From: Daphnia pulex
Lineage: Eukaryota > Arthropoda > Branchiopoda > Diplostraca > Daphniidae
Assembly: GCF_021134715.1 (NCBI RefSeq)
Contig: NC_060025.1
Location: 7,936,001 to 8,000,000 of the forward strand
Direction of reading: 5' to 3'
DNA: 64,000 nt
The translations under genes and the position numbers were made by a program. A model generated the notes under the pieces. It was not told where the DNA came from, made no database searches, and saw nothing but the letters and a program-made list of their open reading frames with translations. Numbering within the stretch: position 1 is the stretch's first letter; each line of letters opens with the position of its first letter. This document shows positions 1 through 64,000 of this stretch, piece after piece.

Positions 1-3000
1 TTGGTTAAATACCGTTTGTTCTTATTCGGTCGATTCGCTATAACGTCATTTCAATGCAGGGTCCTGTATATGGTAAAGTCTTTTTCTTTATTTCCCGCAA
101 CTGCGTTCAACCGAGTCAAAAGAGCGTGTCCGTTTCCTTACGATTCACGGCCGGGTGCTTCTCGGTGGGTACTAGGCCATGAGAGACTTTACTATATAAT
201 AATTTTTTTGGCGCAGCGAGAGAGAGAGGCGCTTCTCTTTATCAACAACTTCTTCTTCTTTTAGTCGGTGTTAAGTGTTTGTTAAGAACGGACGACTTGA
301 GCAGCTCGGAGAAAAAATTTGAATATCTCTGGGATCAAAAAATTTGGTCTTTAAAAAAGGTAAAAAAGAAAAATTCCAACTTGTGCCAAGAAAATGTCGG
401 GCCAGCGGTGAAATCTTCTTCTTTCTTTTTGAAAAAATAAAAAATAAGAAATGTTCTATTTCGAGTTTGTTGTGGGGTGCGCTCTCTGGTGTAAAGTGTC
501 GGCTCTTTTTTCTTATTTTACTTTTTACAAGCATCTCTCTCTCTTTCTCAACTGAATGTATAAATATATATATTTAGTTGTTATGTACACGTTCAACATG
601 TTCTTTTTCTCCAGCTGCCAACACATACAGCAACTCCCGGAGAAACGTAGAAAAAACCATTTAAATTTGATTACATTCATCTCGTGAAAAACATGATATT
701 ATATTTTTACTTGCCTCCCACAAAAGATTGCTATTATATTCCCCCCTTTTTTTCGAATATAATACCAATTTCATGGCCGAATAGTAGCTGATCCTTTTCG
801 TCTCCCCCGCAGCACACAACATCTAAATAAAAGGCCATATACTTCTTGTATAGTTTTCTTCCATCTATATCGCCCAGCTGGGTGTCTACTATAGGGTGAG
901 GGTGAAGGGGGGAGGAGGTTCTAAGGGGAGCATCACCTTATACATATATCTCTCTATGTGTACTACCATTTCTTTTTATGGCTGTACGAGTATAAAGTGA
1001 CTCATGTTTCTCCATTTATCCCAATGGGTTGTGTGGGTCTGTCTGTGTGCTGAATTGAAGTAGTAGCATACAACAAAGGTCTTTGGATGATTGGACTGTC
1101 GGTTAGGGGATTTATCGTCCTGTTGGGGATCGTATTCCTAAAGATAATTTCTTTTAACTTTAAATGTGTTTTTTTAAAGACGCAATTGGTATAAACACAG
1201 ACCGAGATTGATGATCTTTTCACCTATACCTGTGAAATTCGTACGATAATAAAAAAGGGGAGGGTTATATTATATAAAAGTTGAAACGTCACTGACTAAT
1301 GGCATTTCATTCCATTCAAAAGTCACTTTTGTGCTATCAAAAGGAGGAAATGGCTTGTGTGTATACAGTATACACACAGCCAAATAGACAAGTTATTTAT
1401 TAGGTTCTGTGTGAAAAAGAAGAAGGTGATAAATTGAATTGATCCGTGTTACATGCAAAGTTAAGGTTTACTTTCTGGGGGGAGCCTTTTGCATTTTAAG
1501 TCTAAGCATATTTACGAGGATGATTATAATAAATACAAGTACAAGCAGGAAGGACTAGGACTGTAATCCTCTTTTCCCCCGGGGGCTAAAGGGAAGTGTC
1601 GGCCCATACCGTTATTTGTTACACATCCAATTTTATTTATTACACTGGTGTATAGTAACTAGTGTAGTCTTACCCCGTAAAAGAAATGGGTCTCCAACCG
1701 TTGCACACCCAAAAAGAATTTTCCTTTTCAACCTGGAAATCATTGGGGACATCCATATCCGGTCTTCTCTCTCTATTTTCTTTCTTTTGATTTTCGCGCT
1801 CTTAATTTATTTTTAAAAATTTTCCGAGTTGTGCGTGTGTGGTTACTCGCGTGGAAGAATCACGCGTTTGCGGTTGTGATTTGTGTGTGTTGAAACGGAA
1901 GTCGCTGTATAGCGAAAGTGCTGCCATCCTCCATCACCACACCACACCCTACTTGTATTGTTGTTGTCTCCCCTCTGACGAGTTTGAATAATTTGACAAC
2001 CGCAAACGAGTCCTTGGGCTCGTCTATACGCATATCCGTATATGCGTGCGACTCATGTTTCACGCTTTATAATGATGAACTTCTTCTTTTTTTTTTCCTT
2101 TATGTGTGTGTGTGGCTTTCTTTATCTACCGTGTCTATGACGTTTCAATCGTTCACAGGTAAAAAAATTCCTTTTTTTGTCTAGGAGGAAGATTTTTTAA
2201 AAAGAACCTTATTTGGCGGGAATGACCTCAATCTACGCGATTTCCTAGTTAGTTAGTCAAAAAAAAAATTAGTTACGCTGTTTGGTTGTGTGTGTGTGTC
2301 GTTGTTACTGGTCAAACGGAGTGAAACCAGAAGGAACAAAAAGGTGAAAAGGGCAGGTTCGATTAACGGCAATTTCGTCTGGCCGTCAACGCCATCTAGC
2401 GGCTATCGAATCAACTACATCATCTCTCTTTTCTTATCAACCAATCTCAAGTGTCCAGTTTGTGTGTGTCTCCAGTCGCATTTTTGAGCGGGAAAAACCG
2501 GTTGACCCGAAAATAGCCTACAGGCACAACACACACACACACACACTAAGTGTGTATAGACGCCGCCATTGCCCGTCCTTGCTTGTCGTGTGTATTTTCA
2601 AAAGAAAAAGAACGTGGGGGGATGATGGCTAAAAGCTTTTTATTTTCAAAAGAAAAAGAAGAGGGGAATATAGTGGAGTGTCGACCGGTTCCACTCCTTC
2701 AACAAACATATCCACAGCCAAAAAGATTTTCTGGGGTTTTGTTGAAGGGGCGTGTGTGTGTGTGCGTAGGTTAACTAGGAAAAATAAACTTTTTTTCCCA
2801 TATCTTGATAATCATTTTCTAACGTAGTAGGCAAGAGATCGTCCATGAAGGCAGACCTCCTTTTCTATTCATCCCCAACTGAATATTATTTTTTTCCTGG
2901 GTAACAACTGCTCACACAACTTTACGCGATTGTTGTTGTTGAAAAAAAGGGGGTCGTGTGTTGATTTAGTACAACAACAGTTTTTCTGAGGTTTTTCTCA

Positions 3001-3145
3001 GAAAGAAAATATACCCTCCAGAGGGAGGAAAGAAAACTATACCACCACACACACACACACACCAATTTTTCTGACCACTGGGGTGTGCACTGCAGCAGCA
3101 GCAGAAGTTGTCGAGTTGTTGGACTGTGCAGTCGACGGTCGGCCA
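1..3145. other. Upstream region of the RasGAP gene, no gene seen
   Basis: No convincing coding exon or RNA gene is visible. Open frames here are short and lack family similarity or consistent splice sites. The stretch is AT-rich with pyrimidine tracts and microsatellites, for example an AC run near 2528-2546 and TG runs near 2107 and 2750. A 20-bp perfect direct repeat occurs at 2593-2612 and 2641-2660. Upstream untranslated exons of the RasGAP gene could lie here but cannot be proved. Confidence 0.6.
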
Positions 3146-3179
3146 TCAGTCTGTGTCTGTCATGTTCTACCAGTGGTCA
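3146..3179 (+). promoter_or_regulatory. Putative Inr + DPE core promoter of the RasGAP gene
   Basis: TCAGTC at 3146-3151 fits the arthropod initiator, with A+1 at 3148. GGTCA at 3175-3179 falls exactly at +28 to +32 and fits the downstream promoter element consensus RGWYV. There is no TATA box at the right distance. The implied 5' untranslated region is about 151 nt before the ATG at 3299. An 11-bp inverted repeat, CTGACCACTGG and its complement, brackets the site at about 3072 and 3170. The motif call is inference; no transcript evidence is available. Confidence 0.4.
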
Positions 3180-3298
3180 GGTGTCGTCTTGCTCGTCTCT
3201 TGTTTTTCGTTTGACTATTCGAGAAGATCAAAGTTTTGTTGATTCGTCGTTTCCATGGATACCTTATCCCCAGTGAGAGTTTGACAACAAAATTAAAG

Positions 3299-6200
3299 AT
3301 GGCGGAGGCTGTTGGTAGTCAATACGCCAAATCGCGTTTGTCGCGCATGAGAAACGTTCGTGCTAATGCGGCTGGAATGTTGAGACGTGCTCCCAGTTTT
3401 CTACCAGAATCTTGTAATGGCGCTGGTGGTAGTTGTGCTGCGAGTGCTGGTGGTGGTTTGAGTCGTGCAGGCAGCACGAAATTGCAACGGAGTAATTCGT
3501 CGTCGTCAACGTTTTACGTTCAATTGCCGAAACATTCTTCTGGTCGGCCACTTTTCGTCCCCAGACACCGTCAGATGGAACCGGAATCTGATTCGGAAAC
3601 ATCCGGATGCGAGTCAGGTAGTAGCAGACGACACCGTCAAACTGGTTTTCTTTTTTAAAATTTAACTTGATTGGATTTGACGGGGTGTGTGTGTGTGTGT
3701 TGAGGTGGGTGCTGCTAATCAGTTTCTCTCCCCACATACAAATTTTTATTTTTGAATTGAAAAATAGGAGGGGAGAACCAAACTACTTTTTCTTTTTCTC
3801 TTGTTTGTGTTATCTTTTATTTATTTTCAATAGGGAAAACTAATCTCTCTTTCACCCTCTCTCTCTCTTGTTCACCCACCTGTCAGCTGTTTCTGGTTTG
3901 GATAACACTTAAAAACCAACCCCAACATCTTCTACCTGCATCTCCCCCCCTTTTTCTATAATGAGCCAAGTGTGGGCATTTTGAAAAAAGGAATTGACCC
4001 TCGTAGAAAAATAAGAAACCAAAATCGTAGAGAGGACAGTGACATAAAAATGGTGTGGCCCTGATTTCTTAACGTAGACTTTACGGTCATTGCATTCAAC
4101 TAGACTAGCCAATAGTAGCCCAAATAACCGTAACGTTACGGCCCTGTGGGGGGGAAGATGATTTCGTGGTTTTAATTCTTTTTTCCTCGACTCGGCTCAA
4201 CAGATTTCCGACCGAAAAATAAAAAGAGTCTCTTTCCATTATGTTTAAAGGCTCTACTTTTCTTCCCTATCTGGTTAACCTCAGTGGAATGTTTTTTTCT
4301 CTTTTGAAATGTAATCATCCGAATCCCCCGTCCATTTGATTTCGGCGTGATTTTCCATCGGTTCTTTTTTTCAATTCCCGTTCTACGGTATTGACATGGT
4401 AAATAAGGATGTTGAACCGTTCAGGATGTTGTTGTAGGATCCGCGCAATATTATTAAAATGTACCGCCGCAACAACTACAACAACAACATCCCCAGGTGG
4501 TGACACACACGAACTTCTCATTGTTTTTTCTAAGCCGGGCGTCGGCCCCCAAGCGGGCGTTACTGAGGCACGACTAGGTTGTTGTTGTTGTTGTAGCATT
4601 TATCCATTATTATTGCACAAGACACAAAAATATAAAGAAAGAAAGAGAGAGACCCATTGGTATAGTAGACGTGAATCGACTCTAGTCATGTGAGAAGGAA
4701 AAGAAAGAAGCCCAAGAAATCGCCTGCAGGTGAGTCAGCCCAACCCATGTAACATTGTGGGCTGTTGTTGTTGTGTGGGTGCCTGGGCGCTCCTTTCGAT
4801 ATCAGCCAAGAACAGTTGGCATCGATGTTAGGCCCGTAACAGTCGCTACTTTTTTGATCCGTCCGCGCTCCGGTTGTCGTTTTTATTTTGGTGTTTGATG
4901 CGCTCAAACGAATCCCGCCGAAACGTGAAAACTCATCCATCATATCTCACCCGTCTACCGCGCGAAAATTATCTCCCCCCCACTCTCTTTCCATTCGAAT
5001 GGAATTGGTGTTTTTGGTGATGTTGTTTCGTGACTGGACACTATGCGATCCCACTGGACACTGCGCAGTAAGTGGCGAACGTGGAATTTTTCTCTGATTT
5101 AACCTTCGAATTTGATTTTTTGAATGGCACTTTCAATTCTTCAACTGCCACCTAACATACTGGTAGGTGAAAAACTGGTTTGGTTTCAATCAACAACTTT
5201 TTATTTGATTCGCTAACAAAAATGTTTCTGATTGAAGGACAAGGATGGACAGCCCCCACATTCAAATCCTTATAACCAAACGGTTTTCTTATTTTATTAC
5301 ACCAAAAAAAAAGAGTCACACACAAATCGGGTCCGATTTGTTTCGGGAATGCGCGACGGTTAGAGAGAGAGAGAGACTGGAGACCCCGTAGGGTACCGTG
5401 TAACTGTAGATGGTCGTCGATGTTGTTTTTTTTTTCTTCTCCCCCGTATGACTATCGTGTCCGATAACAATTTTTTCGTGTTTTATTCTTTTTTTTTTCT
5501 TTAACAAGATTTTATAAAGATATTTTTATACGATTAGTGAGGGGGATGACTCGTTTATATTTAGACTCTTGTAACAATAGGTCCATCATTTTTTGAGTTT
5601 GGTGGTTCCAGCCTCCCGCTGTGGTTAGTTTCTAGAGGTCTTTTCTTATATATTTTACGAGTATGTTCTTCCCTGTTTGATTCAGATTTGATCCACATTC
5701 ATTCCCAGTATTATTTAAAAAATTCCATCCACAACAGATTATCCCGCAAAGTATCCCCTAGTATATACACAAGTAGATAGGTCAACCTACTTTCTCCCAA
5801 ACTCTTTTGGAATCTAACCGAAACAAAAATATATGTTTAGTTGTCTTTTTTTCTTTCCATCTTTCGAAACAAGACAAAAAGAAAAAAACGTGGTAGATTT
5901 ATGCATACACACACATTTATATGCATCCAGCAGCTGGGCTTGGAGAAAAGATGATGGAGCTCAAAGAAAAATGGCTATTAAAACGAAGAAAAAAAAAGAT
6001 GCTCTCGACAACAACAACAACAACCGTTGGGTTGTTGTGGGCCTCCTTCTTCTTTTTCTATCCCTCAGCTTCTTTGCGATAAATTACTTAGAGGCTATGT
6101 CTTCGGGAGAGTCTGTCGACCCCGGAGCTGCGTCGTTATATCCCTCCTCTTCTTCATCTTTTGGTTTAACTATCTTTGGTTCTTTTCTTTCTTTACTTTT

Positions 6201-9200
6201 TTTTTTAGTATTACCCAGAAAAATAAACGCGCCGAGTAGCGGGTAGAGAGAGAAAAAAAGGGTTTCCCGAGCGGTTCTTATTATTATTCTTTTGCCTTCA
6301 TTAACTTTGGATGATGACTATGCGAATGAAATCAACTGGCGATGATCCCACCACACCAATTTTCTTGTTTTTTTCTATTGTCTATAACATTTTTTGATTC
6401 AATAATGACCCGGTCATTATGTTTTATATCTTTACCTGTCTCATTCCGATGCGTTTGATGATGAGTTATAATTAAGCTGCCGCCCTTTTTCTAGAAGAAA
6501 AATTCAACAACACGAAACTTTTTCGTGTTTTTGGCACTGCACAATGGCGAAAAGTTGTGTGTTAAAGTCTTTAAATAATAGAGAAAAACGGCGGGGCCGA
6601 TTTTGGGGAAGTAAAATTCCATCGGTTCTATTCTTATCGGATCTCCCCCTTGACGATATCAGGGGTCCATTGTGTTTGCGCCTCTTTCCACACGACTGGC
6701 CGCCACACATTTTTGCAGCTGCGGATATCGTACAATTTTGTGTGACCGATAAGAGAGGAAAAAGTTTGGCAGGATCAAACTTGATAAGAAATTTGACTGT
6801 TGGTGGTGTGGTTTGTTTTTTCAGGTGGGGATAAGGATTTATATTGGCCGTCAATTTGATTATTGGCGGCTGTTAACGTTCGTTTGAATAGGGGGACCCC
6901 TTTTTCTCTAAAAATCTGTTTTTACGACCATTATTATAATAATGTTTACGATTTTTCTTTTCACAGATACATCGTACGAGAAGGCTTGCGGGGAACGTCG
7001 CGGGAGCGCTCCAGTGACGCCCGTCTTGCCTGCGGCCAACCCGGCCAACAACGTGACCAACAACGGATTCGCCCCACGAAACAGCATGGATTCTTCGTCG
7101 ACCCCATCGCGTTTCGCTGTACGTATTTTAATTCTTTTGTGTGTGTGTCCTTAAAAAATATTTTTCCCGATAATCGACCTCTTCCTCCTACTCAGTAGCT
7201 CTCGTTCATTATTTAAAAAACAAACGCGCCACACGTTTAGGCCAAACTCAAATTGTTTGGGCAATAAAATAAAAATGGGTTCCCTCACGCTGGGAAAAAT
7301 TTGTCGGAGTTATTGCACGGGACATTTACGCACGTACGGGTTTGTGTATAGTCAAAGAAGAAACAGGTTTTCCCGGTGAATTTTTTTTAAGCGTGCCATT
7401 TCCTTCTTTCCGATCGCATCCCACACACGCGCCAGAAAAAGAACGTCATCGACCATATCCCGTTTTGCGCAAGAGATTTCTTCTATTTTGTTCTGTGGGC
7501 ACGGGAGGGGGTTTGACGCTCGGTTGGCCTGTAGATTTCGGTTAGTCGTGCCTTAGCCACCGGGATTTTAACAAGAGTGTGTTTTTTGTTTGTCTAAAAG
7601 ATTTTGAGTTTTTTTTTATCTTGATACGCTGTGATATAATATCTCACGACGACACAACAATTTCAAGTGTAGTAGTGCCGCGTTCATTTTACAAAGAGTG
7701 TCACGATTGCCTCTGTAGAGCGTAGGTGTGGTGGTGGGCAATATAGAAGAAGATGACGAAGAAATGTTGTTGGCTTCAGGCCACGATGGAGGAGCCAATG
7801 AGACAGGCGGCTAGTACCGCTTTCTTGCCGCTCATCATCTCCGATTCGCTGGAGAATTTGAAATCCCTGGTTTCTAAATTTACTTTTTGCCCAAAAATGT
7901 TATTTTGATCAGCTGTTGATGTTTTGTCTGACATTTCGTTTTGTGTTTTTCTACGCAGAATTTCTTTTCCAAACGATCGTTCAAGTCCAATCCGCTGAAA
8001 CGGACCAAGAGCGTCACCAAGCTGGAGCGAAAACGGGCCGTTCTCGACGTCAATCCGTAAGTGAACTCCTTTTTTTTAAATTATTTAAACAATCAAATCC
8101 AGCGGAATAACAACAACCATAACCGAGAGTTTTGCAACGGTGTGTCCGACTCTCGGTTGTTGTTTATTAGAAAAAGAGTTGAGGGGTAAAATCAACACAA
8201 CTGCGGGGAATTTCGTGATTGATTTAAAAAAAGAAACGGAAGAGGAAGGAAGTTGCGTTCGGAATTCCTCTTCCGGTGAAAACGATCGAGATCGATGATG
8301 TGGAGTGGCGGGTCCCGAAACCCGCAAAAGTTGTGCATCCGTCAACATTCGCCGGCGCTCGGTTCCCGTTATATTTTTCTTGATGTGTTTGTGCTGTCCG
8401 TTTATCTATTTCACTCAGTGAATCAATAAACTTTTTCACCATCCAGCCAGCCATCCAGCCAGCCAACCACACACGTATGTATAAGTGTCGCCCAGTTGGT
8501 GGAGATAAGACGAACTTTTTTTTTTTATCGTTCACGGCGACTGGATTTGCATTGGGAGCCCACCATCACCACCGGGGTTTCCGCAATTGAACGTTGTCTA
8601 TGATATCTTTATCTGTAATAAATTGCCCAACAGCTGCATGCGCAGTAGCTGCACAGATCGATTCTTGGTGCATCTTTCCCCTAGCTCTCTTCTTTTTTAT
8701 CAATTAGCCTATCTAGCGTTAATTTCGAGACGAAAGGAACTTTCTTCTTGTGCGGGTTTGACGTCTGCTGGCTAATTAAAAGAAAACAAAACTCTTTTGA
8801 AGAGTTGGCAACCAGACTGGCGGTTTTGGGGTTGGGTTGGGGGGGAATAGATTGGAATAGGAAAAAAAGGCACAAAGAAAATAACGATAGCGAATCATTT
8901 TCCAAGATTTTTCAAATGCGATACGATATAGAGCAAAACAGAATATAAGGCATATGCATGTTTCTAAAGCTAGATCTCATTTTTAGTCCTTTCAATGGGT
9001 ACGGGAGAGAGGGGGGCGGGTCCCGCCCGGTGGCGAACCTTTTCAGTCGATGTCGGTCACTCAGACAGAGCGGAGTGTTTTCGTGTAAATTGGCTCTCCC
9101 CCACCATCCATAGCTTTTATTACGTCACTGTACCGTTTGTGTGTATTAGTCGCAGGCTCCCAATTCAGGTGGTGTCATCCCAAAAAATGGACTAGTTTTT

Positions 9201-12200
9201 TTGGAAACTGTTTTTTTTTCTTATTTGTATGGGAATTTCCGTACTATTGAAAAGAGATGATGACTCGCGTGCGGTGATTGCGAGCAAGTGCGACTGTGTC
9301 GGGAATATTCCCAACGTGAGTGTTTGTCACTGGCGCGTGACGCATCTTGTGGGAAATTTGTCAGGTGCCGCATTTAGTCGTCGCAACACCTGCTGTTGTT
9401 GGGCCACTGTGTGTGTGTGTGGTGTGTGTGTATAAAAAGGGACGCCAAGTGGCCATTAGGATCCCAGGGACGAGTTGCGATCAACAGAAAAATATAACTA
9501 AGGGGAAAAAATGACGGCACTGGGTCGACTCTACCGACGCCTACGCTCGCGGCTACGAATGTCGGAGCCTCTATTCCGATGGCCGTGCGTCCAACAGAGA
9601 AGGTATAGTATAGTTTATAGTCCAGGAAATGTGTCTAGATACAACACAGATCCTTTTGTCTTTGTCTTGACCGGTCGATCCATCATGGAACAAACATCGC
9701 AGCCTTTTTTCTTATTTTTCTTATTTAGAGAAATGAAAGATAAAAAGTGGGATGATGAATCCATGTCTTTCTCTTTCCCCTCCCACCCAACAACAACTCA
9801 AACTCAAACTCTCTGTGTGTGCCAATCACGAAGCGTTTGATGCCAAGAAAAAAAAAGTTTTCTCTCGACCCGGCCATTTCAGATTAACGCCGAAAACAAT
9901 TCCCGAAGAAGAAGAAGATGGGAAACGTCATCAGTTTTGGTGTTGTGTGGATGCTCTAGATGGTGGAATGTTTCCCCCGGGAATTGTTTCAGTTGATTCA
10001 ATCACACCCAAGAGAAGAGTGAGATTGCGCGATTCCTTCCGTCCCTTCCGCCCAGCCAATCATTTTTCTGTTTCCATCCAGCGCGACACAAACGACCAAC
10101 GACACGTGATTTTGACATTGAACGATTCCCTAAAATAATAAAATGGAAAAAGCGTAATGCAGAGTGTAGTAGGCGAGGTTAGTTCCAGTCGAAATACAAT
10201 CAAGAGAGAAGCTATATCCCTTTACGCACCTGACTATTTCCGCCCCTAAATTCTCTATTCAAGGGGGGGGGGGGGCTATACACAGAGACTGGGGGAAAAC
10301 TTTGCTCAGTCGGATATTGAGTTGCCATTAGTTTGCGCGGGCCAACTCTGGCTAATGGATCTCCCATGATGAGATGGAATGCCAGAGTCCATGAACGAAA
10401 TTGGCCATTCTAGTTGGCACATTAGTTTAATTGCCTACCCCCCCCCCCCCCCGTCTGTCTGGCTGGTGTTGTGACACTGGGCGCAACGGATAACTTTGTT
10501 CGCTAATGAACGACATGGGGGGGGGGATGACGCATTATTGACATTAGAAAACGTCTGTTGTTGTTGTTGTTGTGGTACTCTAATTTGTTTTTGTTTTTAT
10601 TTGTCTTTTTTTTTGGGTAAAACAGAGTGGGTTTGTCAAGACTAAGGACGTCACGCTCTCACGAATCGTTGCTGTGCGGGCCCGGTGGTGGATCGTCGCC
10701 TCAGAACGCCGTTCAGACGGTGGATCTGTCATCGTCAGAGTCTGGCGATATCGGCGTCAAACAGCTCCACCAGTCGGTTTTAGGCGAGGACCACTGCCTG
10801 CAGATTACAAGGCCTTCCGGCAACGTCTACATTGCCTGTTCCAACGCCGAGGAACGTGATCGATGGCGCAATTGGTACTAGACACAACATATTACATTTT
10901 TCTCTCTTTCAACTCGCTGGTTGTTGTTTTCACTATAACAATTTTTGTTGTTTGGTTCTCGATAGTTTGAAGAAGACGATCCAACCTGTCCAGGAACATG
11001 TTCGCCGGACTGACAATTCACTCAAGATCTGGATTCTCGAGGCCAAGGGTGTTGCCAACAAGAAATGGTACGATTTCCATTCGGGATAGTAGAAAAACAA
11101 TTTTAATCGACTTTTTTTGTTTGTGTTTCTATTTTCGGTCAAGTGAAATGTGAACATTTCTAATGCCATTCATCACTATAACTGACGTACGTCTGGAAAC
11201 CTAACCTCAATTTGTTTTTCTCTCCAATGAATATTTTAGGTACTTTTGCGAACTGTGTTTGGACAAGAACTTGCACGCCAGGACGGCCGGCAAACAGAAA
11301 AACGATTTGTGCTTTTGGGGCCAGCATTTCGAGTTTGACGACCTGCCCGTCGTCCACAACATCAACATTAATCTCTACAGGGAAGCCGACCGTAAGAAGA
11401 AAAAGGACAAAACCTTTGTTGGTAAGTTTCACGCGTGTTTTATTCAATTTTACACGAGAAAAAATTAACCGAAAATTTGTTGGCCGTCCAGGCACCGTCA
11501 CGATCCCCGTCAACACCATCACGTCACGATTCCTCATTGAAAAATGGTATCCGGTCGTGTCTGAAAAGGGCTCGTCCAAAGATCCTCCCTCGTTGCGGAT
11601 CAAGTGCAAATACCAGACGGTGGATATCCTTCCGCTGGAAGTTTACGAAGAATTCCTCGAGGTTTGTTTTTGATATTTCTGATTGATTGATTGATTTCCA
11701 GCAATTTTATTTTTTAAATTTCTTGGCTGGCCAAAAAAACAGTATTTGAAAACGGATTACATGACCGTGTGCGACCTGCTGGAACCGGCGATCGGAGTCA
11801 AGGCCAAGGAGGACATCGCCACGGCCCTGGTGGCCGTCATGCAACGCGAAGGCTACGCGCAAAAGTTTCTGGCCGATATCGTCATGGCTGACGTGGATCG
11901 AATTGGTAAGGATCCAACAAGAGTCTCATCCATCATTCATCATCATTAATATTGTCATCACTTGTGTTGTTAACCTTCCTGGTTTGTTTGTTTGTTTTTG
12001 CAGACGATGAGCATTTGACTTTCCGCGGCAACTCGCTGGCCACCAAGGCCATGGAAGCCTACATGAAACTGGTGGGCGAGAATTACTTGCAGGACACGCT
12101 GGCGGAAGTCATTGGCGGAATCGTCGACCACGCCGCCGATCGAGACTGCGAAGTCGATCCTCTCAAGGTCACCTCGCCGGCCATGCTGGCCAAACAGCAG

Positions 12201-15136
12201 GCTCATTTGCGTGCCGTTGTCGAGTCGGCCTGGCATTGCATCCTCAAATCCACTCCTTACTTCCCTGCGTAAGTTGCTCAGCGTCAGTTTTTTTCACGTG
12301 GGCGTCCAGGTTTTTATTCATTTTTTTTTATTTCTTCCAGGGAATTGCAAGAATGTTTCTACACGTATCGCCAACGCTTGGCTGGATTCGGTCGTGAAGA
12401 AGTGGCCGATCACCTCATATCCGCTTCCATCTTTCTGCGTTTTCTTTGTCCGGCTATTCTCTCGCCCAGCTTGTTTGGCATCACTCCAGGTAACGTAACC
12501 TAACCTATTCATTCATTTTTAATGAGAGAAGAAGAGGGTTTCACAACGTTTACATATTTTGTTTTGGGTTTTTCCAGAATACCCGAGTGATAAAGCGGCC
12601 CGCAATCTGACGCTGATTGCCAAGACGCTGCAGACGTTGGCCAATTTCACGCGGTTCCAGGGCAAGGAGAATTTCATGGAGTTTATGAACGATTTCCTGG
12701 AGAAGGAAGCGTCAACGATGAAGCAGTACCTGAAGGAGATCTCGAGTCCCTTGTCCAAGGATCAGTGCTACTCCAAGTTTGACGACTACATCGACGTCTG
12801 CAAGAATCTCAGCATCTTGCACACGCTCTTCTCGGAGAGTCTCTCCAAAGTGGCGCCGCTCAGCCAGCGGATGGACAGGCTCCAGCGCATTCTCGACGGC
12901 ATTTCGGCCCATTTGTCGCAACCCGTCACCAGTCTGCCGCCTTATTCACGCCAGACGAGTCTGCCCGTCGTTTCGGCCGGCCTGGTGACAGTCAACGGCC
13001 AGCAGCAGCAGCAGAGAAATTGTAACAAGATGGTCGAAGTGGAACGGCCCGGATTTCAGAGCCTCCAGCGCAACGTTTTCCGTTTCAACGACCCGACTGT
13101 GACGTCGGTGACGGTGTCCGGCAACGGGAATAATGGCAGTCTGAGCAACGCCAATGCTAATAATAGCAATTGCAACGGGCTCCACCTGCAGCAGCAGCAG
13201 CACTCTGGCGCTGAGGGGAGCACGTCGCCCAAGGCTTCCACTCTGCCGCGCAACGCTCATCTGATGACGCCACCCGTCACCACGCCGGGCCTCAATGGCA
13301 ATCTGTCGGCGCCCGGCCGTCGCACTGCCATTGATTTGACAACGAGCGATGATTACGTCATGTTCAGTGCACTCAACCAATCGGCCGACCAGTCTGGCGG
13401 TGGTGGGGCTTCCAGTGGTGGCACGCCGCAGCGTCAGACCGGCAGCAGCAATCACTACGCCGCCGGCGGTGGCAGCACGTTCAATGTCAAAAACGGGTCG
13501 TCGGCCAAGTACGAACGGGTCCTGGGGTTAGGCTCGGCCAGCAGCAAGCAAGCGGCGGCGGCCAATGCCAACCTGGACGAATTTATCGAGTCGCTTCAGT
13601 ACGTTGACGAGAGTCCGGACGCCCATTCCGGCGGCGAGGGGGACAACAACACTCAGGGTAGTCAAGTGTCCATCTCGCAACTCTCGACTGTGGCCAGCTC
13701 TGGTTATCAGAGCTTCGCCTACAGTCAGAGTTCCAGTCCGGTTGATCCTACCATCAGCAACGGGGGCCAGGATCCGCCAGCTTCCGGCAACATCAACGGA
13801 CACCGATCGTCGTCGAGTGGCAGTTTCCGCAAGAGCAGCGCCACCAATTCTTTGACTCCCAACAACAACAGCAACAACCTCAACAACGGCAACGAGCACT
13901 CGGCCGCCATCGCCTTCACCAATCCCGTTTACAATTTGAGGAACAAGCCGACCACTCCACTACCTCGAGGCTACGCTTCCTCTTACGGATACGATAATGT
14001 CCTGAACCGGACGCCCAGCTGCGAGGATGTCCAGGTCATTAGCGCCCCGCGGGTCACTCTCATTTCCAACGGCGGCGGATGCGGTGGCAGCAGTCCCAAT
14101 AACAACAGTCTGAGCAGCGGCACCATGTCCAGGACGCGCATTTCCAGTTCATCGTCGGATTCCACTTCGTGTCTGACGACGCCTCCGCACGAGCGGCGCT
14201 TGTTCATATCGACGGCCCCGCGGACTAATCCGCGCTGCATTTACCCGTCGCCCGTGCCCGCCCAGGTGTCGCCGGTCGAGAGCAACAACGTCTCGGCCGA
14301 TTGCCAGTACGTGGCCATGCGCCGCAAGGGCCGCAAGTCGAGCGTGACGAGCATGCAGAACAATTCTAGGAGCCGCATTTACGACTCGTCGTCATCCGAC
14401 AGCGACTACGACCAGTTGCCGTCCACCAGATTCCGCGACCGCAACGTCAAGAGAGGGTCCAGGATGGCCCTGGATCGTTTCTCCAATCCCAAATCGCTGG
14501 ACGAGGTAATTTTGATTGAATTTCTTTGATTTTTAAAATTGGAATTTGATTGGATTTTTTTTTTTTCCCCAGTACGAGAAAGAGATAATGGATTTACGGA
14601 ACGCGATGGAATCTCTCCAGTCTCGTCTGAGCCGGGCCGAGCAGTTGTACTTGCAGGGAGCCATGCAGGCGGCCCTGGCCGTCAAGGAGCGCGAGCTGGA
14701 GGAGAAGCGACGCGATAACGAATCACGTTCCAGCTTGTCTTCGTCGAGGTACACGCCGTCGCCCATCATGGAACCGCAGCCGCTGGACGAGGTCAAGGAC
14801 AACGGCCAGCTCAAGTCGATGATTACGCGCCTCGTTTCGCTCGAGGAGGAACTGCATCGCGAGAAGCGCAAAATGGCTGACAAGCAGAAAGTGATTGAGG
14901 CCCAAGTGCAGACGATCCAGGCGCTGGATGCCGCCAACAATCGTCTGCTGTCGGCCCTGGCCCAGCTGCGCAATTACCAGGCGGTCGAGCCGGCCGAGCA
15001 CGACGAAGTTGAGCGAAACCTCATGTCTTTTGCCCGCAATTCCTTGCCAGAACCGGACTATGGCGGATCGGGCTCACTTTCTTTGGCCAGGCGGATTCTG
15101 GCCGACTTGGGTGAAGTCCAGAGCAGTTCTTGTTGA
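3299..15136 (+). CDS. raskol: RasGAP of the SynGAP/DAB2IP/RASAL2/Raskol family, 1446 aa
   Basis: This GTPase-activating protein switches off Ras-type GTPases at membranes. Twelve exons: 3299-3617, 6967-7118, 7959-8056, 10626-10874, 10966-11067, 11240-11421, 11492-11661, 11743-11905, 12004-12268, 12341-12489, 12578-14505, 14573-15136. All have GT-AG junctions, matching phases and a total of 4341 nt. The N-terminus is Ser/Gly-rich. A split PH domain follows (about aa 180-290, with SRSHESLL and ERDRW), then a C2 domain (about 285-400, [20 protein letters not shown]). The RasGAP domain spans about 425-700; its arginine finger is R486 in FRGNSLATK and its signature FLRFLCPAI is near 598. A long Ser/Asn/Gln-rich linker fills exon 11. 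The C-terminal coiled coil contains [11 protein letters not shown] and ends SSSC, much like mammalian DAB2IP. The start was chosen for its aaagATGg context. The long 5' introns suggest alternative promoters. Confidence 0.93.
3618..6966 (+). other. Intron 1 of the RasGAP gene
   Basis: A 3.3-kb intron with a gtagta donor and a ttttcacag acceptor, phase 1. It is rich in T and TG/AG runs. Open frames inside it show no family similarity or usable splice phase. I see no nested gene. Confidence 0.7.
9431..9437 (+). promoter_or_regulatory. TATA box for the alternative RasGAP first exon
   Basis: TATAAAA lies 80 bp upstream of the ATG at 9511, inside RasGAP intron 3. It directly follows a TG microsatellite. 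Its role is inferred from spacing and from the in-phase exon downstream. Confidence 0.35.
9511..9602 (+). CDS. Candidate alternative first coding exon of the RasGAP gene
   Basis: An ATG at 9511 opens a 92-nt exon beginning [15 protein letters not shown] and ending at a usable donor (agaag|gtatag). It ends in phase 2, exactly the phase needed to join the exon starting at 10626, so it would encode about 30 Arg-rich residues ahead of the PH domain. The isoform would lack exons 1-3 (about 190 residues). A TATA box sits 80 bp upstream. Fly and mammalian members of this family are known to use alternative first exons. The exon is supported by phase, splice signal and promoter motif only; chance agreement is possible. 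Confidence 0.45.
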
Positions 15137-16336
15137 TCAAGAACCATAACCAGCACTTGTTTTTTGTCCTTTAATGGTATTAACAACTATTTATATAGAT
15201 GTGAAAAAGCAAACAAGAGCAGAATACCCTATATTATTCATCAGGTCGTGAATATTAATGTCAATGTCTTATTTTGTTTTCTGTGTGTCTCGTTTTTGAT
15301 TGACGTTCTTTTTCTTTTTTTGGTAACCCCCCCGACTTCAGTCTGAACGAACTGTTCCATCTAAAAATTCTGAGACTGGAATGTCGGTGTGGCAGAGTGT
15401 AAAAGACGTAATCGCGTGTTGAGATGGACCGTGGCTCTAATAACTCCCATCACGTTTGTTGCATATGGAACGCGATCGTTTCAGTTTACCAAAGACGGTG
15501 AATGCCCTAGTTCAAACATTATTTTCTATCTCGATCCTTTTGTTTTTTTCCTTCTCTCATTCACAAAACACGTTTTCGTCTATATCCCCCCCCCCTTGTA
15601 CACACGCAGTAGAGCCAGTCTGATGATTTTGTGTGTATGTAATGTATGTGTTTGGCCACAATCTCTTTATAATCTCTCCCAATGCAACTCCTTGATCACT
15701 CGCCATGTATCAAAAATTCACAGTATCGACAGTTATTATGATTCTTCTTTCGTCACTTTCACCATCTTGTGTTTTTGCGCACCCACAATATTTTTCTCTT
15801 CTTTTCTCAATTTGTGTTTATCCAGGAAAAAACGAACCCAATCAGTTATATATACAGAACATTTTCCCCTTCGATCTAATGAAAACATTTCAATCAAGAA
15901 TCAAGAACACAATTTTCAACATATGGCCTGGTCCAGCCAGAATCTTTACATTCACTGTATGTGTGTGACAGTATTTTGTACAAATGTTACGAGATATATA
16001 TAATAAGAATTACGAAGAAAGAATTTGTTTTGCCCTCCCAAATCATTTTCCCCGTCTATACTTCCAGTTTTGTTTTTGTATCTCGTAATCCGGATATCAT
16101 AGTATCTTTCACACTCGGTATATACTGTAGCTGCATTTAATCGTTTGATGGATAAAATCCTTGTGTTGTATAATCTTATGACTACGATATGGAAATCTAA
16201 ATAAATACTGCGTTCAATATAACGAAAAAATTTGTGGCTAGGGGTATCTATTGCTAACTTATCTTTCATCCCGTCTCCTGGTTTGTGATTCTTCTTACTG
16301 CATCACAAATCTACATGAAGACGAAGAATCAATAAA
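15137..16336 (+). other. 3' untranslated region of the RasGAP gene
   Basis: The sequence after the TGA is AT-rich with no coding potential. A clean AATAAA is at 16331-16336. An earlier AAATAAATA occurs near 16199. If the distal signal is used the 3' UTR is about 1.2 kb. Confidence 0.5.
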
Positions 16337-18203
16337 GGTAAGATGGTGTGCTGAATTGGCGTGATTTGTTAATCATAGACATTCACTTGCCAGGTTGATC
16401 TCGGATCTGGTACGGCTTTTTCTTGATTCAAGATTCTAATATATTCTTTTTATCAAAATTCTTTTTATCAAAATTTAGTCGTTTAGCGGAACATCTTTTG
16501 TTCAAAGTTCACAGTCGGACTTTTGCCGCTTTGGCTGATTGGCTCTTTGCAGTTGCATACAGACGTCACTAGGTGGCTAAATATTTCAGTGTGTTAAGGG
16601 ATTGAACTATTCAGCCTTAGTGTGTTGGTAATTCAGAGGGATGTGTTTATTTATTGAGAAGAGTCGACTTTCTGTTCTGACAAGTTCTAGTTCTTTGACT
16701 TCTTTCTGTTTGAGCTTCTGTTCGAGAACGGACATGTAAGTTATTTCGGGATACTTTGTTTCCCGAAATTTTCGTCTTAAAATGGTGATTCATGCTTGAA
16801 ATATTCTTTAAGGTTATCAAATGTCAGATTGATGTGTTGTATTTAGAGGAAACAAAGTCTACAGTTCTATTTATAGTTAGCAATTCCATCGTGTGATGTA
16901 GCTTGCTGTACATTCCTAGAATATCGTTTCTTACTGTAGTTTTGCACGTGGTGAAGTTAAGCTTCTTCAATGCAGCAAGTGCACGTGAACATTGCCGTGA
17001 AAAGTTTTCAGTTAGTGAAAGAAAATCCAAGTTAATTTGTTTTTCATCCAGCATTTCCATTGGTGCTGATTGCTGAAGATTTGTTTTGTTTTGGCTGTAG
17101 GTCCAAGTTTCTGTTTCAAAAGTTTTTGTCAAATTAAGCATGTGTCAGACTATTCTGGTGAAAGATAATTTTGCATCGGGTTAATTAGTTTTCCACAAAG
17201 TATGTCCATTGATACTTAAGATTAATTTCATTTTGTTAGTAGGTTGATGTCTGACCTGTTTGCATGCAGATGGTTTCGTTGCAGCCAGCTGGTGAAAGGG
17301 AAGGTCAAGTTGACCTGCAGCTACTGCAAATAGGACTTTTTTCATCCTAAAGGGTGAAATTGTTACATAAAGTATAACCTCAGTCAAAGACATCTTGAAT
17401 TAGTAATAAAATTAAAATTATTTTTCTCAACTGGGGAAATTCCAGGGTTTCATTAAAATGTTAGGTCCAAGTTTAACCCTGATCTGAATAATCTGATGTA
17501 GGAAGTTATTAATGTAAAAGCAGATAAAATGGCTTTATGCTGGGGTTTTTGTAAAAGTCACCTGCTTGTTAAGCATGTGATAAGTTAGAATTTTCTTTCT
17601 GATCTACCTGGAACACAAATAACCATCTCTTTTCACAAAATTTTGAATACAACTTTGTCTTGTGGTTTTTTGTAGTATTTTAATTTGCTTGGATTGAAAT
17701 TTTAAGTTGAACACTAGACATATTGTCTTCCTTTACACGTTTTTTAAACATTTGGTTGACTGTACAATCTGTTAATTCATCATGTTGATCTTCTACTCAA
17801 ACATCTTTAACTACTGTTCTATCTAAATTTAATATTTCGCTTTGTGCATATTGAAGTTTAAATATATTATCTTATCTTTCAAATTCATCCATTAACTTGT
17901 GTAAAATTTGCCTTTATTATTGTAGTTTCATAAGGCAAAAATTAATAAATATTTAAAAATATAGCCTTTATTTCCAGAAAAAACATAACAAATTTAATAT
18001 AATTTCAATTGCAAAAATAATTACGATGACACACTTGACACCTACCTAAACTAATCCATAAAAAGTTGAACATATATGTGAAAGGGAAAGTAATAGAAAA
18101 TGGAGAGGACTGCTGCCTTACCAATTTAATTAGATGCCAAGTCCCTAGAGTGAGGATCGAATGAGCCAGGGACGTGCTGTTGTGAGACAAGATAGTGTAG
18201 AAA
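16337..18203 (+). other. Unique left flank of the inverted repeat, possible ncRNA exons
   Basis: No protein gene is recognised. A possible 5' exon ends at a consensus GTAAGT donor at 16736-16741. A block starting after the acceptor at 17268-17269 carries the module TTGCAGCCAGCTGGTGAAAG that recurs at 23.9, 24.5, 27.7 and 28.1 kb. It is followed by an AATAAA near 17405. These fit a spliced polyadenylated non-coding transcript on the + strand, but nothing here proves transcription. Confidence 0.25.
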
Positions 18204-18336
18204 GGACTTTACATCTTCGCCATCATTTGTGATTATTAACATTTGCTGTTGCCTTTGCCTTACAGTATGACACAATGAATAGAAACACATTCTGAATAAC
18301 GGTAGCACCTTACCAACTTGGTGTTTTTCCTTTCAG

Positions 18337-19750
18337 CAATCCACTGTTCAAGTGCTGTTGCCCGGGTGCTGAAACGTATGGAATCATTTACTGATGCCAT
18401 AGAGGAGGCACGTGAACGAATATCACTGCCTTCCCAGTTCCCATCATTGTAGAAGTTGGACTGGCGTCCATTATCACCTCGGGGATTTCGTCTGTTGTGA
18501 TTCTGCGTGGTGGCTTCTTGGTGAAATTTTACGGGGAGAATATTACGTAAGTATGAAAGTCATTTTGTTAATACCTTTGTTTGTTGGTTCTTTCAATTAA
18601 GTTAAGTGTCAACGACCTAGAGCGGACATTGTTTTCATGTTGTACTTTTAAACGCTTCTTCTTTCTGATCTAGACGGCATAGCCTTTGATCATTTTAGTT
18701 ACGTTTACTTTGCACATGTCTGACGAAATTTCTCGCTGCTACTATTAGGAAATTTTGGGAGACTTCTGTCAGTTTCTGTTACAGCAACAGAGCTCACTTG
18801 TTAGATTTTTAATAATGTGTTTTTTTTTCTACTTCCGGTTTTCTCATTTCTGTCAGTAGTTCAGTAAATATTCGTCTGACGCATAAAAGAACAACATTTT
18901 CTTTATCCTCGTAAAATTTGTGGTAAAGTTCATGTTTGTTTTGTACGTACGCGTACTTCCGGTTTCGAGAATTTTCCTGAACTATAGTTCAATAAAATTT
19001 TCGATTTTGACCAAATTCTGGATTTCGTTTAAATTACACCCAATCGACCCCAAATTTCACGTAGATCACGAATATCTCTTTTATTTTGACGGCAGCTCAA
19101 TGGTTAAGGTGCTATGGCTTACTTCCGGTATACTTCCGGAAAATTTGCATAAAAGTAGCAAGTGAGCTTTGTTCTTTGTACATTTCTAAGAATTGGATGC
19201 TAGGCAAACAAAAATGGACTTTTCAAGTTTTCTGAGTATCTTAAGATCAGTCCTTCAAAAGTAAAATACTGAGTTTTGAAACGTGTCAAATAGATGGCGT
19301 GGTGATTGTGTCATTTATGGAATGGCGGTTTGCTGTCAAAAGTTAAGCTATCCTTTCTTCGAAAATTACCAACAAATTCATATGTTAATTCGAGTGATTT
19401 CGTCTCTAACTTGTCGGTGATGTGTTCTTTTCCGTGTGCATGTTGGATAACCTTAATGTTTCTCATCAACTTACAGGAGGAAACGTGAAAGGGACGTGGC
19501 CTTCGTGCAGCCTACCGTTTACTTTTTTGTTCAAAATCATTTTATTCTACTGAATGTGCTATTGAAAGGATACAGGTAATAACCAACACTAGCTTTATCA
19601 ATTTCATGTATTACTGAAACATATTGTCTTTTATTAGGAGTCATAATTATCAGCTGTTTGTATTGGACTTGCTAGATCACCAACAGCCCAGCATAGACCA
19701 ATCTCTCATTTCATCTTCTCGAGAAGATTGGATAACTGGTGGTTTCATGT
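18337..19750 (+). pseudogene. Decayed multi-exon protein gene in the left arm, family unknown
   Basis: Three exon-like blocks have consistent splice signals and phases: 18337-18546 (ctttcag acceptor, GTAAGT donor), 19477-19575 (acttacag, GTAATA) and 19638 to about 19750 (ttattag). Joined, they read through IITSGISSVVILRGGFLVKF, then RKRERDVAFVQPTVYFFVQN, then SHNYQLFVLDLLDHQQP. This gives hydrophobic stretches typical of a membrane protein. The frame fails upstream because stops occur in every frame of the first block. The right-arm copy differs by a 10-nt deletion and a 6-nt insertion in that block. I do not recognise the family. A chance open frame is possible, although two consecutive junctions in phase argue against it. 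Confidence 0.35.
18789..19171 (+). mobile_element. MITE-like element with GAGCTCACTTG terminal inverted repeats (left-arm copy)
   Basis: The element starts AGAGCTCACTTG and ends CAAGTGAGCTTT, so it has terminal inverted repeats of about 12 bp. It is about 383 bp, has no open frame for a transposase, and carries several CTTCCGG motifs. It is the mirror image of the copy at 30200-30582, so it was copied along with the arm. A third, separately inserted and more diverged copy is at 25334-25717. The superfamily and target-site duplication are unresolved. Confidence 0.7.
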
Positions 19751-20620
19751 GTAAGATCACTTATCATGTCACTGAACTTTTTCTGTTTCAGTCTAATATG
19801 TATTTAAAGTATTGATCTCCACTTATTTCTATCTAATGTTTAAGAGACGCTTTTGAGTGTATACTGATAATTTTTTATTCTTTTAGATCATAGACGTCAA
19901 GCAGCACATTGATGACACAAATTATAGACAAGGTGACTTATTTTTCTCTTTTTATTTATAGGTTCTAAACTCCAGGTTTCTAAATTTGCATGGTAGACGA
20001 TTTATTATGAGAAGTCATGTCCTTTCAAGAAAGTCAACAAGGTCCCTTGTTTACTAACCTATTGGCTGCTACCCTTGAATCTCCTTTTTTACTTTCTTAA
20101 GCAGGCCATCTATATTTGAGGTATTGCTTATTCTGTCTCTACAATCTTGTTGGAATATTATTGTCATCCAAATAAATGTTCATTCTGCTTACAGGGTAAT
20201 CCTTCACTACTTGTCATGGACTTCATCCATTGCTGGAAACCAACCTTGAGAGCATGCTGTCATTCAAGACTGATAAATTGTGTAGTTAGCTAAATTTAAC
20301 AAGTGCATATCTGGGCTCCCTTCTTTTCTGTGGCCCCGTTTCCCTAACTAACCACTAACCAACGCCCGCCGGTGGTCACTCACCCGCTGTGAAACCAGGA
20401 GGAGGGGAGGGCTCTGGTCGAACGGGGACTTGGAAGGCGCATGATCCGATGAAAACTTTTGGAGGGTCATGAGTCTAACCCGGAAGCCTAGTATGACTAC
20501 ATCTCCCCGGAAAAACTTGCCTCGTACTTCTCTCTTCTTCTCGGTCCAGATACTATCTCTGGGGGCCGTAGACAAAACCTACAACAGCATGCGCGAGTTA
20601 AAACAATGCATCCACTACCC

Positions 20621-20727
20621 AATGAAACAAAAAGCCATGGTTAATTTTTTGTGGAAATCTCCGTCAGTAAAATTACAAAGACTGACGCAGATTTCCGAAA
20701 AACTAAACCATCGCTTTTTGTCTCATT
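20621..20727 (+). repeat. 107-nt imperfect foldback (left-arm copy)
   Basis: The first 47 nt, starting AATGAAACAAAAAGC, pair with the last 47 nt, ending TTTTTGTCTCATT, leaving a loop of about 12 nt. The stem has only a few mismatches or bulges. It sits inside a GC-richer block (20280-20780) unlike the AT-rich surroundings. Its mirror copy is at 28643-28749. It could be a pre-miRNA-like hairpin, the remains of a foldback transposon, or part of a structured RNA. Confidence 0.6.
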
Positions 20728-21089
20728 GCCGCAGCGGTGGTGGCGGGTTGCGTTTAAACTCGTGCAGTAGTAAACCGTCTTGAACCGGACGCTCTGTTTA
20801 TTGAAATTTTTGTATATAAAAAAAAATAATAAATAACAGTTTAATGTATTAAATGTTTTATTTATTACAGACATCATATTGTTAGGGTTTAACATTGGTT
20901 TATGTGGTTTAGGGTATAAATTCGAGAGTAGGTGTATGTGAGGTTTGAAGAATTGGAAGGTTGAAGTTAGTGGGGCTTGGAGATTAATTGGTGTGGATAT
21001 GTTGGTAGGGTTATAGATTAGATTGGTAGGGTTACTGATTTTTTATCCGAACTTGAAATATCCCCTCTCCAAATTCCTCCACTTTCCTT

Positions 21090-21775
21090 TCCCAATCCCA
21101 AAATCATGTTTATTATTTGTTTGACCTTGACACCCCATATTTCTTTTTTGTTTCTTCTTAACATAATAACGCTAAACTACATTGACACAATGCCAATTAA
21201 ATAAAATAATAATGCAACTTTAACACGACACCAGCACCAAGGAACAGCCAATTGAATTTGATGCAGAAAGATCTATCACCAGCATAGGCTGCAACAACGT
21301 ACCACAGCGGACAGCAACTACGCGAAACCTGTAACCGAAATGAATTAATATTCAGCATCAATGGAATATGGAAATGCTGTCAATGAAAAGACAAATAAAG
21401 GTCACTTTATGTTATTTACAAGAGTTAACACAAATCATTAGCTTACCATTACGAAAATTGTAAATGTCAAATTCAAAATGCTGACTGAAAAAAAAAACAT
21501 GTGTGAATTAGACTGGAACAAAGAAGAAGGTTAGGCTAAGACTTAAACTAGCTGAAAATCTACAGACAATGCAAATTGAACCAAATACTGCCTGCAACTT
21601 CTGTAACAAGACACCAGCAACAAGGAACAGCCACAGGTTATCTTGATGCACAACAATCTTTCACCAGCCAAGGGGTAAACAAACAAAGAACCTTGTTGAC
21701 CGTGTTGGTGGGTTGGCCTTTTCCTTATCCTTCGATGGGCAACAAAATGGTTCTCATTCGGTCTAAATGCAAAAT
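21090..21775 (-). ncRNA. Candidate spliced non-coding transcript, left-arm copy (modules A and B)
   Basis: This is the reverse-strand mirror of the unit at 27595-28280. Read on the - strand it has an exon after a gctttag acceptor, a GTAAGC donor, a second exon after cattgacag, and an AATAAA at 21109-21114. Both exons contain the GCTGTTCCTTG / TGCTGGTGTC module. Open frames are short. Expression is not shown by sequence. Confidence 0.3.
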
Positions 21776-23208
21776 CTAAAGCAAAATTTAAATAAGAAAT
21801 AAAAATAATTAAAACTTTGCACACAAAATGATGAATTCATTTCTCTCTCTTATCAACAACAAATAATTGGATCTGGCGAAGGCATCAATATCTTGAAGAT
21901 TTACAACTTGAAAGGGAAAAGTTAATGTGAACATTATTGTCTTAAAGAACACAGTAATTCAAAATATTTTTGGTAAAATAACTAACCTGCAACAGAAATG
22001 ATTTTTCTTCAGAAGAGAAGACATAGGTTGTGAGCTTGCATTATTGGATTAGACCATTTGGCTATTTCATTTCTATTGTCACAAGCTACATTGAAACGAA
22101 TTATTAAATAAAGATTGCTTTATCTCTTATTACTTAAAACAGTTAACTTGTTATCCGATCTCCGTTGTTAAACTTTTTATGTAACTTGTTGAAAGTTACG
22201 ACGTGTAATGTCATGTCATGTGTGTCTGTGACTGACTGTGCAACTAACTTAAGATTCAAAACTCAATACTAGATGTCGCCAGTGTCGCCAATGTTATTCT
22301 TTCATGGTGAAACGAGGCGAAATGAGCGAAACAACAAATAGTTGCCAATTATACTTATATAAGTATAATCACAGGAATATTCCTGTGATTTCAAATACCA
22401 AATTTAACTTCGTATCTTATGTAGGTTTATCTTTACTTAGTTCTCTTATTTTTATACTGTACCAACTTATTTCTTCAAATTCTAGATGCATACTGTCAGT
22501 CATTCCAACAATGACTTAGTGCTCAGTCAATTTTCCATCCATTAGATCCTCATGCTGTCAAAAGCCTAAAACTCATGTTTGAAGAGCACATATAGTGGAA
22601 TACAAATGTGCTGGGATAAGGTATTTCCCCATTACTGCTACCAGACCATTTCAATTCAGATTTTCATGTAACATAGGTATTCTTGCTTATGAACCATAGG
22701 ATTTTTTCTGAATCCCGCAATTTTGGTGATGTACTCTGCAACAGCATGTTTGTTGTTAATGACTGTTTTTACTTTGGTTCAGAAGGCAACCCAACTAAGA
22801 GATAGGTATAGTCTTATGTCTTATAGGTAAATTTGTGTAAATTTGTAAATAACATAGAGAATTTCCGTGTCCCATTTCCACTTAGAGTTTCAGTGACATG
22901 AAGAATCTGAAGTGAACCACCTATCACCACGCTACTGCAATACTTCATGACACTTTCTTTAGCATCAGGAAATTTATCTCAACATGTGGAGTAATGCTGT
23001 TGGTTGCTGTGAATTCCATTTTTATGGTTTGTCATCATGAACATTTCAACGTGTTTCTTAGGAAAGGTAAAGATTGATATGCTTTATTCATTTTTATATT
23101 TTCATTATTGTAAAACATTTTTTTTTACAGAGCACTTCTTTGTGGAATCGTGTTATACAGGAATAAGTGTAAATTAGCAACTATTTGTTTCGCTCATTTC
23201 GCCTGGGG

Positions 23209-23342
23209 GACATTTAATTCGTTGGAGTTTTATTGTTGGACATTTAAAATTCATTCAACTACGCGACAAACAATAGAACTCCAATAAATTCTTTAATTAT
23301 TTAAATGTCCGACAATAGAACTCCAACGATTTTAAATTTCCG
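23209..23342. repeat. Small inverted repeat / foldback
   Basis: Arms of roughly 45 bp, GACATTTAATTCGTTGGAG at the left and its near-complement ending AAATTTCCG at the right, enclose a short centre with another GGACATTTAAA match. The element is about 134 bp, AT-rich and non-coding. It lies next to the inner breakpoint of the left arm. Confidence 0.6.
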
Positions 23343-23867
23343 ACAATCCATCTACAGTCAAACAGTAATGGTGGAGGAATCTTTTGGCTCCGTCAGTAGG
23401 TGGCTAAAACGTAGTTGTCCCCCAGCCACCAGGTGACGCGAGTGTCGTCGAGAGGACGAATTTTCGCCATTTTTTTCCGAAACGCTAAGTGAAAAGGTAT
23501 TCCAAATTCGTTACGGAATTGCGTTGTCGATCTACATTTTCAGCATTAAAATTTAATGGGTAAATTACTACATTCTAGTTTGGATTTGGTAAATTTAATT
23601 AATCCTAGACGTTGCTGTTTGAATTTATAGGCAATCTCATATAATTTCCACTTGGCCAAATAATCGATCACGTGGACTGAAACTGCTTAGTGCTTTCCAT
23701 TTTGCCGAAATGTCCGTTGTTTAGCTGTACCTGTTTTGATGTACTCTCATCTCACGTAAAAACACTACAGAGGACCAGAGGTAGTAGAGTAATTTGGTTG
23801 ATCAATTTCCCTGCAATAATGCTGTAGATTTTAATAGTTGGTGTTCAGGTTGGAGCTCCTGTTGCAG

Positions 23868-24730
23868 AATGTGAGAACTCAACACATTCTGGGCTCCATG
23901 GCTTCATGGCCATGGCCACATGGTTTTGTTGCAGCCAGCTGGTGAAAGGCGTGATTGAGTCAAGTTGAGCTGCAGCTGCTGCATGCAGTTTTTCGAGCTG
24001 GTGTTATCCTGAAGTGTCATTGCAGGAAGACTTTTTGAAATGGTAAGTTGATTTAATTGATTGATTGTAACTTGGGAAGTCTTGTGTCTTTTTTTTTATA
24101 TTCAACTGACAAGTAAATCTGATCTGATGTAGACAATAAGTGGTGCTATTTCTTGCTTCCAATTAATAGTTTCCGTGAATGATATCAGATAGCAATCCTT
24201 TGAGTTAACAACTTTCTTCTGATCAAACTAACTAAAATTTAATAAATATATAAAGATAAATCAACAAAAATTTCCACTCTGTATTGCAAACTTTTTCTAA
24301 CACTAAAGAATTAGGTGTACAGAATTCTCTTTTCCTGGGATTTAATCTTCATTTAAAATTTCATTTGCCAATGGAATCTTGGGAAAATGTCTGTCATTTG
24401 TTTTACATGATTTCTTTTGCATGTTAGTTTGATCATGGAAAATAATATTCCTTTTCCCCCCATAGGACTTGGTGAAACTATGCTGTTCAATGTGCAGTGG
24501 TTTTGCAGCCTATTTCCAGTTGAGAGATGTGATTATGCAGCTGATACACGATTGAAGAAAAAGAACTGAAGTAGCTGTGCTGGTGTTCTCCTGAAATTGC
24601 TGTGCCATAGGAGTTGCAGATACTGTTGGTTCCTCATAGAAGTTTATTTAAAGAGTCTGGAGATGATCAGTCACTGCCTATAACTTATGTAAAACCTCAT
24701 TGAAATAAATATAAAAGTGAAGTGCTAAAT
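23868..24730 (+). ncRNA. Candidate spliced, polyadenylated non-coding transcript (modules D and E)
   Basis: One exon, 23868-24042, is framed by a tgttgcag acceptor and a perfect GTAAGT donor. A last exon starts at 24466 after ccccccatag and carries AATAAA at 24704-24709. Both contain the locus-wide module (TTGCAGCC, GCTGGTGA, then TGCTGGTGTT with CTCCTGAA/ATCCTGAA). Neither has a long open frame. The first exon or exons are unknown; they may lie in the left flank near 16.6-17.4 kb. Confidence 0.35.
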
Positions 24731-24859
24731 ATGACTTTATTATAAGTTTTAAGACACAGCAAACAAGAAAGTTAAAAGGAATTGCTTTATTGTCCCACCT
24801 CCACCCACAATTCCACCACTTTTTACAATAACACACATACATACATACACTTAAGTTAA

Positions 24860-25064
24860 CCCGTTGGCTGCCACGCCATACAACCCGTAGGTTGTTCTCT
24901 ACTCTCTACGCGCCATGTCTGAAGGATCCATGGCCAAGGTGGGACTTGCCATTGCTGACAAGTCCGGGCTGACACAGGATAAGATGGAATGCACGTCTCA
25001 AGGAGGCCTCTAGGAGGCCCGTGCTAAGGAGAGGGGGGAGAACAAAGGCGTGGCAGACAACGGG
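24860..25064. mobile_element. TTAA-flanked MITE, piggyBac-like
   Basis: A 205-bp element starts CCCGTTGGCTGCCACGCC and ends with the near-perfect complement GGCGTGGCAGACAACGGG. It is flanked on both sides by TTAA (24856-24859 and 25065-25068). TTAA target duplication and ends beginning CCC are hallmarks of piggyBac-type elements. It has no coding capacity, so it is a non-autonomous copy. Family assignment rests on the TTAA and CCC ends. Confidence 0.75.
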
Positions 25065-25333
25065 TTAACTAACACAAACACAAATATTACCAACAACAAA
25101 TGATGATCCGCGCTGACATTTTGGAGATAACGGAGATGTTTTAGTGTCCATCTTCTCGACGTCTCCTCTGCATTACCTGAATAAAGACAAAACAATTGTT
25201 ATTCAGTGAAATGCCAATAAAAGTTATATAATACAGATAGAAACAATAATCAGGTTTTTTAGCTCAAAGATTTAAAGATGCAATTTTTTAAACTTAAAAT
25301 CAAGCTTGCAACATTGAGAACTGTAAACAGAAT

Positions 25334-25717
25334 AAAGCTCACTTGCTAGTTTTTTGAAAATTTTCCGGAAGTATACCGGAAGTAACCACAGCGCCTCAAC
25401 CATTGAGCTGTCGTCAAATTAAACCACATATTCGTGATCTCCATGAAATTTGGGGTCGATTAAGTGTGATGTAAACGAAATCCAAAATTTGGCCAAAATC
25501 GAGAATTTTCCTGAACTATAGTTCAGGAAAATTTTCAAAACCGGAAGTACGAAAACGTACAAAAAAAAACATGAACTTTACCACAAATTTGACGAGGATC
25601 ACGAATTTGTGGTTCTTTTGTACGTGGAATGAATATTTACTGAACTACTGACTGAAATGAGCAAACCGGAAGTAGAAAAAAAAAACACATTATCTAAAAA
25701 TATAACAAGTGAGCTTT
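25334..25717 (-). mobile_element. MITE-like element with GAGCTCACTTG terminal inverted repeats (spacer copy)
   Basis: This is the same element as at 18789 and 30200 but diverged from both, so it is a separate insertion. It starts AAAGCTCACTTG and ends CAAGTGAGCTTT, 384 bp in all. The middle contains a perfect 26-bp palindrome at 25506-25531, centred on CTATAG. No transposase is encoded. Confidence 0.7.
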
Positions 25718-27594
25718 GTTGGGGGAATAGTTATCGTCAGTTTTCACAAACAAATTTCCACAGAACAGCTGCCGATAACTGGTTAAAGAGATTTTAAAGT
25801 AACTGAAACTGACTGTTTTAACAGCTGACATCTATCGGAAAGCCATCTAGCGTTAGAAAATTGTCTAAGTAACACTACGTATGAAGTAAGGCCTGATTTC
25901 GAAATTATTACAGACACAAGTAAGTATACTATTAGAATAGATAATCTACGAAAATAAGTAAATTGTCGGGTACCTGGGCATAATCCCGTGGTGAGTGACT
26001 GCAGGTGTGTAACAGCGGCACGGAAGCGACCAGCCGACCACTGTGTTCCAACTCGTGAGTGAAGTAAGACAAGTTGTATTTTTGTGTACGAAGCGATGAA
26101 GCAGAAGCTGGATGAGCGTACGTCGGGAAGATAAGGATGGAGCAGAACGTTGGTCATGGACAAAATCACAAAAGCCAGCGTTGGTTCAAGAATCTCCGTG
26201 CCAGGACCACACGATTCCACAAAGAAGTGCTCTGTAAAAAAAAATGTTTTACAATAATGAAAATATAAAAATGAATAAAGCATATCAATCTTTACCTTTT
26301 CTAAGAAACACGTTGAAATGTTCATGATGACAAACCATAAAAATGGAATTCACAGCAACCAACAGCATTACTCCACATGTTGAGATAAATTTCCTGATGC
26401 TAAAGAAAGTGTCATGAAGTATTGCAGTAGCGTGGTGATAGGTGGCTCACTTCAGATTCTTCATGTCACTGAAACTCTAAGTGGAAATGGGACACGGAAA
26501 TTCTCTATGTTATTTACAAATTTACACAAATTTACCTATAAGACATAAGACTATACCTATCTCTTAGTTGGGTTGCCTTCTGAACCAAAGTAAAAACAGC
26601 CATAACAACAAACACGCTGTTGCAGAGTACATCACCAAAATTGCGGGATTCAGAAAAAATCCTATATAGGATTTTTTGCAGGATTTTTTGCCTATATGGT
26701 TCATAAGCAAGAATACCTATGTTACATGAAAATCTGAATTGAAATGGTCTGGTAGCAGTAATGGGGAAATACCTTATCCCAGCACATTTGTATTCCACTA
26801 TATGTGCTCTTCAAACATGAGTTTTAGGCTTTGACAGCATGAGGATCTAATGGATGGAAATTGACTGAGCACTAAGTCATTGTTGGAATGACTGACAGTA
26901 TGCATCTAGAATTTGAAGAAATAAGTTGGTACAGTATAAAAATAAGAGAACTAAGTAAAGATAAACCTACATAAGATACGAAGTTAAATTTGGTATTTGA
27001 AATCACAGGAATAAGTATAAATTAGCAACTATTTGTTGTTTCGCTCATTTCGCCTCGTTTCACCATGAAAGAATAACATCGGCGACACTGGCGACATCTA
27101 GTATTGAGTTTTGAATCTTAAGTTAGTTGCACAGTCAGTCACAGACACACATGACATGACATTACACGTCGTAACTTTCAACAAGTTACATAAAAAGTTT
27201 AACAACGGAGATCGGATAACAAGTTAACTGTTTTAAGTAATAAGAGATAAAGCAATCTTTATTTAATAATTCGTTTCAATGTAGCTTGTGACAATAGAAA
27301 TGAAATAGCCAAATGGTCTAATCCAATAATGCAAGCTCACAACCTATGTCTTCTCTTCTGAAGAAAAATCATTTCTGTTGCAGGTTAGTTATTTTACCAA
27401 AAATATTTTGAATTACTGTGTTCTTTAAGACAATAATGTTCACATTAACTTTTCCCTTTCAAGTTGTAAATCTTCAAGATATTGATGCCTTCGCCAGATC
27501 CAATTATTTGTTGTTGATAAGAGAGAGAAATGAATTCATCATTTTGTGTGCAAAGTTTTAATTATTTTTATTTCTTATTTAAATTTTGCTTTAG

Positions 27595-28280
27595 ATTTTG
27601 CATTTAGACCGAATGAGAACCATTTTGTTGCCCATCGAAGGATAAGGAAAAGGCCAACCCACCAACACGGTCAACAAGGTTCTTTGTTTGTTTACCCCTT
27701 GGCTGGTGAAAGATTGTTGTGCATCAAGATAACCTGTGGCTGTTCCTTGTTGCTGGTGTCTTGTTACAGAAGTTGCAGGCAGTATTTGGTTCAATTTGCA
27801 TTGTCTGTAGATTTTCAGCTAGTTTAAGTCTTAGCCTAACCTTCTTCTTTGTTCCAGTCTAATTCACACATGTTTTTTTTTTCAGTCAGCATTTTGAATT
27901 TGACATTTACAATTTTCGTAATGGTAAGCTAATGATTTGTGTTAACTCTTGTAAATAACATAAAGTGACCTTTATTTGTCTTTTCATTGACAGCATTTCC
28001 ATATTCCATTGATGCTGAATATTAATTCATTTCGGTTACAGGTTTCGCGTAGTTGCTGTCCGCTGTGGTACGTTGTTGCAGCCTATGCTGGTGATAGATC
28101 TTTCTGCATCAAATTCAATTGGCTGTTCCTTGGTGCTGGTGTCGTGTTAAAGTTGCATTATTATTTTATTTAATTGGCATTGTGTCAATGTAGTTTAGCG
28201 TTATTATGTTAAGAAGAAACAAAAAAGAAATATGGGGTGTTTATGTCAAACAAATAATAAACATGATTTTGGGATTGGGA
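27595..28280 (+). ncRNA. Candidate spliced non-coding transcript, right-arm copy (modules A and B)
   Basis: Exon 27595-27923 follows a tttgctttag acceptor and ends at a GTAAGC donor. A second exon begins at 27994 after cattgacag and ends near AATAAA at 28256-28261. Both exons contain GGCTGTTCCTTG followed by TGCTGGTGTC, paralogous to each other and more distantly to the modules at 17.3, 23.9 and 24.5 kb. A 93-codon open frame (27546-27827) begins inside the putative intron, so it is unlikely to be a protein product. Confidence 0.35.
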
Positions 28281-28642
28281 AAGGAAAGTGGAGGAATTTG
28301 GAGAGGGGATATTTCAAGTTCGGATAAAAAATCAGTAACCCTACCAATCTAATCTATAACCCTACCAACATATCCACACCAATTAATCTCCAAGCCCCAC
28401 TAACTTCAACCTTCCAATTCTTCAAACCTCACATACACCTACTCTCGAATTTATACCCTAAACCACATAAACCAATGTTAAACCCTAACAATATGATGTC
28501 TGTAATAAATAAAACATTTAATACATTAAACTGTTATTTATTATTTTTTTTTATATACAAAAATTTCAATAAACAGAGCGTCCGGTTCAAGACGGTTTAC
28601 TACTGCACGAGTTTAAACGCAACCCGCCACCACCGCTGCGGC

Positions 28643-28749
28643 AATGAGACAAAAAGCGATGGTTTAGTTTTTCGGAAATCTGCGTCAGTCTTTGTAATTT
28701 TACTGACGGAGATTTCCACAAAAAATTAACCATGGCTTTTTGTTTCATT
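28643..28749 (-). repeat. 107-nt imperfect foldback (right-arm copy)
   Basis: Mirror copy of 20621-20727; the stem and loop are conserved. It lies in the GC-richer block 28590-29090. Confidence 0.6.
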
Positions 28750-29619
28750 GGGTAGTGGATGCATTGTTTTAACTCGCGCATGCTGTTGTAGGTTTTGTCT
28801 ACGGCCCCCAGAGATAGTATCTGGACCGAGAAGAAGAGAGAAGTACGAGGCAAGTTTTTCCGGGGAGATGTAGTCATACTAGGCTTCCGGGTTAGACTCA
28901 TGACCCTCCAAAAGTTTTCATCGGATCATGCGCCTTCCAAGTCCCCGTTCGACCAGAGCCCTCCCCTCCTCCTGGTTTCACAGCGGGTGAGTGACCACCG
29001 GCGGGCGTTGGTTAGTGGTTAGTTAGGGAAACGGGGCCACAGAAAAGAAGGGAGCCCAGATATGCACTTGTTAAATTTAGCTAACTACACAATTTATCAG
29101 TCTTGAATGACAGCATGCTCTCAAGGTTGGTTTCCAGCAATGGATGAAGTCCATGACAAGTAGTGAAGGATTACCCTGTAAGCAGAATGAACATTTATTT
29201 GGATGACAATAATATTCCAACAAGATTGTAGAGACAGAATAAGCAATACCTCAAATATAGATGGCCTGCTTAAGAAAGTAAAAAAGGAGATTCAAGGGTA
29301 GCAGCCAATAGGTTAGTAAACAAGGGACCTTGTTGACTTTCTTGAAAGGACATGACTTCTCATAATAAATCGTCTACCATGCAAATTTAGAAACCTGGAG
29401 TTTAGAACCTGTAAATAAAAAGAGAAAAATAAGTCACCTTGTCTATAATTTGTGTCATCAATGTGCTGCTTGACGTCTATGATCTAAAAGAATAAAAAAT
29501 TATCAGTATACACTCAAAAGCGTCTCTTAAACATTAGATAGAAATAAGTGGAGATCAATACTTTAAATACATATTAGACTGAAACAGAAAAAGTTCAGTG
29601 ACATGATAAGTGATCTTAC

Positions 29620-31033
29620 ACATGAAACCACCAGTTATCCAATCTTCTCGAGAAGATGAAATGAGAGATTGGTCTATGCTGGGCTGTTGGTGATCTAGCA
29701 AGTCCAATACAAACAGCTGATAATTATGACTCCTAATAAAAGACAATATGTTTCAGTAATACATGAAATTGATAAAGCTAGTGTTGGTTATTACCTGTAT
29801 CCTTTCAATAGCACATTCAGTAGAATAAAATGATTTTGAACAAAAAAGTAAACGGTAGGCTGCACGAAGGCCACGGCCATTTCACGTTTCCTCCTGTAAG
29901 TTGATGAGAAACATTAAGGTTATCCAACATGCACACGGAAAAGAACACATCACCGACAAGTCAGAGACGAAATCACTCGAATTTACCTATGAATTTGTTG
30001 GTAATTTTCGAAGAAAGGATAGCTTTACTTTTGACAGCAAACCGCCATTCCATAACTGACACAATCACCACGCCATCTATTTGACACGTTTCAAAACTCA
30101 GTATTTTACTTTTGAAGGACTGATCTTAAGATACTCAGAAAACTTGAAAAGTCCATTTTTGTTTGCCTTGCATCCAATTCTTAGAAATGTACAAAGAACA
30201 AAGCTCACTTGCTACTTTTATGCAATTTTTCCGGAAGTATACAGGAAGTAAGCCATAGCACCTTAACCATTGAGCTGCCGTCAAAATAAAAGAAATATTC
30301 GTGATCTACGTGAAATTTGGGGTCGATTGGGTGTAATTTAAACGAAATCCAGAATTTGGTCAAAATCGAAAATTGAACTTAGTTCATGAAAATTCTCGAA
30401 ACCGGAACTCCGGAAGTACGCGTACGTACAAAACAAACATGAACTTTACCACAAATTTTACGAGGATAAAGAAAATGTTGTTCTTTTATGCGTCAGACGA
30501 ATATTTACTGAACTACTGACAGAAATGAGAAAACCGGAAGTAGAAAAAAAAACACATTATTAAAAATCTAACAAGTGAGCTCTGTTGCTGTAACAGAAAC
30601 TGACAGAAGTCTCCCAAAATTTCCTAATAGTAGCAGCGAGAAATTTCGTCAGACATGTGCAAAGTAAACGTAACTAAAATGATCAAAGGCTATGCCGTCT
30701 AGATCAGAAAGAAGAAGCGTTTAAAAGTACAACATGAAAACAATGTCCGCTCTAGGTCGTTGACACTTAACTTAATTGAAAGAACCAACAAACAAAGGTA
30801 TTAACAAATATGACTTTCATACTCACGTAATATTCTCCCCGTAAAATTTCACCAAGAAGCCACCACGCAGAATCACAACAGACGAAATCCCCGAGGTGAT
30901 AATGGAGATGGACGCCAGTCAATGATGGGAACTGGGAAGGCAGTGATATTCGTTCACGTGCCTCCTCTATGGCATCAGTAAATGATTCCATACGTTTCAG
31001 CACCCGGGCAACAGCACTTGAACAGTGGATTGC
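29620..31033 (-). pseudogene. Decayed multi-exon protein gene in the right arm, family unknown
   Basis: Mirror of 18337-19750. Splice sites are kept (GTGAGT instead of GTAAGT at the first donor). The first block differs from the left arm by a 10-nt deletion and a 6-nt insertion that puts a stop before the hydrophobic stretch. The second block reads RKREMAVAFVQ instead of RKRERDVAFVQ. Each arm has its own lesions, which suggests that neither copy is fully constrained now. Confidence 0.3.
30200..30582 (-). mobile_element. MITE-like element with GAGCTCACTTG terminal inverted repeats (right-arm copy)
   Basis: Mirror image of the element at 18789-19171, with the same ends (AAGCTCACTTG and CAAGTGAGC) and the same CTTCCGG-rich interior. 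It was present before the arms were duplicated, or was transferred between them. Confidence 0.7.
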
Positions 31034-31165
31034 TGAAAGGAAAAACACCAAGTTGGTAAGGTGCTACCGTTATTCAGAATGTGTTTCTATTCATTGTGTC
31101 ATACTGTAAGGCAAAGGCAACAGCAAATGTTAATAATCACAAATGATGGCGAAGATGAAAAGTCC

Positions 31166-32030
31166 GGATAGTTCACCATTATCTTGCAAGGAAATTTGGT
31201 GCAGAAGTATAGTTGATTGACAATTCCGAATCTGACACAATGGTAACTTTGTTGTTATTCAATAAGATTTCTGAACATTAAAAGATATTCTTACAGATTC
31301 ATTTGTGAATTTAAAGTGGTTCTACCCTTTTTTAATTACTTGGCCTGTTGGCCAAAACCCAATATGTAGCTTTTGTTCACATTGCTTGGCTTTAAGTGCT
31401 GCCCATTTTACTAAAATATCGTATCTTGCCACCTGTACATCTCTCCCTGTGCAGAAAAAAAGCATAATAATAAAGGTAATTAGCCTATTGTTTAGTTATT
31501 ACTTATTAATCCTGCAGCAAGATGTGGCTAAGTTTCTTCATCTGTTTCGAAAATACGGTTTTACATATAGTTCAATTTAGTATATGTTGGTTGGAGACTT
31601 GGACTTACTGAAGAATCATTAACCTAATTTTAATGTGGAAGCAACTTTTAAGTGAGGTTACAGAATGTTAACTTAAATTTTTACCCATTGTTCAATGAGC
31701 TTTGCCTGTGATAATTTATTCTTGTCTGAAGTTAAATTTGTTTGTTTTGCTTTAGGTTTCGACGGATGTTTGATGTTCAACCTGTTATTGAATATGCTAA
31801 CCAATGAGGAGATAGAGGTAAGTGCATGTGATAAAATTTTTTATTTATGTTCCCTTGTTGTCAGATTTTAATGTATTGTTTGTTGAATTAAATATGTAGT
31901 TCGGTCTGGTTCGGTAGTTCTTTTGTCTGCAACTTGATTTTTTTGGAGTGAACAATTGACAATTACTAAAAAAATTGCGCAAGTGTATGGAGGTTCACAA
32001 ATTATGACTCGTGATGATTTGTCATATTTA
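31166..32030. other. Right flank of the inverted repeat
   Basis: Mostly featureless AT-rich sequence. One exon-like block at 31756-31817 on the + strand has a tgctttag acceptor, a GTAAGT donor and an open frame reading FDGCLMFNLLLNMLTNEEIE. No partner exons could be joined to it. Its identity is unknown. Confidence 0.4.
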
Positions 32031-35000
32031 TTATCTTTCTTCAAATTCGTGACTAGTTGGGACTATCTGAAATAACTTCTGGAAGAAAATTGTGATGAAA
32101 CCTGTGTGAAGATGAGAAAAATATAACATTTATGATTAAGGTTAATTAATTAAAACACGGAATGGCATTTTACTTATTCCCGGTAACGATTTCTTATAGT
32201 ATACGAAAGGTATGTAGAAAATAAGACCAGTGGAAATGAAAAGTAGGACATAGAAGTATTGCACTTGTGGAGCCGCGGCTATGGGTGCGACAACCAGGAT
32301 AGCTGAAACCACCATAACAATAACTGGAATGATGATGGGCACCTTTATTTAAATATTTACCAAGAAACAATGAAAAAACCAAGGGACAGGAATTCAATAG
32401 AATCTGCTAGTAGCACCTTAATTGGTCTATGTTCGTCTTTTTTCGTGAATCTCATTACTATCAATGCCACCATAGCAGCGCAATAAAAGATTGAAATTGC
32501 GAATCCGAAGAAATCTATTAGCGAAGCTATATCTCCTGGGATGATCATAAGTATCCCCAAGAGGCTCTAAATACAAGTTTGAATATTAGTTGTATAATCC
32601 AGGGTTAATGAAGATTCAATGAATTTTTACGGTCAACAAAATTGGGGCAATAGGCGTCTTCCTTTCGAAGTGTATGTAAGAGAGAAAATCAGGAGATTGA
32701 CCTTCTCGCCCAACAACATGTGAGATCCTTGAATTACATGAATTAAATTCAAGGACTATTTGAATTTTCCTATTTTTCCTACCTTCCTGCAGCAAACAAC
32801 GTTCCATTTGTTGTACCAATAACTGATATCACTACTCCTAGCGGAATTAAGAAACTGGCAGAGCCCAGCACTGCATCTCCCCAGTCCTTCAAAAAGGATA
32901 TTAATAGGATATTATAAATTAAAACTGATTAGTTACTAAAGAAATCTTCTACTCACCACAGCAACCACATCCGAGGAGATTATCTGTTGTGGTGTTAAAA
33001 CAGTTAGATAGGAAACGTTGATGAGCACATAGCAGATGGTGGTTAATGGAAGAGCGATAATAATGGCCAACGGCAGATTCCTAGAAATTAATGCAACGGA
33101 AAAATAAAAAGCGTAGTGTACAATCTACATATAGCCTAGGTGTTTATATTTGCATGCGGACGCACCTGTACGGATTTTTCAGCTCTTCCGTAATAAAGTT
33201 TAGATTGTTCCTGGAACCCAAACAAATAACAAATAAAATCTTATTTTCAGTAATTCAATTTAAGTCTATTACCAGCCACTATAAGCCCAGAGTCCTCCAT
33301 AGAATGCTGTAGCTATTTGCCCGAACGAAGAGGCTGATCCTTCAAACCCAATTTCCAGATTTTCAGTGTACCCTGCATAGTAGTTGGTATATACTTCAGT
33401 TACAGCAAAACAACGATGTTAGCTCAGACTACCATACCTAAACCTAGGTAATACAATCCTCCACCAATAATGATGGCAATGGCAGTCAGTTTTCCAACCG
33501 TGAAAATGTTTTGTACGTGCGTAGCGCCCTTTACCGAGTTACAGTTAACAAAAGTAATGGCACCTGGATAAAATGTGGCAATTTAACAGAAGGTCGTTTT
33601 CAGTAACTTATTCATGTACCTATGCAAATGGTAGCCAGAAGTCGATCTAAAACGTAGGTTAGATATTCATCCGGACAAAAATTTACTGCCGTCAGGATAG
33701 GTGAGCTTAAATACTTGGCGAATGAAAGCGATAAAATTGCTACTGATGAAGGGTTAATTAGAAAAACTGTAACCCAAGCGAAGATGAAGGCTAATATTGG
33801 CCCAAAGAATTTATGCGTCGGCCCAAATGCTTCAAGAAAATATATGTATTCTCCTGTGATATAATTGAAATTTAGTTTTTTTTAAATTATTCAAAATTTG
33901 GATTTTAAAATAGAATCCTACATAACTTATTTTTCTACACGGGAAACAAAAAGAAAAATTAGCAGCCTTACCTCCAGATTTAGGTATCAACGTACCAATC
34001 TCGCAATAAGCTATGGCACCTAAAACGAAAAAAAAAGGAAAATAAATGTTTGTTTTCTCAACTGTCACATTTAAGGCAGTCAGAGATAAATTCACGATTC
34101 AGTCACAACTATTTTCCCCATTATTAGTTTAGAGATTTTCTTTTAAGTTGATGGAGTCCGTAAATTACGTCACTATTATCATGCATAATCTTACAAAAAC
34201 AGTGTAAGCCGGGATTTTGTGAAGTCATCGGTCCAAAATTCAACATAATGCTGGTAATACACGCAGATCGAGGTGAAAGTGTACATCCGTTTTCAACATT
34301 TTTAGTTTTCTATCTACCATAGTAAATTTTTCCTTTGGCAAGCCAATTGCCCAAAAGGGTGCAATCATGTTACATTGCCAAAATTTCGCAAGATATTTTA
34401 GAAAACCGCAAAAAACACGGAATGTAAAACAGAAAGCTATCAACATCCGCCACAGTCTTACCTTATCAGACAAAATGGTCAAGGATTATTATTCATTACC
34501 TTTGTTTAACTATGCTATTTTATGTGAACGATGTACTTTGGAATGATTTTTAGCCTCTAAGGGCTCAATGGACTAATACAACAGTTTACGTAAAAATATA
34601 AAAACAAACATTCAGGATCGACTTGCCTAGTAAAGAGTAAACACCACACACACCCCAGAGGACGAGACATAATCCAGGAGACCCCGCACTGCAAATGAAA
34701 TTAAAAAGGGTCGTGAAATTGTTATTTGATTTTATTTTCATTTTTTAAAATTCATAACCTACTTGGCTAGAAGACTTCCCGCTGATACAAATATGCCGGA
34801 GCCGATCATAGTTCCCACGATAAGGGTAACGCCACTGAACAGTCCAACCTGAAACCATGCTGTGAAATTTAATCAAAGTTTTTACGTGAATCCAAAAATG
34901 CTTTACAACCCTATCAAAACAGTCTAAGACTCGTAAAAATTGCGATTCTAGCAAAAAGAGGGAGTTTACTGTTAAACCCACATGTCTGCTATTATACATC

Positions 35001-35286
35001 CCCTCCACCTTACAAAAGTAGTTCGTTACAAGTAAATTCTTTACCTGCCGCTTCATCCGCATGTCATCTTTGTCGCTAAACTGATCGTTGCTCAATCTCT
35101 TGATACTGTTAAGTGAATTGTTTCCATCTTCGTTTGGTAATGGCAATCCATCGTTTCCATTCACGTTCTCTGAAATGTTCAAGTAGGAAGAATTAGTAAA
35201 AAGAAAATATTACAAATAAGAAATGCATCGGAACCTTGAGACGAGCGTTGTCGTGGAACTGAATTATTCTCCGGAGTGGGAGTCAT
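32031..35286 (-). CDS. SLC7 amino-acid transporter light chain, copy 1 (530 aa)
   Basis: A 12-helix exchanger of the b0,+AT / y+LAT (SLC7) family that works with an SLC3 heavy chain at the plasma membrane. Fifteen exons (35286-35235, 35169-35045, 34848-34763, 34688-34627, 34019-33972, 33853-33620, 33563-33438, 33372-33273, 33210-33166, 33080-32957, 32886-32783, 32727-32631, 32566-32417, 32342-32174, 32101-32031) total 1593 nt. TM1 has GTMIGSGIF. Other family motifs are [18 protein letters not shown] and [13 protein letters not shown]. The Cys in NFCPDEYL lies where light chains form the disulfide with SLC3. The C-terminus continues past an in-frame stop in the last intron to a short exon ending EFEER. 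The donor after exon 4 is GC, not GT. AATAAA overlaps the stop. Confidence 0.92.
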
Positions 35287-36072
35287 TTTGAAATGTCTAG
35301 AAGTAGAGAATTAAAAGAACTAAAATAAATAACAAAGATAAGTTAAAATGTGTTGAACTTCACCTCTCTTTTGAAAATACGCAATTGACAAATTCATACG
35401 TCTTCAATTGGTTCTGTCGAAGTTTTGTGATGACTAAGAGCGAACACTGTGGAGAAGGAACTAAAGAGAGCGAGATAATGGAAACATCAATGTTCGTAAA
35501 AATATCCGATGCACCTGCAGCTTAATATTGGGGGAATGCACTACATAATCTACTACACAAGTAAACATTCCGATATCAGTCAATCTATTACATATGCCTA
35601 TCTATTTGCGTGTTGACATTTCTTCTCCCTACCCATCTTATTATAGAACGGTTAACCACGCCCATTATTGCCCTAATCCATCTAAGCATCCACTTTCGCA
35701 CCTTACAATCGCTCGGTTATTTTCAGAAAAAAAGTAATTTATATTACCTATACAGAGTGGGGTGAAACAAATTCGCGCCTGTTTCAAACATTTTACGGCA
35801 GTTGGTTTCCGTGGCAACATTTAACTTTCGCTAAATCTTGGTTTGGCTTGGCTATATACCTTGGAACATTGAAATACATTTACACATTTATATGTTTTAG
35901 ATGCGACAACCTTTGTAAGGCAACTTGGAAGGTCAGTTCATACCATTAGAGTTTGCTCAAAGTATTCTTAGATAACGCAATCGGCGAAAATATAAGAAAT
36001 TGTGTTAACTTACATCTTGAAGCTGAGGACTTGCATTAGACTATTTAAATCACTGTATTAATCACTCCAATG
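35287..36072. other. Intergenic region upstream of SLC7 copy 1
   Basis: Holds the promoter and 5' UTR of the - strand transporter and the 3' end of the LDLR-class gene. No further gene is visible. Confidence 0.5.
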
Positions 36073-39000
36073 TCAAACACCTGGGTTCAGAAGAACCAAA
36101 TCCAATTGTTGAATGACAAACAAGATTTTTTCAGCTTCTGAAAGTTCAATCCAAGACGTAAGATTAATGACAACAATAAAGGTAAATCCCATTTTCTTAA
36201 GAGTTCGTAGTTCCATATGGTGGACAGTTCTCAGGTTGCCATCAGAACTATAAGCTTGAGGGCGGAAAATTTTCCAAAGCACCCTGAAGTAAAAAAAAAG
36301 TAATGAAATTATAAAAACAAAAACAATTATTTCATATAAATAAAGAATTGTTACAATCGATTTCCATTTTTGATGTGCAGATCTTCCACAAATCGTGATT
36401 TATTGGTAAAACTGTCCCATACCGGGTTTATAGGAACAGGAGTCTTATCCATGCTGAATATGGTGGCGAAGTCTACAAATGACAAATATAATTAACTTAA
36501 AAATTAATTTGTTTTGTACAAATGTCTAATAATTTAGTGACTTACCAATATTGTGGCCTTTTCTAGTAAAGAGACGACTGAGAACGTGAACTGGTCCATC
36601 CAGCACAGCCTGTAAAGTCTCTTCAATTTGTGAAAAAAAATCTTCAGCAACAACTTGACCGTCTTGAGAACATAGCCGAATAGACGCTTTCTCGAAGGAA
36701 GGCATCGCATTAGAGAAATCAGAACTGTGATGCAATGCATGTTGAGTTGTTAATTTGGGTGTAGTAGTACTGGATGGCACCTCACGCATAGTCTCACTAG
36801 TTTGAGTGTATGCTCTGGATGTTTCGTTATGTTTTAGTCTTTCGCACAGACTTTTAACGGAAAGTTTTCTACATGCTGCATCTCCAGCACATAAGAGCTT
36901 GCGTGAATGACATTTCAAGTCAGGCCGGCATTGAAAGAAGTAGCGAGGGCAACTTACACTAGAATTCTTTGGCTTCTCAGGCTTCATTTTATCGACAATC
37001 AAATCGTTCAGTTTAGCACAAAGTTCTTCATTGGTGAGATGCTCGCATCCGGCAATACTGTTACACAATGTCTTTCTTGGCATGCAGGCAGAATGTTGTG
37101 GGCAGCTCAGATAGTTGAGTGGACAAAACAGTTTCCGATCAACATTACTGCAGACGCTGCTGTCCTCATCTTCTCCATCTTGACAATCTGAATCTCTGTC
37201 GCACACCCAACTAAGAGGAATACAAGTGTGACTGTTGGAGCAATAGAATTGCGTCGATGAACACATGGAATGAGTGCTGGTACAATTGGCTTCGTCGGAC
37301 TTGTCGTTACAATCTTCGTTACCATCGCAAACGGCCGAGCGAGGAATACAGTGACGTTGATTAGGACAGGAGTATTCACCCTCTCTCAAACATACATGCG
37401 GAGGGCAAGATTCGGGCTCGTCGGATTTATCCTGACAGTCGGCGTCTCCATCACAGTAGAAATGGATCGAAACACATCCTCCGTTTTTACATTGAAACTG
37501 TGAACTGGTACAACCTACTTCTGTCGTCGTGTTGCGGCACTGGAGCTCATCTACACCTAGGACACAATCGTTGACTCCATCGCATCGGAACTTGGCTGGA
37601 ATACAACTGCCTTGACATTTAAACCATTCAACACCAACGCAGTCGGCTTTAGTACAGACGTGTTTATCTTCTCCCAATACTTTACCCAATGGACACAGGC
37701 AAGTGACTCCATCAGGTGTTGGTGCGCAAATGTCACTGCAACCTCCAGTATGCCCCAAGCAATGATGATCGTGACTGTTGAAATCGAAAAGATCAATAAC
37801 TGACATCAAACGATACTGAACGGTTATGTTCTCGGAAGCGTCGATAACAAAGCCGCGCACAGTTTTCGGATCTTGCTTGTTCAACCAGCTGATGCGAGTG
37901 GAGGATTGAGTCAGCCAAAAAACGGAATCTGAACTGGCGTCCATAGCAACCGGAGTGCCCAGATGAGAGTGAAGGATGGTTCGATTTTCACCGTTGACTT
38001 CAATCCGTTCAATTGTACCTCGCAGGGAGTCGCTGAAGTAGAGATGTTGGCCGTCGTAAGCCATGGCCGATACAGTACCATAAACTTGAACCAACTCCTG
38101 TCGGTTAGTACCATCCATATGCCAGACGCTGATGACGTGACTGATGCGGCCCTCGACGATGAACATCCTGCCGGATTGGGATCCAATGGTAATACCTTGC
38201 GGGCTGTAAAGATCTCGGGCCAATACTAGTCTTTCGTAAACACCGTCGTGATTTTTTTGACCAACTACGACAGTTCCCCGAGTAACTTCCGTCCAGTAAA
38301 TGTTCTCCGTGAAAGGATCCACGTCCAATCCCTCGACCATGTCGACGTTTTCGAAGAGAACTGTCTGACGATAAGTATCCAGATGCATCGAGTAGATTGT
38401 CCTCTGGATCATGTCGCTGTAGACAATTGAGTGGCCTAAGGGGTTGTACGCCAATGCACCGATGTTTTCCACGTTACGCGTAGGCAGACGAAAGATGGAA
38501 TCCTTGCCAATCTGGTGATGAGTCATGCGATAAATGCCAGTGAAAGTTGCGATGACGATGGAAGACTCATGGGCGGAAATAGACTCGCAGGTACGGCCGT
38601 CTTTGTTCAGAGTCATTCCAACAGGGCAGGAGCACTTGTAGCCTTGAACGGTTGGTGAAAGAAGACAGAGATGGCTGCAAATCACGTTTCGGCAGGGGTT
38701 GGTGAGATGGTTTTGCTTGGAAGGATGATGAACGTGGATGCCAGTTGGAGTTAATGAAGCCTCCTTCATCAAAATCTGGAAAAGTTTGATTTAAAGAATT
38801 TACTTGCCATCATTGACTCGCAAATCTGAAGATTAGTAATACCTTGTAATCCTTTCCGGTAAACTTGTTGACGGAAAGAACTTCGTGCTCCAAAGGATCG
38901 CACCAAAAGATTGTGTTTTCAAATATATCGAGAGCGTACGGATGGGTCACTTTAACGGGCAGGATTTTACGATCAGATCCATCAATCTTCGAACTTTTAA

Positions 39001-41151
39001 TGCGATTAAGTTTAGTATCTCCCCAATAAATGCGTTGAATAGTTTCATCCACAACCAATCCATTAGGCCAGATAATGTCTTTTGTGATTGTGTTTGTCCG
39101 CTGCGATCCATCCATGCCAGCAGAACCAATATGTGGACTAGAACCCCAGTCAGACCAGAAAAGCATACTCTCTTCAGGATAGACGGCCACGGCACGAGGT
39201 TTGTCTAGTTGCCCACTAATGACAACACTGCAAATGGCAGCACGATAATCGCAGACGACGATGTCCTTCCGACCGGAGTCCGCGAAATAAATGTGTCTTC
39301 CAACCCAGTCGATCGCCAAGTCTTCAACAATCTCCACACCAACCGAAACAACGTACTGGAAAGCTGATCCATCCAACATGGATTTGTAAATGCCAGCCTT
39401 GTCCTTGCTCTTTTCATTCCAGTAGACGACCCCATCTTCATAGTCAGCTGCGACGCCGTGCGCTTGTGAAATACCTGATCGAACGAGTCCATACTCTTTG
39501 GAAGGCGGAGAGGTGTAGCGAATATCTCGATCGGTTGTGATCAGCAGAATTGGTTCGGGTCCTATACACATTTAAAAATGAAGGAATTAATACGTTATAA
39601 ACTTTCCTCCGAGCTTTCCACTTACCATTAGCAACGCAACTTCCATTATTACGGATGCCAACAGTATAACCGGAAGAACAAGAACATTCAAATCCACCTC
39701 GATTATTCGCACACTTTTGGCTGCACAAGGGTGGATCCATCGAGCATTCATCGATATCTGCAAATAATTCATGAGTATAATAAAAAGTTAAAAATATGCA
39801 CAAACGACTTACCAACACAAGTCGTCCCATTGATATGATAGCCTGAGGGACATGAGCAGACAGGACCACGAGGAGTTTTATGGCAATCATTTGGGCAACT
39901 GTTTGAGCAACTTGTAGTCGAATCTAAGATAAAATGGTATTAATAGCAACACATTGATTACATAATGCTGGAAACTTACTACACTGGCCTCCTTCATCCG
40001 TCCGATCGTCACAATCTGCAAGACCGTCACAAGCGCGACTAATGGACATACATTTTTCAGTTCCTTTGCTGAGACAACTGAACCAGCCATGTTCAGGTAA
40101 ACAGTTGTGATTCATGAATGATCCAGGACCTGATATTTCACAGTTCAAGTTATCCATAAATACTAATAGAAAAAACAAAGCTTACCACATTCTTTTTCAT
40201 CAGATCCATCAGTACAGTCTGTGACACCATCACAGACCCACTGGTTTAAGATGCACTCTTTTCCACACTGAAATCCGTTCCTGCACTCCTAATAAAATAA
40301 ATACTTTTAGAAAGATCTAAAATACAAGTAATAGAAGTCTTACTTTTGTTCTTACCATAGAAGTGTTACAATGTAACTCATCCCTAGCATCAGAGCAATC
40401 ATCCTGACCATCACAGACCCAGTTTTGAGGGATGCACACTTGACCCTCACAGTGGAATGTGTTTGATGGGCAATTGAATGTTAGGCCAGACGACTAAAAA
40501 TGCACACACATAAATTAATAAGCACACCGGGTTTAATCATTTTTAGTTACCGTCACAGTGCAGTTGAGTTCATCTGACCAGTCTCCACAATCATTCTCCC
40601 TGTCACAGAAGAAAAAGATGGCAATGCAGTGACCATCCTTGCATTGTTTCATGTGAGGACTTCGACACGGGTAATCTGAGACAAAAGCAGATGAGAATCA
40701 TCAAATAAAACTACAAAATTATGCACAACTACAATCTAAATTCATACTAGATAAATTCTTTGTTAAAATGTATAGTGGGAAAAATTCTACGAAGATGATT
40801 CATTTCAAATAAACACCTGTAAACACATCCAAATTACTTACTGCATTCTATTTCGTCAGATCCATCGCTGCAGTCGATCACGTGGTCACAATGTTGTTTG
40901 GCAGCCACACATTCGCGCCCACTTTTGCAAGCAAATTCATTGCCATCACAAACTACTCAAATGAAAAGTTCAGCTTTGTAATTTAAAAACGCTTTTCTAG
41001 TTTTCAGAACATCATCGAATGTAACAATTCTTTCACAAAACGAAAACAAAATACAGTAGATTGCTAAGTTACATCAGAAAACGTTACCTGCCGCCTTGAG
41101 GCTCGGCAGGCGAATGACGAAGACTAACATCCACCACATCGACAAAATCAT
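36073..41151 (-). CDS. Secreted LDL-receptor-class protein with two YWTD propellers (1403 aa)
   Basis: Twelve exons: 41151-41088, 40952-40842, 40675-40551, 40493-40356, 40288-40186, 40129-39980, 39923-39813, 39757-39626, 39561-38843, 38775-36546, 36472-36355, 36283-36073; total 4212 nt in frame. A signal peptide ([13 protein letters not shown]) is followed by five LDL-receptor class A repeats, two EGF modules (the second with DIDEC), a YWTD propeller (IYFADS, LFWSDWG, IYWGDT), another EGF, a second and weaker propeller (IYWTEV, LYFSDS), an EGF, and six more class A repeats, the last two lacking the acidic calcium-binding residues. The final 140 or so residues match nothing I recognise. There is no transmembrane helix or NPxY tail, so it is probably secreted, unlike LRP or vitellogenin receptors. 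A transmembrane isoform through an unseen exon cannot be excluded. Confidence 0.88.
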
Positions 41152-41863
41152 TCTTTGCCTACTTGACTAATATAATAATAGTCATGGAAATAATATAGAA
41201 ATATTGTGTTTTCAGCAAGAAGTATACTATTGATCTATTATATTATTACAAAAGTAATAGCCCTAATTGTAATTTCTTTTTAGCACCATACAGTAGAACT
41301 TGCGTGCTCGACACACTATGTCGATATGAAAAACTCGATGCATTTTTAACCAAATGTGGTCTTTCTAAATCGACCTTCACCAAAAGGAAATGTAGGGAAG
41401 GGTTCACATTATATAAATAAAACGCCTCTATTTTGTCTCAAAAATAAGAACCTTATCACACCTTGACGTAACCTTCAAAGAAAAAAATGTATCGTTTTCC
41501 GGGCAAATAAAAATTGGTTGGGAATGGGGATTATTGTGGTTTTCTTATTGCACCCTGCCTTCTCACAGCTTCTTTTCTATCAATTTGTTTGCCGTGTAGG
41601 CTACTGTAATTACACAAAGACACACATCCAAAGACTTAGAGACATTCGGGAAAAGTCATAAACTTTTATAGTGTTAGCTAAATAGAAAATATTGGTTTAA
41701 CAATTTAAAGAAACGTCAGTAGGCCTACAGGACGCTAATTAACCAAATGATTTTTTAAGGTTTTCCTAGCTAGAATTCGTACTTCAATATTTCATCCATC
41801 TGGAATAATCCGCGACAGTTGATTCCGTTTTTCACACTTTGCGATAGTTTTCACATAAAGTTT

Positions 41864-44800
41864 TCAGTAGCTGGTTGTTGGGACTACTTTCAGAAGTTTT
41901 TGTAGAAATATTGTAAATGGACCTGCAAGAAAAAATGAAATGACGAAGTGAATCTAATTTGTATAATAAAAACGTCATACCTATTCCCGGTACCATTTTA
42001 TTGTAATAAACAAACGGCACGTAGAAAATTAACCCAGCTAAAATAAAAAGGAGAGCATAAAAGTATTGCACTTGTGGTTCCACAGCGATGGGTGCAACGA
42101 CTAGAATAGCCGAAATCACCATAACTATAATTGGGATGATGATGGGCACCTGAATTAATCAAACCGCTTAGTCATGAAACATCCGAAGAATAATTAATTG
42201 AATCAACAACATCACGGTGCATACCTTAATGGGTCTGTGCTCGTCTTTTTTCGTGAAACGCATTACTATCAACGCCACCATTGCGGCACAGTAAAACATA
42301 GAAATTGTAAAACCAAAGAAATCTATTAGCGAAGCTATATCTCCAGGAATAATCATGATCGTCGCCAGGAGACTCTACAAGGTGCAAATAGAATTCAACC
42401 GTTAACAATTCATAATAATAACGAACGTATGTGAAAAGTTTTTACAGTCAATAAAACTGGAGTAACAGGTGTCTTCTTCTCAATGTGGATATAAGACAAA
42501 AAGTCTGGAGCATGGCCCTCTCTCCCAGCTACATGTGAAATCCTTAAAATTAAGTGTATCATCAATTAAATTCCCTGAAGACAATTTTCTAATGTGTTAC
42601 CTTCCTGAGGTAAATACTGTTCCGTTGGTTGCACCAAATATGGACATCACGACTCCTAAAGGTATTAGAAAACTAGCAGGACCCAAAACTTCAATTCCCC
42701 AATCCTTGAGATTTTTAATGTCAAGTAAAAAATTATGTCATTAGCAATGTCTTTAACCCACCACAGCAACTGCGTCTGAAGTAATAATCTCTTGCGGTGT
42801 CAAAACTGTGAAGTAAGACACGTTAATCAGCACATAGAGAATGGTAGTCAAAGGAAGTGCAATAATAATGGCGAATGGCAGATTCCTAAAGGCAATAAAA
42901 GATAATAAAATGTAAAGTTACACTCTTATCTTTATTTTGGATTGGGACCCACCTGTAAGGGTTCTTGATTTCTTCCGTTATGTAATTTAGATTATTCCTA
43001 CAAATAATTTTAATAAGTGTTAGTTCACCGCTAAAAGTCCGCTAACGTCTCTTACCATCCACTGTAAGCCCAGAGTCCACCGTAGAATGCCGTCGCTATT
43101 TGGCCAAACGAAGTCGCTGATCCTTCGAACCCAATTTCCAGATTTTCAGTGTACCCTGCATGATTTTTATTCCAAATTCACGAAAGAGTAATAACTTTAC
43201 CGTGTTTTTAATAAAATCATACCTAGACATAGGTAATACAATCCTCCGCCAATGACGATAGCGATGGCAGCCAGTTTCGCCACCGTGAAAATGTTTTGCA
43301 CTCGCGTTGCGGCTGTTACCGAGTAACAGTTTACGAAAGCAATGATACCTGAACATAACAACATATGCGATTATTATTATTTCAATGTAAAATTAGGCTG
43401 GATGTTACCTATACACAGGGAAGCGATCAGTCGATTAATCACGTAATAGAGGTATGGATCGGGACAAAAATGGATCGCTGTCAAGATTGGACTGCTGACA
43501 TATTCGGCAAACGACAGGGCCAGAATAGCAACTGACGAGGGACTCAAAAGGAAGATGGAGACCCAGGCATAGATGAAGGCCAACATCGGGCCAAAAAATT
43601 TGTGTGTAGGGCCAAAAGCTTCCAAGAAATAAATGTACTCGCCTGGATTTTGTTTAAGGAAAGTATGAATAATTAATTTCATTCATAATGTCTCAAATTT
43701 GTAAGACAAGATGAAAAATAGAGGAAAAACTCACCGCCGGATTTGGGTATCAACGTTCCTATCTCACAATAAGCAATCGCACCTAAAAAGGTAATTTTGA
43801 ACAACGTAAAATTTAGATAGCTGTTATGGAACAGGTACGGGGAACGAGCTTTTAAAACTCAGGCATGCAGAAATCGTTTTTTCTTGTCTCAGATTATTTA
43901 AAAAAAAAAGACGTTACATCCAGCCGGTATTGTGTGGCATCCAAATTTTTAAATGAAAGGAAGTTACAAGTCCAAAATTAAATGATAATGTGTTTCAACC
44001 AGTCTGGCCAAAATCCATTATTCTTTCAATTCTTTCGTGAACTCACTGACTTCTCACTGCACAAGCCCTACATGGCAATAGGAAAACAATGTGTTTGAAA
44101 ATAGATCTGACGTCAACTAACCGTTCTGCCACCAAAATTGGTCTTTGTTTGAAAATCACCAAGTGGGAAAAATTTGAAATGAATTTTCTAACGTTCATAG
44201 TTTAGAAAACTCGAGGAATTATTTTCTTACTAATGAATTTGCGACTTTATATTTCAATTCAGAATTGACTCACCCAATAAAGAGTAAACACCACACACTC
44301 CCCAGAGGACGAGACATAATCCAGGAGATCCTGCACTGCACAGAAAAAAGATAGGATCGATTTCTCATATTGCGTACAATCAAAAAATTAATTCGTACCT
44401 AGCGAGAAGGTAGCCTGGTGATACGAAGATTCCGGAGCCGATTATATTTCCAATGACGAGAGCAACGGCGCTAAACAAACCGACCTGTCAAAAGTTAAAA
44501 AAATAATTTCAGAATTAATTGAGATCATGTTCAAATCAAATGCAATTAAATGCCTGTCAATCAAGAAAATTTTTAGCATCAGATTTAGTTATTATTTTTA
44601 AATTCCTGGGAGTTGATGAAAAATGAAAAATCAACCAATTACCAAAATTATTTACTTGCGCGCACAATCAGTTTTTTTTTAAAGGCAAAACACGTTGCTG
44701 TTGGACTATCGCTGCGCAAGTCCAATCACAACCTCCTCAATTGATAATTGAAAGATAGTGACTGTCAGCATCTTTCGTGGGGCAAGAACAAAAAGATCGA

Positions 44801-45212
44801 AACAAAAGATTTTTATCTCTTAACGCTAGACTGCACCAGTATTATTAGTAGCCAAAGCTCCTTACGCATTTACAACAGAACTTTTAATTCACTTAGATTA
44901 TTTTAGAAACGAAATCTTTACCTGTCTCACCATCCGCATTTCATCCTTGTTGTCACTGGACATTCGATCACTGCTATGGGTGTCATTTATTTTATCCACT
45001 GAGATATTTCCATCGTCTTTTTTAAATTTAAGTTCAACATTTGTGTGGTTATCCTCTAAGCGAATCCAAAGGAAGCAAAATGTAGTTTTAAAAAATATTA
45101 ATGATTAATAACGGTCACAATTTATTGTAAGCAGAAATATTCGGTTAAGTAATAAACCTTGAGACGTGCGCTGCCTAACCGAATCCGAATCCGTGGTTTG
45201 AAGAATCGTCAT
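41864..45212 (-). CDS. SLC7 amino-acid transporter light chain, copy 2 (530 aa)
   Basis: A paralogue of the genes at 32031 and 46616 with the same 15-exon plan and phases: 45212-45158, 45055-44922, 44484-44399, 44335-44274, 43782-43735, 43642-43409, 43348-43223, 43155-43056, 42997-42953, 42885-42762, 42704-42601, 42542-42446, 42374-42225, 42149-41981, 41922-41864. TM1 has GNIIGSGIF. The likely heavy-chain cysteine is in HFCPDPYL. The C-terminus, [18 protein letters not shown], resembles the SLC7A9 tail. Exons 1-2 encode a polar, variable cytoplasmic N-terminus of 63 residues. The Gly/Ser/Ala content of helix 1 and the conserved GREG motif fit an exchanger. Substrate cannot be read from the sequence. 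Confidence 0.92.
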
Positions 45213-45825
45213 TTTGGATGAATTAAAAATAATTATTTGATCTAGTTTGGAGCAAAAACATTCGGGAATAGTTGAGATATTTCCATTGAAAGTGTTATTC
45301 CTTTTTTGAATCGTTAAATTATTCACGGCACGCTTGTTGTTTCTTAACCATACAGGGACACTCCAAAAGAAGAACTAAAAGGATAAAGAAGGGACCGACC
45401 CGAGTGCACAATCTTGTACGATAAACTGGACCTAAACAGTAAAAATCAACAATATTCTATTTACTATAGCACTTACCAATTACATTTATCAGTAAGCGTG
45501 TTCATGTGGTATCCAAACATCATAGAGGCTACCCTAACTATGGGTTTGTTATGCGGTGAACGACTTCCATTGTTCTTAACAAGCATAAAAAGGTTCTCAG
45601 AAGTGTTAGCATTGATGCCTCGTACAAAAACGTCTCACGCCCCCATCTACGTAGCTGTAACAACAAAGTCACGGTCACAGTGAACACGCAATAGCAGCAC
45701 AACACGACTCGTGACACTTTAAAGATTCACTTTTGAGTTTTTAAGAATTAATTGGAATTTCTGTTGCCAGGCCAAACTCAAAGCAAATGAACTAAGATCT
45801 CATACTGATGAGCTTTATGCCGTAC

Positions 45826-45835
45826 TATATAAATA
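45826..45835 (+). promoter_or_regulatory. TATA box of the small peptide gene
   Basis: TATATAAATA lies about 130 bp upstream of the ATG at 45960. A TTTAGTTC initiator-like sequence follows at about 45868. The spacing is slightly long for a strict TATA-Inr pair, so the start point is uncertain. Confidence 0.4.
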
Positions 45836-45959
45836 ATCAGCTTGCTGTAAGAAAGGCCACAAGCAACTTTAGTTCAATGTTCGTAGATCATCTACTAGAG
45901 CCGGCAGCGGTCTCTAGATAAAAATTTCACCCCCCAAAGTCCCAATCACTCAATTCATC

Positions 45960-46323
45960 ATGGTAGTATCTGTGCTCAAATTAGTGATACTTTTTTTCGG
46001 TTTCATGGGATACTTTATCCGAGCTCAACAACCTTCGGAAGAGGTTCATTCCATTGCCAACAACAACCCCTACAGGGACAAACGGAGCATTATCTACCTG
46101 AATAGCAGAGCCCCTATTACAGTTGGTATTCCATTAAAAAAAGAACTTACTTGAAAAGTATGGTACATCATTTAACTGCCAATGATTTCTTGTTTGTGTA
46201 GCGGTCGTTATTGTGCTTCCCATTTCGGTGATGTTTCAGGCCCTGGGTGGCCGTAGTAGCAGAAAACAAGTCCTGGATAACAATGCTAGCCAAAAAGTGC
46301 GTAACTCTTATACGGTGGCCTAG
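45960..46323 (+). CDS. Small secretory-type peptide precursor, 95 aa, family unknown
   Basis: Two exons, 45960-46125 and 46202-46323 (GT-AG, phase 1), give 288 nt with a TAG stop. The N-terminus, MVVSVLKLVILFFGFMGYF, looks like a signal peptide. A furin-type RDKR site follows about 20 residues later. A second hydrophobic stretch, AVVIVLPISVMF, crosses the splice junction, and GGRSSRK comes after it. The gene has a TATA box upstream and AATAAA at 46556-46561. It runs tail-to-tail with SLC7 copy 3, whose stop is only 55 bp away, and is the only + strand gene in the cluster. It could be a neuropeptide or cuticle-type peptide, or a small membrane protein; I do not recognise it. Confidence 0.6.
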
Positions 46324-46615
46324 CTGCAGGAAATTGAACCCAAAAAGTTCTAATGCCAATTCTTTTTATTGCCATTTAAACGGTGACGTGGACCTAACAC
46401 GTTACTGTAGTCACCCTACAAATAAACAGGATCCGAGCTGCTGCCTGTTTGTCGAATGTCGACAGTTGCACAAATGAAAAATTGTTTTGGGATTTACACA
46501 ATTGTTAATATTTTAGATGTTACGTACTTTGGAAACAAAATGAAACTACGGCTTCAATAAAAACAATTCTCGCTGTTTTTCATAGAAAAGCTTTCCTTGA
46601 TTTTTGTCGTTTGAT

Positions 46616-49600
46616 TTAGTGGCCTGTTGTAGGGGCGATCTGAAGCGCTTTCTGGCATACAATAGTAAACGATTCTGCACGGAGTAAAAGTCATTTTTTA
46701 AAAAGAGATGAAACTAATCGAAGATTGAAAGAACAACTTACTCATTCCCGGTACCGTTTTCTTGTAATAAACAAAAGGTACGTAGAAAATAAGGCCGGCT
46801 AAGATGAAACACAGCGCATAAAAGTATTGCACTTGCGGGGCTGCAGCGATGGGCACGACGACTAGAATAGCGGAAACCAACATAACAATAATCGGGATGA
46901 TGATAGGTACCTGGGTTTATCAAAAGAAGATTAGCAACGAAACAACCTGAACTAATTACTACCCGAATTAATAACACGACACGTACCTTAATGGGTCTAT
47001 GCTCGTTCTTTTTCGTGAATCGCATTACTATCAACGCCACCATTGCGGCACAGTAGAAGATTGAAGCCGTAAAGCCGAAAAAATCAATCAGTGTTCCAAT
47101 GTCCCCCGGGATAATCATGAGTATTCCTAGTAGACTCTGCATATTAATCCTCTTTTAATTTATGCTTGTAAGCTGTTGGACGACTTTGGTCGCTAAAGAT
47201 TAAGCATTATTTTATTCTTTTCTCTTAATCCTTCCAATTCTTACGTTCAATAAAATCGGAGCTACAGGTGTTTTCTTCTCAATGTGGATGTAGGATAAAA
47301 AGTCGGGAGCGTGTCCTTCCCTTCCAGCTACGTGTGAAATCCTTTAAAGTGTTTAAAACATGAACCAAAATATTCATTCAAATGTTTTTCATTAAATTAC
47401 CTTCCTGCGGTAAACATGGAGCCGTTGGCAGTACCAAACACTGACATTACCACTCCAAGTGGAATCAAGAAACTGGCAGGACCCAGGACTGCATTGCCCC
47501 AATCCTAGTGAAAGTGAATAACATCAAAATTGATTGAACTGGAAAACAAATATCATTTGACTTACCACAGCTACCGCATTAGAAGAAATGATTTCTTGGG
47601 GTGTCAAAACGGTTAAATATGACACATTGATGAGTACATAGCAAACGGTGGTCAAGGGAAGAGCAATAATAATGGCCAGCGGCAGATTCCTTAAAAATTA
47701 CGCAACACTTTAAATTATTTCAAGTAGTACAAAGGGTAGCATAATGCGTAGGGACGTACCTGTATGGATTCTGTAGTTCTTCGGTGATGAAATTTAAATT
47801 ATTCCTTGCAAAGAAATCGAACAGATTAATTCAATTTCAACACACACAATAAATTCAAGTCTCTAATACCATCCATCGTAAGCCCAAAGGCCGCCGTAGA
47901 AGGCCGTCACTATTTGTCCAAAAGACGAGGCTGACCCTTCGAATCCGATTTCAAGGTTCTCAGTGTATCCTATTACAGTATTACACGTTTGTTATGATTT
48001 TATTTTAGTCGAGATAAGACTAGTACGTTTCGATCACGCTATTTGTGTACCTAAACCGAGATAATACAACCCTCCGCCAATGACAATGGCGATGGCCGTC
48101 AGTTTCGCCACCGTGAAAATGTTTTGCACCCTCGTTGCAGCTGTTACAGAGTAACAGTTTACAAATGTAATCAGACCTGAATGAATTAATACGAAACCAA
48201 AATTTATGAAGAGGTATTTACATACAAAATAATGTGACTGTCTTACCTATGCATAATGAGGCCACTAGTCGATTTATCACGTAATAGAGGTAGGTATCAT
48301 CAGTGCAGAAATCTACTGCCGTCAGAATTGGAGAAGTCAAATATTTGGCGAACGAAAGTGATAAAATTGCGAGTGAAGATGGTTTCAATAGAAAAACCAC
48401 AGTCCACGCAAATATGAAAGCCAAGATCGGGCCGAAGAACTTGTGCGTGTGTCCGAAGGCTTCCAGAAAGTAAATATACTCGCCTATGTCAATAATGGGG
48501 TTGCAATTTTAGAGTTGGAGCTTGAGATGGTTAAGTTTTTATGATGTTTGAAAAATTTACCGCCAGATTTTGGTATCAGCGTTCCGATCTCGCAATAAGA
48601 TATGGCACCTGAAAACAGGCCAATGAAACTTCGTGAAGGATATCACCGAGAATTACGACACCAATTTTCGATTTACTTTTAGATTATTGCAAAGTAAACA
48701 CAAATCCAAATTGAGATAATAAATACAGAGGAGAGAAACGTAAAAGGACATGTTGTTCGACTGTCCAGTGTCCTCCACCGACAAAACAAAAGCATAACGG
48801 AAATGGTTCGTAATGTGGCCATGTGAGGGTGCACAACGGTGCCAAAACAAAAGAGGAAATAATAGAAATTAAACGACACTTCTGTCACAATATCACATTA
48901 TAAAAAATCTAGTATGCATATTAATTTGAAAATTTTTTTTTAATTAATTCAGATTCGACTCACCTAGTAAAGAATATACACCACAGACACCCCAGAGGAC
49001 GAGGCAAAGACCTGGAGACCCTGCACTATACAGACGACACAAGCGGAAAAATGCAAAGAGAATCAAATTATTATTCCAAAGTTGTCCCACATCGCGCTAT
49101 CTGTCAAAATTTTGTCTTTCAGCTAAGGAAAAGGCCTCCGGAAGTATATAGAAAGGTACTAATGTGAACTCATTTTCTTTCAAAGAAAAGCGACCGATAT
49201 CGATGAGCGATTTCGGTCTCCTTTTTATAGTTTACTATCTACACATATTTTTCATCCTAGAGTTTTATCCCTTTTTAAAAAATTCTTTTGGCTATATACC
49301 TTAAAAAACAAAATTCCGTTTTAAAAAAAATAAAAATAGAAATTCATACTTCCCAAGAAGATTTCCTGGCGACACGAAGATACCGGAGCCGATCATTGTT
49401 CCCACGACGAGAGCAACGCCGCTGAAGAGCCCCACCTGGAACCATGCTGTGCTGGTTAATCGTCACTCATGTTTGATTTTTTTCTACACATTGGCGAATT
49501 AACATCCTACTAGTACAATAACTACACGCCTGTCAAAGATGACGACCGCCCGCTAGTAGAGCTACTAATAAACCCATGCAGATCCAATTTGGGTATTTTG

Positions 49601-50145
49601 AAAACTCTGAAGACTCTTGAGAGTCGTTTTTTAAAACAGCAGGGCAATTATTAGTTGGGAGAAATTTTATGACAACGGAAAGAAACGTTGCGTTATCTTT
49701 GGCCTATCCTCGCCTTGATAAATATTTAGATAATAAATAGCATCTTTTAGGGTCTTTTTGGATGTAACCAATGAGACGAAACGTTGTTTCTTTTATCTGT
49801 TTACATGCGTCTGTCACCACTCGGGTGCATGCTGTACTATGATTATTTGCCACTGAGATAACTTTATTATACTTGTTAAAACAGAACAAAGGAAACTTAC
49901 CCGTCGATTCATTTGCAGTTCATCTTTAATGTTTGACACGGCATCGGTTAAGCTACTGTCATTAATACTGTTGGTCGAACTACTATGTCCATGATCGTCT
50001 TTTGATAAAGATTCTGTACGATTTTTATTCGTATCGTCTGAATGTCACAAAGAAAAATGTACATGTCATTGAAAAATGTGTTAAAGAAAATGTATTTACC
50101 TTGAGATGAGCGTTGTCGAATTGAATCACTTTCGGGAATAGTCAT
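46616..50145 (-). CDS. SLC7 amino-acid transporter light chain, copy 3 (529 aa)
   Basis: Third paralogue, same 15 exons and phases: 50145-50100, 50037-49901, 49435-49350, 49025-48964, 48608-48561, 48483-48247, 48176-48051, 47969-47870, 47804-47760, 47689-47566, 47504-47401, 47341-47245, 47136-46987, 46910-46742, 46674-46616; 1590 nt. TM1 has GTMIGSGIF. Exon 6 is one codon longer than in the other copies (DFCTDDTYL), just after the likely heavy-chain cysteine. The tail ends QIAPTTGH. It is closer to copy 2 than to copy 1 in many places (for example [20 protein letters not shown]). Its start faces PCID2 head-to-head across 1.1 kb. Confidence 0.92.
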
Positions 50146-51225
50146 GTTGGAGCAATACGGAAATTATCCAGCCGAAAATCTAGAAGGGAAATATTTAAAT
50201 TGGACCTTTGAAAATCCGTGTGCGAACGTATGGAAACGAAGTTTCCCTCCTACTATTTGCACACGTGATGCACTATATTTAATTGACTGTCAAAATAGGG
50301 CCACTGGGGCTCGTTGTCGACTAAAAGCGAATGATACAAAAGAAAAACTAGTAGTCAGGGGAGGCCGAAATAAGAATAGATCGGAAGTAGAAAAAGAGGG
50401 GGGAGAGAATGGAAACACGAGTGGTTCGGTCCACTCTTAAAGTAGAGCTGATTATTATTGACCATTCGCTGCTGATGCTGCTGTATCTTTTTTTACAGGG
50501 TTTAGCGTAAACCCGCCTATATACACACACACTGCAGTGTGTGTGGACTGCCCGCTGAGCGGCTAATCTATGTACTCAAGAGTTTTAAGCCATTTTGACA
50601 TGTTTGTTCACTCTCTCTCTTCATACTTCTTAGTGAGGTATGAAATCATCTTAGACTGGCGCCACGCTTTTTAATTAGTCTGTCCAGGAGGTAGTTGATC
50701 CTTGTTTTTTTTTTTTTTACTTGGAACTCCTCTGTGCAATTTATATGTTATTGGAATCCCGACTCAATGTTTTATACATTTATACAGTACAGTCCTGCGT
50801 CAATTGTTTTGTTGGATTAAATCACATGCATTATCTCAGTTGTTGGATATGCATGATATGGAACCAGTTCTTTCTCAACTCATTCTATTTATGTTTATGT
50901 TGCGGCATGTTCAGTCGTAAAATAATATAATTCTTATTTTACTTTGTGGTTTTTCCTCCCTTTCGAGATCGAAAAACTTTGATAACAAGCGCGGCGTAAA
51001 ATTTGAAATTGTAAATATGTAATTCAACTTGTTACCGCTAGATGACGTAAGAGTTTCTAGCAGACGAAGAGCTGAGGAACAATTCGAAAGCGACCGGTCG
51101 GCGTGATTATTGAAATTTTCTGTCAAATAATATCCAATTGTGTTTCGCCAAAATTAGATTTCTGTAAGCCACCGATGTCCAGTTTTAAGTTAGTCTCGAA
51201 AAATCATTTCTAAGACACTAAAAAA
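50146..51225. other. Divergent intergenic region between SLC7 copy 3 and PCID2
   Basis: 1.08 kb between two divergent starts; it must contain both promoters. A perfect CACACACTGCAGTGTGTGTG palindrome lies near 50526-50545. I see no gene or clear core-promoter motif. Confidence 0.5.
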
Positions 51226-52980
51226 ATGGCTAACTTGAATTTGAATCAATATTTACGTGAGGTAACACAGCGCGTCACAAACAGAATGCATTGTTTACAC
51301 ATCTTTAGTTGATTGTTTTTATTTAAACTATTTTAGATTCAATCTTCATGGCAATCTCGAAGTGGAACTGAAGTTTCAGTAAGAAATTCAAAATTAAATT
51401 TCTTGTAAAATCATGCTCATGCAATACTTCACGTCTTCTTATTTTGAAACCTTTAGGAACTCCTGTCATTCAATCACCCACATGTTATGAGCTCCAAACT
51501 TATTTTGGAGGGATTTGAAAAGTCTGTTGAAAGAATCGTGGAAGCTCCTTTTGATGAGATTGTTGTCCTTCATCTCAGGTATACAGTTGAACTTTCATCA
51601 ATTTTAAATTTTGGTTTCAACTTTCAATTTTACCATCTAGATGCTTAAGCTATATCAACCAGCAAAAGTATTTAGAAGCATACTCTGAGCAAAGTGCTTT
51701 GGTACAGGCGTTTACAAAGCTCTTTCAGACACAGAAGGAAGACAACTGGGCTTTATTCATCATGTATGTCATAAGTTTAGATTTGCGTATGTTTGCAATC
51801 AAAGCAGACAAAGAATTGGCCAAAAAAGGAGCAGACAAACCAGGACAAACACTTGAAAAGGCTGCAGAGTGCCTCATGGGACTTTTTAGAGTGTGTGCTG
51901 CTGACAAGTAAGAAATAACATTTTGCGACTTATGTAGTAACTAGGTACTCATTCTTTTGTTTGAATTTACAGTCGGTCATCTGATGAAGATACAAAACGC
52001 TGGGGAATGCTGTATTTGGTCAACCAGCTGTTGAAAATCTACTTTAGAATAAACAAATTGCATCTTTGTAAGGCTCTTATTCGCGCAATTGATGCCTCCC
52101 AGTTCAAGGACCAGTTCTCCCTCAGCCAACAAGTGACTTACCGATACTATGTCGGCAGAAAGGCCATTTTCGAAAGTGATTTCAAAAGCGGTGAGCAGAG
52201 TAACATAAATTTCTAAAAGATAATCAATTCTTATATTTAATTTCGCATTTAGCTGAGAAATATTTATCCTACGCGTTTGAGCGGTGTCACAAGAACTGCC
52301 GCGCCAACAAACGACTGATTTTAATCTACCTGATTCCCGTCAAAATGCTTTTGGTATGACTTTCATTTGTTGTGTACACATAATGCGATGGAAAACGGAA
52401 GGAAGATGCTTAACGTATTACATTTCATTTAAAGGGTCATCTTCCTACAACCCAATTGCTGAGAAAGTATGACCTTCTACAGTTTAGCGAAGTGGTGCAA
52501 GCTGTTAGGGAGGGTAATCTCCGGAGACTCAACAATGCCCTTCTTCAACACGATGCCTTTTTCATTCGCTGCGGTGTTTATTTGATTCTTGAAAAGTTAA
52601 AAGTCACCACCTACAGAAACTTGTTTAAGAAAGTGTAAGGGATTTTATTGTTGGTGTTGAAAGATGAGCCGACATGATTTCTTTTGAATTTATAATTTTC
52701 AGAACTTTGCTCATGAAAACTCATCAAATCCCGATCGAAGCCTATCTTGAGGCCTTAAAATTCATGGGAGTTGAAGACATAGACTTGGACGAGACGCAAT
52801 GTATAGTGTTACATAAATTAATGTGGCTTTTATAGAATTTGATCCATTTCTTTTTATAACGCAGGTATCATTGCAAACCTCATCTTTGAGAACAAAATCA
52901 AAGGGTACATTTCCAACAGCCACAACAAGCTGGTAATCAGCAAGCAGAATGCGTTCCCATCGCTGGCTGCTATCGTATAA
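51226..52980 (+). CDS. PCID2: PCI domain-containing protein 2 (399 aa)
   Basis: Subunit of the TREX-2 mRNA-export complex (yeast Thp1 counterpart), acting at the nuclear pore and in transcript maturation. Nine exons: 51226-51261, 51337-51378, 51457-51578, 51641-51907, 51973-52190, 52253-52353, 52435-52634, 52703-52800, 52865-52980; 1200 nt. The 399-residue length equals human PCID2. Matches run end to end: [65 protein letters not shown], and the C-terminal PCI/winged-helix part with [23 protein letters not shown] and VKGYISHQHQK-like [23 protein letters not shown] is at 53036-53041. The gene is convergent with THNSL2. Confidence 0.96.
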
Positions 52981-53231
52981 GTTGGATCTAATATCTCTTA
53001 CACACACCTGTTTTCGCGACTAATTGAAACAAAATAATAAATTTCTTATTGAACGAATTGTTTCTTGCTTCCTATTTTTGTATTAAGTAATAGTTTTAGC
53101 TGTTTTCTTGTTTCAAAGTCTTACATATTTGTGTTAGGTTTCACCTGACTACGCTATTCTACACCAAAACTGAGTGAATCTCAGGTAAATATTCAAATTT
53201 GTTTGTGACGATATTCAACGGTTTTTTCCCC

Positions 53232-55154
53232 CTAAATCTTAAGGATGATATCTTTTAATTGACTTGTCCAATCGTGGCCCTTTAGGAAGACGTGTCGGGG
53301 TGTACAAATTTCGGTATCCATTTTTAATCTCTCCACTCTATGGTGTGTCGACTTGTCCAATCCTGCCGCTTCACAGGCCTCGGGGAATTTCGCCGGTGAT
53401 GCCGTAGCTAGACAAACGAATACCTGTTTTCCCCTACAAACCAATAAAGGTGACCGGAAGAAACTCATTAAACCGGATCAAGTACATGGGGAGAGAACAA
53501 AAATAAATACTCACCTCTGATCTACGTTGAAACAGTAGGAGACTGCCGTTGCAGTGTGGGGACAAATAACATAATTGTATTTGCTATGGCAAAGTTGCAT
53601 GGCCTGAACGATGTCGCTATCACTCACGGACACAGACTGTACTATAACTTCCTGGATTGCGCTCAAAATCTCCGCTGAAAGTGTCACCTTTCCGCTTTGT
53701 TCAAAATCCTCCATGACATTTCGAACGGCCAGGGCATCGCCGTGAGTTGCAAAATACAACACCCTTTCAATATTGTAAGGCGCCTATCATTTTTTAAAAG
53801 AAAATTTCAATAACCAAAATGTATTAAAATTCAGGATGGAATTACTTGAATATCCATCGCCGGTGCTAAGGAAGCGGCCACGTCGGGCGCCGGACTATAA
53901 TCTCCATTTTGAAATGTCCGTGCTAAAATATCATTTGAATTCACCGTGGCGACCAGCTTGATTGGAAAACCCATTTCACGAGCAAGGAATCCAGCTAAAA
54001 AAAAAACAAAAGGAAACAAAACAATACAGTCTGGCTACATTTGGAAAACAAAAAGAAATGTTCTAAATCCAAACCGGCCAAATTCCCTGCCGCTCCAGTT
54101 GGCACTACGATGCAAATCTCATCGCCAATGTTGGGACAGCACTGAAGGTATATGTAAACATAGTGAGCGGCTTGAAGGAGAACTCGGCCCCATTGTATGC
54201 TGTTGAAAGAGCCCAGACTGTTGGCCGCTGAAAAGTGTTGGTCTTGGAAACATTCTTTGATGGGTTGGTCCAGATCGTCCGAACTCCCCTCAACTTTTGA
54301 AAAAAATGAAAGAAAGAAAAAATAAGGAATATCCGGATTAATATTTGATCATATTTATGTTTCTCTTGTTACCCGAACAAATGTGTACGTTTGGCGCTTT
54401 GACAGTCAGCATTTGAAGCTCTTGGATTTTCGATACCCGATTTAATGGATATAGTAGAACCAAGTCTACTCTTTCTAGGTTGGCGACACTGTGAGCGGCA
54501 GCGGGACCTGTATCGCCAGACGTTCCTACCAAAATTTTAACCCGTTTGTCTTGGCCCTTTAAAGAAATAAGAAATGTATTTAAATTTTGATGCATAATTA
54601 TTTATAGTACTACCTTTTTCTTCAAGAAAATTTCCAAAAGTTTGGCAAGTACAGCTAGAGATAAATCTTTAAATGCCAAGGTGGGTCCTTGAAAGAGCTC
54701 AGCAATACACATTTTGTCATCTAACTTTTCAAGGTGTACAACCGTTTCGGGATATTCGAAATCTTTGTACGCTGAGGCAACGACTCCTATTTATAGCGAC
54801 ATTTTAAATGTATAATGCATTTTACACAACAAATGAAAAACAAAATAATATTTGTCACCTTCAATTTCTCTATCTGTAAGCTCATCTTCTGAAGTGAACA
54901 GTCTAAGGATTTTTTGAACAATGCCTGGGTATTTCAAGTCTTTCCAAGAATGAAATTCATTTTTTGATATTGTTGGAATATGATCACACACATAGAGTCC
55001 TCCATCTTTGGCATAGCCTTAAAAATCATACAGAAATAATAAGATAAATTTGTTAAAAATATGTCGAGCTCTAAATACCTGGTGAGAATAAAACTTGTTC
55101 AAATGAATAGAGATCACTGGTACCACTTGAAGATCTAGTGCTCCTGTATTTCAT
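53232..55154 (-). CDS. THNSL2: Threonine synthase-like 2, PLP-dependent (476 aa)
   Basis: A fold-type II PLP enzyme related to threonine synthase. Animals lack threonine synthesis; the mammalian protein acts as a phospho-lyase on phosphorylated hydroxy-amino acids. Eight exons: 55154-55079, 55017-54859, 54786-54614, 54556-54373, 54293-54075, 53994-53846, 53783-53515, 53433-53232; 1431 nt. The N-terminus, KYRSTR...LFSPGYAKDGGLYV, matches the family. The PLP lysine is K118 in LAFKDLS, the phosphate-binding loops are VGTSGDTGPAA and VPTGAAGNLAG, and the C-terminal part has SVSVSD and CPHTATAV. Length fits vertebrate THNSL2. No lesion seen. Confidence 0.95.
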
Positions 55155-57551
55155 TTTCACCCTTAGGTTTGATAGGCACAAGGACAGTTATAGTAAGAAG
55201 ATGTCTAGAAAGTGCCTAGTCGTCAAGGCAATATGTGTTTGGGCGTGGCACATCATTTAGAATTTGTAATCTAATCTCCGACAGCCGCCGGCATTATTAG
55301 ATCTAACAAGTCACAAGCTAATATTATAGACAAACTGAAAAAAAAACACTATCACGAGCGATTGGATTGGACTATCCAGCAGTATTCATTTGCATAACTG
55401 CTGTGTAATTTTCGTATTCCAATGTTTATGTTGCTGCGCTAATACATATATTTATCAGCGTGTGAGAAATAAAAGCAGCTCTGATAAAAGTTTAATTTTC
55501 TGTCTGAGATCAAAGAACAAACGGAAATGATGTGATCTGATAATTATAACACCAGGACATTTTGTTGTTTTTATTTGCTTGTAGATTTAGCGAACTAATC
55601 ACGAAACAGTCACGCACGGATCACGCTGTTTGTCAATGGACGCCCCTATCAACAGATGACGTTGGTCTTTTTTGTGAAAGTGCAATTGTGCAAGACCCTT
55701 GCAATTATAAAACATGTTCAATTTCGGTTACACTTGGAATAATAAATTTAAATATTCGCCCTATTTACTGCTTTGGTCAAGGTTGATATAGTCTCGAGGT
55801 TGATTTTATATCATCAAGTTATTGCGAGATAAAGTTTTCTCGTCCGTTGACAATAAGTGAACAATGTCTCAGGGACGTGGACGTTGCACCCCCAATACAC
55901 AAGTGCATTACGATTCAAAGTGCCCAAGTGGTGTAATAAAGGGGGCAGGGCCACAAGGTGAATTGACAACAGGATTTCAGCCATCATGTCTTCAATGGCG
56001 AATAATAATCGATATTTAAAGGGAAAAATAATACATAAGAAATTATTGAATTTTCATAACGTCTAAAAGATGCTGGCCATGAAAAAAGATTGTTGTGAAG
56101 TCAAATCAAATGGAAATAGCCGTTGGCCCGAAGAGTTTTTGGCTGAAAACACGACACAGAAAAGAAATCTAGATATGAAAGGGTGAATCACCTATACCCC
56201 TTTTGCTGGCCTTTGGGATTCATATTTTTAAAGGTTATTGGCGAAAGGAGCACGGTACATAATGCCCAGTTGGCCAGGCAGCAGCACACACAAAACCCCC
56301 AACTGAACTCACCTCACTCAGGTATACGAAACAGTTAGGATTTCCCTGGGAGATGGATTACACGGTGTGAAGGGACGTTACCATAGTTCACTAGCCCATT
56401 TGTATATTCAGTGCGACTCAAAATCAGAGTGGATTATTGGGAGACATTTGAAAAAAATATATCGATGAATACTGGGCACACACACGTCCCCCCTATCGCA
56501 ATTAGGCCCCTTGGAGTGTGTGAATGATGGTCCAGTTGAATAGACCCGATTAACTAATCCATCAAGCATAACAAGGCTGTTCAACTAGGTCAACGGTTTC
56601 CTCGATGATGCCCTTTTCCTTCAAGATATAACCCCTTGCTTCTTTGTTATAGCACGCGTTTTTTCCTCCTCCTGTTGTGTGCCAAGTTTGTTTACTTCTT
56701 TCGTACACCTTTGCAGGTAGAAATCGTAAAAATTCCCGTCACCCGTGGACCCGCTATCGCAGTTTGCGAACAGCAAGGTGCTTTATCCTTGTTGTGATAC
56801 ATGGAGCGCGAGCGAGCCACCCTTTAAACGCTTAAAGTTATTCAACCGTCAGTTTATGCTTCACACACTTTTATTTTGTCAATACGTTTATAGCTCAGGA
56901 TTAGTTTAGTTAATAAAAAAAAACAGCACCACATATCAATAAAATTAAAATTACATTTTAAAATTTTATTTAAAATTTTGATTTTAACGACATTTTATAA
57001 GACATCATTAAATAAATGTTTTTTAAAAACATTATTATTAAGAATATTAATTTCAAAAATTTTTATGTTAATAAAAACAAATAAAATTAGAAATCGAAAT
57101 ATTTATTTTTCAAATGTGAAAGTAGCCAAGTTATTGCAGCTGTTTCCTGTTTTGTTGTGACGAAATTTGAATTTTTGTGCGGCCGGCGGCCATGTTGTGA
57201 CGCATTGGGTTTTGGCGGGTAATTTTCTATACCGCATTGCCGCAAGCGCTTCCCATCCCTCGTTGTGGGCGCCGCCATGACAGTTGTACCAAAACACACG
57301 TGAAAAGGAGGGGAGCTGGCGTCTGGCAACGCTGCATCCGTCTATTACAAAAAGAATGGAAGCCACTGAAACGGGCAGTCATTTTTGAAAGCTCCACACA
57401 ACTGTCGTGACCAGTGTTCAGATCAAGTCGAACAGTCTCGCGTCGCATCATTTACGCGTTAGAAACTTTAACTTATTTTTTTTCTCAAAGAGGTGAAAAC
57501 AAAGTTCACTTTAGTGTGTTTCAATTTCAAGAGTCTGTTCAACGCGTCATC
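55155..57551. other. Divergent intergenic region between THNSL2 and Wee1
   Basis: 2.4 kb with both promoters and the Wee1 5' UTR. It is AT-rich except for 57170-57420. No gene was recognised. The open frames on the - strand at 57087-57451 overlap each other in different frames and lack family similarity. Confidence 0.5.
57210..57219 (+). promoter_or_regulatory. E2F-type site upstream of Wee1
   Basis: TTTTGGCGGG matches the classic E2F/DP binding site, about 340 bp before the Wee1 ATG and within the GC-rich promoter block. Cell-cycle genes are common E2F targets; use here is inferred. Confidence 0.4.
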
Positions 57552-60442
57552 ATGGATCGCGATATTGAAATGGAAGAGAACCATTGCCGCATAGCACAGC
57601 GGTTGGAATTCCCATTGAGTGACGAAGAAGATTTGCATGAGGCATCCTCGACTACCGACCGGACTTCTAGCAACATTTCATCAGATCGTCTGGACTCATC
57701 TGGAAGTGATGAAGGCCTTGGAATGACCATTCGGATAACCAGTCCTAGAAAGCCAAGGTTTCTTCGAACCAGAGCCAGAGAATCCATGTCTCCCCCTTAC
57801 AGTGGAGTCCGGGCTCTGAGGTTGTTTGATTCCCCGGCAACTCCCAAAACTCTCCTGGAAAACAGTTCAGCTATGATTACTCCAGTTCTAGCTACGCCTG
57901 CACCAAGGAACAGGATGAGGACCCTATTCAACATGAGTTCTGCAAAATCAACTGGTAAGAACCATACATCCAACATTGTGTTTATCTTTTCCCCGTTTTC
58001 TATGATTTCAAAAAATAACTTTATTGAATGTTTTCTTCTATAGATAAAAAAGACAACTTGGACACTCCACCTGCTGCCAATGTCAACCCATTTACACCAA
58101 CTGGAATGCTGTTGACTAGCAAGAAGAGAACCAGATCTAAACGAAGTCTCAATGGGTAAGTTCTTTTGCTGCACTTCCCTTATTTCTTCATTTCTCTTTC
58201 ACTCTGGGTTTCTTCTGTTTATATAATGGCTAACTTTAACGGAAAGCTTCGCTGAAAATACGTGCCGGATGGAAGATGTCCTTTTATAGACACACATTTT
58301 GCATCTATTAGCCTTAGCGATATATGGTGATGCGTTCGCAGTTGGGTGACTCATATATCCCAACCGGTTATCAGTAATTCAGTGGTTGTTGCATAACCCG
58401 AAGCGTTAGTTTGAATTTTCCTACCATGCAAAGTTTGAAAGTAAGACATTAATCCGGTTTTCCTTGAGATTCGGAGAAACATTTCTAAACCATCCCATTT
58501 CCCTCAATCTGTCAAGGACGCATAACATTTCGCAAGGTTGATTTTCTGGTTATGCAGTTACAACGTATTTTTTGGTGAAATTTCCGTAGACTCTAAAGAA
58601 AGTGCAGTTTTGACTTGACAGCCCAGGTTAAGATGGGGGGGGGGGACTCTTAAATTGTGTGCAACGTGATATGTTTATTGGGAACAATAGAGGGATTTGT
58701 CCCTCGTTTTTTTCCTCCCAAGCCTTTTGAGTTGAAATGGCAGGGGTGGGTGGAGTAAGCCTTCGTTTCAATTATCTTGTTCTACCGGGTTCCAAGACTT
58801 CGAAAAATGAAAACATGTTTTTTTTCCCCATAAAATCTAATTTAATCTATTTGCTGTGACAGGTCGTTAGTGAATTCCTTTGACGAAGAGGTCCATGAAG
58901 CAACCGATGAATCAGACGAAGAATTGCCCCCGAAAAGGATTGCTCTGCATCAAACTAGTGTCCCCAGATACCACAAGGTACAGTAAAATTCCCAAGGAGA
59001 TTTGGGTACACAACCCCTTTTTCCGTGTGCCACGTCGAACCACATGGATCTAACCCTTTTTTTTTATTCCTAAAAAACATTAGGAATTCCATGAGATCTG
59101 CCTGATTGGAAAAGGAGAATTCGGTTCAGTGCACAAATGCCTTAACAGGCTCGATGGATGCACCTATGCCGTCAAGAAAAGTTTGATGCCAGTAGCTGGA
59201 TCCCCGAATGAGTAAGCATCAAGGAATGTCCTACCTTTAAGCCAATAATTAACATTTGTTTTCTTCTCTTTTTTTAGACGATCTGCTCTTAACGAAGTAT
59301 GGGCTCACGCAGTCCTTGGCCAGCACCCTCATGTTGTTCGCTATTATTCGGCCTGGGCTGAAAATGGTCACATGATCATTCAGAACGAATTCTGCAATTC
59401 TGGCACCCTCGAAGAATTGATTCGCACTAATCAGCAAAACAATGTCATAGTCAATGAACCGCAATTAAAATCGACATTGTTGCAGGTTGGTTTTATTCTT
59501 TTCTATCCATTTCTGGCAGTAGTTAATTTATGTCTTGTTATTTTTCTTTTAGATTGCAGAAGGATTACATTACATTCATTCCAAACAGTTGGCCCATATG
59601 GATATCAAGCCGGGTAACATTTTTATCTGCCGTGAGAATATCGACGACTGCTCGGTTCACCACGACAGTGACGATGGATTTGACGAACTTGATGACGATT
59701 ACGGATCCGTGACGTATAAAATTGGAGATTTGGGTCACGTGACGTCGGTTGTGCAGCCAATCGTGGAAGAAGGCGATTGCCGTTACTTGCCCGTCGAAAT
59801 CCTACAGGAAAATTACGACAATCTAGCCAAAGCTGATATCTTTTCCCTGGGTCTTACAATCTACGAGGTAATAATCCACTATCGAATCATCTCTTTTCAG
59901 TTCATTACTTAACTGTTTCCTTGTTGTTGTCCTCGTTAGATGGCTGGCGGTGGTCAACTACCAAAGAATGGTGACGAGTGGCACGCGATCCGACAGGGCC
60001 GTTTGCCATATAACGGCCGGTACTCTATCGAGCTACACAATCTTCTGGAGTTGATGATCCACCCCGACCCGACCTTAAGGCCGTCGACCCAAGTGTTGAC
60101 ACAGCACCCCGTTTTAGGGCCAAACGGTGCCAAGTCTAAAGACCAACTAAGTCGTGAACTGAATGCCGAACGACTAAAGAACCGACAACTCTCCGAGAAA
60201 CTTCAAGGTACGTCAACTTGATGTCTGCTATTTCGATTTATCGAAACATTCATTAATATTTTACTTTTTTGGTGTTAACAGAAGCCGCTCGTCATATTCA
60301 AAATTTAATGCCGCTATCGAGGTTTTCTCTTGAGGAAGTGCCAGCTCCGAAAATGCCTAAGCTCCAAATGAACGAACCTTGTGCAAGACGACTCTTGTTA
60401 GGTCGGAAGATGAACAGAAGTCTAAGCAATGCTGACTTCTAA
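57552..60442 (+). CDS. wee1: Wee1 kinase, inhibitor of mitotic entry (569 aa)
   Basis: Nuclear kinase that phosphorylates the conserved tyrosine near the N-terminus of CDK1. Eight exons: 57552-57954, 58044-58155, 58863-58977, 59084-59211, 59278-59485, 59553-59867, 59940-60207, 60282-60442; 1710 nt. The N-terminal 210 residues are Ser/Pro-rich and likely regulatory ([26 protein letters not shown]). The kinase domain starts near residue 211: glycine loop GKGEFGSV, lysine K241 in AVKKS, catalytic loop HMDIKPGN with D339, and the Wee1-type DLGH (D381) in place of [16 protein letters not shown] and QGRLPYN follow. An acidic insert ([12 protein letters not shown]) sits between catalytic loop and DLGH, where human Wee1 is also acidic. 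The C-terminus has RKMNRSLS as in human Wee1. Confidence 0.96.
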
Positions 60443-62086
60443 AAAAAAAGATAATTAAAAGCAAACAAAAACATAAAGAAAAAAAAAACAAAGAAAATAT
60501 TATAACGACTTCTACTACGTACATATTTCGCCAACGTGAAAAGCTGAACGTTTATGCATTGGAAAAATTTCAATCGTCATTTTCATTTTTAAGAGATTTT
60601 TAAAATATCAAAATTTGAATGTTGAAATAGAGAACAAAAGATACTAGCCTTTTTAAGCCCCGCCCCTTCGCACGGAAAGAGTCTTGAGAAAAAGTTGGAA
60701 TTGGAGTGCCTTGTGTGTTAATTTGGTTCGCGCTGTGATTTGCTTGTCGTTAATCAGAATCTATATTTCTTATTTGAGTCCTAAGTGGGACCATCCCACT
60801 TTTTTCCCCCTTATTTTTGCTAGAGCACTGCTAAAAAGTATGGGCATCTTTTCACATTTCATTCCGTTTTTTTTTTGTACGTGTGCGTGCCTGTGTGAAT
60901 GTTTCGTCTAAATAACCCCCACGCCCTGTCTCTCTGGGTCTGTGTTAATTTTTTTCCCTACCTGTCTTCAGCTGTGTTTCATGTCGATTGTATTGTAAAG
61001 AACAGGGGAGTTTTATTACACGACTTATTATTGCCTGGAAAATTAAAACCGTTTTTTTTTGGCTACCTTGAAAAAAGGTCGTCTTCATGGTGATAAAGGT
61101 TTGAATGGAGGGTGGGGGTGGAGGGGGGCTGGGGTGGTTTTCAAGGGCAGTCAAAGTGTGACCGTACCACTGAACATGGTTGAGACAAGTAAAATGTGAG
61201 ATTAAAATTGCCCCGCAAAACGTTTGACGTCATAGCTGCGTGGAAGGACGACCCTCAAGGATTGATAACCGTGAAAGCTTGGATTTCATGGTTATGTTTC
61301 ATGGTTACATATCGAATTCCCTTATCTAGCGTAAACAGGTGCTCAGGTAGGTCACCGAAATTTCTCTCGAACAATCACATAATATGTGTAACCGTCGAAC
61401 TTTTTAAAATAATAAGTGCAACGATAAAATTAGCCTATGGAGTCGACACGCATGACTTTCGAAATTTTCGTTACTGGTACAGGTACGTACCCGTTTGGCC
61501 TTCATGTTTTTTAAAAAGTAGTTTTCTGGACTTTCCTAGATTTTTTCTTTGCTCGAATGCTTAGCCAACCGACAAGTTCAGACACGACAAGCGTGTAGAA
61601 GCTTCAGGGTGGATTAAACCGGTTTGGCAAATTCTGTAACGAACTGTTTGTATGACTGAGATTTCTCCCCACATTTTGCAGGTGCATAAAAGTATACCAA
61701 AATTAAATACTCTACTTTCGTTTGCGTTCTCCTAACCTTGTAATGCTTCCTTTACTTCCAAGATTGACTTTTAATTAGCTCCCGCAGGGATTTCTTTGGA
61801 AGCAACCGTGGTTTTAAGTCCAGCTTGTTATTCAGATTTGTGAAGCCATTCTTTTATGAGCTGAACCGTTGGGTGTTAATGCGAACCTAAAACAACAGGA
61901 TCACAAATTTCTGGAAATCATTGAAATCTCTGCCGTCCTGTAAATTCAATTCTAGCACAATAATTTTTTGAAACAAAACATTGCCGTTGATAACCTTTAT
62001 TTGGTTAATGCGTCACGAAAACAGTTCATACTTCATTATTTGTCAAGAATGAAATCATTATTTTCTAGACAGTGTAGAATTTCCAT
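60443..62086. other. Intergenic region between Wee1 and the RNA-binding protein gene
   Basis: Convergent 3' ends. An AATAAA for the - strand gene reads at 62001-61996. Otherwise AT-rich sequence with pyrimidine runs; no gene recognised. Confidence 0.55.
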
Positions 62087-64000
62087 TTAGTTACTTTCCT
62101 CCTCATTGTCTTCTGTTTGAAAATACGAAACAAAAATAATTTTTTTGAATAGAAATTTTCAATCCGTTAAGATAAATTACCTTCGTCATCATCTCCTTCT
62201 TCCTGACCCTCTTCATCTTCACTTTCCTCTTCCTCCCCTTCTTCTTCTCCCTCCTCTTCGCCTTCTTCATCTAATTCATCCTCTTCTTCTCCACTGGCTT
62301 CTTCATCACTTTCCATTTCTTCGTCTTCGTTTTCAACCTTCCTTTTCTTGCTTGGAGGTCCCTAAATGATGGCGAAAAATTTTAAGATGCAACTAATGAA
62401 ATATTCGATGGAACCTGACTACCTCTTTGATGTCGGTTTCAGGCAGTTTGGCTTTGATTTCGCCTAAATCGGGAAGTTCCTGTAACAAATCCGAGTATGC
62501 TGGGAAAACGTATACTTTTTTCCCGGCAATTTTTAAATCGGTAGAACTTAATATTTCGGCTGTCCGCTCCGCGGTGTCGAAACCAAGATAAGCATGACTA
62601 AATAAAATATCGTGGAATTAAAATTTGTCTATAAAGAAGGGATTAATATTTTACCAAAACTTGGAGGCAGGGAATGTCTTTTTGTAAATAACCACAGCAT
62701 TGGCATCAGGAAACTGAGAGATAATATCAAAACAAGAGACATTTTTCGGAACATCTCTTAGTACAACCCTTAAATAAAATAAGGCGATTAGTACTTGAAA
62801 TAAAATGGTAAAACTTGTGAACAAATTAAGTAATTGAGTATAACTCACTTGTCTTGTGGTACTTTGTTATAGGATGATCGAAGATAACCCACATCCGCAG
62901 ACCGTAAGCTATTTTCACCTATCTTTGTCTTCAATTTCTCAGCTGCACTCTCTGCTTCCTTACGAGTTGCAAAACGCAAAATGCCGCTGTTGGGAAGATA
63001 TCAAATTTTTTTTATTACTTTACATCTTGAGTAGGTAGCAGTTAAATTACCTGTAAACTGGAAAAATTGCTTCAATGGTGGTGTCAAGCTTTTTCACAGC
63101 TTCTTCATCATAATTTTTTTTAAACATCAAATATACTAAACTATAATAGAAGCAATTTATAAAATGTAAGTGGAAATGAAGTTAGTCATTTAAATATGGA
63201 GTTCAAAACAAATAAGTCAAACTCACAAATTTCCAGGTACATTTTTTCCTGCCTTTGGGTTACTCCCTTCAGGTAAGCTCTGAACTTGACTGAAGTGTTT
63301 CTTCAATTTCCCAGCTGCAATCTTGGCTTCTTCTAGTGTTGCAAATTGCAACGCACATCTGTTAAGTAAATTGATTATGATACCAGAAAGTCTTGATAAA
63401 AATGCCTTGAATTGCCTTCTTTTATCTATGAAGAGGTCAACTTCCTTAATGCTGTCATCAAGCTTTTTAACAGTCTCTTCATCAACAGCTTCACTAAACT
63501 TAAGGAAAACATTGCAGGCATCTGAGGCTTTACGCTGTAAAAAAAAAATTAATAATACATTAATACCTGAAAAATAAAATAAAATTACACACCTGAGATT
63601 TTATTGATTTCAGTCCCCTTTGGTTTGTGAATTGAACATTTTCATGGGCGTCAAGGATAGCCCTAGCAGCATCAAGTGATTCCATGTCTTTGAACAAGAT
63701 GATCTTTTGATTTTCCTTCTCATTCGGTGGTGTATGAACTGAATGAAATCCTGGTAGCTTTTCGAGTTCATCAATAATAACTGGAGTTTTCTTGAAGGCA
63801 ACATAGATCTGCAATCCTAATTCAATTTCTGATTCTTTCTGATCAACTATTTTGTCTTTGCCTTGACTGATTTTTTGCCTTCGACTATGTCTTCTACTCT
63901 TGGAGGAAGCAGGTGTTCCTCTTCCACGACCACCTCTTGGGCTACCTCTATGGCCAGAATTGCTCGAGTCAGCCAAGCTTCCACGACGACCCCTGCCATT
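62087..64000 (-). CDS. RRM-repeat, nucleolin/Modulo-like RNA-binding protein, 5' end outside window
   Basis: The open frame runs to the window edge, so the start is missing; 460 residues plus the stop are present. Exons: 64000-63593, 63534-63416, 63358-63227, 63140-63051, 62986-62849, 62768-62655, 62597-62423, 62361-62181, 62112-62087. The visible N-terminal part is basic and RGG-like (GSPRGGRGRGTP). Several degenerate RRM-like repeats follow, for example RCALQFATLEEAKIAAGKL and GILRFATRKEAESAAEKL, then HAYLGFDTAERTAEIL. An SV40-type nuclear signal, SKKRKVE, precedes an acidic tail of about 60 Glu/Asp/Ser-rich residues. It is likely nucleolar or ribosome-biogenesis related. The intron after 63416 appears to use a GC donor (AAG|GCAATT), because no GT site keeps the frame. 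Confidence 0.75.

Follow-up and report, generated by a model that had tools for sequence, protein, structure and literature searches.

Mutator-type elements have conserved long terminal inverted repeats (TIRs), their conserved sequence being terminal. Mammalian Y palindromes are gene-bearing, with arms kept nearly identical by arm-to-arm conversion, hpRNA loci have long inverted arms, and dispersed 5S rRNA genes are multi-copy RNA genes in which a short conserved unit sits in divergent surroundings at many loci. For parthenogenetic animals, the portions of PMC7953838 at hand describe a gene-based palindrome survey in which Daphnia pulex was not screened, its annotation lacking there. In the Drosophila element Galileo, according to the portions of PMC4168063 at hand, about 89% of those copies whose ends are preserved carry identical target-site duplications (TSDs) of 7-8 bp, and some copies contain a transposase segment.

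The mirror-image locus in the window

The window is the whole stretch of D. pulex DNA that was analysed, 64,000 nt long, and within it a 13-kb locus has the following parts, in window coordinates.

18204-23153, + strand: left arm of the palindrome (self-comparison, arm-to-arm alignment)
23154-26208, no strand: spacer between the arms (genome search)
26209-31165, - strand: right arm, reverse complement of the left arm (self-comparison, arm-to-arm alignment)
18776-19210, + strand: MITE-like module of about 430 bp, left arm (consensus)
30160-30596, - strand: MITE-like module, right arm (consensus)
25317-25721, - strand: third copy of the MITE-like module, partial and inverted, in the spacer, about 405 bp and 87% identical (self-comparison, consensus)

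Self-comparison of the window recovers the arms as reverse complements at the outer coordinates given by the first-pass annotation, pairing the outer ends (18204-18449 with 30920-31165) and the inner ends (22759-23153 with 26209-26603), with an ungapped block of 3,355 nt between them (18996-22350 with 27020-30374). The global alignment, about 4.99 kb long, contains 4,874 matches, 42 mismatches and 9 gap events (75 columns). This match is far above chance, and the inverted repeat at 18204-31165 is confirmed as real. The annotation had proposed aligning the arms for identity along their length; that identity is 99.1% without gaps and 97.7% with gaps, and the near-perfect tract is confined to the arm middle, since 19704-22203 of the left arm has 4 mismatches against the right arm and no gaps, and the other 38 mismatches and all of the gaps are in the remaining parts. 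Hence the symmetry is near-perfect in mid-arm but not perfect overall, as had been claimed, and the longest perfect runs reach 1,166 and 1,160 nt, beyond the identical stretches of 190-315 nt reported earlier. The MITE-like module has, by eye, a consensus with imperfect terminal inverted repeats of the AACAAAGCTCACTTG type.

Palindromes are hard to assemble, and this one is known here from assembled sequence, which raises the question of an artefact. The window arms differ at 51 places, however, the arms of nine other palindromes span 95.1% to 100% identity, and a paralogue at C9:8.23 Mb is likewise built of two arms. Because of the 51 differences, and because 32 inward core pairs are listed genome-wide (the window's included), we regard an assembly artefact as highly improbable.

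In a tree of the two window arms and 25 other arms, the window arms form a clade with support of 100/100, separate from the other 25. Where both arms of a palindrome are in the tree, they are strongly supported sisters or identical in 6 of 9 cases. In the other 3 they are not sisters, an observation that runs against the mobile-element reading given below. Since the arms are closest relatives in 6 of 9 palindromes and the near-perfect tract is limited to mid-arm, the view that the arms of one copy are kept alike by recent or ongoing arm-to-arm conversion is well supported. Recent duplication had been offered beside ongoing conversion as the source of the symmetry; the 100/100 clade and the confinement of near-identity to mid-arm support conversion.

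A dispersed noncoding repeat family

In the D. pulex assembly, whose 133,188,837 bases underlie all genome-wide counts, the 13-kb locus is a member of a dispersed noncoding repeat family with mirror-image and single-armed copies. Matching pieces number at least 43 for arm piece 19100-20500 (31 on C6 among the matches listed; 40 of 918 candidates scored), at least 40 for the outer arm and at least 63 for the inner arm (40 candidates scored for each), and at least 66 for the spacer part 23160-25000 (40 of 645 candidates scored), with 45 pieces of the last on the same chromosome, C9, among the matches listed. A 30-mer of the core described below has at least 299 copies at up to 3 mismatches, 234 of them exact, as compared to 182 copies, 65 exact, for a flank 30-mer, and cores are present on all twelve chromosome-scale contigs. 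The single-armed unit has the following extent.

23270-30590, + strand: single-armed unit, spacer plus one arm (locus comparison)

It is met, often partial, at other C9, C7 and C12 loci. Among the matches listed, sequences of the spacer and of the outer C6 parts keep largely or entirely to one chromosome, and subfamilies largely confined in this way (C6, C9) would reflect mostly local spread or within-chromosome recombination.

Orientation and neighbors were counted on 184 listed cores of the at least 299. Among these there are 35 neighboring pairs up to 20 kb apart, 32 of which point inward (+-) and none outward (-+), the rest being ++ (2) and -- (1). Some pairs have a long spacer, among them the 17-kb pair at C4:3.571-3.588 Mb. 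By hand count, 116 of the 184 have no listed neighbor within 20 kb, with unlisted partners possible. Regular spacing is absent in the listed positions on six chromosomes (gap CV 0.66-1.06, gaps over 1.5 Mb excluded).

The first-pass annotation had pictured an hpRNA locus, in which transcription of both arms would give long double-stranded RNA and endogenous siRNA. The arms are near-identical over 2.5 kb around a 3-kb spacer, as such a locus would have them, but conservation peaks in the core and not along the arms, and single-armed copies exist; we judge hpRNA production quite unlikely as the explanation. The idea of one special hpRNA locus is not supported, since the window locus belongs to a family whose copies, dispersed over the genome, number in the hundreds, and 116 of the 184 listed cores have no listed neighbor within 20 kb.

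We favor, at about even confidence, the reading that the locus is a copy of a very long-armed repeat of foldback-like type, mobile now or formerly, whose core is needed in cis, and we infer a mobile-element origin for the family as a whole. An element with very long TIRs, its two inverted arms flanking a spacer, would have spread, with single-armed copies existing beside two-armed ones; after insertion, arm-to-arm gene conversion would keep both arms of a copy alike; and the core would stay nearly unchanged if the element needs it in cis, candidate roles being recognition, replication or transcription. Foldback features found are the long inverted arms and the dispersed copies sharing arm orientation, and the inward pairing of the cores is as for terminal inverted repeats.

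At the 6 palindromes for which both ends were covered, no TSD was found, shared words being no longer than in shuffles; at the window ends the longest shared word is GATAGT, reached by 40 of 200 shuffles. This comparison left out C6_3526, C6_2948 and C6_4684 (3 of 9 palindromes), the arms of which extend beyond the sequence examined. No common terminus was found among the same 6. Twelve open frames from arms, spacers and outer parts, a small share of all frames, gave no Pfam match above cut-off (0/12) and no transposase. The absence of TSD, common terminus and transposase within these samples stands against the element reading, and so does the depth of the core within the arm (about 2 kb or more), which is unusual for a transposase site. 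A protein-coding gene family was considered as well and rejected, on the 1-nt indels by which core subtypes differ, the lack of a Pfam match above cut-off in the 12 frames, and the absence of codon-position bias in one outer C6 frame. If the family is mobile, a model crustacean would have a foldback-like element family whose arms are unusually long, whose subfamilies mostly keep to one chromosome each and whose internal core hardly varies; such a family might also give rise to inversions.

The 205-nt core

The conserved core is the most unusual feature of the locus and was absent from the first-pass annotation. It and the hairpins around it are placed as follows.

20299-20503, + strand: conserved noncoding core, 205 nt, left arm, inward-pointing (alignments, genome search)
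28867-29071, - strand: conserved noncoding core, 205 nt, right arm, inward-pointing (alignments, genome search)
20433-20477, + strand: strongest local hairpin within the core (folding, z -3.9)
20619-20728, + strand: hairpin after the core, shortened in the window (locus comparison)

The two window cores are identical. Over 31 copies gathered without a core criterion, divergence is 0-3% in the core, versus 4-10% in the 120 columns preceding it and 3-33% in the sequence after it. In a further set of 27 copies, the conservation is sharp-edged across eleven contigs while the flanks diverge; these were picked by an exact core 30-mer, so that zero divergence within that 30-mer is by construction. 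In both window arms and both C9:8.23 Mb arms the core departs from the consensus at 0/205 sites, versus about 5% upstream, and an exact core 89-mer has 103 copies, on C2 to C10.

Variants were compared in copies located by a 26-nt anchor in which up to 3 substitutions were allowed; each locus contributed a single arm, at 18 loci and then at 17 after leaving out the C6:3.812 Mb copy. Shared variants occupy 4/205 core sites versus 156/924 upstream sites (p 1.6e-10), about a ninefold depletion, and private variants 14/205 versus 147/924 (p 5.5e-4), about 2.3-fold, with p 0.0038 when the anchor is removed. Per site, private variants come to 0.068 in the core versus 0.093 in the least variable 205-nt upstream stretch. 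These comparisons support selection as the probable cause of core conservation. Strong conservation along lineages with weaker conservation per copy is as expected of an element's cis sequence. That private variants are somewhat depleted in the core at all is unlike dead element copies and is to be set against the element reading, although the least variable upstream stretch is not much higher than the core.

Another reading, which we put forward tentatively, makes the core a host-functional multi-copy unit, with palindromes and flanks arising by birth-and-death duplication around it, with conversion. A structured noncoding RNA gene of about 200-300 nt would be the likeliest such unit, with a chromosome-organising DNA site as the second choice. 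The sharp edges across eleven contigs, the 103 exact 89-mers and the unchanged cores of the window and C9:8.23 Mb arms all fit this, as do two results of folding: the local hairpin scores z -3.9 to -4.6 in 5/5 copies folded, and a hairpin about 165 nt downstream is present in 3/5 (1/3 of subtype A, 2/2 of subtype B), its sequence differing between A and B. At the place of the hairpin after the core, several C6 copies are about 260 nt longer. Against a host unit, the predicted fold of the 251-nt stretch is no more stable than that of shuffled sequence, whichever strand is taken (z +0.8 and +1.2), the covariation terms of the alignment are -1.1 to +0.5 with no clear covariation, no Rfam family reaches gathering score in the window, and private variants are depleted only about 2.3-fold. 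At E up to 10, Rfam gives two microRNA and two bacterial sRNA models in 20150-20850, all below gathering scores and placed on or beyond the hairpin following the core, not on the core itself. An snRNA-type (Pol II/III) promoter, suggested by known motifs, found no support; in this genome the upstream regions of five U1 genes, of which three are near-identical, have by eye no core-like block, which also tells against the host unit. As to a prokaryotic or viral origin, exact matching found a core 30-mer nowhere in viral_contigs and a core 23-mer nowhere in genome_contigs. It is possible, though doubtful, that a functional noncoding unit of 205 nt, an RNA gene or chromosome-organising site, has gone unrecognised in the water flea, where it would be dispersed in about 300 copies and kept nearly invariant by selection on individual copies inside conversion-symmetrised palindromes. 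If the core does serve the host, conserved noncoding units of this kind would form a large class so far overlooked in a genome that has been well studied.

The core might instead be a functionless recombination hotspot, homogenised between loci by short-tract gene conversion. Exchange is suggested by the C6:3.812 Mb copy, whose upstream part is close to the C6 copies, at 2.5% from consensus, and is joined to a B-type core having 9/205 changes from consensus yet an exact B-type 44-mer, and by the palindromes at C6:3.127 and C6:3.276 Mb, whose arms are exchanged in the tree. The core edges are sharp rather than graded, however, and the identical 89-mer is on C2 to C10 despite chromosome-restricted spacer and outer C6 sequences, so that conversion between chromosomes would have had to act on the core alone. 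We consider the hotspot unlikely.

Comparison with known systems

In open-licence PubMed Central literature on Daphnia repeats, palindromes, centromeres, foldbacks and lncRNAs, judged by titles and the starts of abstracts, no paper recognisable as describing the family was found, and four core oligos occur nowhere in the open-licence PubMed Central text searched. Dispersed 5S rRNA genes resemble the core in having a short conserved unit, divergent surroundings and many loci, but the core matches no Rfam family at gathering score. The hpRNA loci share the long inverted arms; the Daphnia locus differs as a repeat family and not a unique locus. Mutator-type elements share a conserved inverted sequence of about 200 bp with other parts divergent, but theirs is terminal and the Daphnia core sits deep within the arm, at about 2 kb or more. 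Like the palindromes of the mammalian Y and those in the portions of PMC7953838 at hand, the Daphnia arms are kept nearly identical by apparent arm-to-arm conversion; those palindromes are gene-bearing, whereas no gene was found in the Daphnia arms and the cores are on all twelve chromosome-scale contigs.

The foldback-like DNA transposons Galileo (P superfamily, Drosophila; portions of PMC4168063) and Tetris (PMC4079207) resemble the family in their very long inverted arms and dispersed copies, and in structural variation and rearrangements between copies. Galileo has TSDs and transposase segments, according to the same portions of PMC4168063; in the Daphnia family neither was found, at 6 palindromes and in 12 open frames respectively. 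An invariant internal core does not appear in those portions of PMC4168063, which put the second-longest TIRs at 1,575 bp, versus 5 kb for the arms in the Daphnia window.

The window palindrome and its dispersed relatives

Self-comparison bears out the inverted repeat described in the first-pass annotation, with a symmetry that is high but not, as had been claimed, perfect: aligned end to end, the left arm (18204-23153, plus strand) and the right arm (26209-31165, minus strand) have 4,874 matching positions, 42 mismatches and 9 gaps. They come nearest to identity at 19704-22203 (4 mismatches, 0 gaps), the longest perfect arm-to-arm runs are 1,166 and 1,160 nt, and both ends are more diverged than the middle. 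Because the arms differ from each other, the palindrome is unlikely to be an assembly echo. The neighboring features are:

14546-15133, plus strand, DAB2IP C-terminal-like domain, encoded next to the palindrome
32360-32566, minus strand, amino-acid permease fragment (E = 0.00059, below Pfam's cut-off)
36526-39568, minus strand, LDL-receptor-type domains, encoded next to the palindrome

The locus had been viewed as a single one, and is instead one member of a dispersed family with many matches in the 133,188,837 bases (13 contigs) searched. A 1.4-kb piece of the window arm has at least 43 matches among the best 40 of 918 candidates scored, and of those listed 31 are on contig C6, at 86-91% identity. 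With the best 40 candidates scored for each, the outer arm, inner arm and spacer have at least 40, 63 and 66 matching pieces. Since 45 of the 66 spacer pieces listed are on C9, the window's own contig (where it spans 7936001-8000000), and the outer piece of one C6 copy has 10 matching pieces (9 candidates), all on C6, the subfamilies are partly chromosome-restricted. Among the matches listed, C6 copies resemble the window arm more closely than most C9 copies do.

Some copies on C9, C7 and C12 are single-armed units matching window 23270-30590 wholly or partly, and a two-armed layout like that of the window is found at C9:8.223-8.240 Mb with 93-94% identity. Self-comparison gave inverted arms on C6 at 1.322, 1.863, 2.948, 3.127, 3.276, 3.410, 3.526 and 4.684 Mb, and elsewhere at C4 2.010 Mb and C9 8.223 Mb; arm identity is 95.1%-100% in nine of these ten. 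A MITE-like module of 430 bp, in which the ACTTCCGG motif occurs several times, sits in the arms and spacer of the window (18776-19210, 25317-25721 and 30160-30596) and also in the other fetched loci.

A nearly invariant core

Conservation along the repeat unit reaches its maximum, 100%, inside the arm, where the core of about 205 nt is found at 20299-20503 and, identically, in mirror at 28867-29071. Across 31 copies gathered without any core criterion, mean pairwise divergence is 0-0.03 in the core; it is 0.04-0.10 over the 120 columns that precede the core and, downstream, 0.03-0.33. Another 27-copy set, selected by an exact core 30-mer and drawn from eleven contigs, contains two core subtypes, A and B, separated by single-base indels, and the core is therefore noncoding. 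The genome holds 299 copies of the core 30-mer at up to 3 mismatches, 234 of them exact, as against 182 (65 exact) for a control 30-mer that lies about 118 bp upstream and 0 for the reversed 30-mer. A core 44-mer has 234 copies at up to 3 mismatches, an 89-mer has 103 exact copies, and the subtype-B version of that 44-mer has 61 exact copies, with 24 on C1. The notable result is that about 300 copies spread over the genome share a noncoding core that hardly varies.

When one arm is taken per locus (17 loci), variants shared between loci are seen at 4 of the 205 core sites versus 156 of 924 upstream sites (p = 1.6 × 10−10), and private variants at 14 of 205 versus 147 of 924 (p = 5.5 × 10−4). 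The private-variant test gives p = 0.0038 at these 17 loci minus a 26-nt anchor, and p = 0.0011 with all 18 loci (16/205 versus 154/924). Because private density is 0.093 in the least variable 205-nt upstream stretch versus 0.068 in the core, there is modest evidence that selection acts on each core copy. In both window arms and both arms at C9:8.23 Mb the core has 0 changes from consensus, as against about 5% upstream.

That the core serves the host, as an RNA gene or a chromosome site, we consider a live reading but less likely than not. A 45-nt hairpin within it scores z = −3.9 to −4.6 in 5 of 5 folded copies, and a second, about 165 nt downstream, has z below −1.5 (the print threshold) in 3 of 5, its sequence differing between subtypes. 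The 251-nt stretch folds no better than shuffles, no covariation is evident, no known RNA family was matched, and the U1 upstream regions compared by eye have no block that resembles the core. Four U1 snRNA matches on C8 (6945980, 6954851, 6963722 and 6972593), spaced exactly 8,871 bases apart, are apparently a recent tandem array.

Orientation, conversion and likeness to foldback elements

From match lists, 184 of the 299 core positions were gathered by hand. Neighbors no more than 20 kb apart are arranged +− in 32 cases, ++ in 2, −− in 1 and −+ in 0, and for 116 of the 184 the lists show no neighbor within that distance. The five B-type cores at C9:1.340-1.362 Mb, ordered + + − − − and about 5.46 kb apart within each orientation, are a nested palindromic array; by eye it adds one +−, one ++ and two −−, with −+ still at 0.

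A tree of 27 arms was made from the 1.1 kb that precede the core. In six palindromes (the window, C9 8.223 Mb and C6 1.322, 2.948, 3.526 and 4.684 Mb) it places both arms as strongly supported sisters or they are identical, which supports the arm-to-arm gene conversion proposed at first pass. They are not sisters at C6 3.127, 3.276 and 3.410 Mb; C6 1.863 Mb and C4 2.010 Mb, with one arm each in the tree, are uncounted. The first-pass reading is thereby half right: its conversion stands, its single locus does not, and its siRNA source is a conjecture. Between C6:3.127 and 3.276 Mb (fetched loci L013, L014 and L015), arms are swapped and one flank is common in inverse orientation, which suggests rearrangement via the repeats, possibly an inversion or duplication. 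The copy at C6:3.812 Mb (L023) has a B-type core with upstream sequence similar to that of the C6 copies, and is a case of recombination inside the repeat family.

We put at about even the chance that the repeat is a foldback-like element, mobile or once mobile. The long inverted arms, constant core orientation and many copies favor this, as do 12 scanned open frames with no protein family and the nesting of another element within one copy. That guest, a 357-aa open frame at L027:7213-8283 (C9:9.188 Mb), has by eye a zinc knuckle and an endonuclease-like motif, matches Pfam zf-RVT at E = 0.019, below cut-off, and resembles the C-terminal part of an R2-like non-LTR retrotransposon. Against an element, no transposase was found, and six palindromes with both ends in hand have no target-site duplication or common terminus, in a test left partial by three C6 palindromes that extend beyond the fetched DNA. 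For these reasons the repeat is not classed as a member of the foldback family, and is likened to foldback elements as a repeat that works like one.
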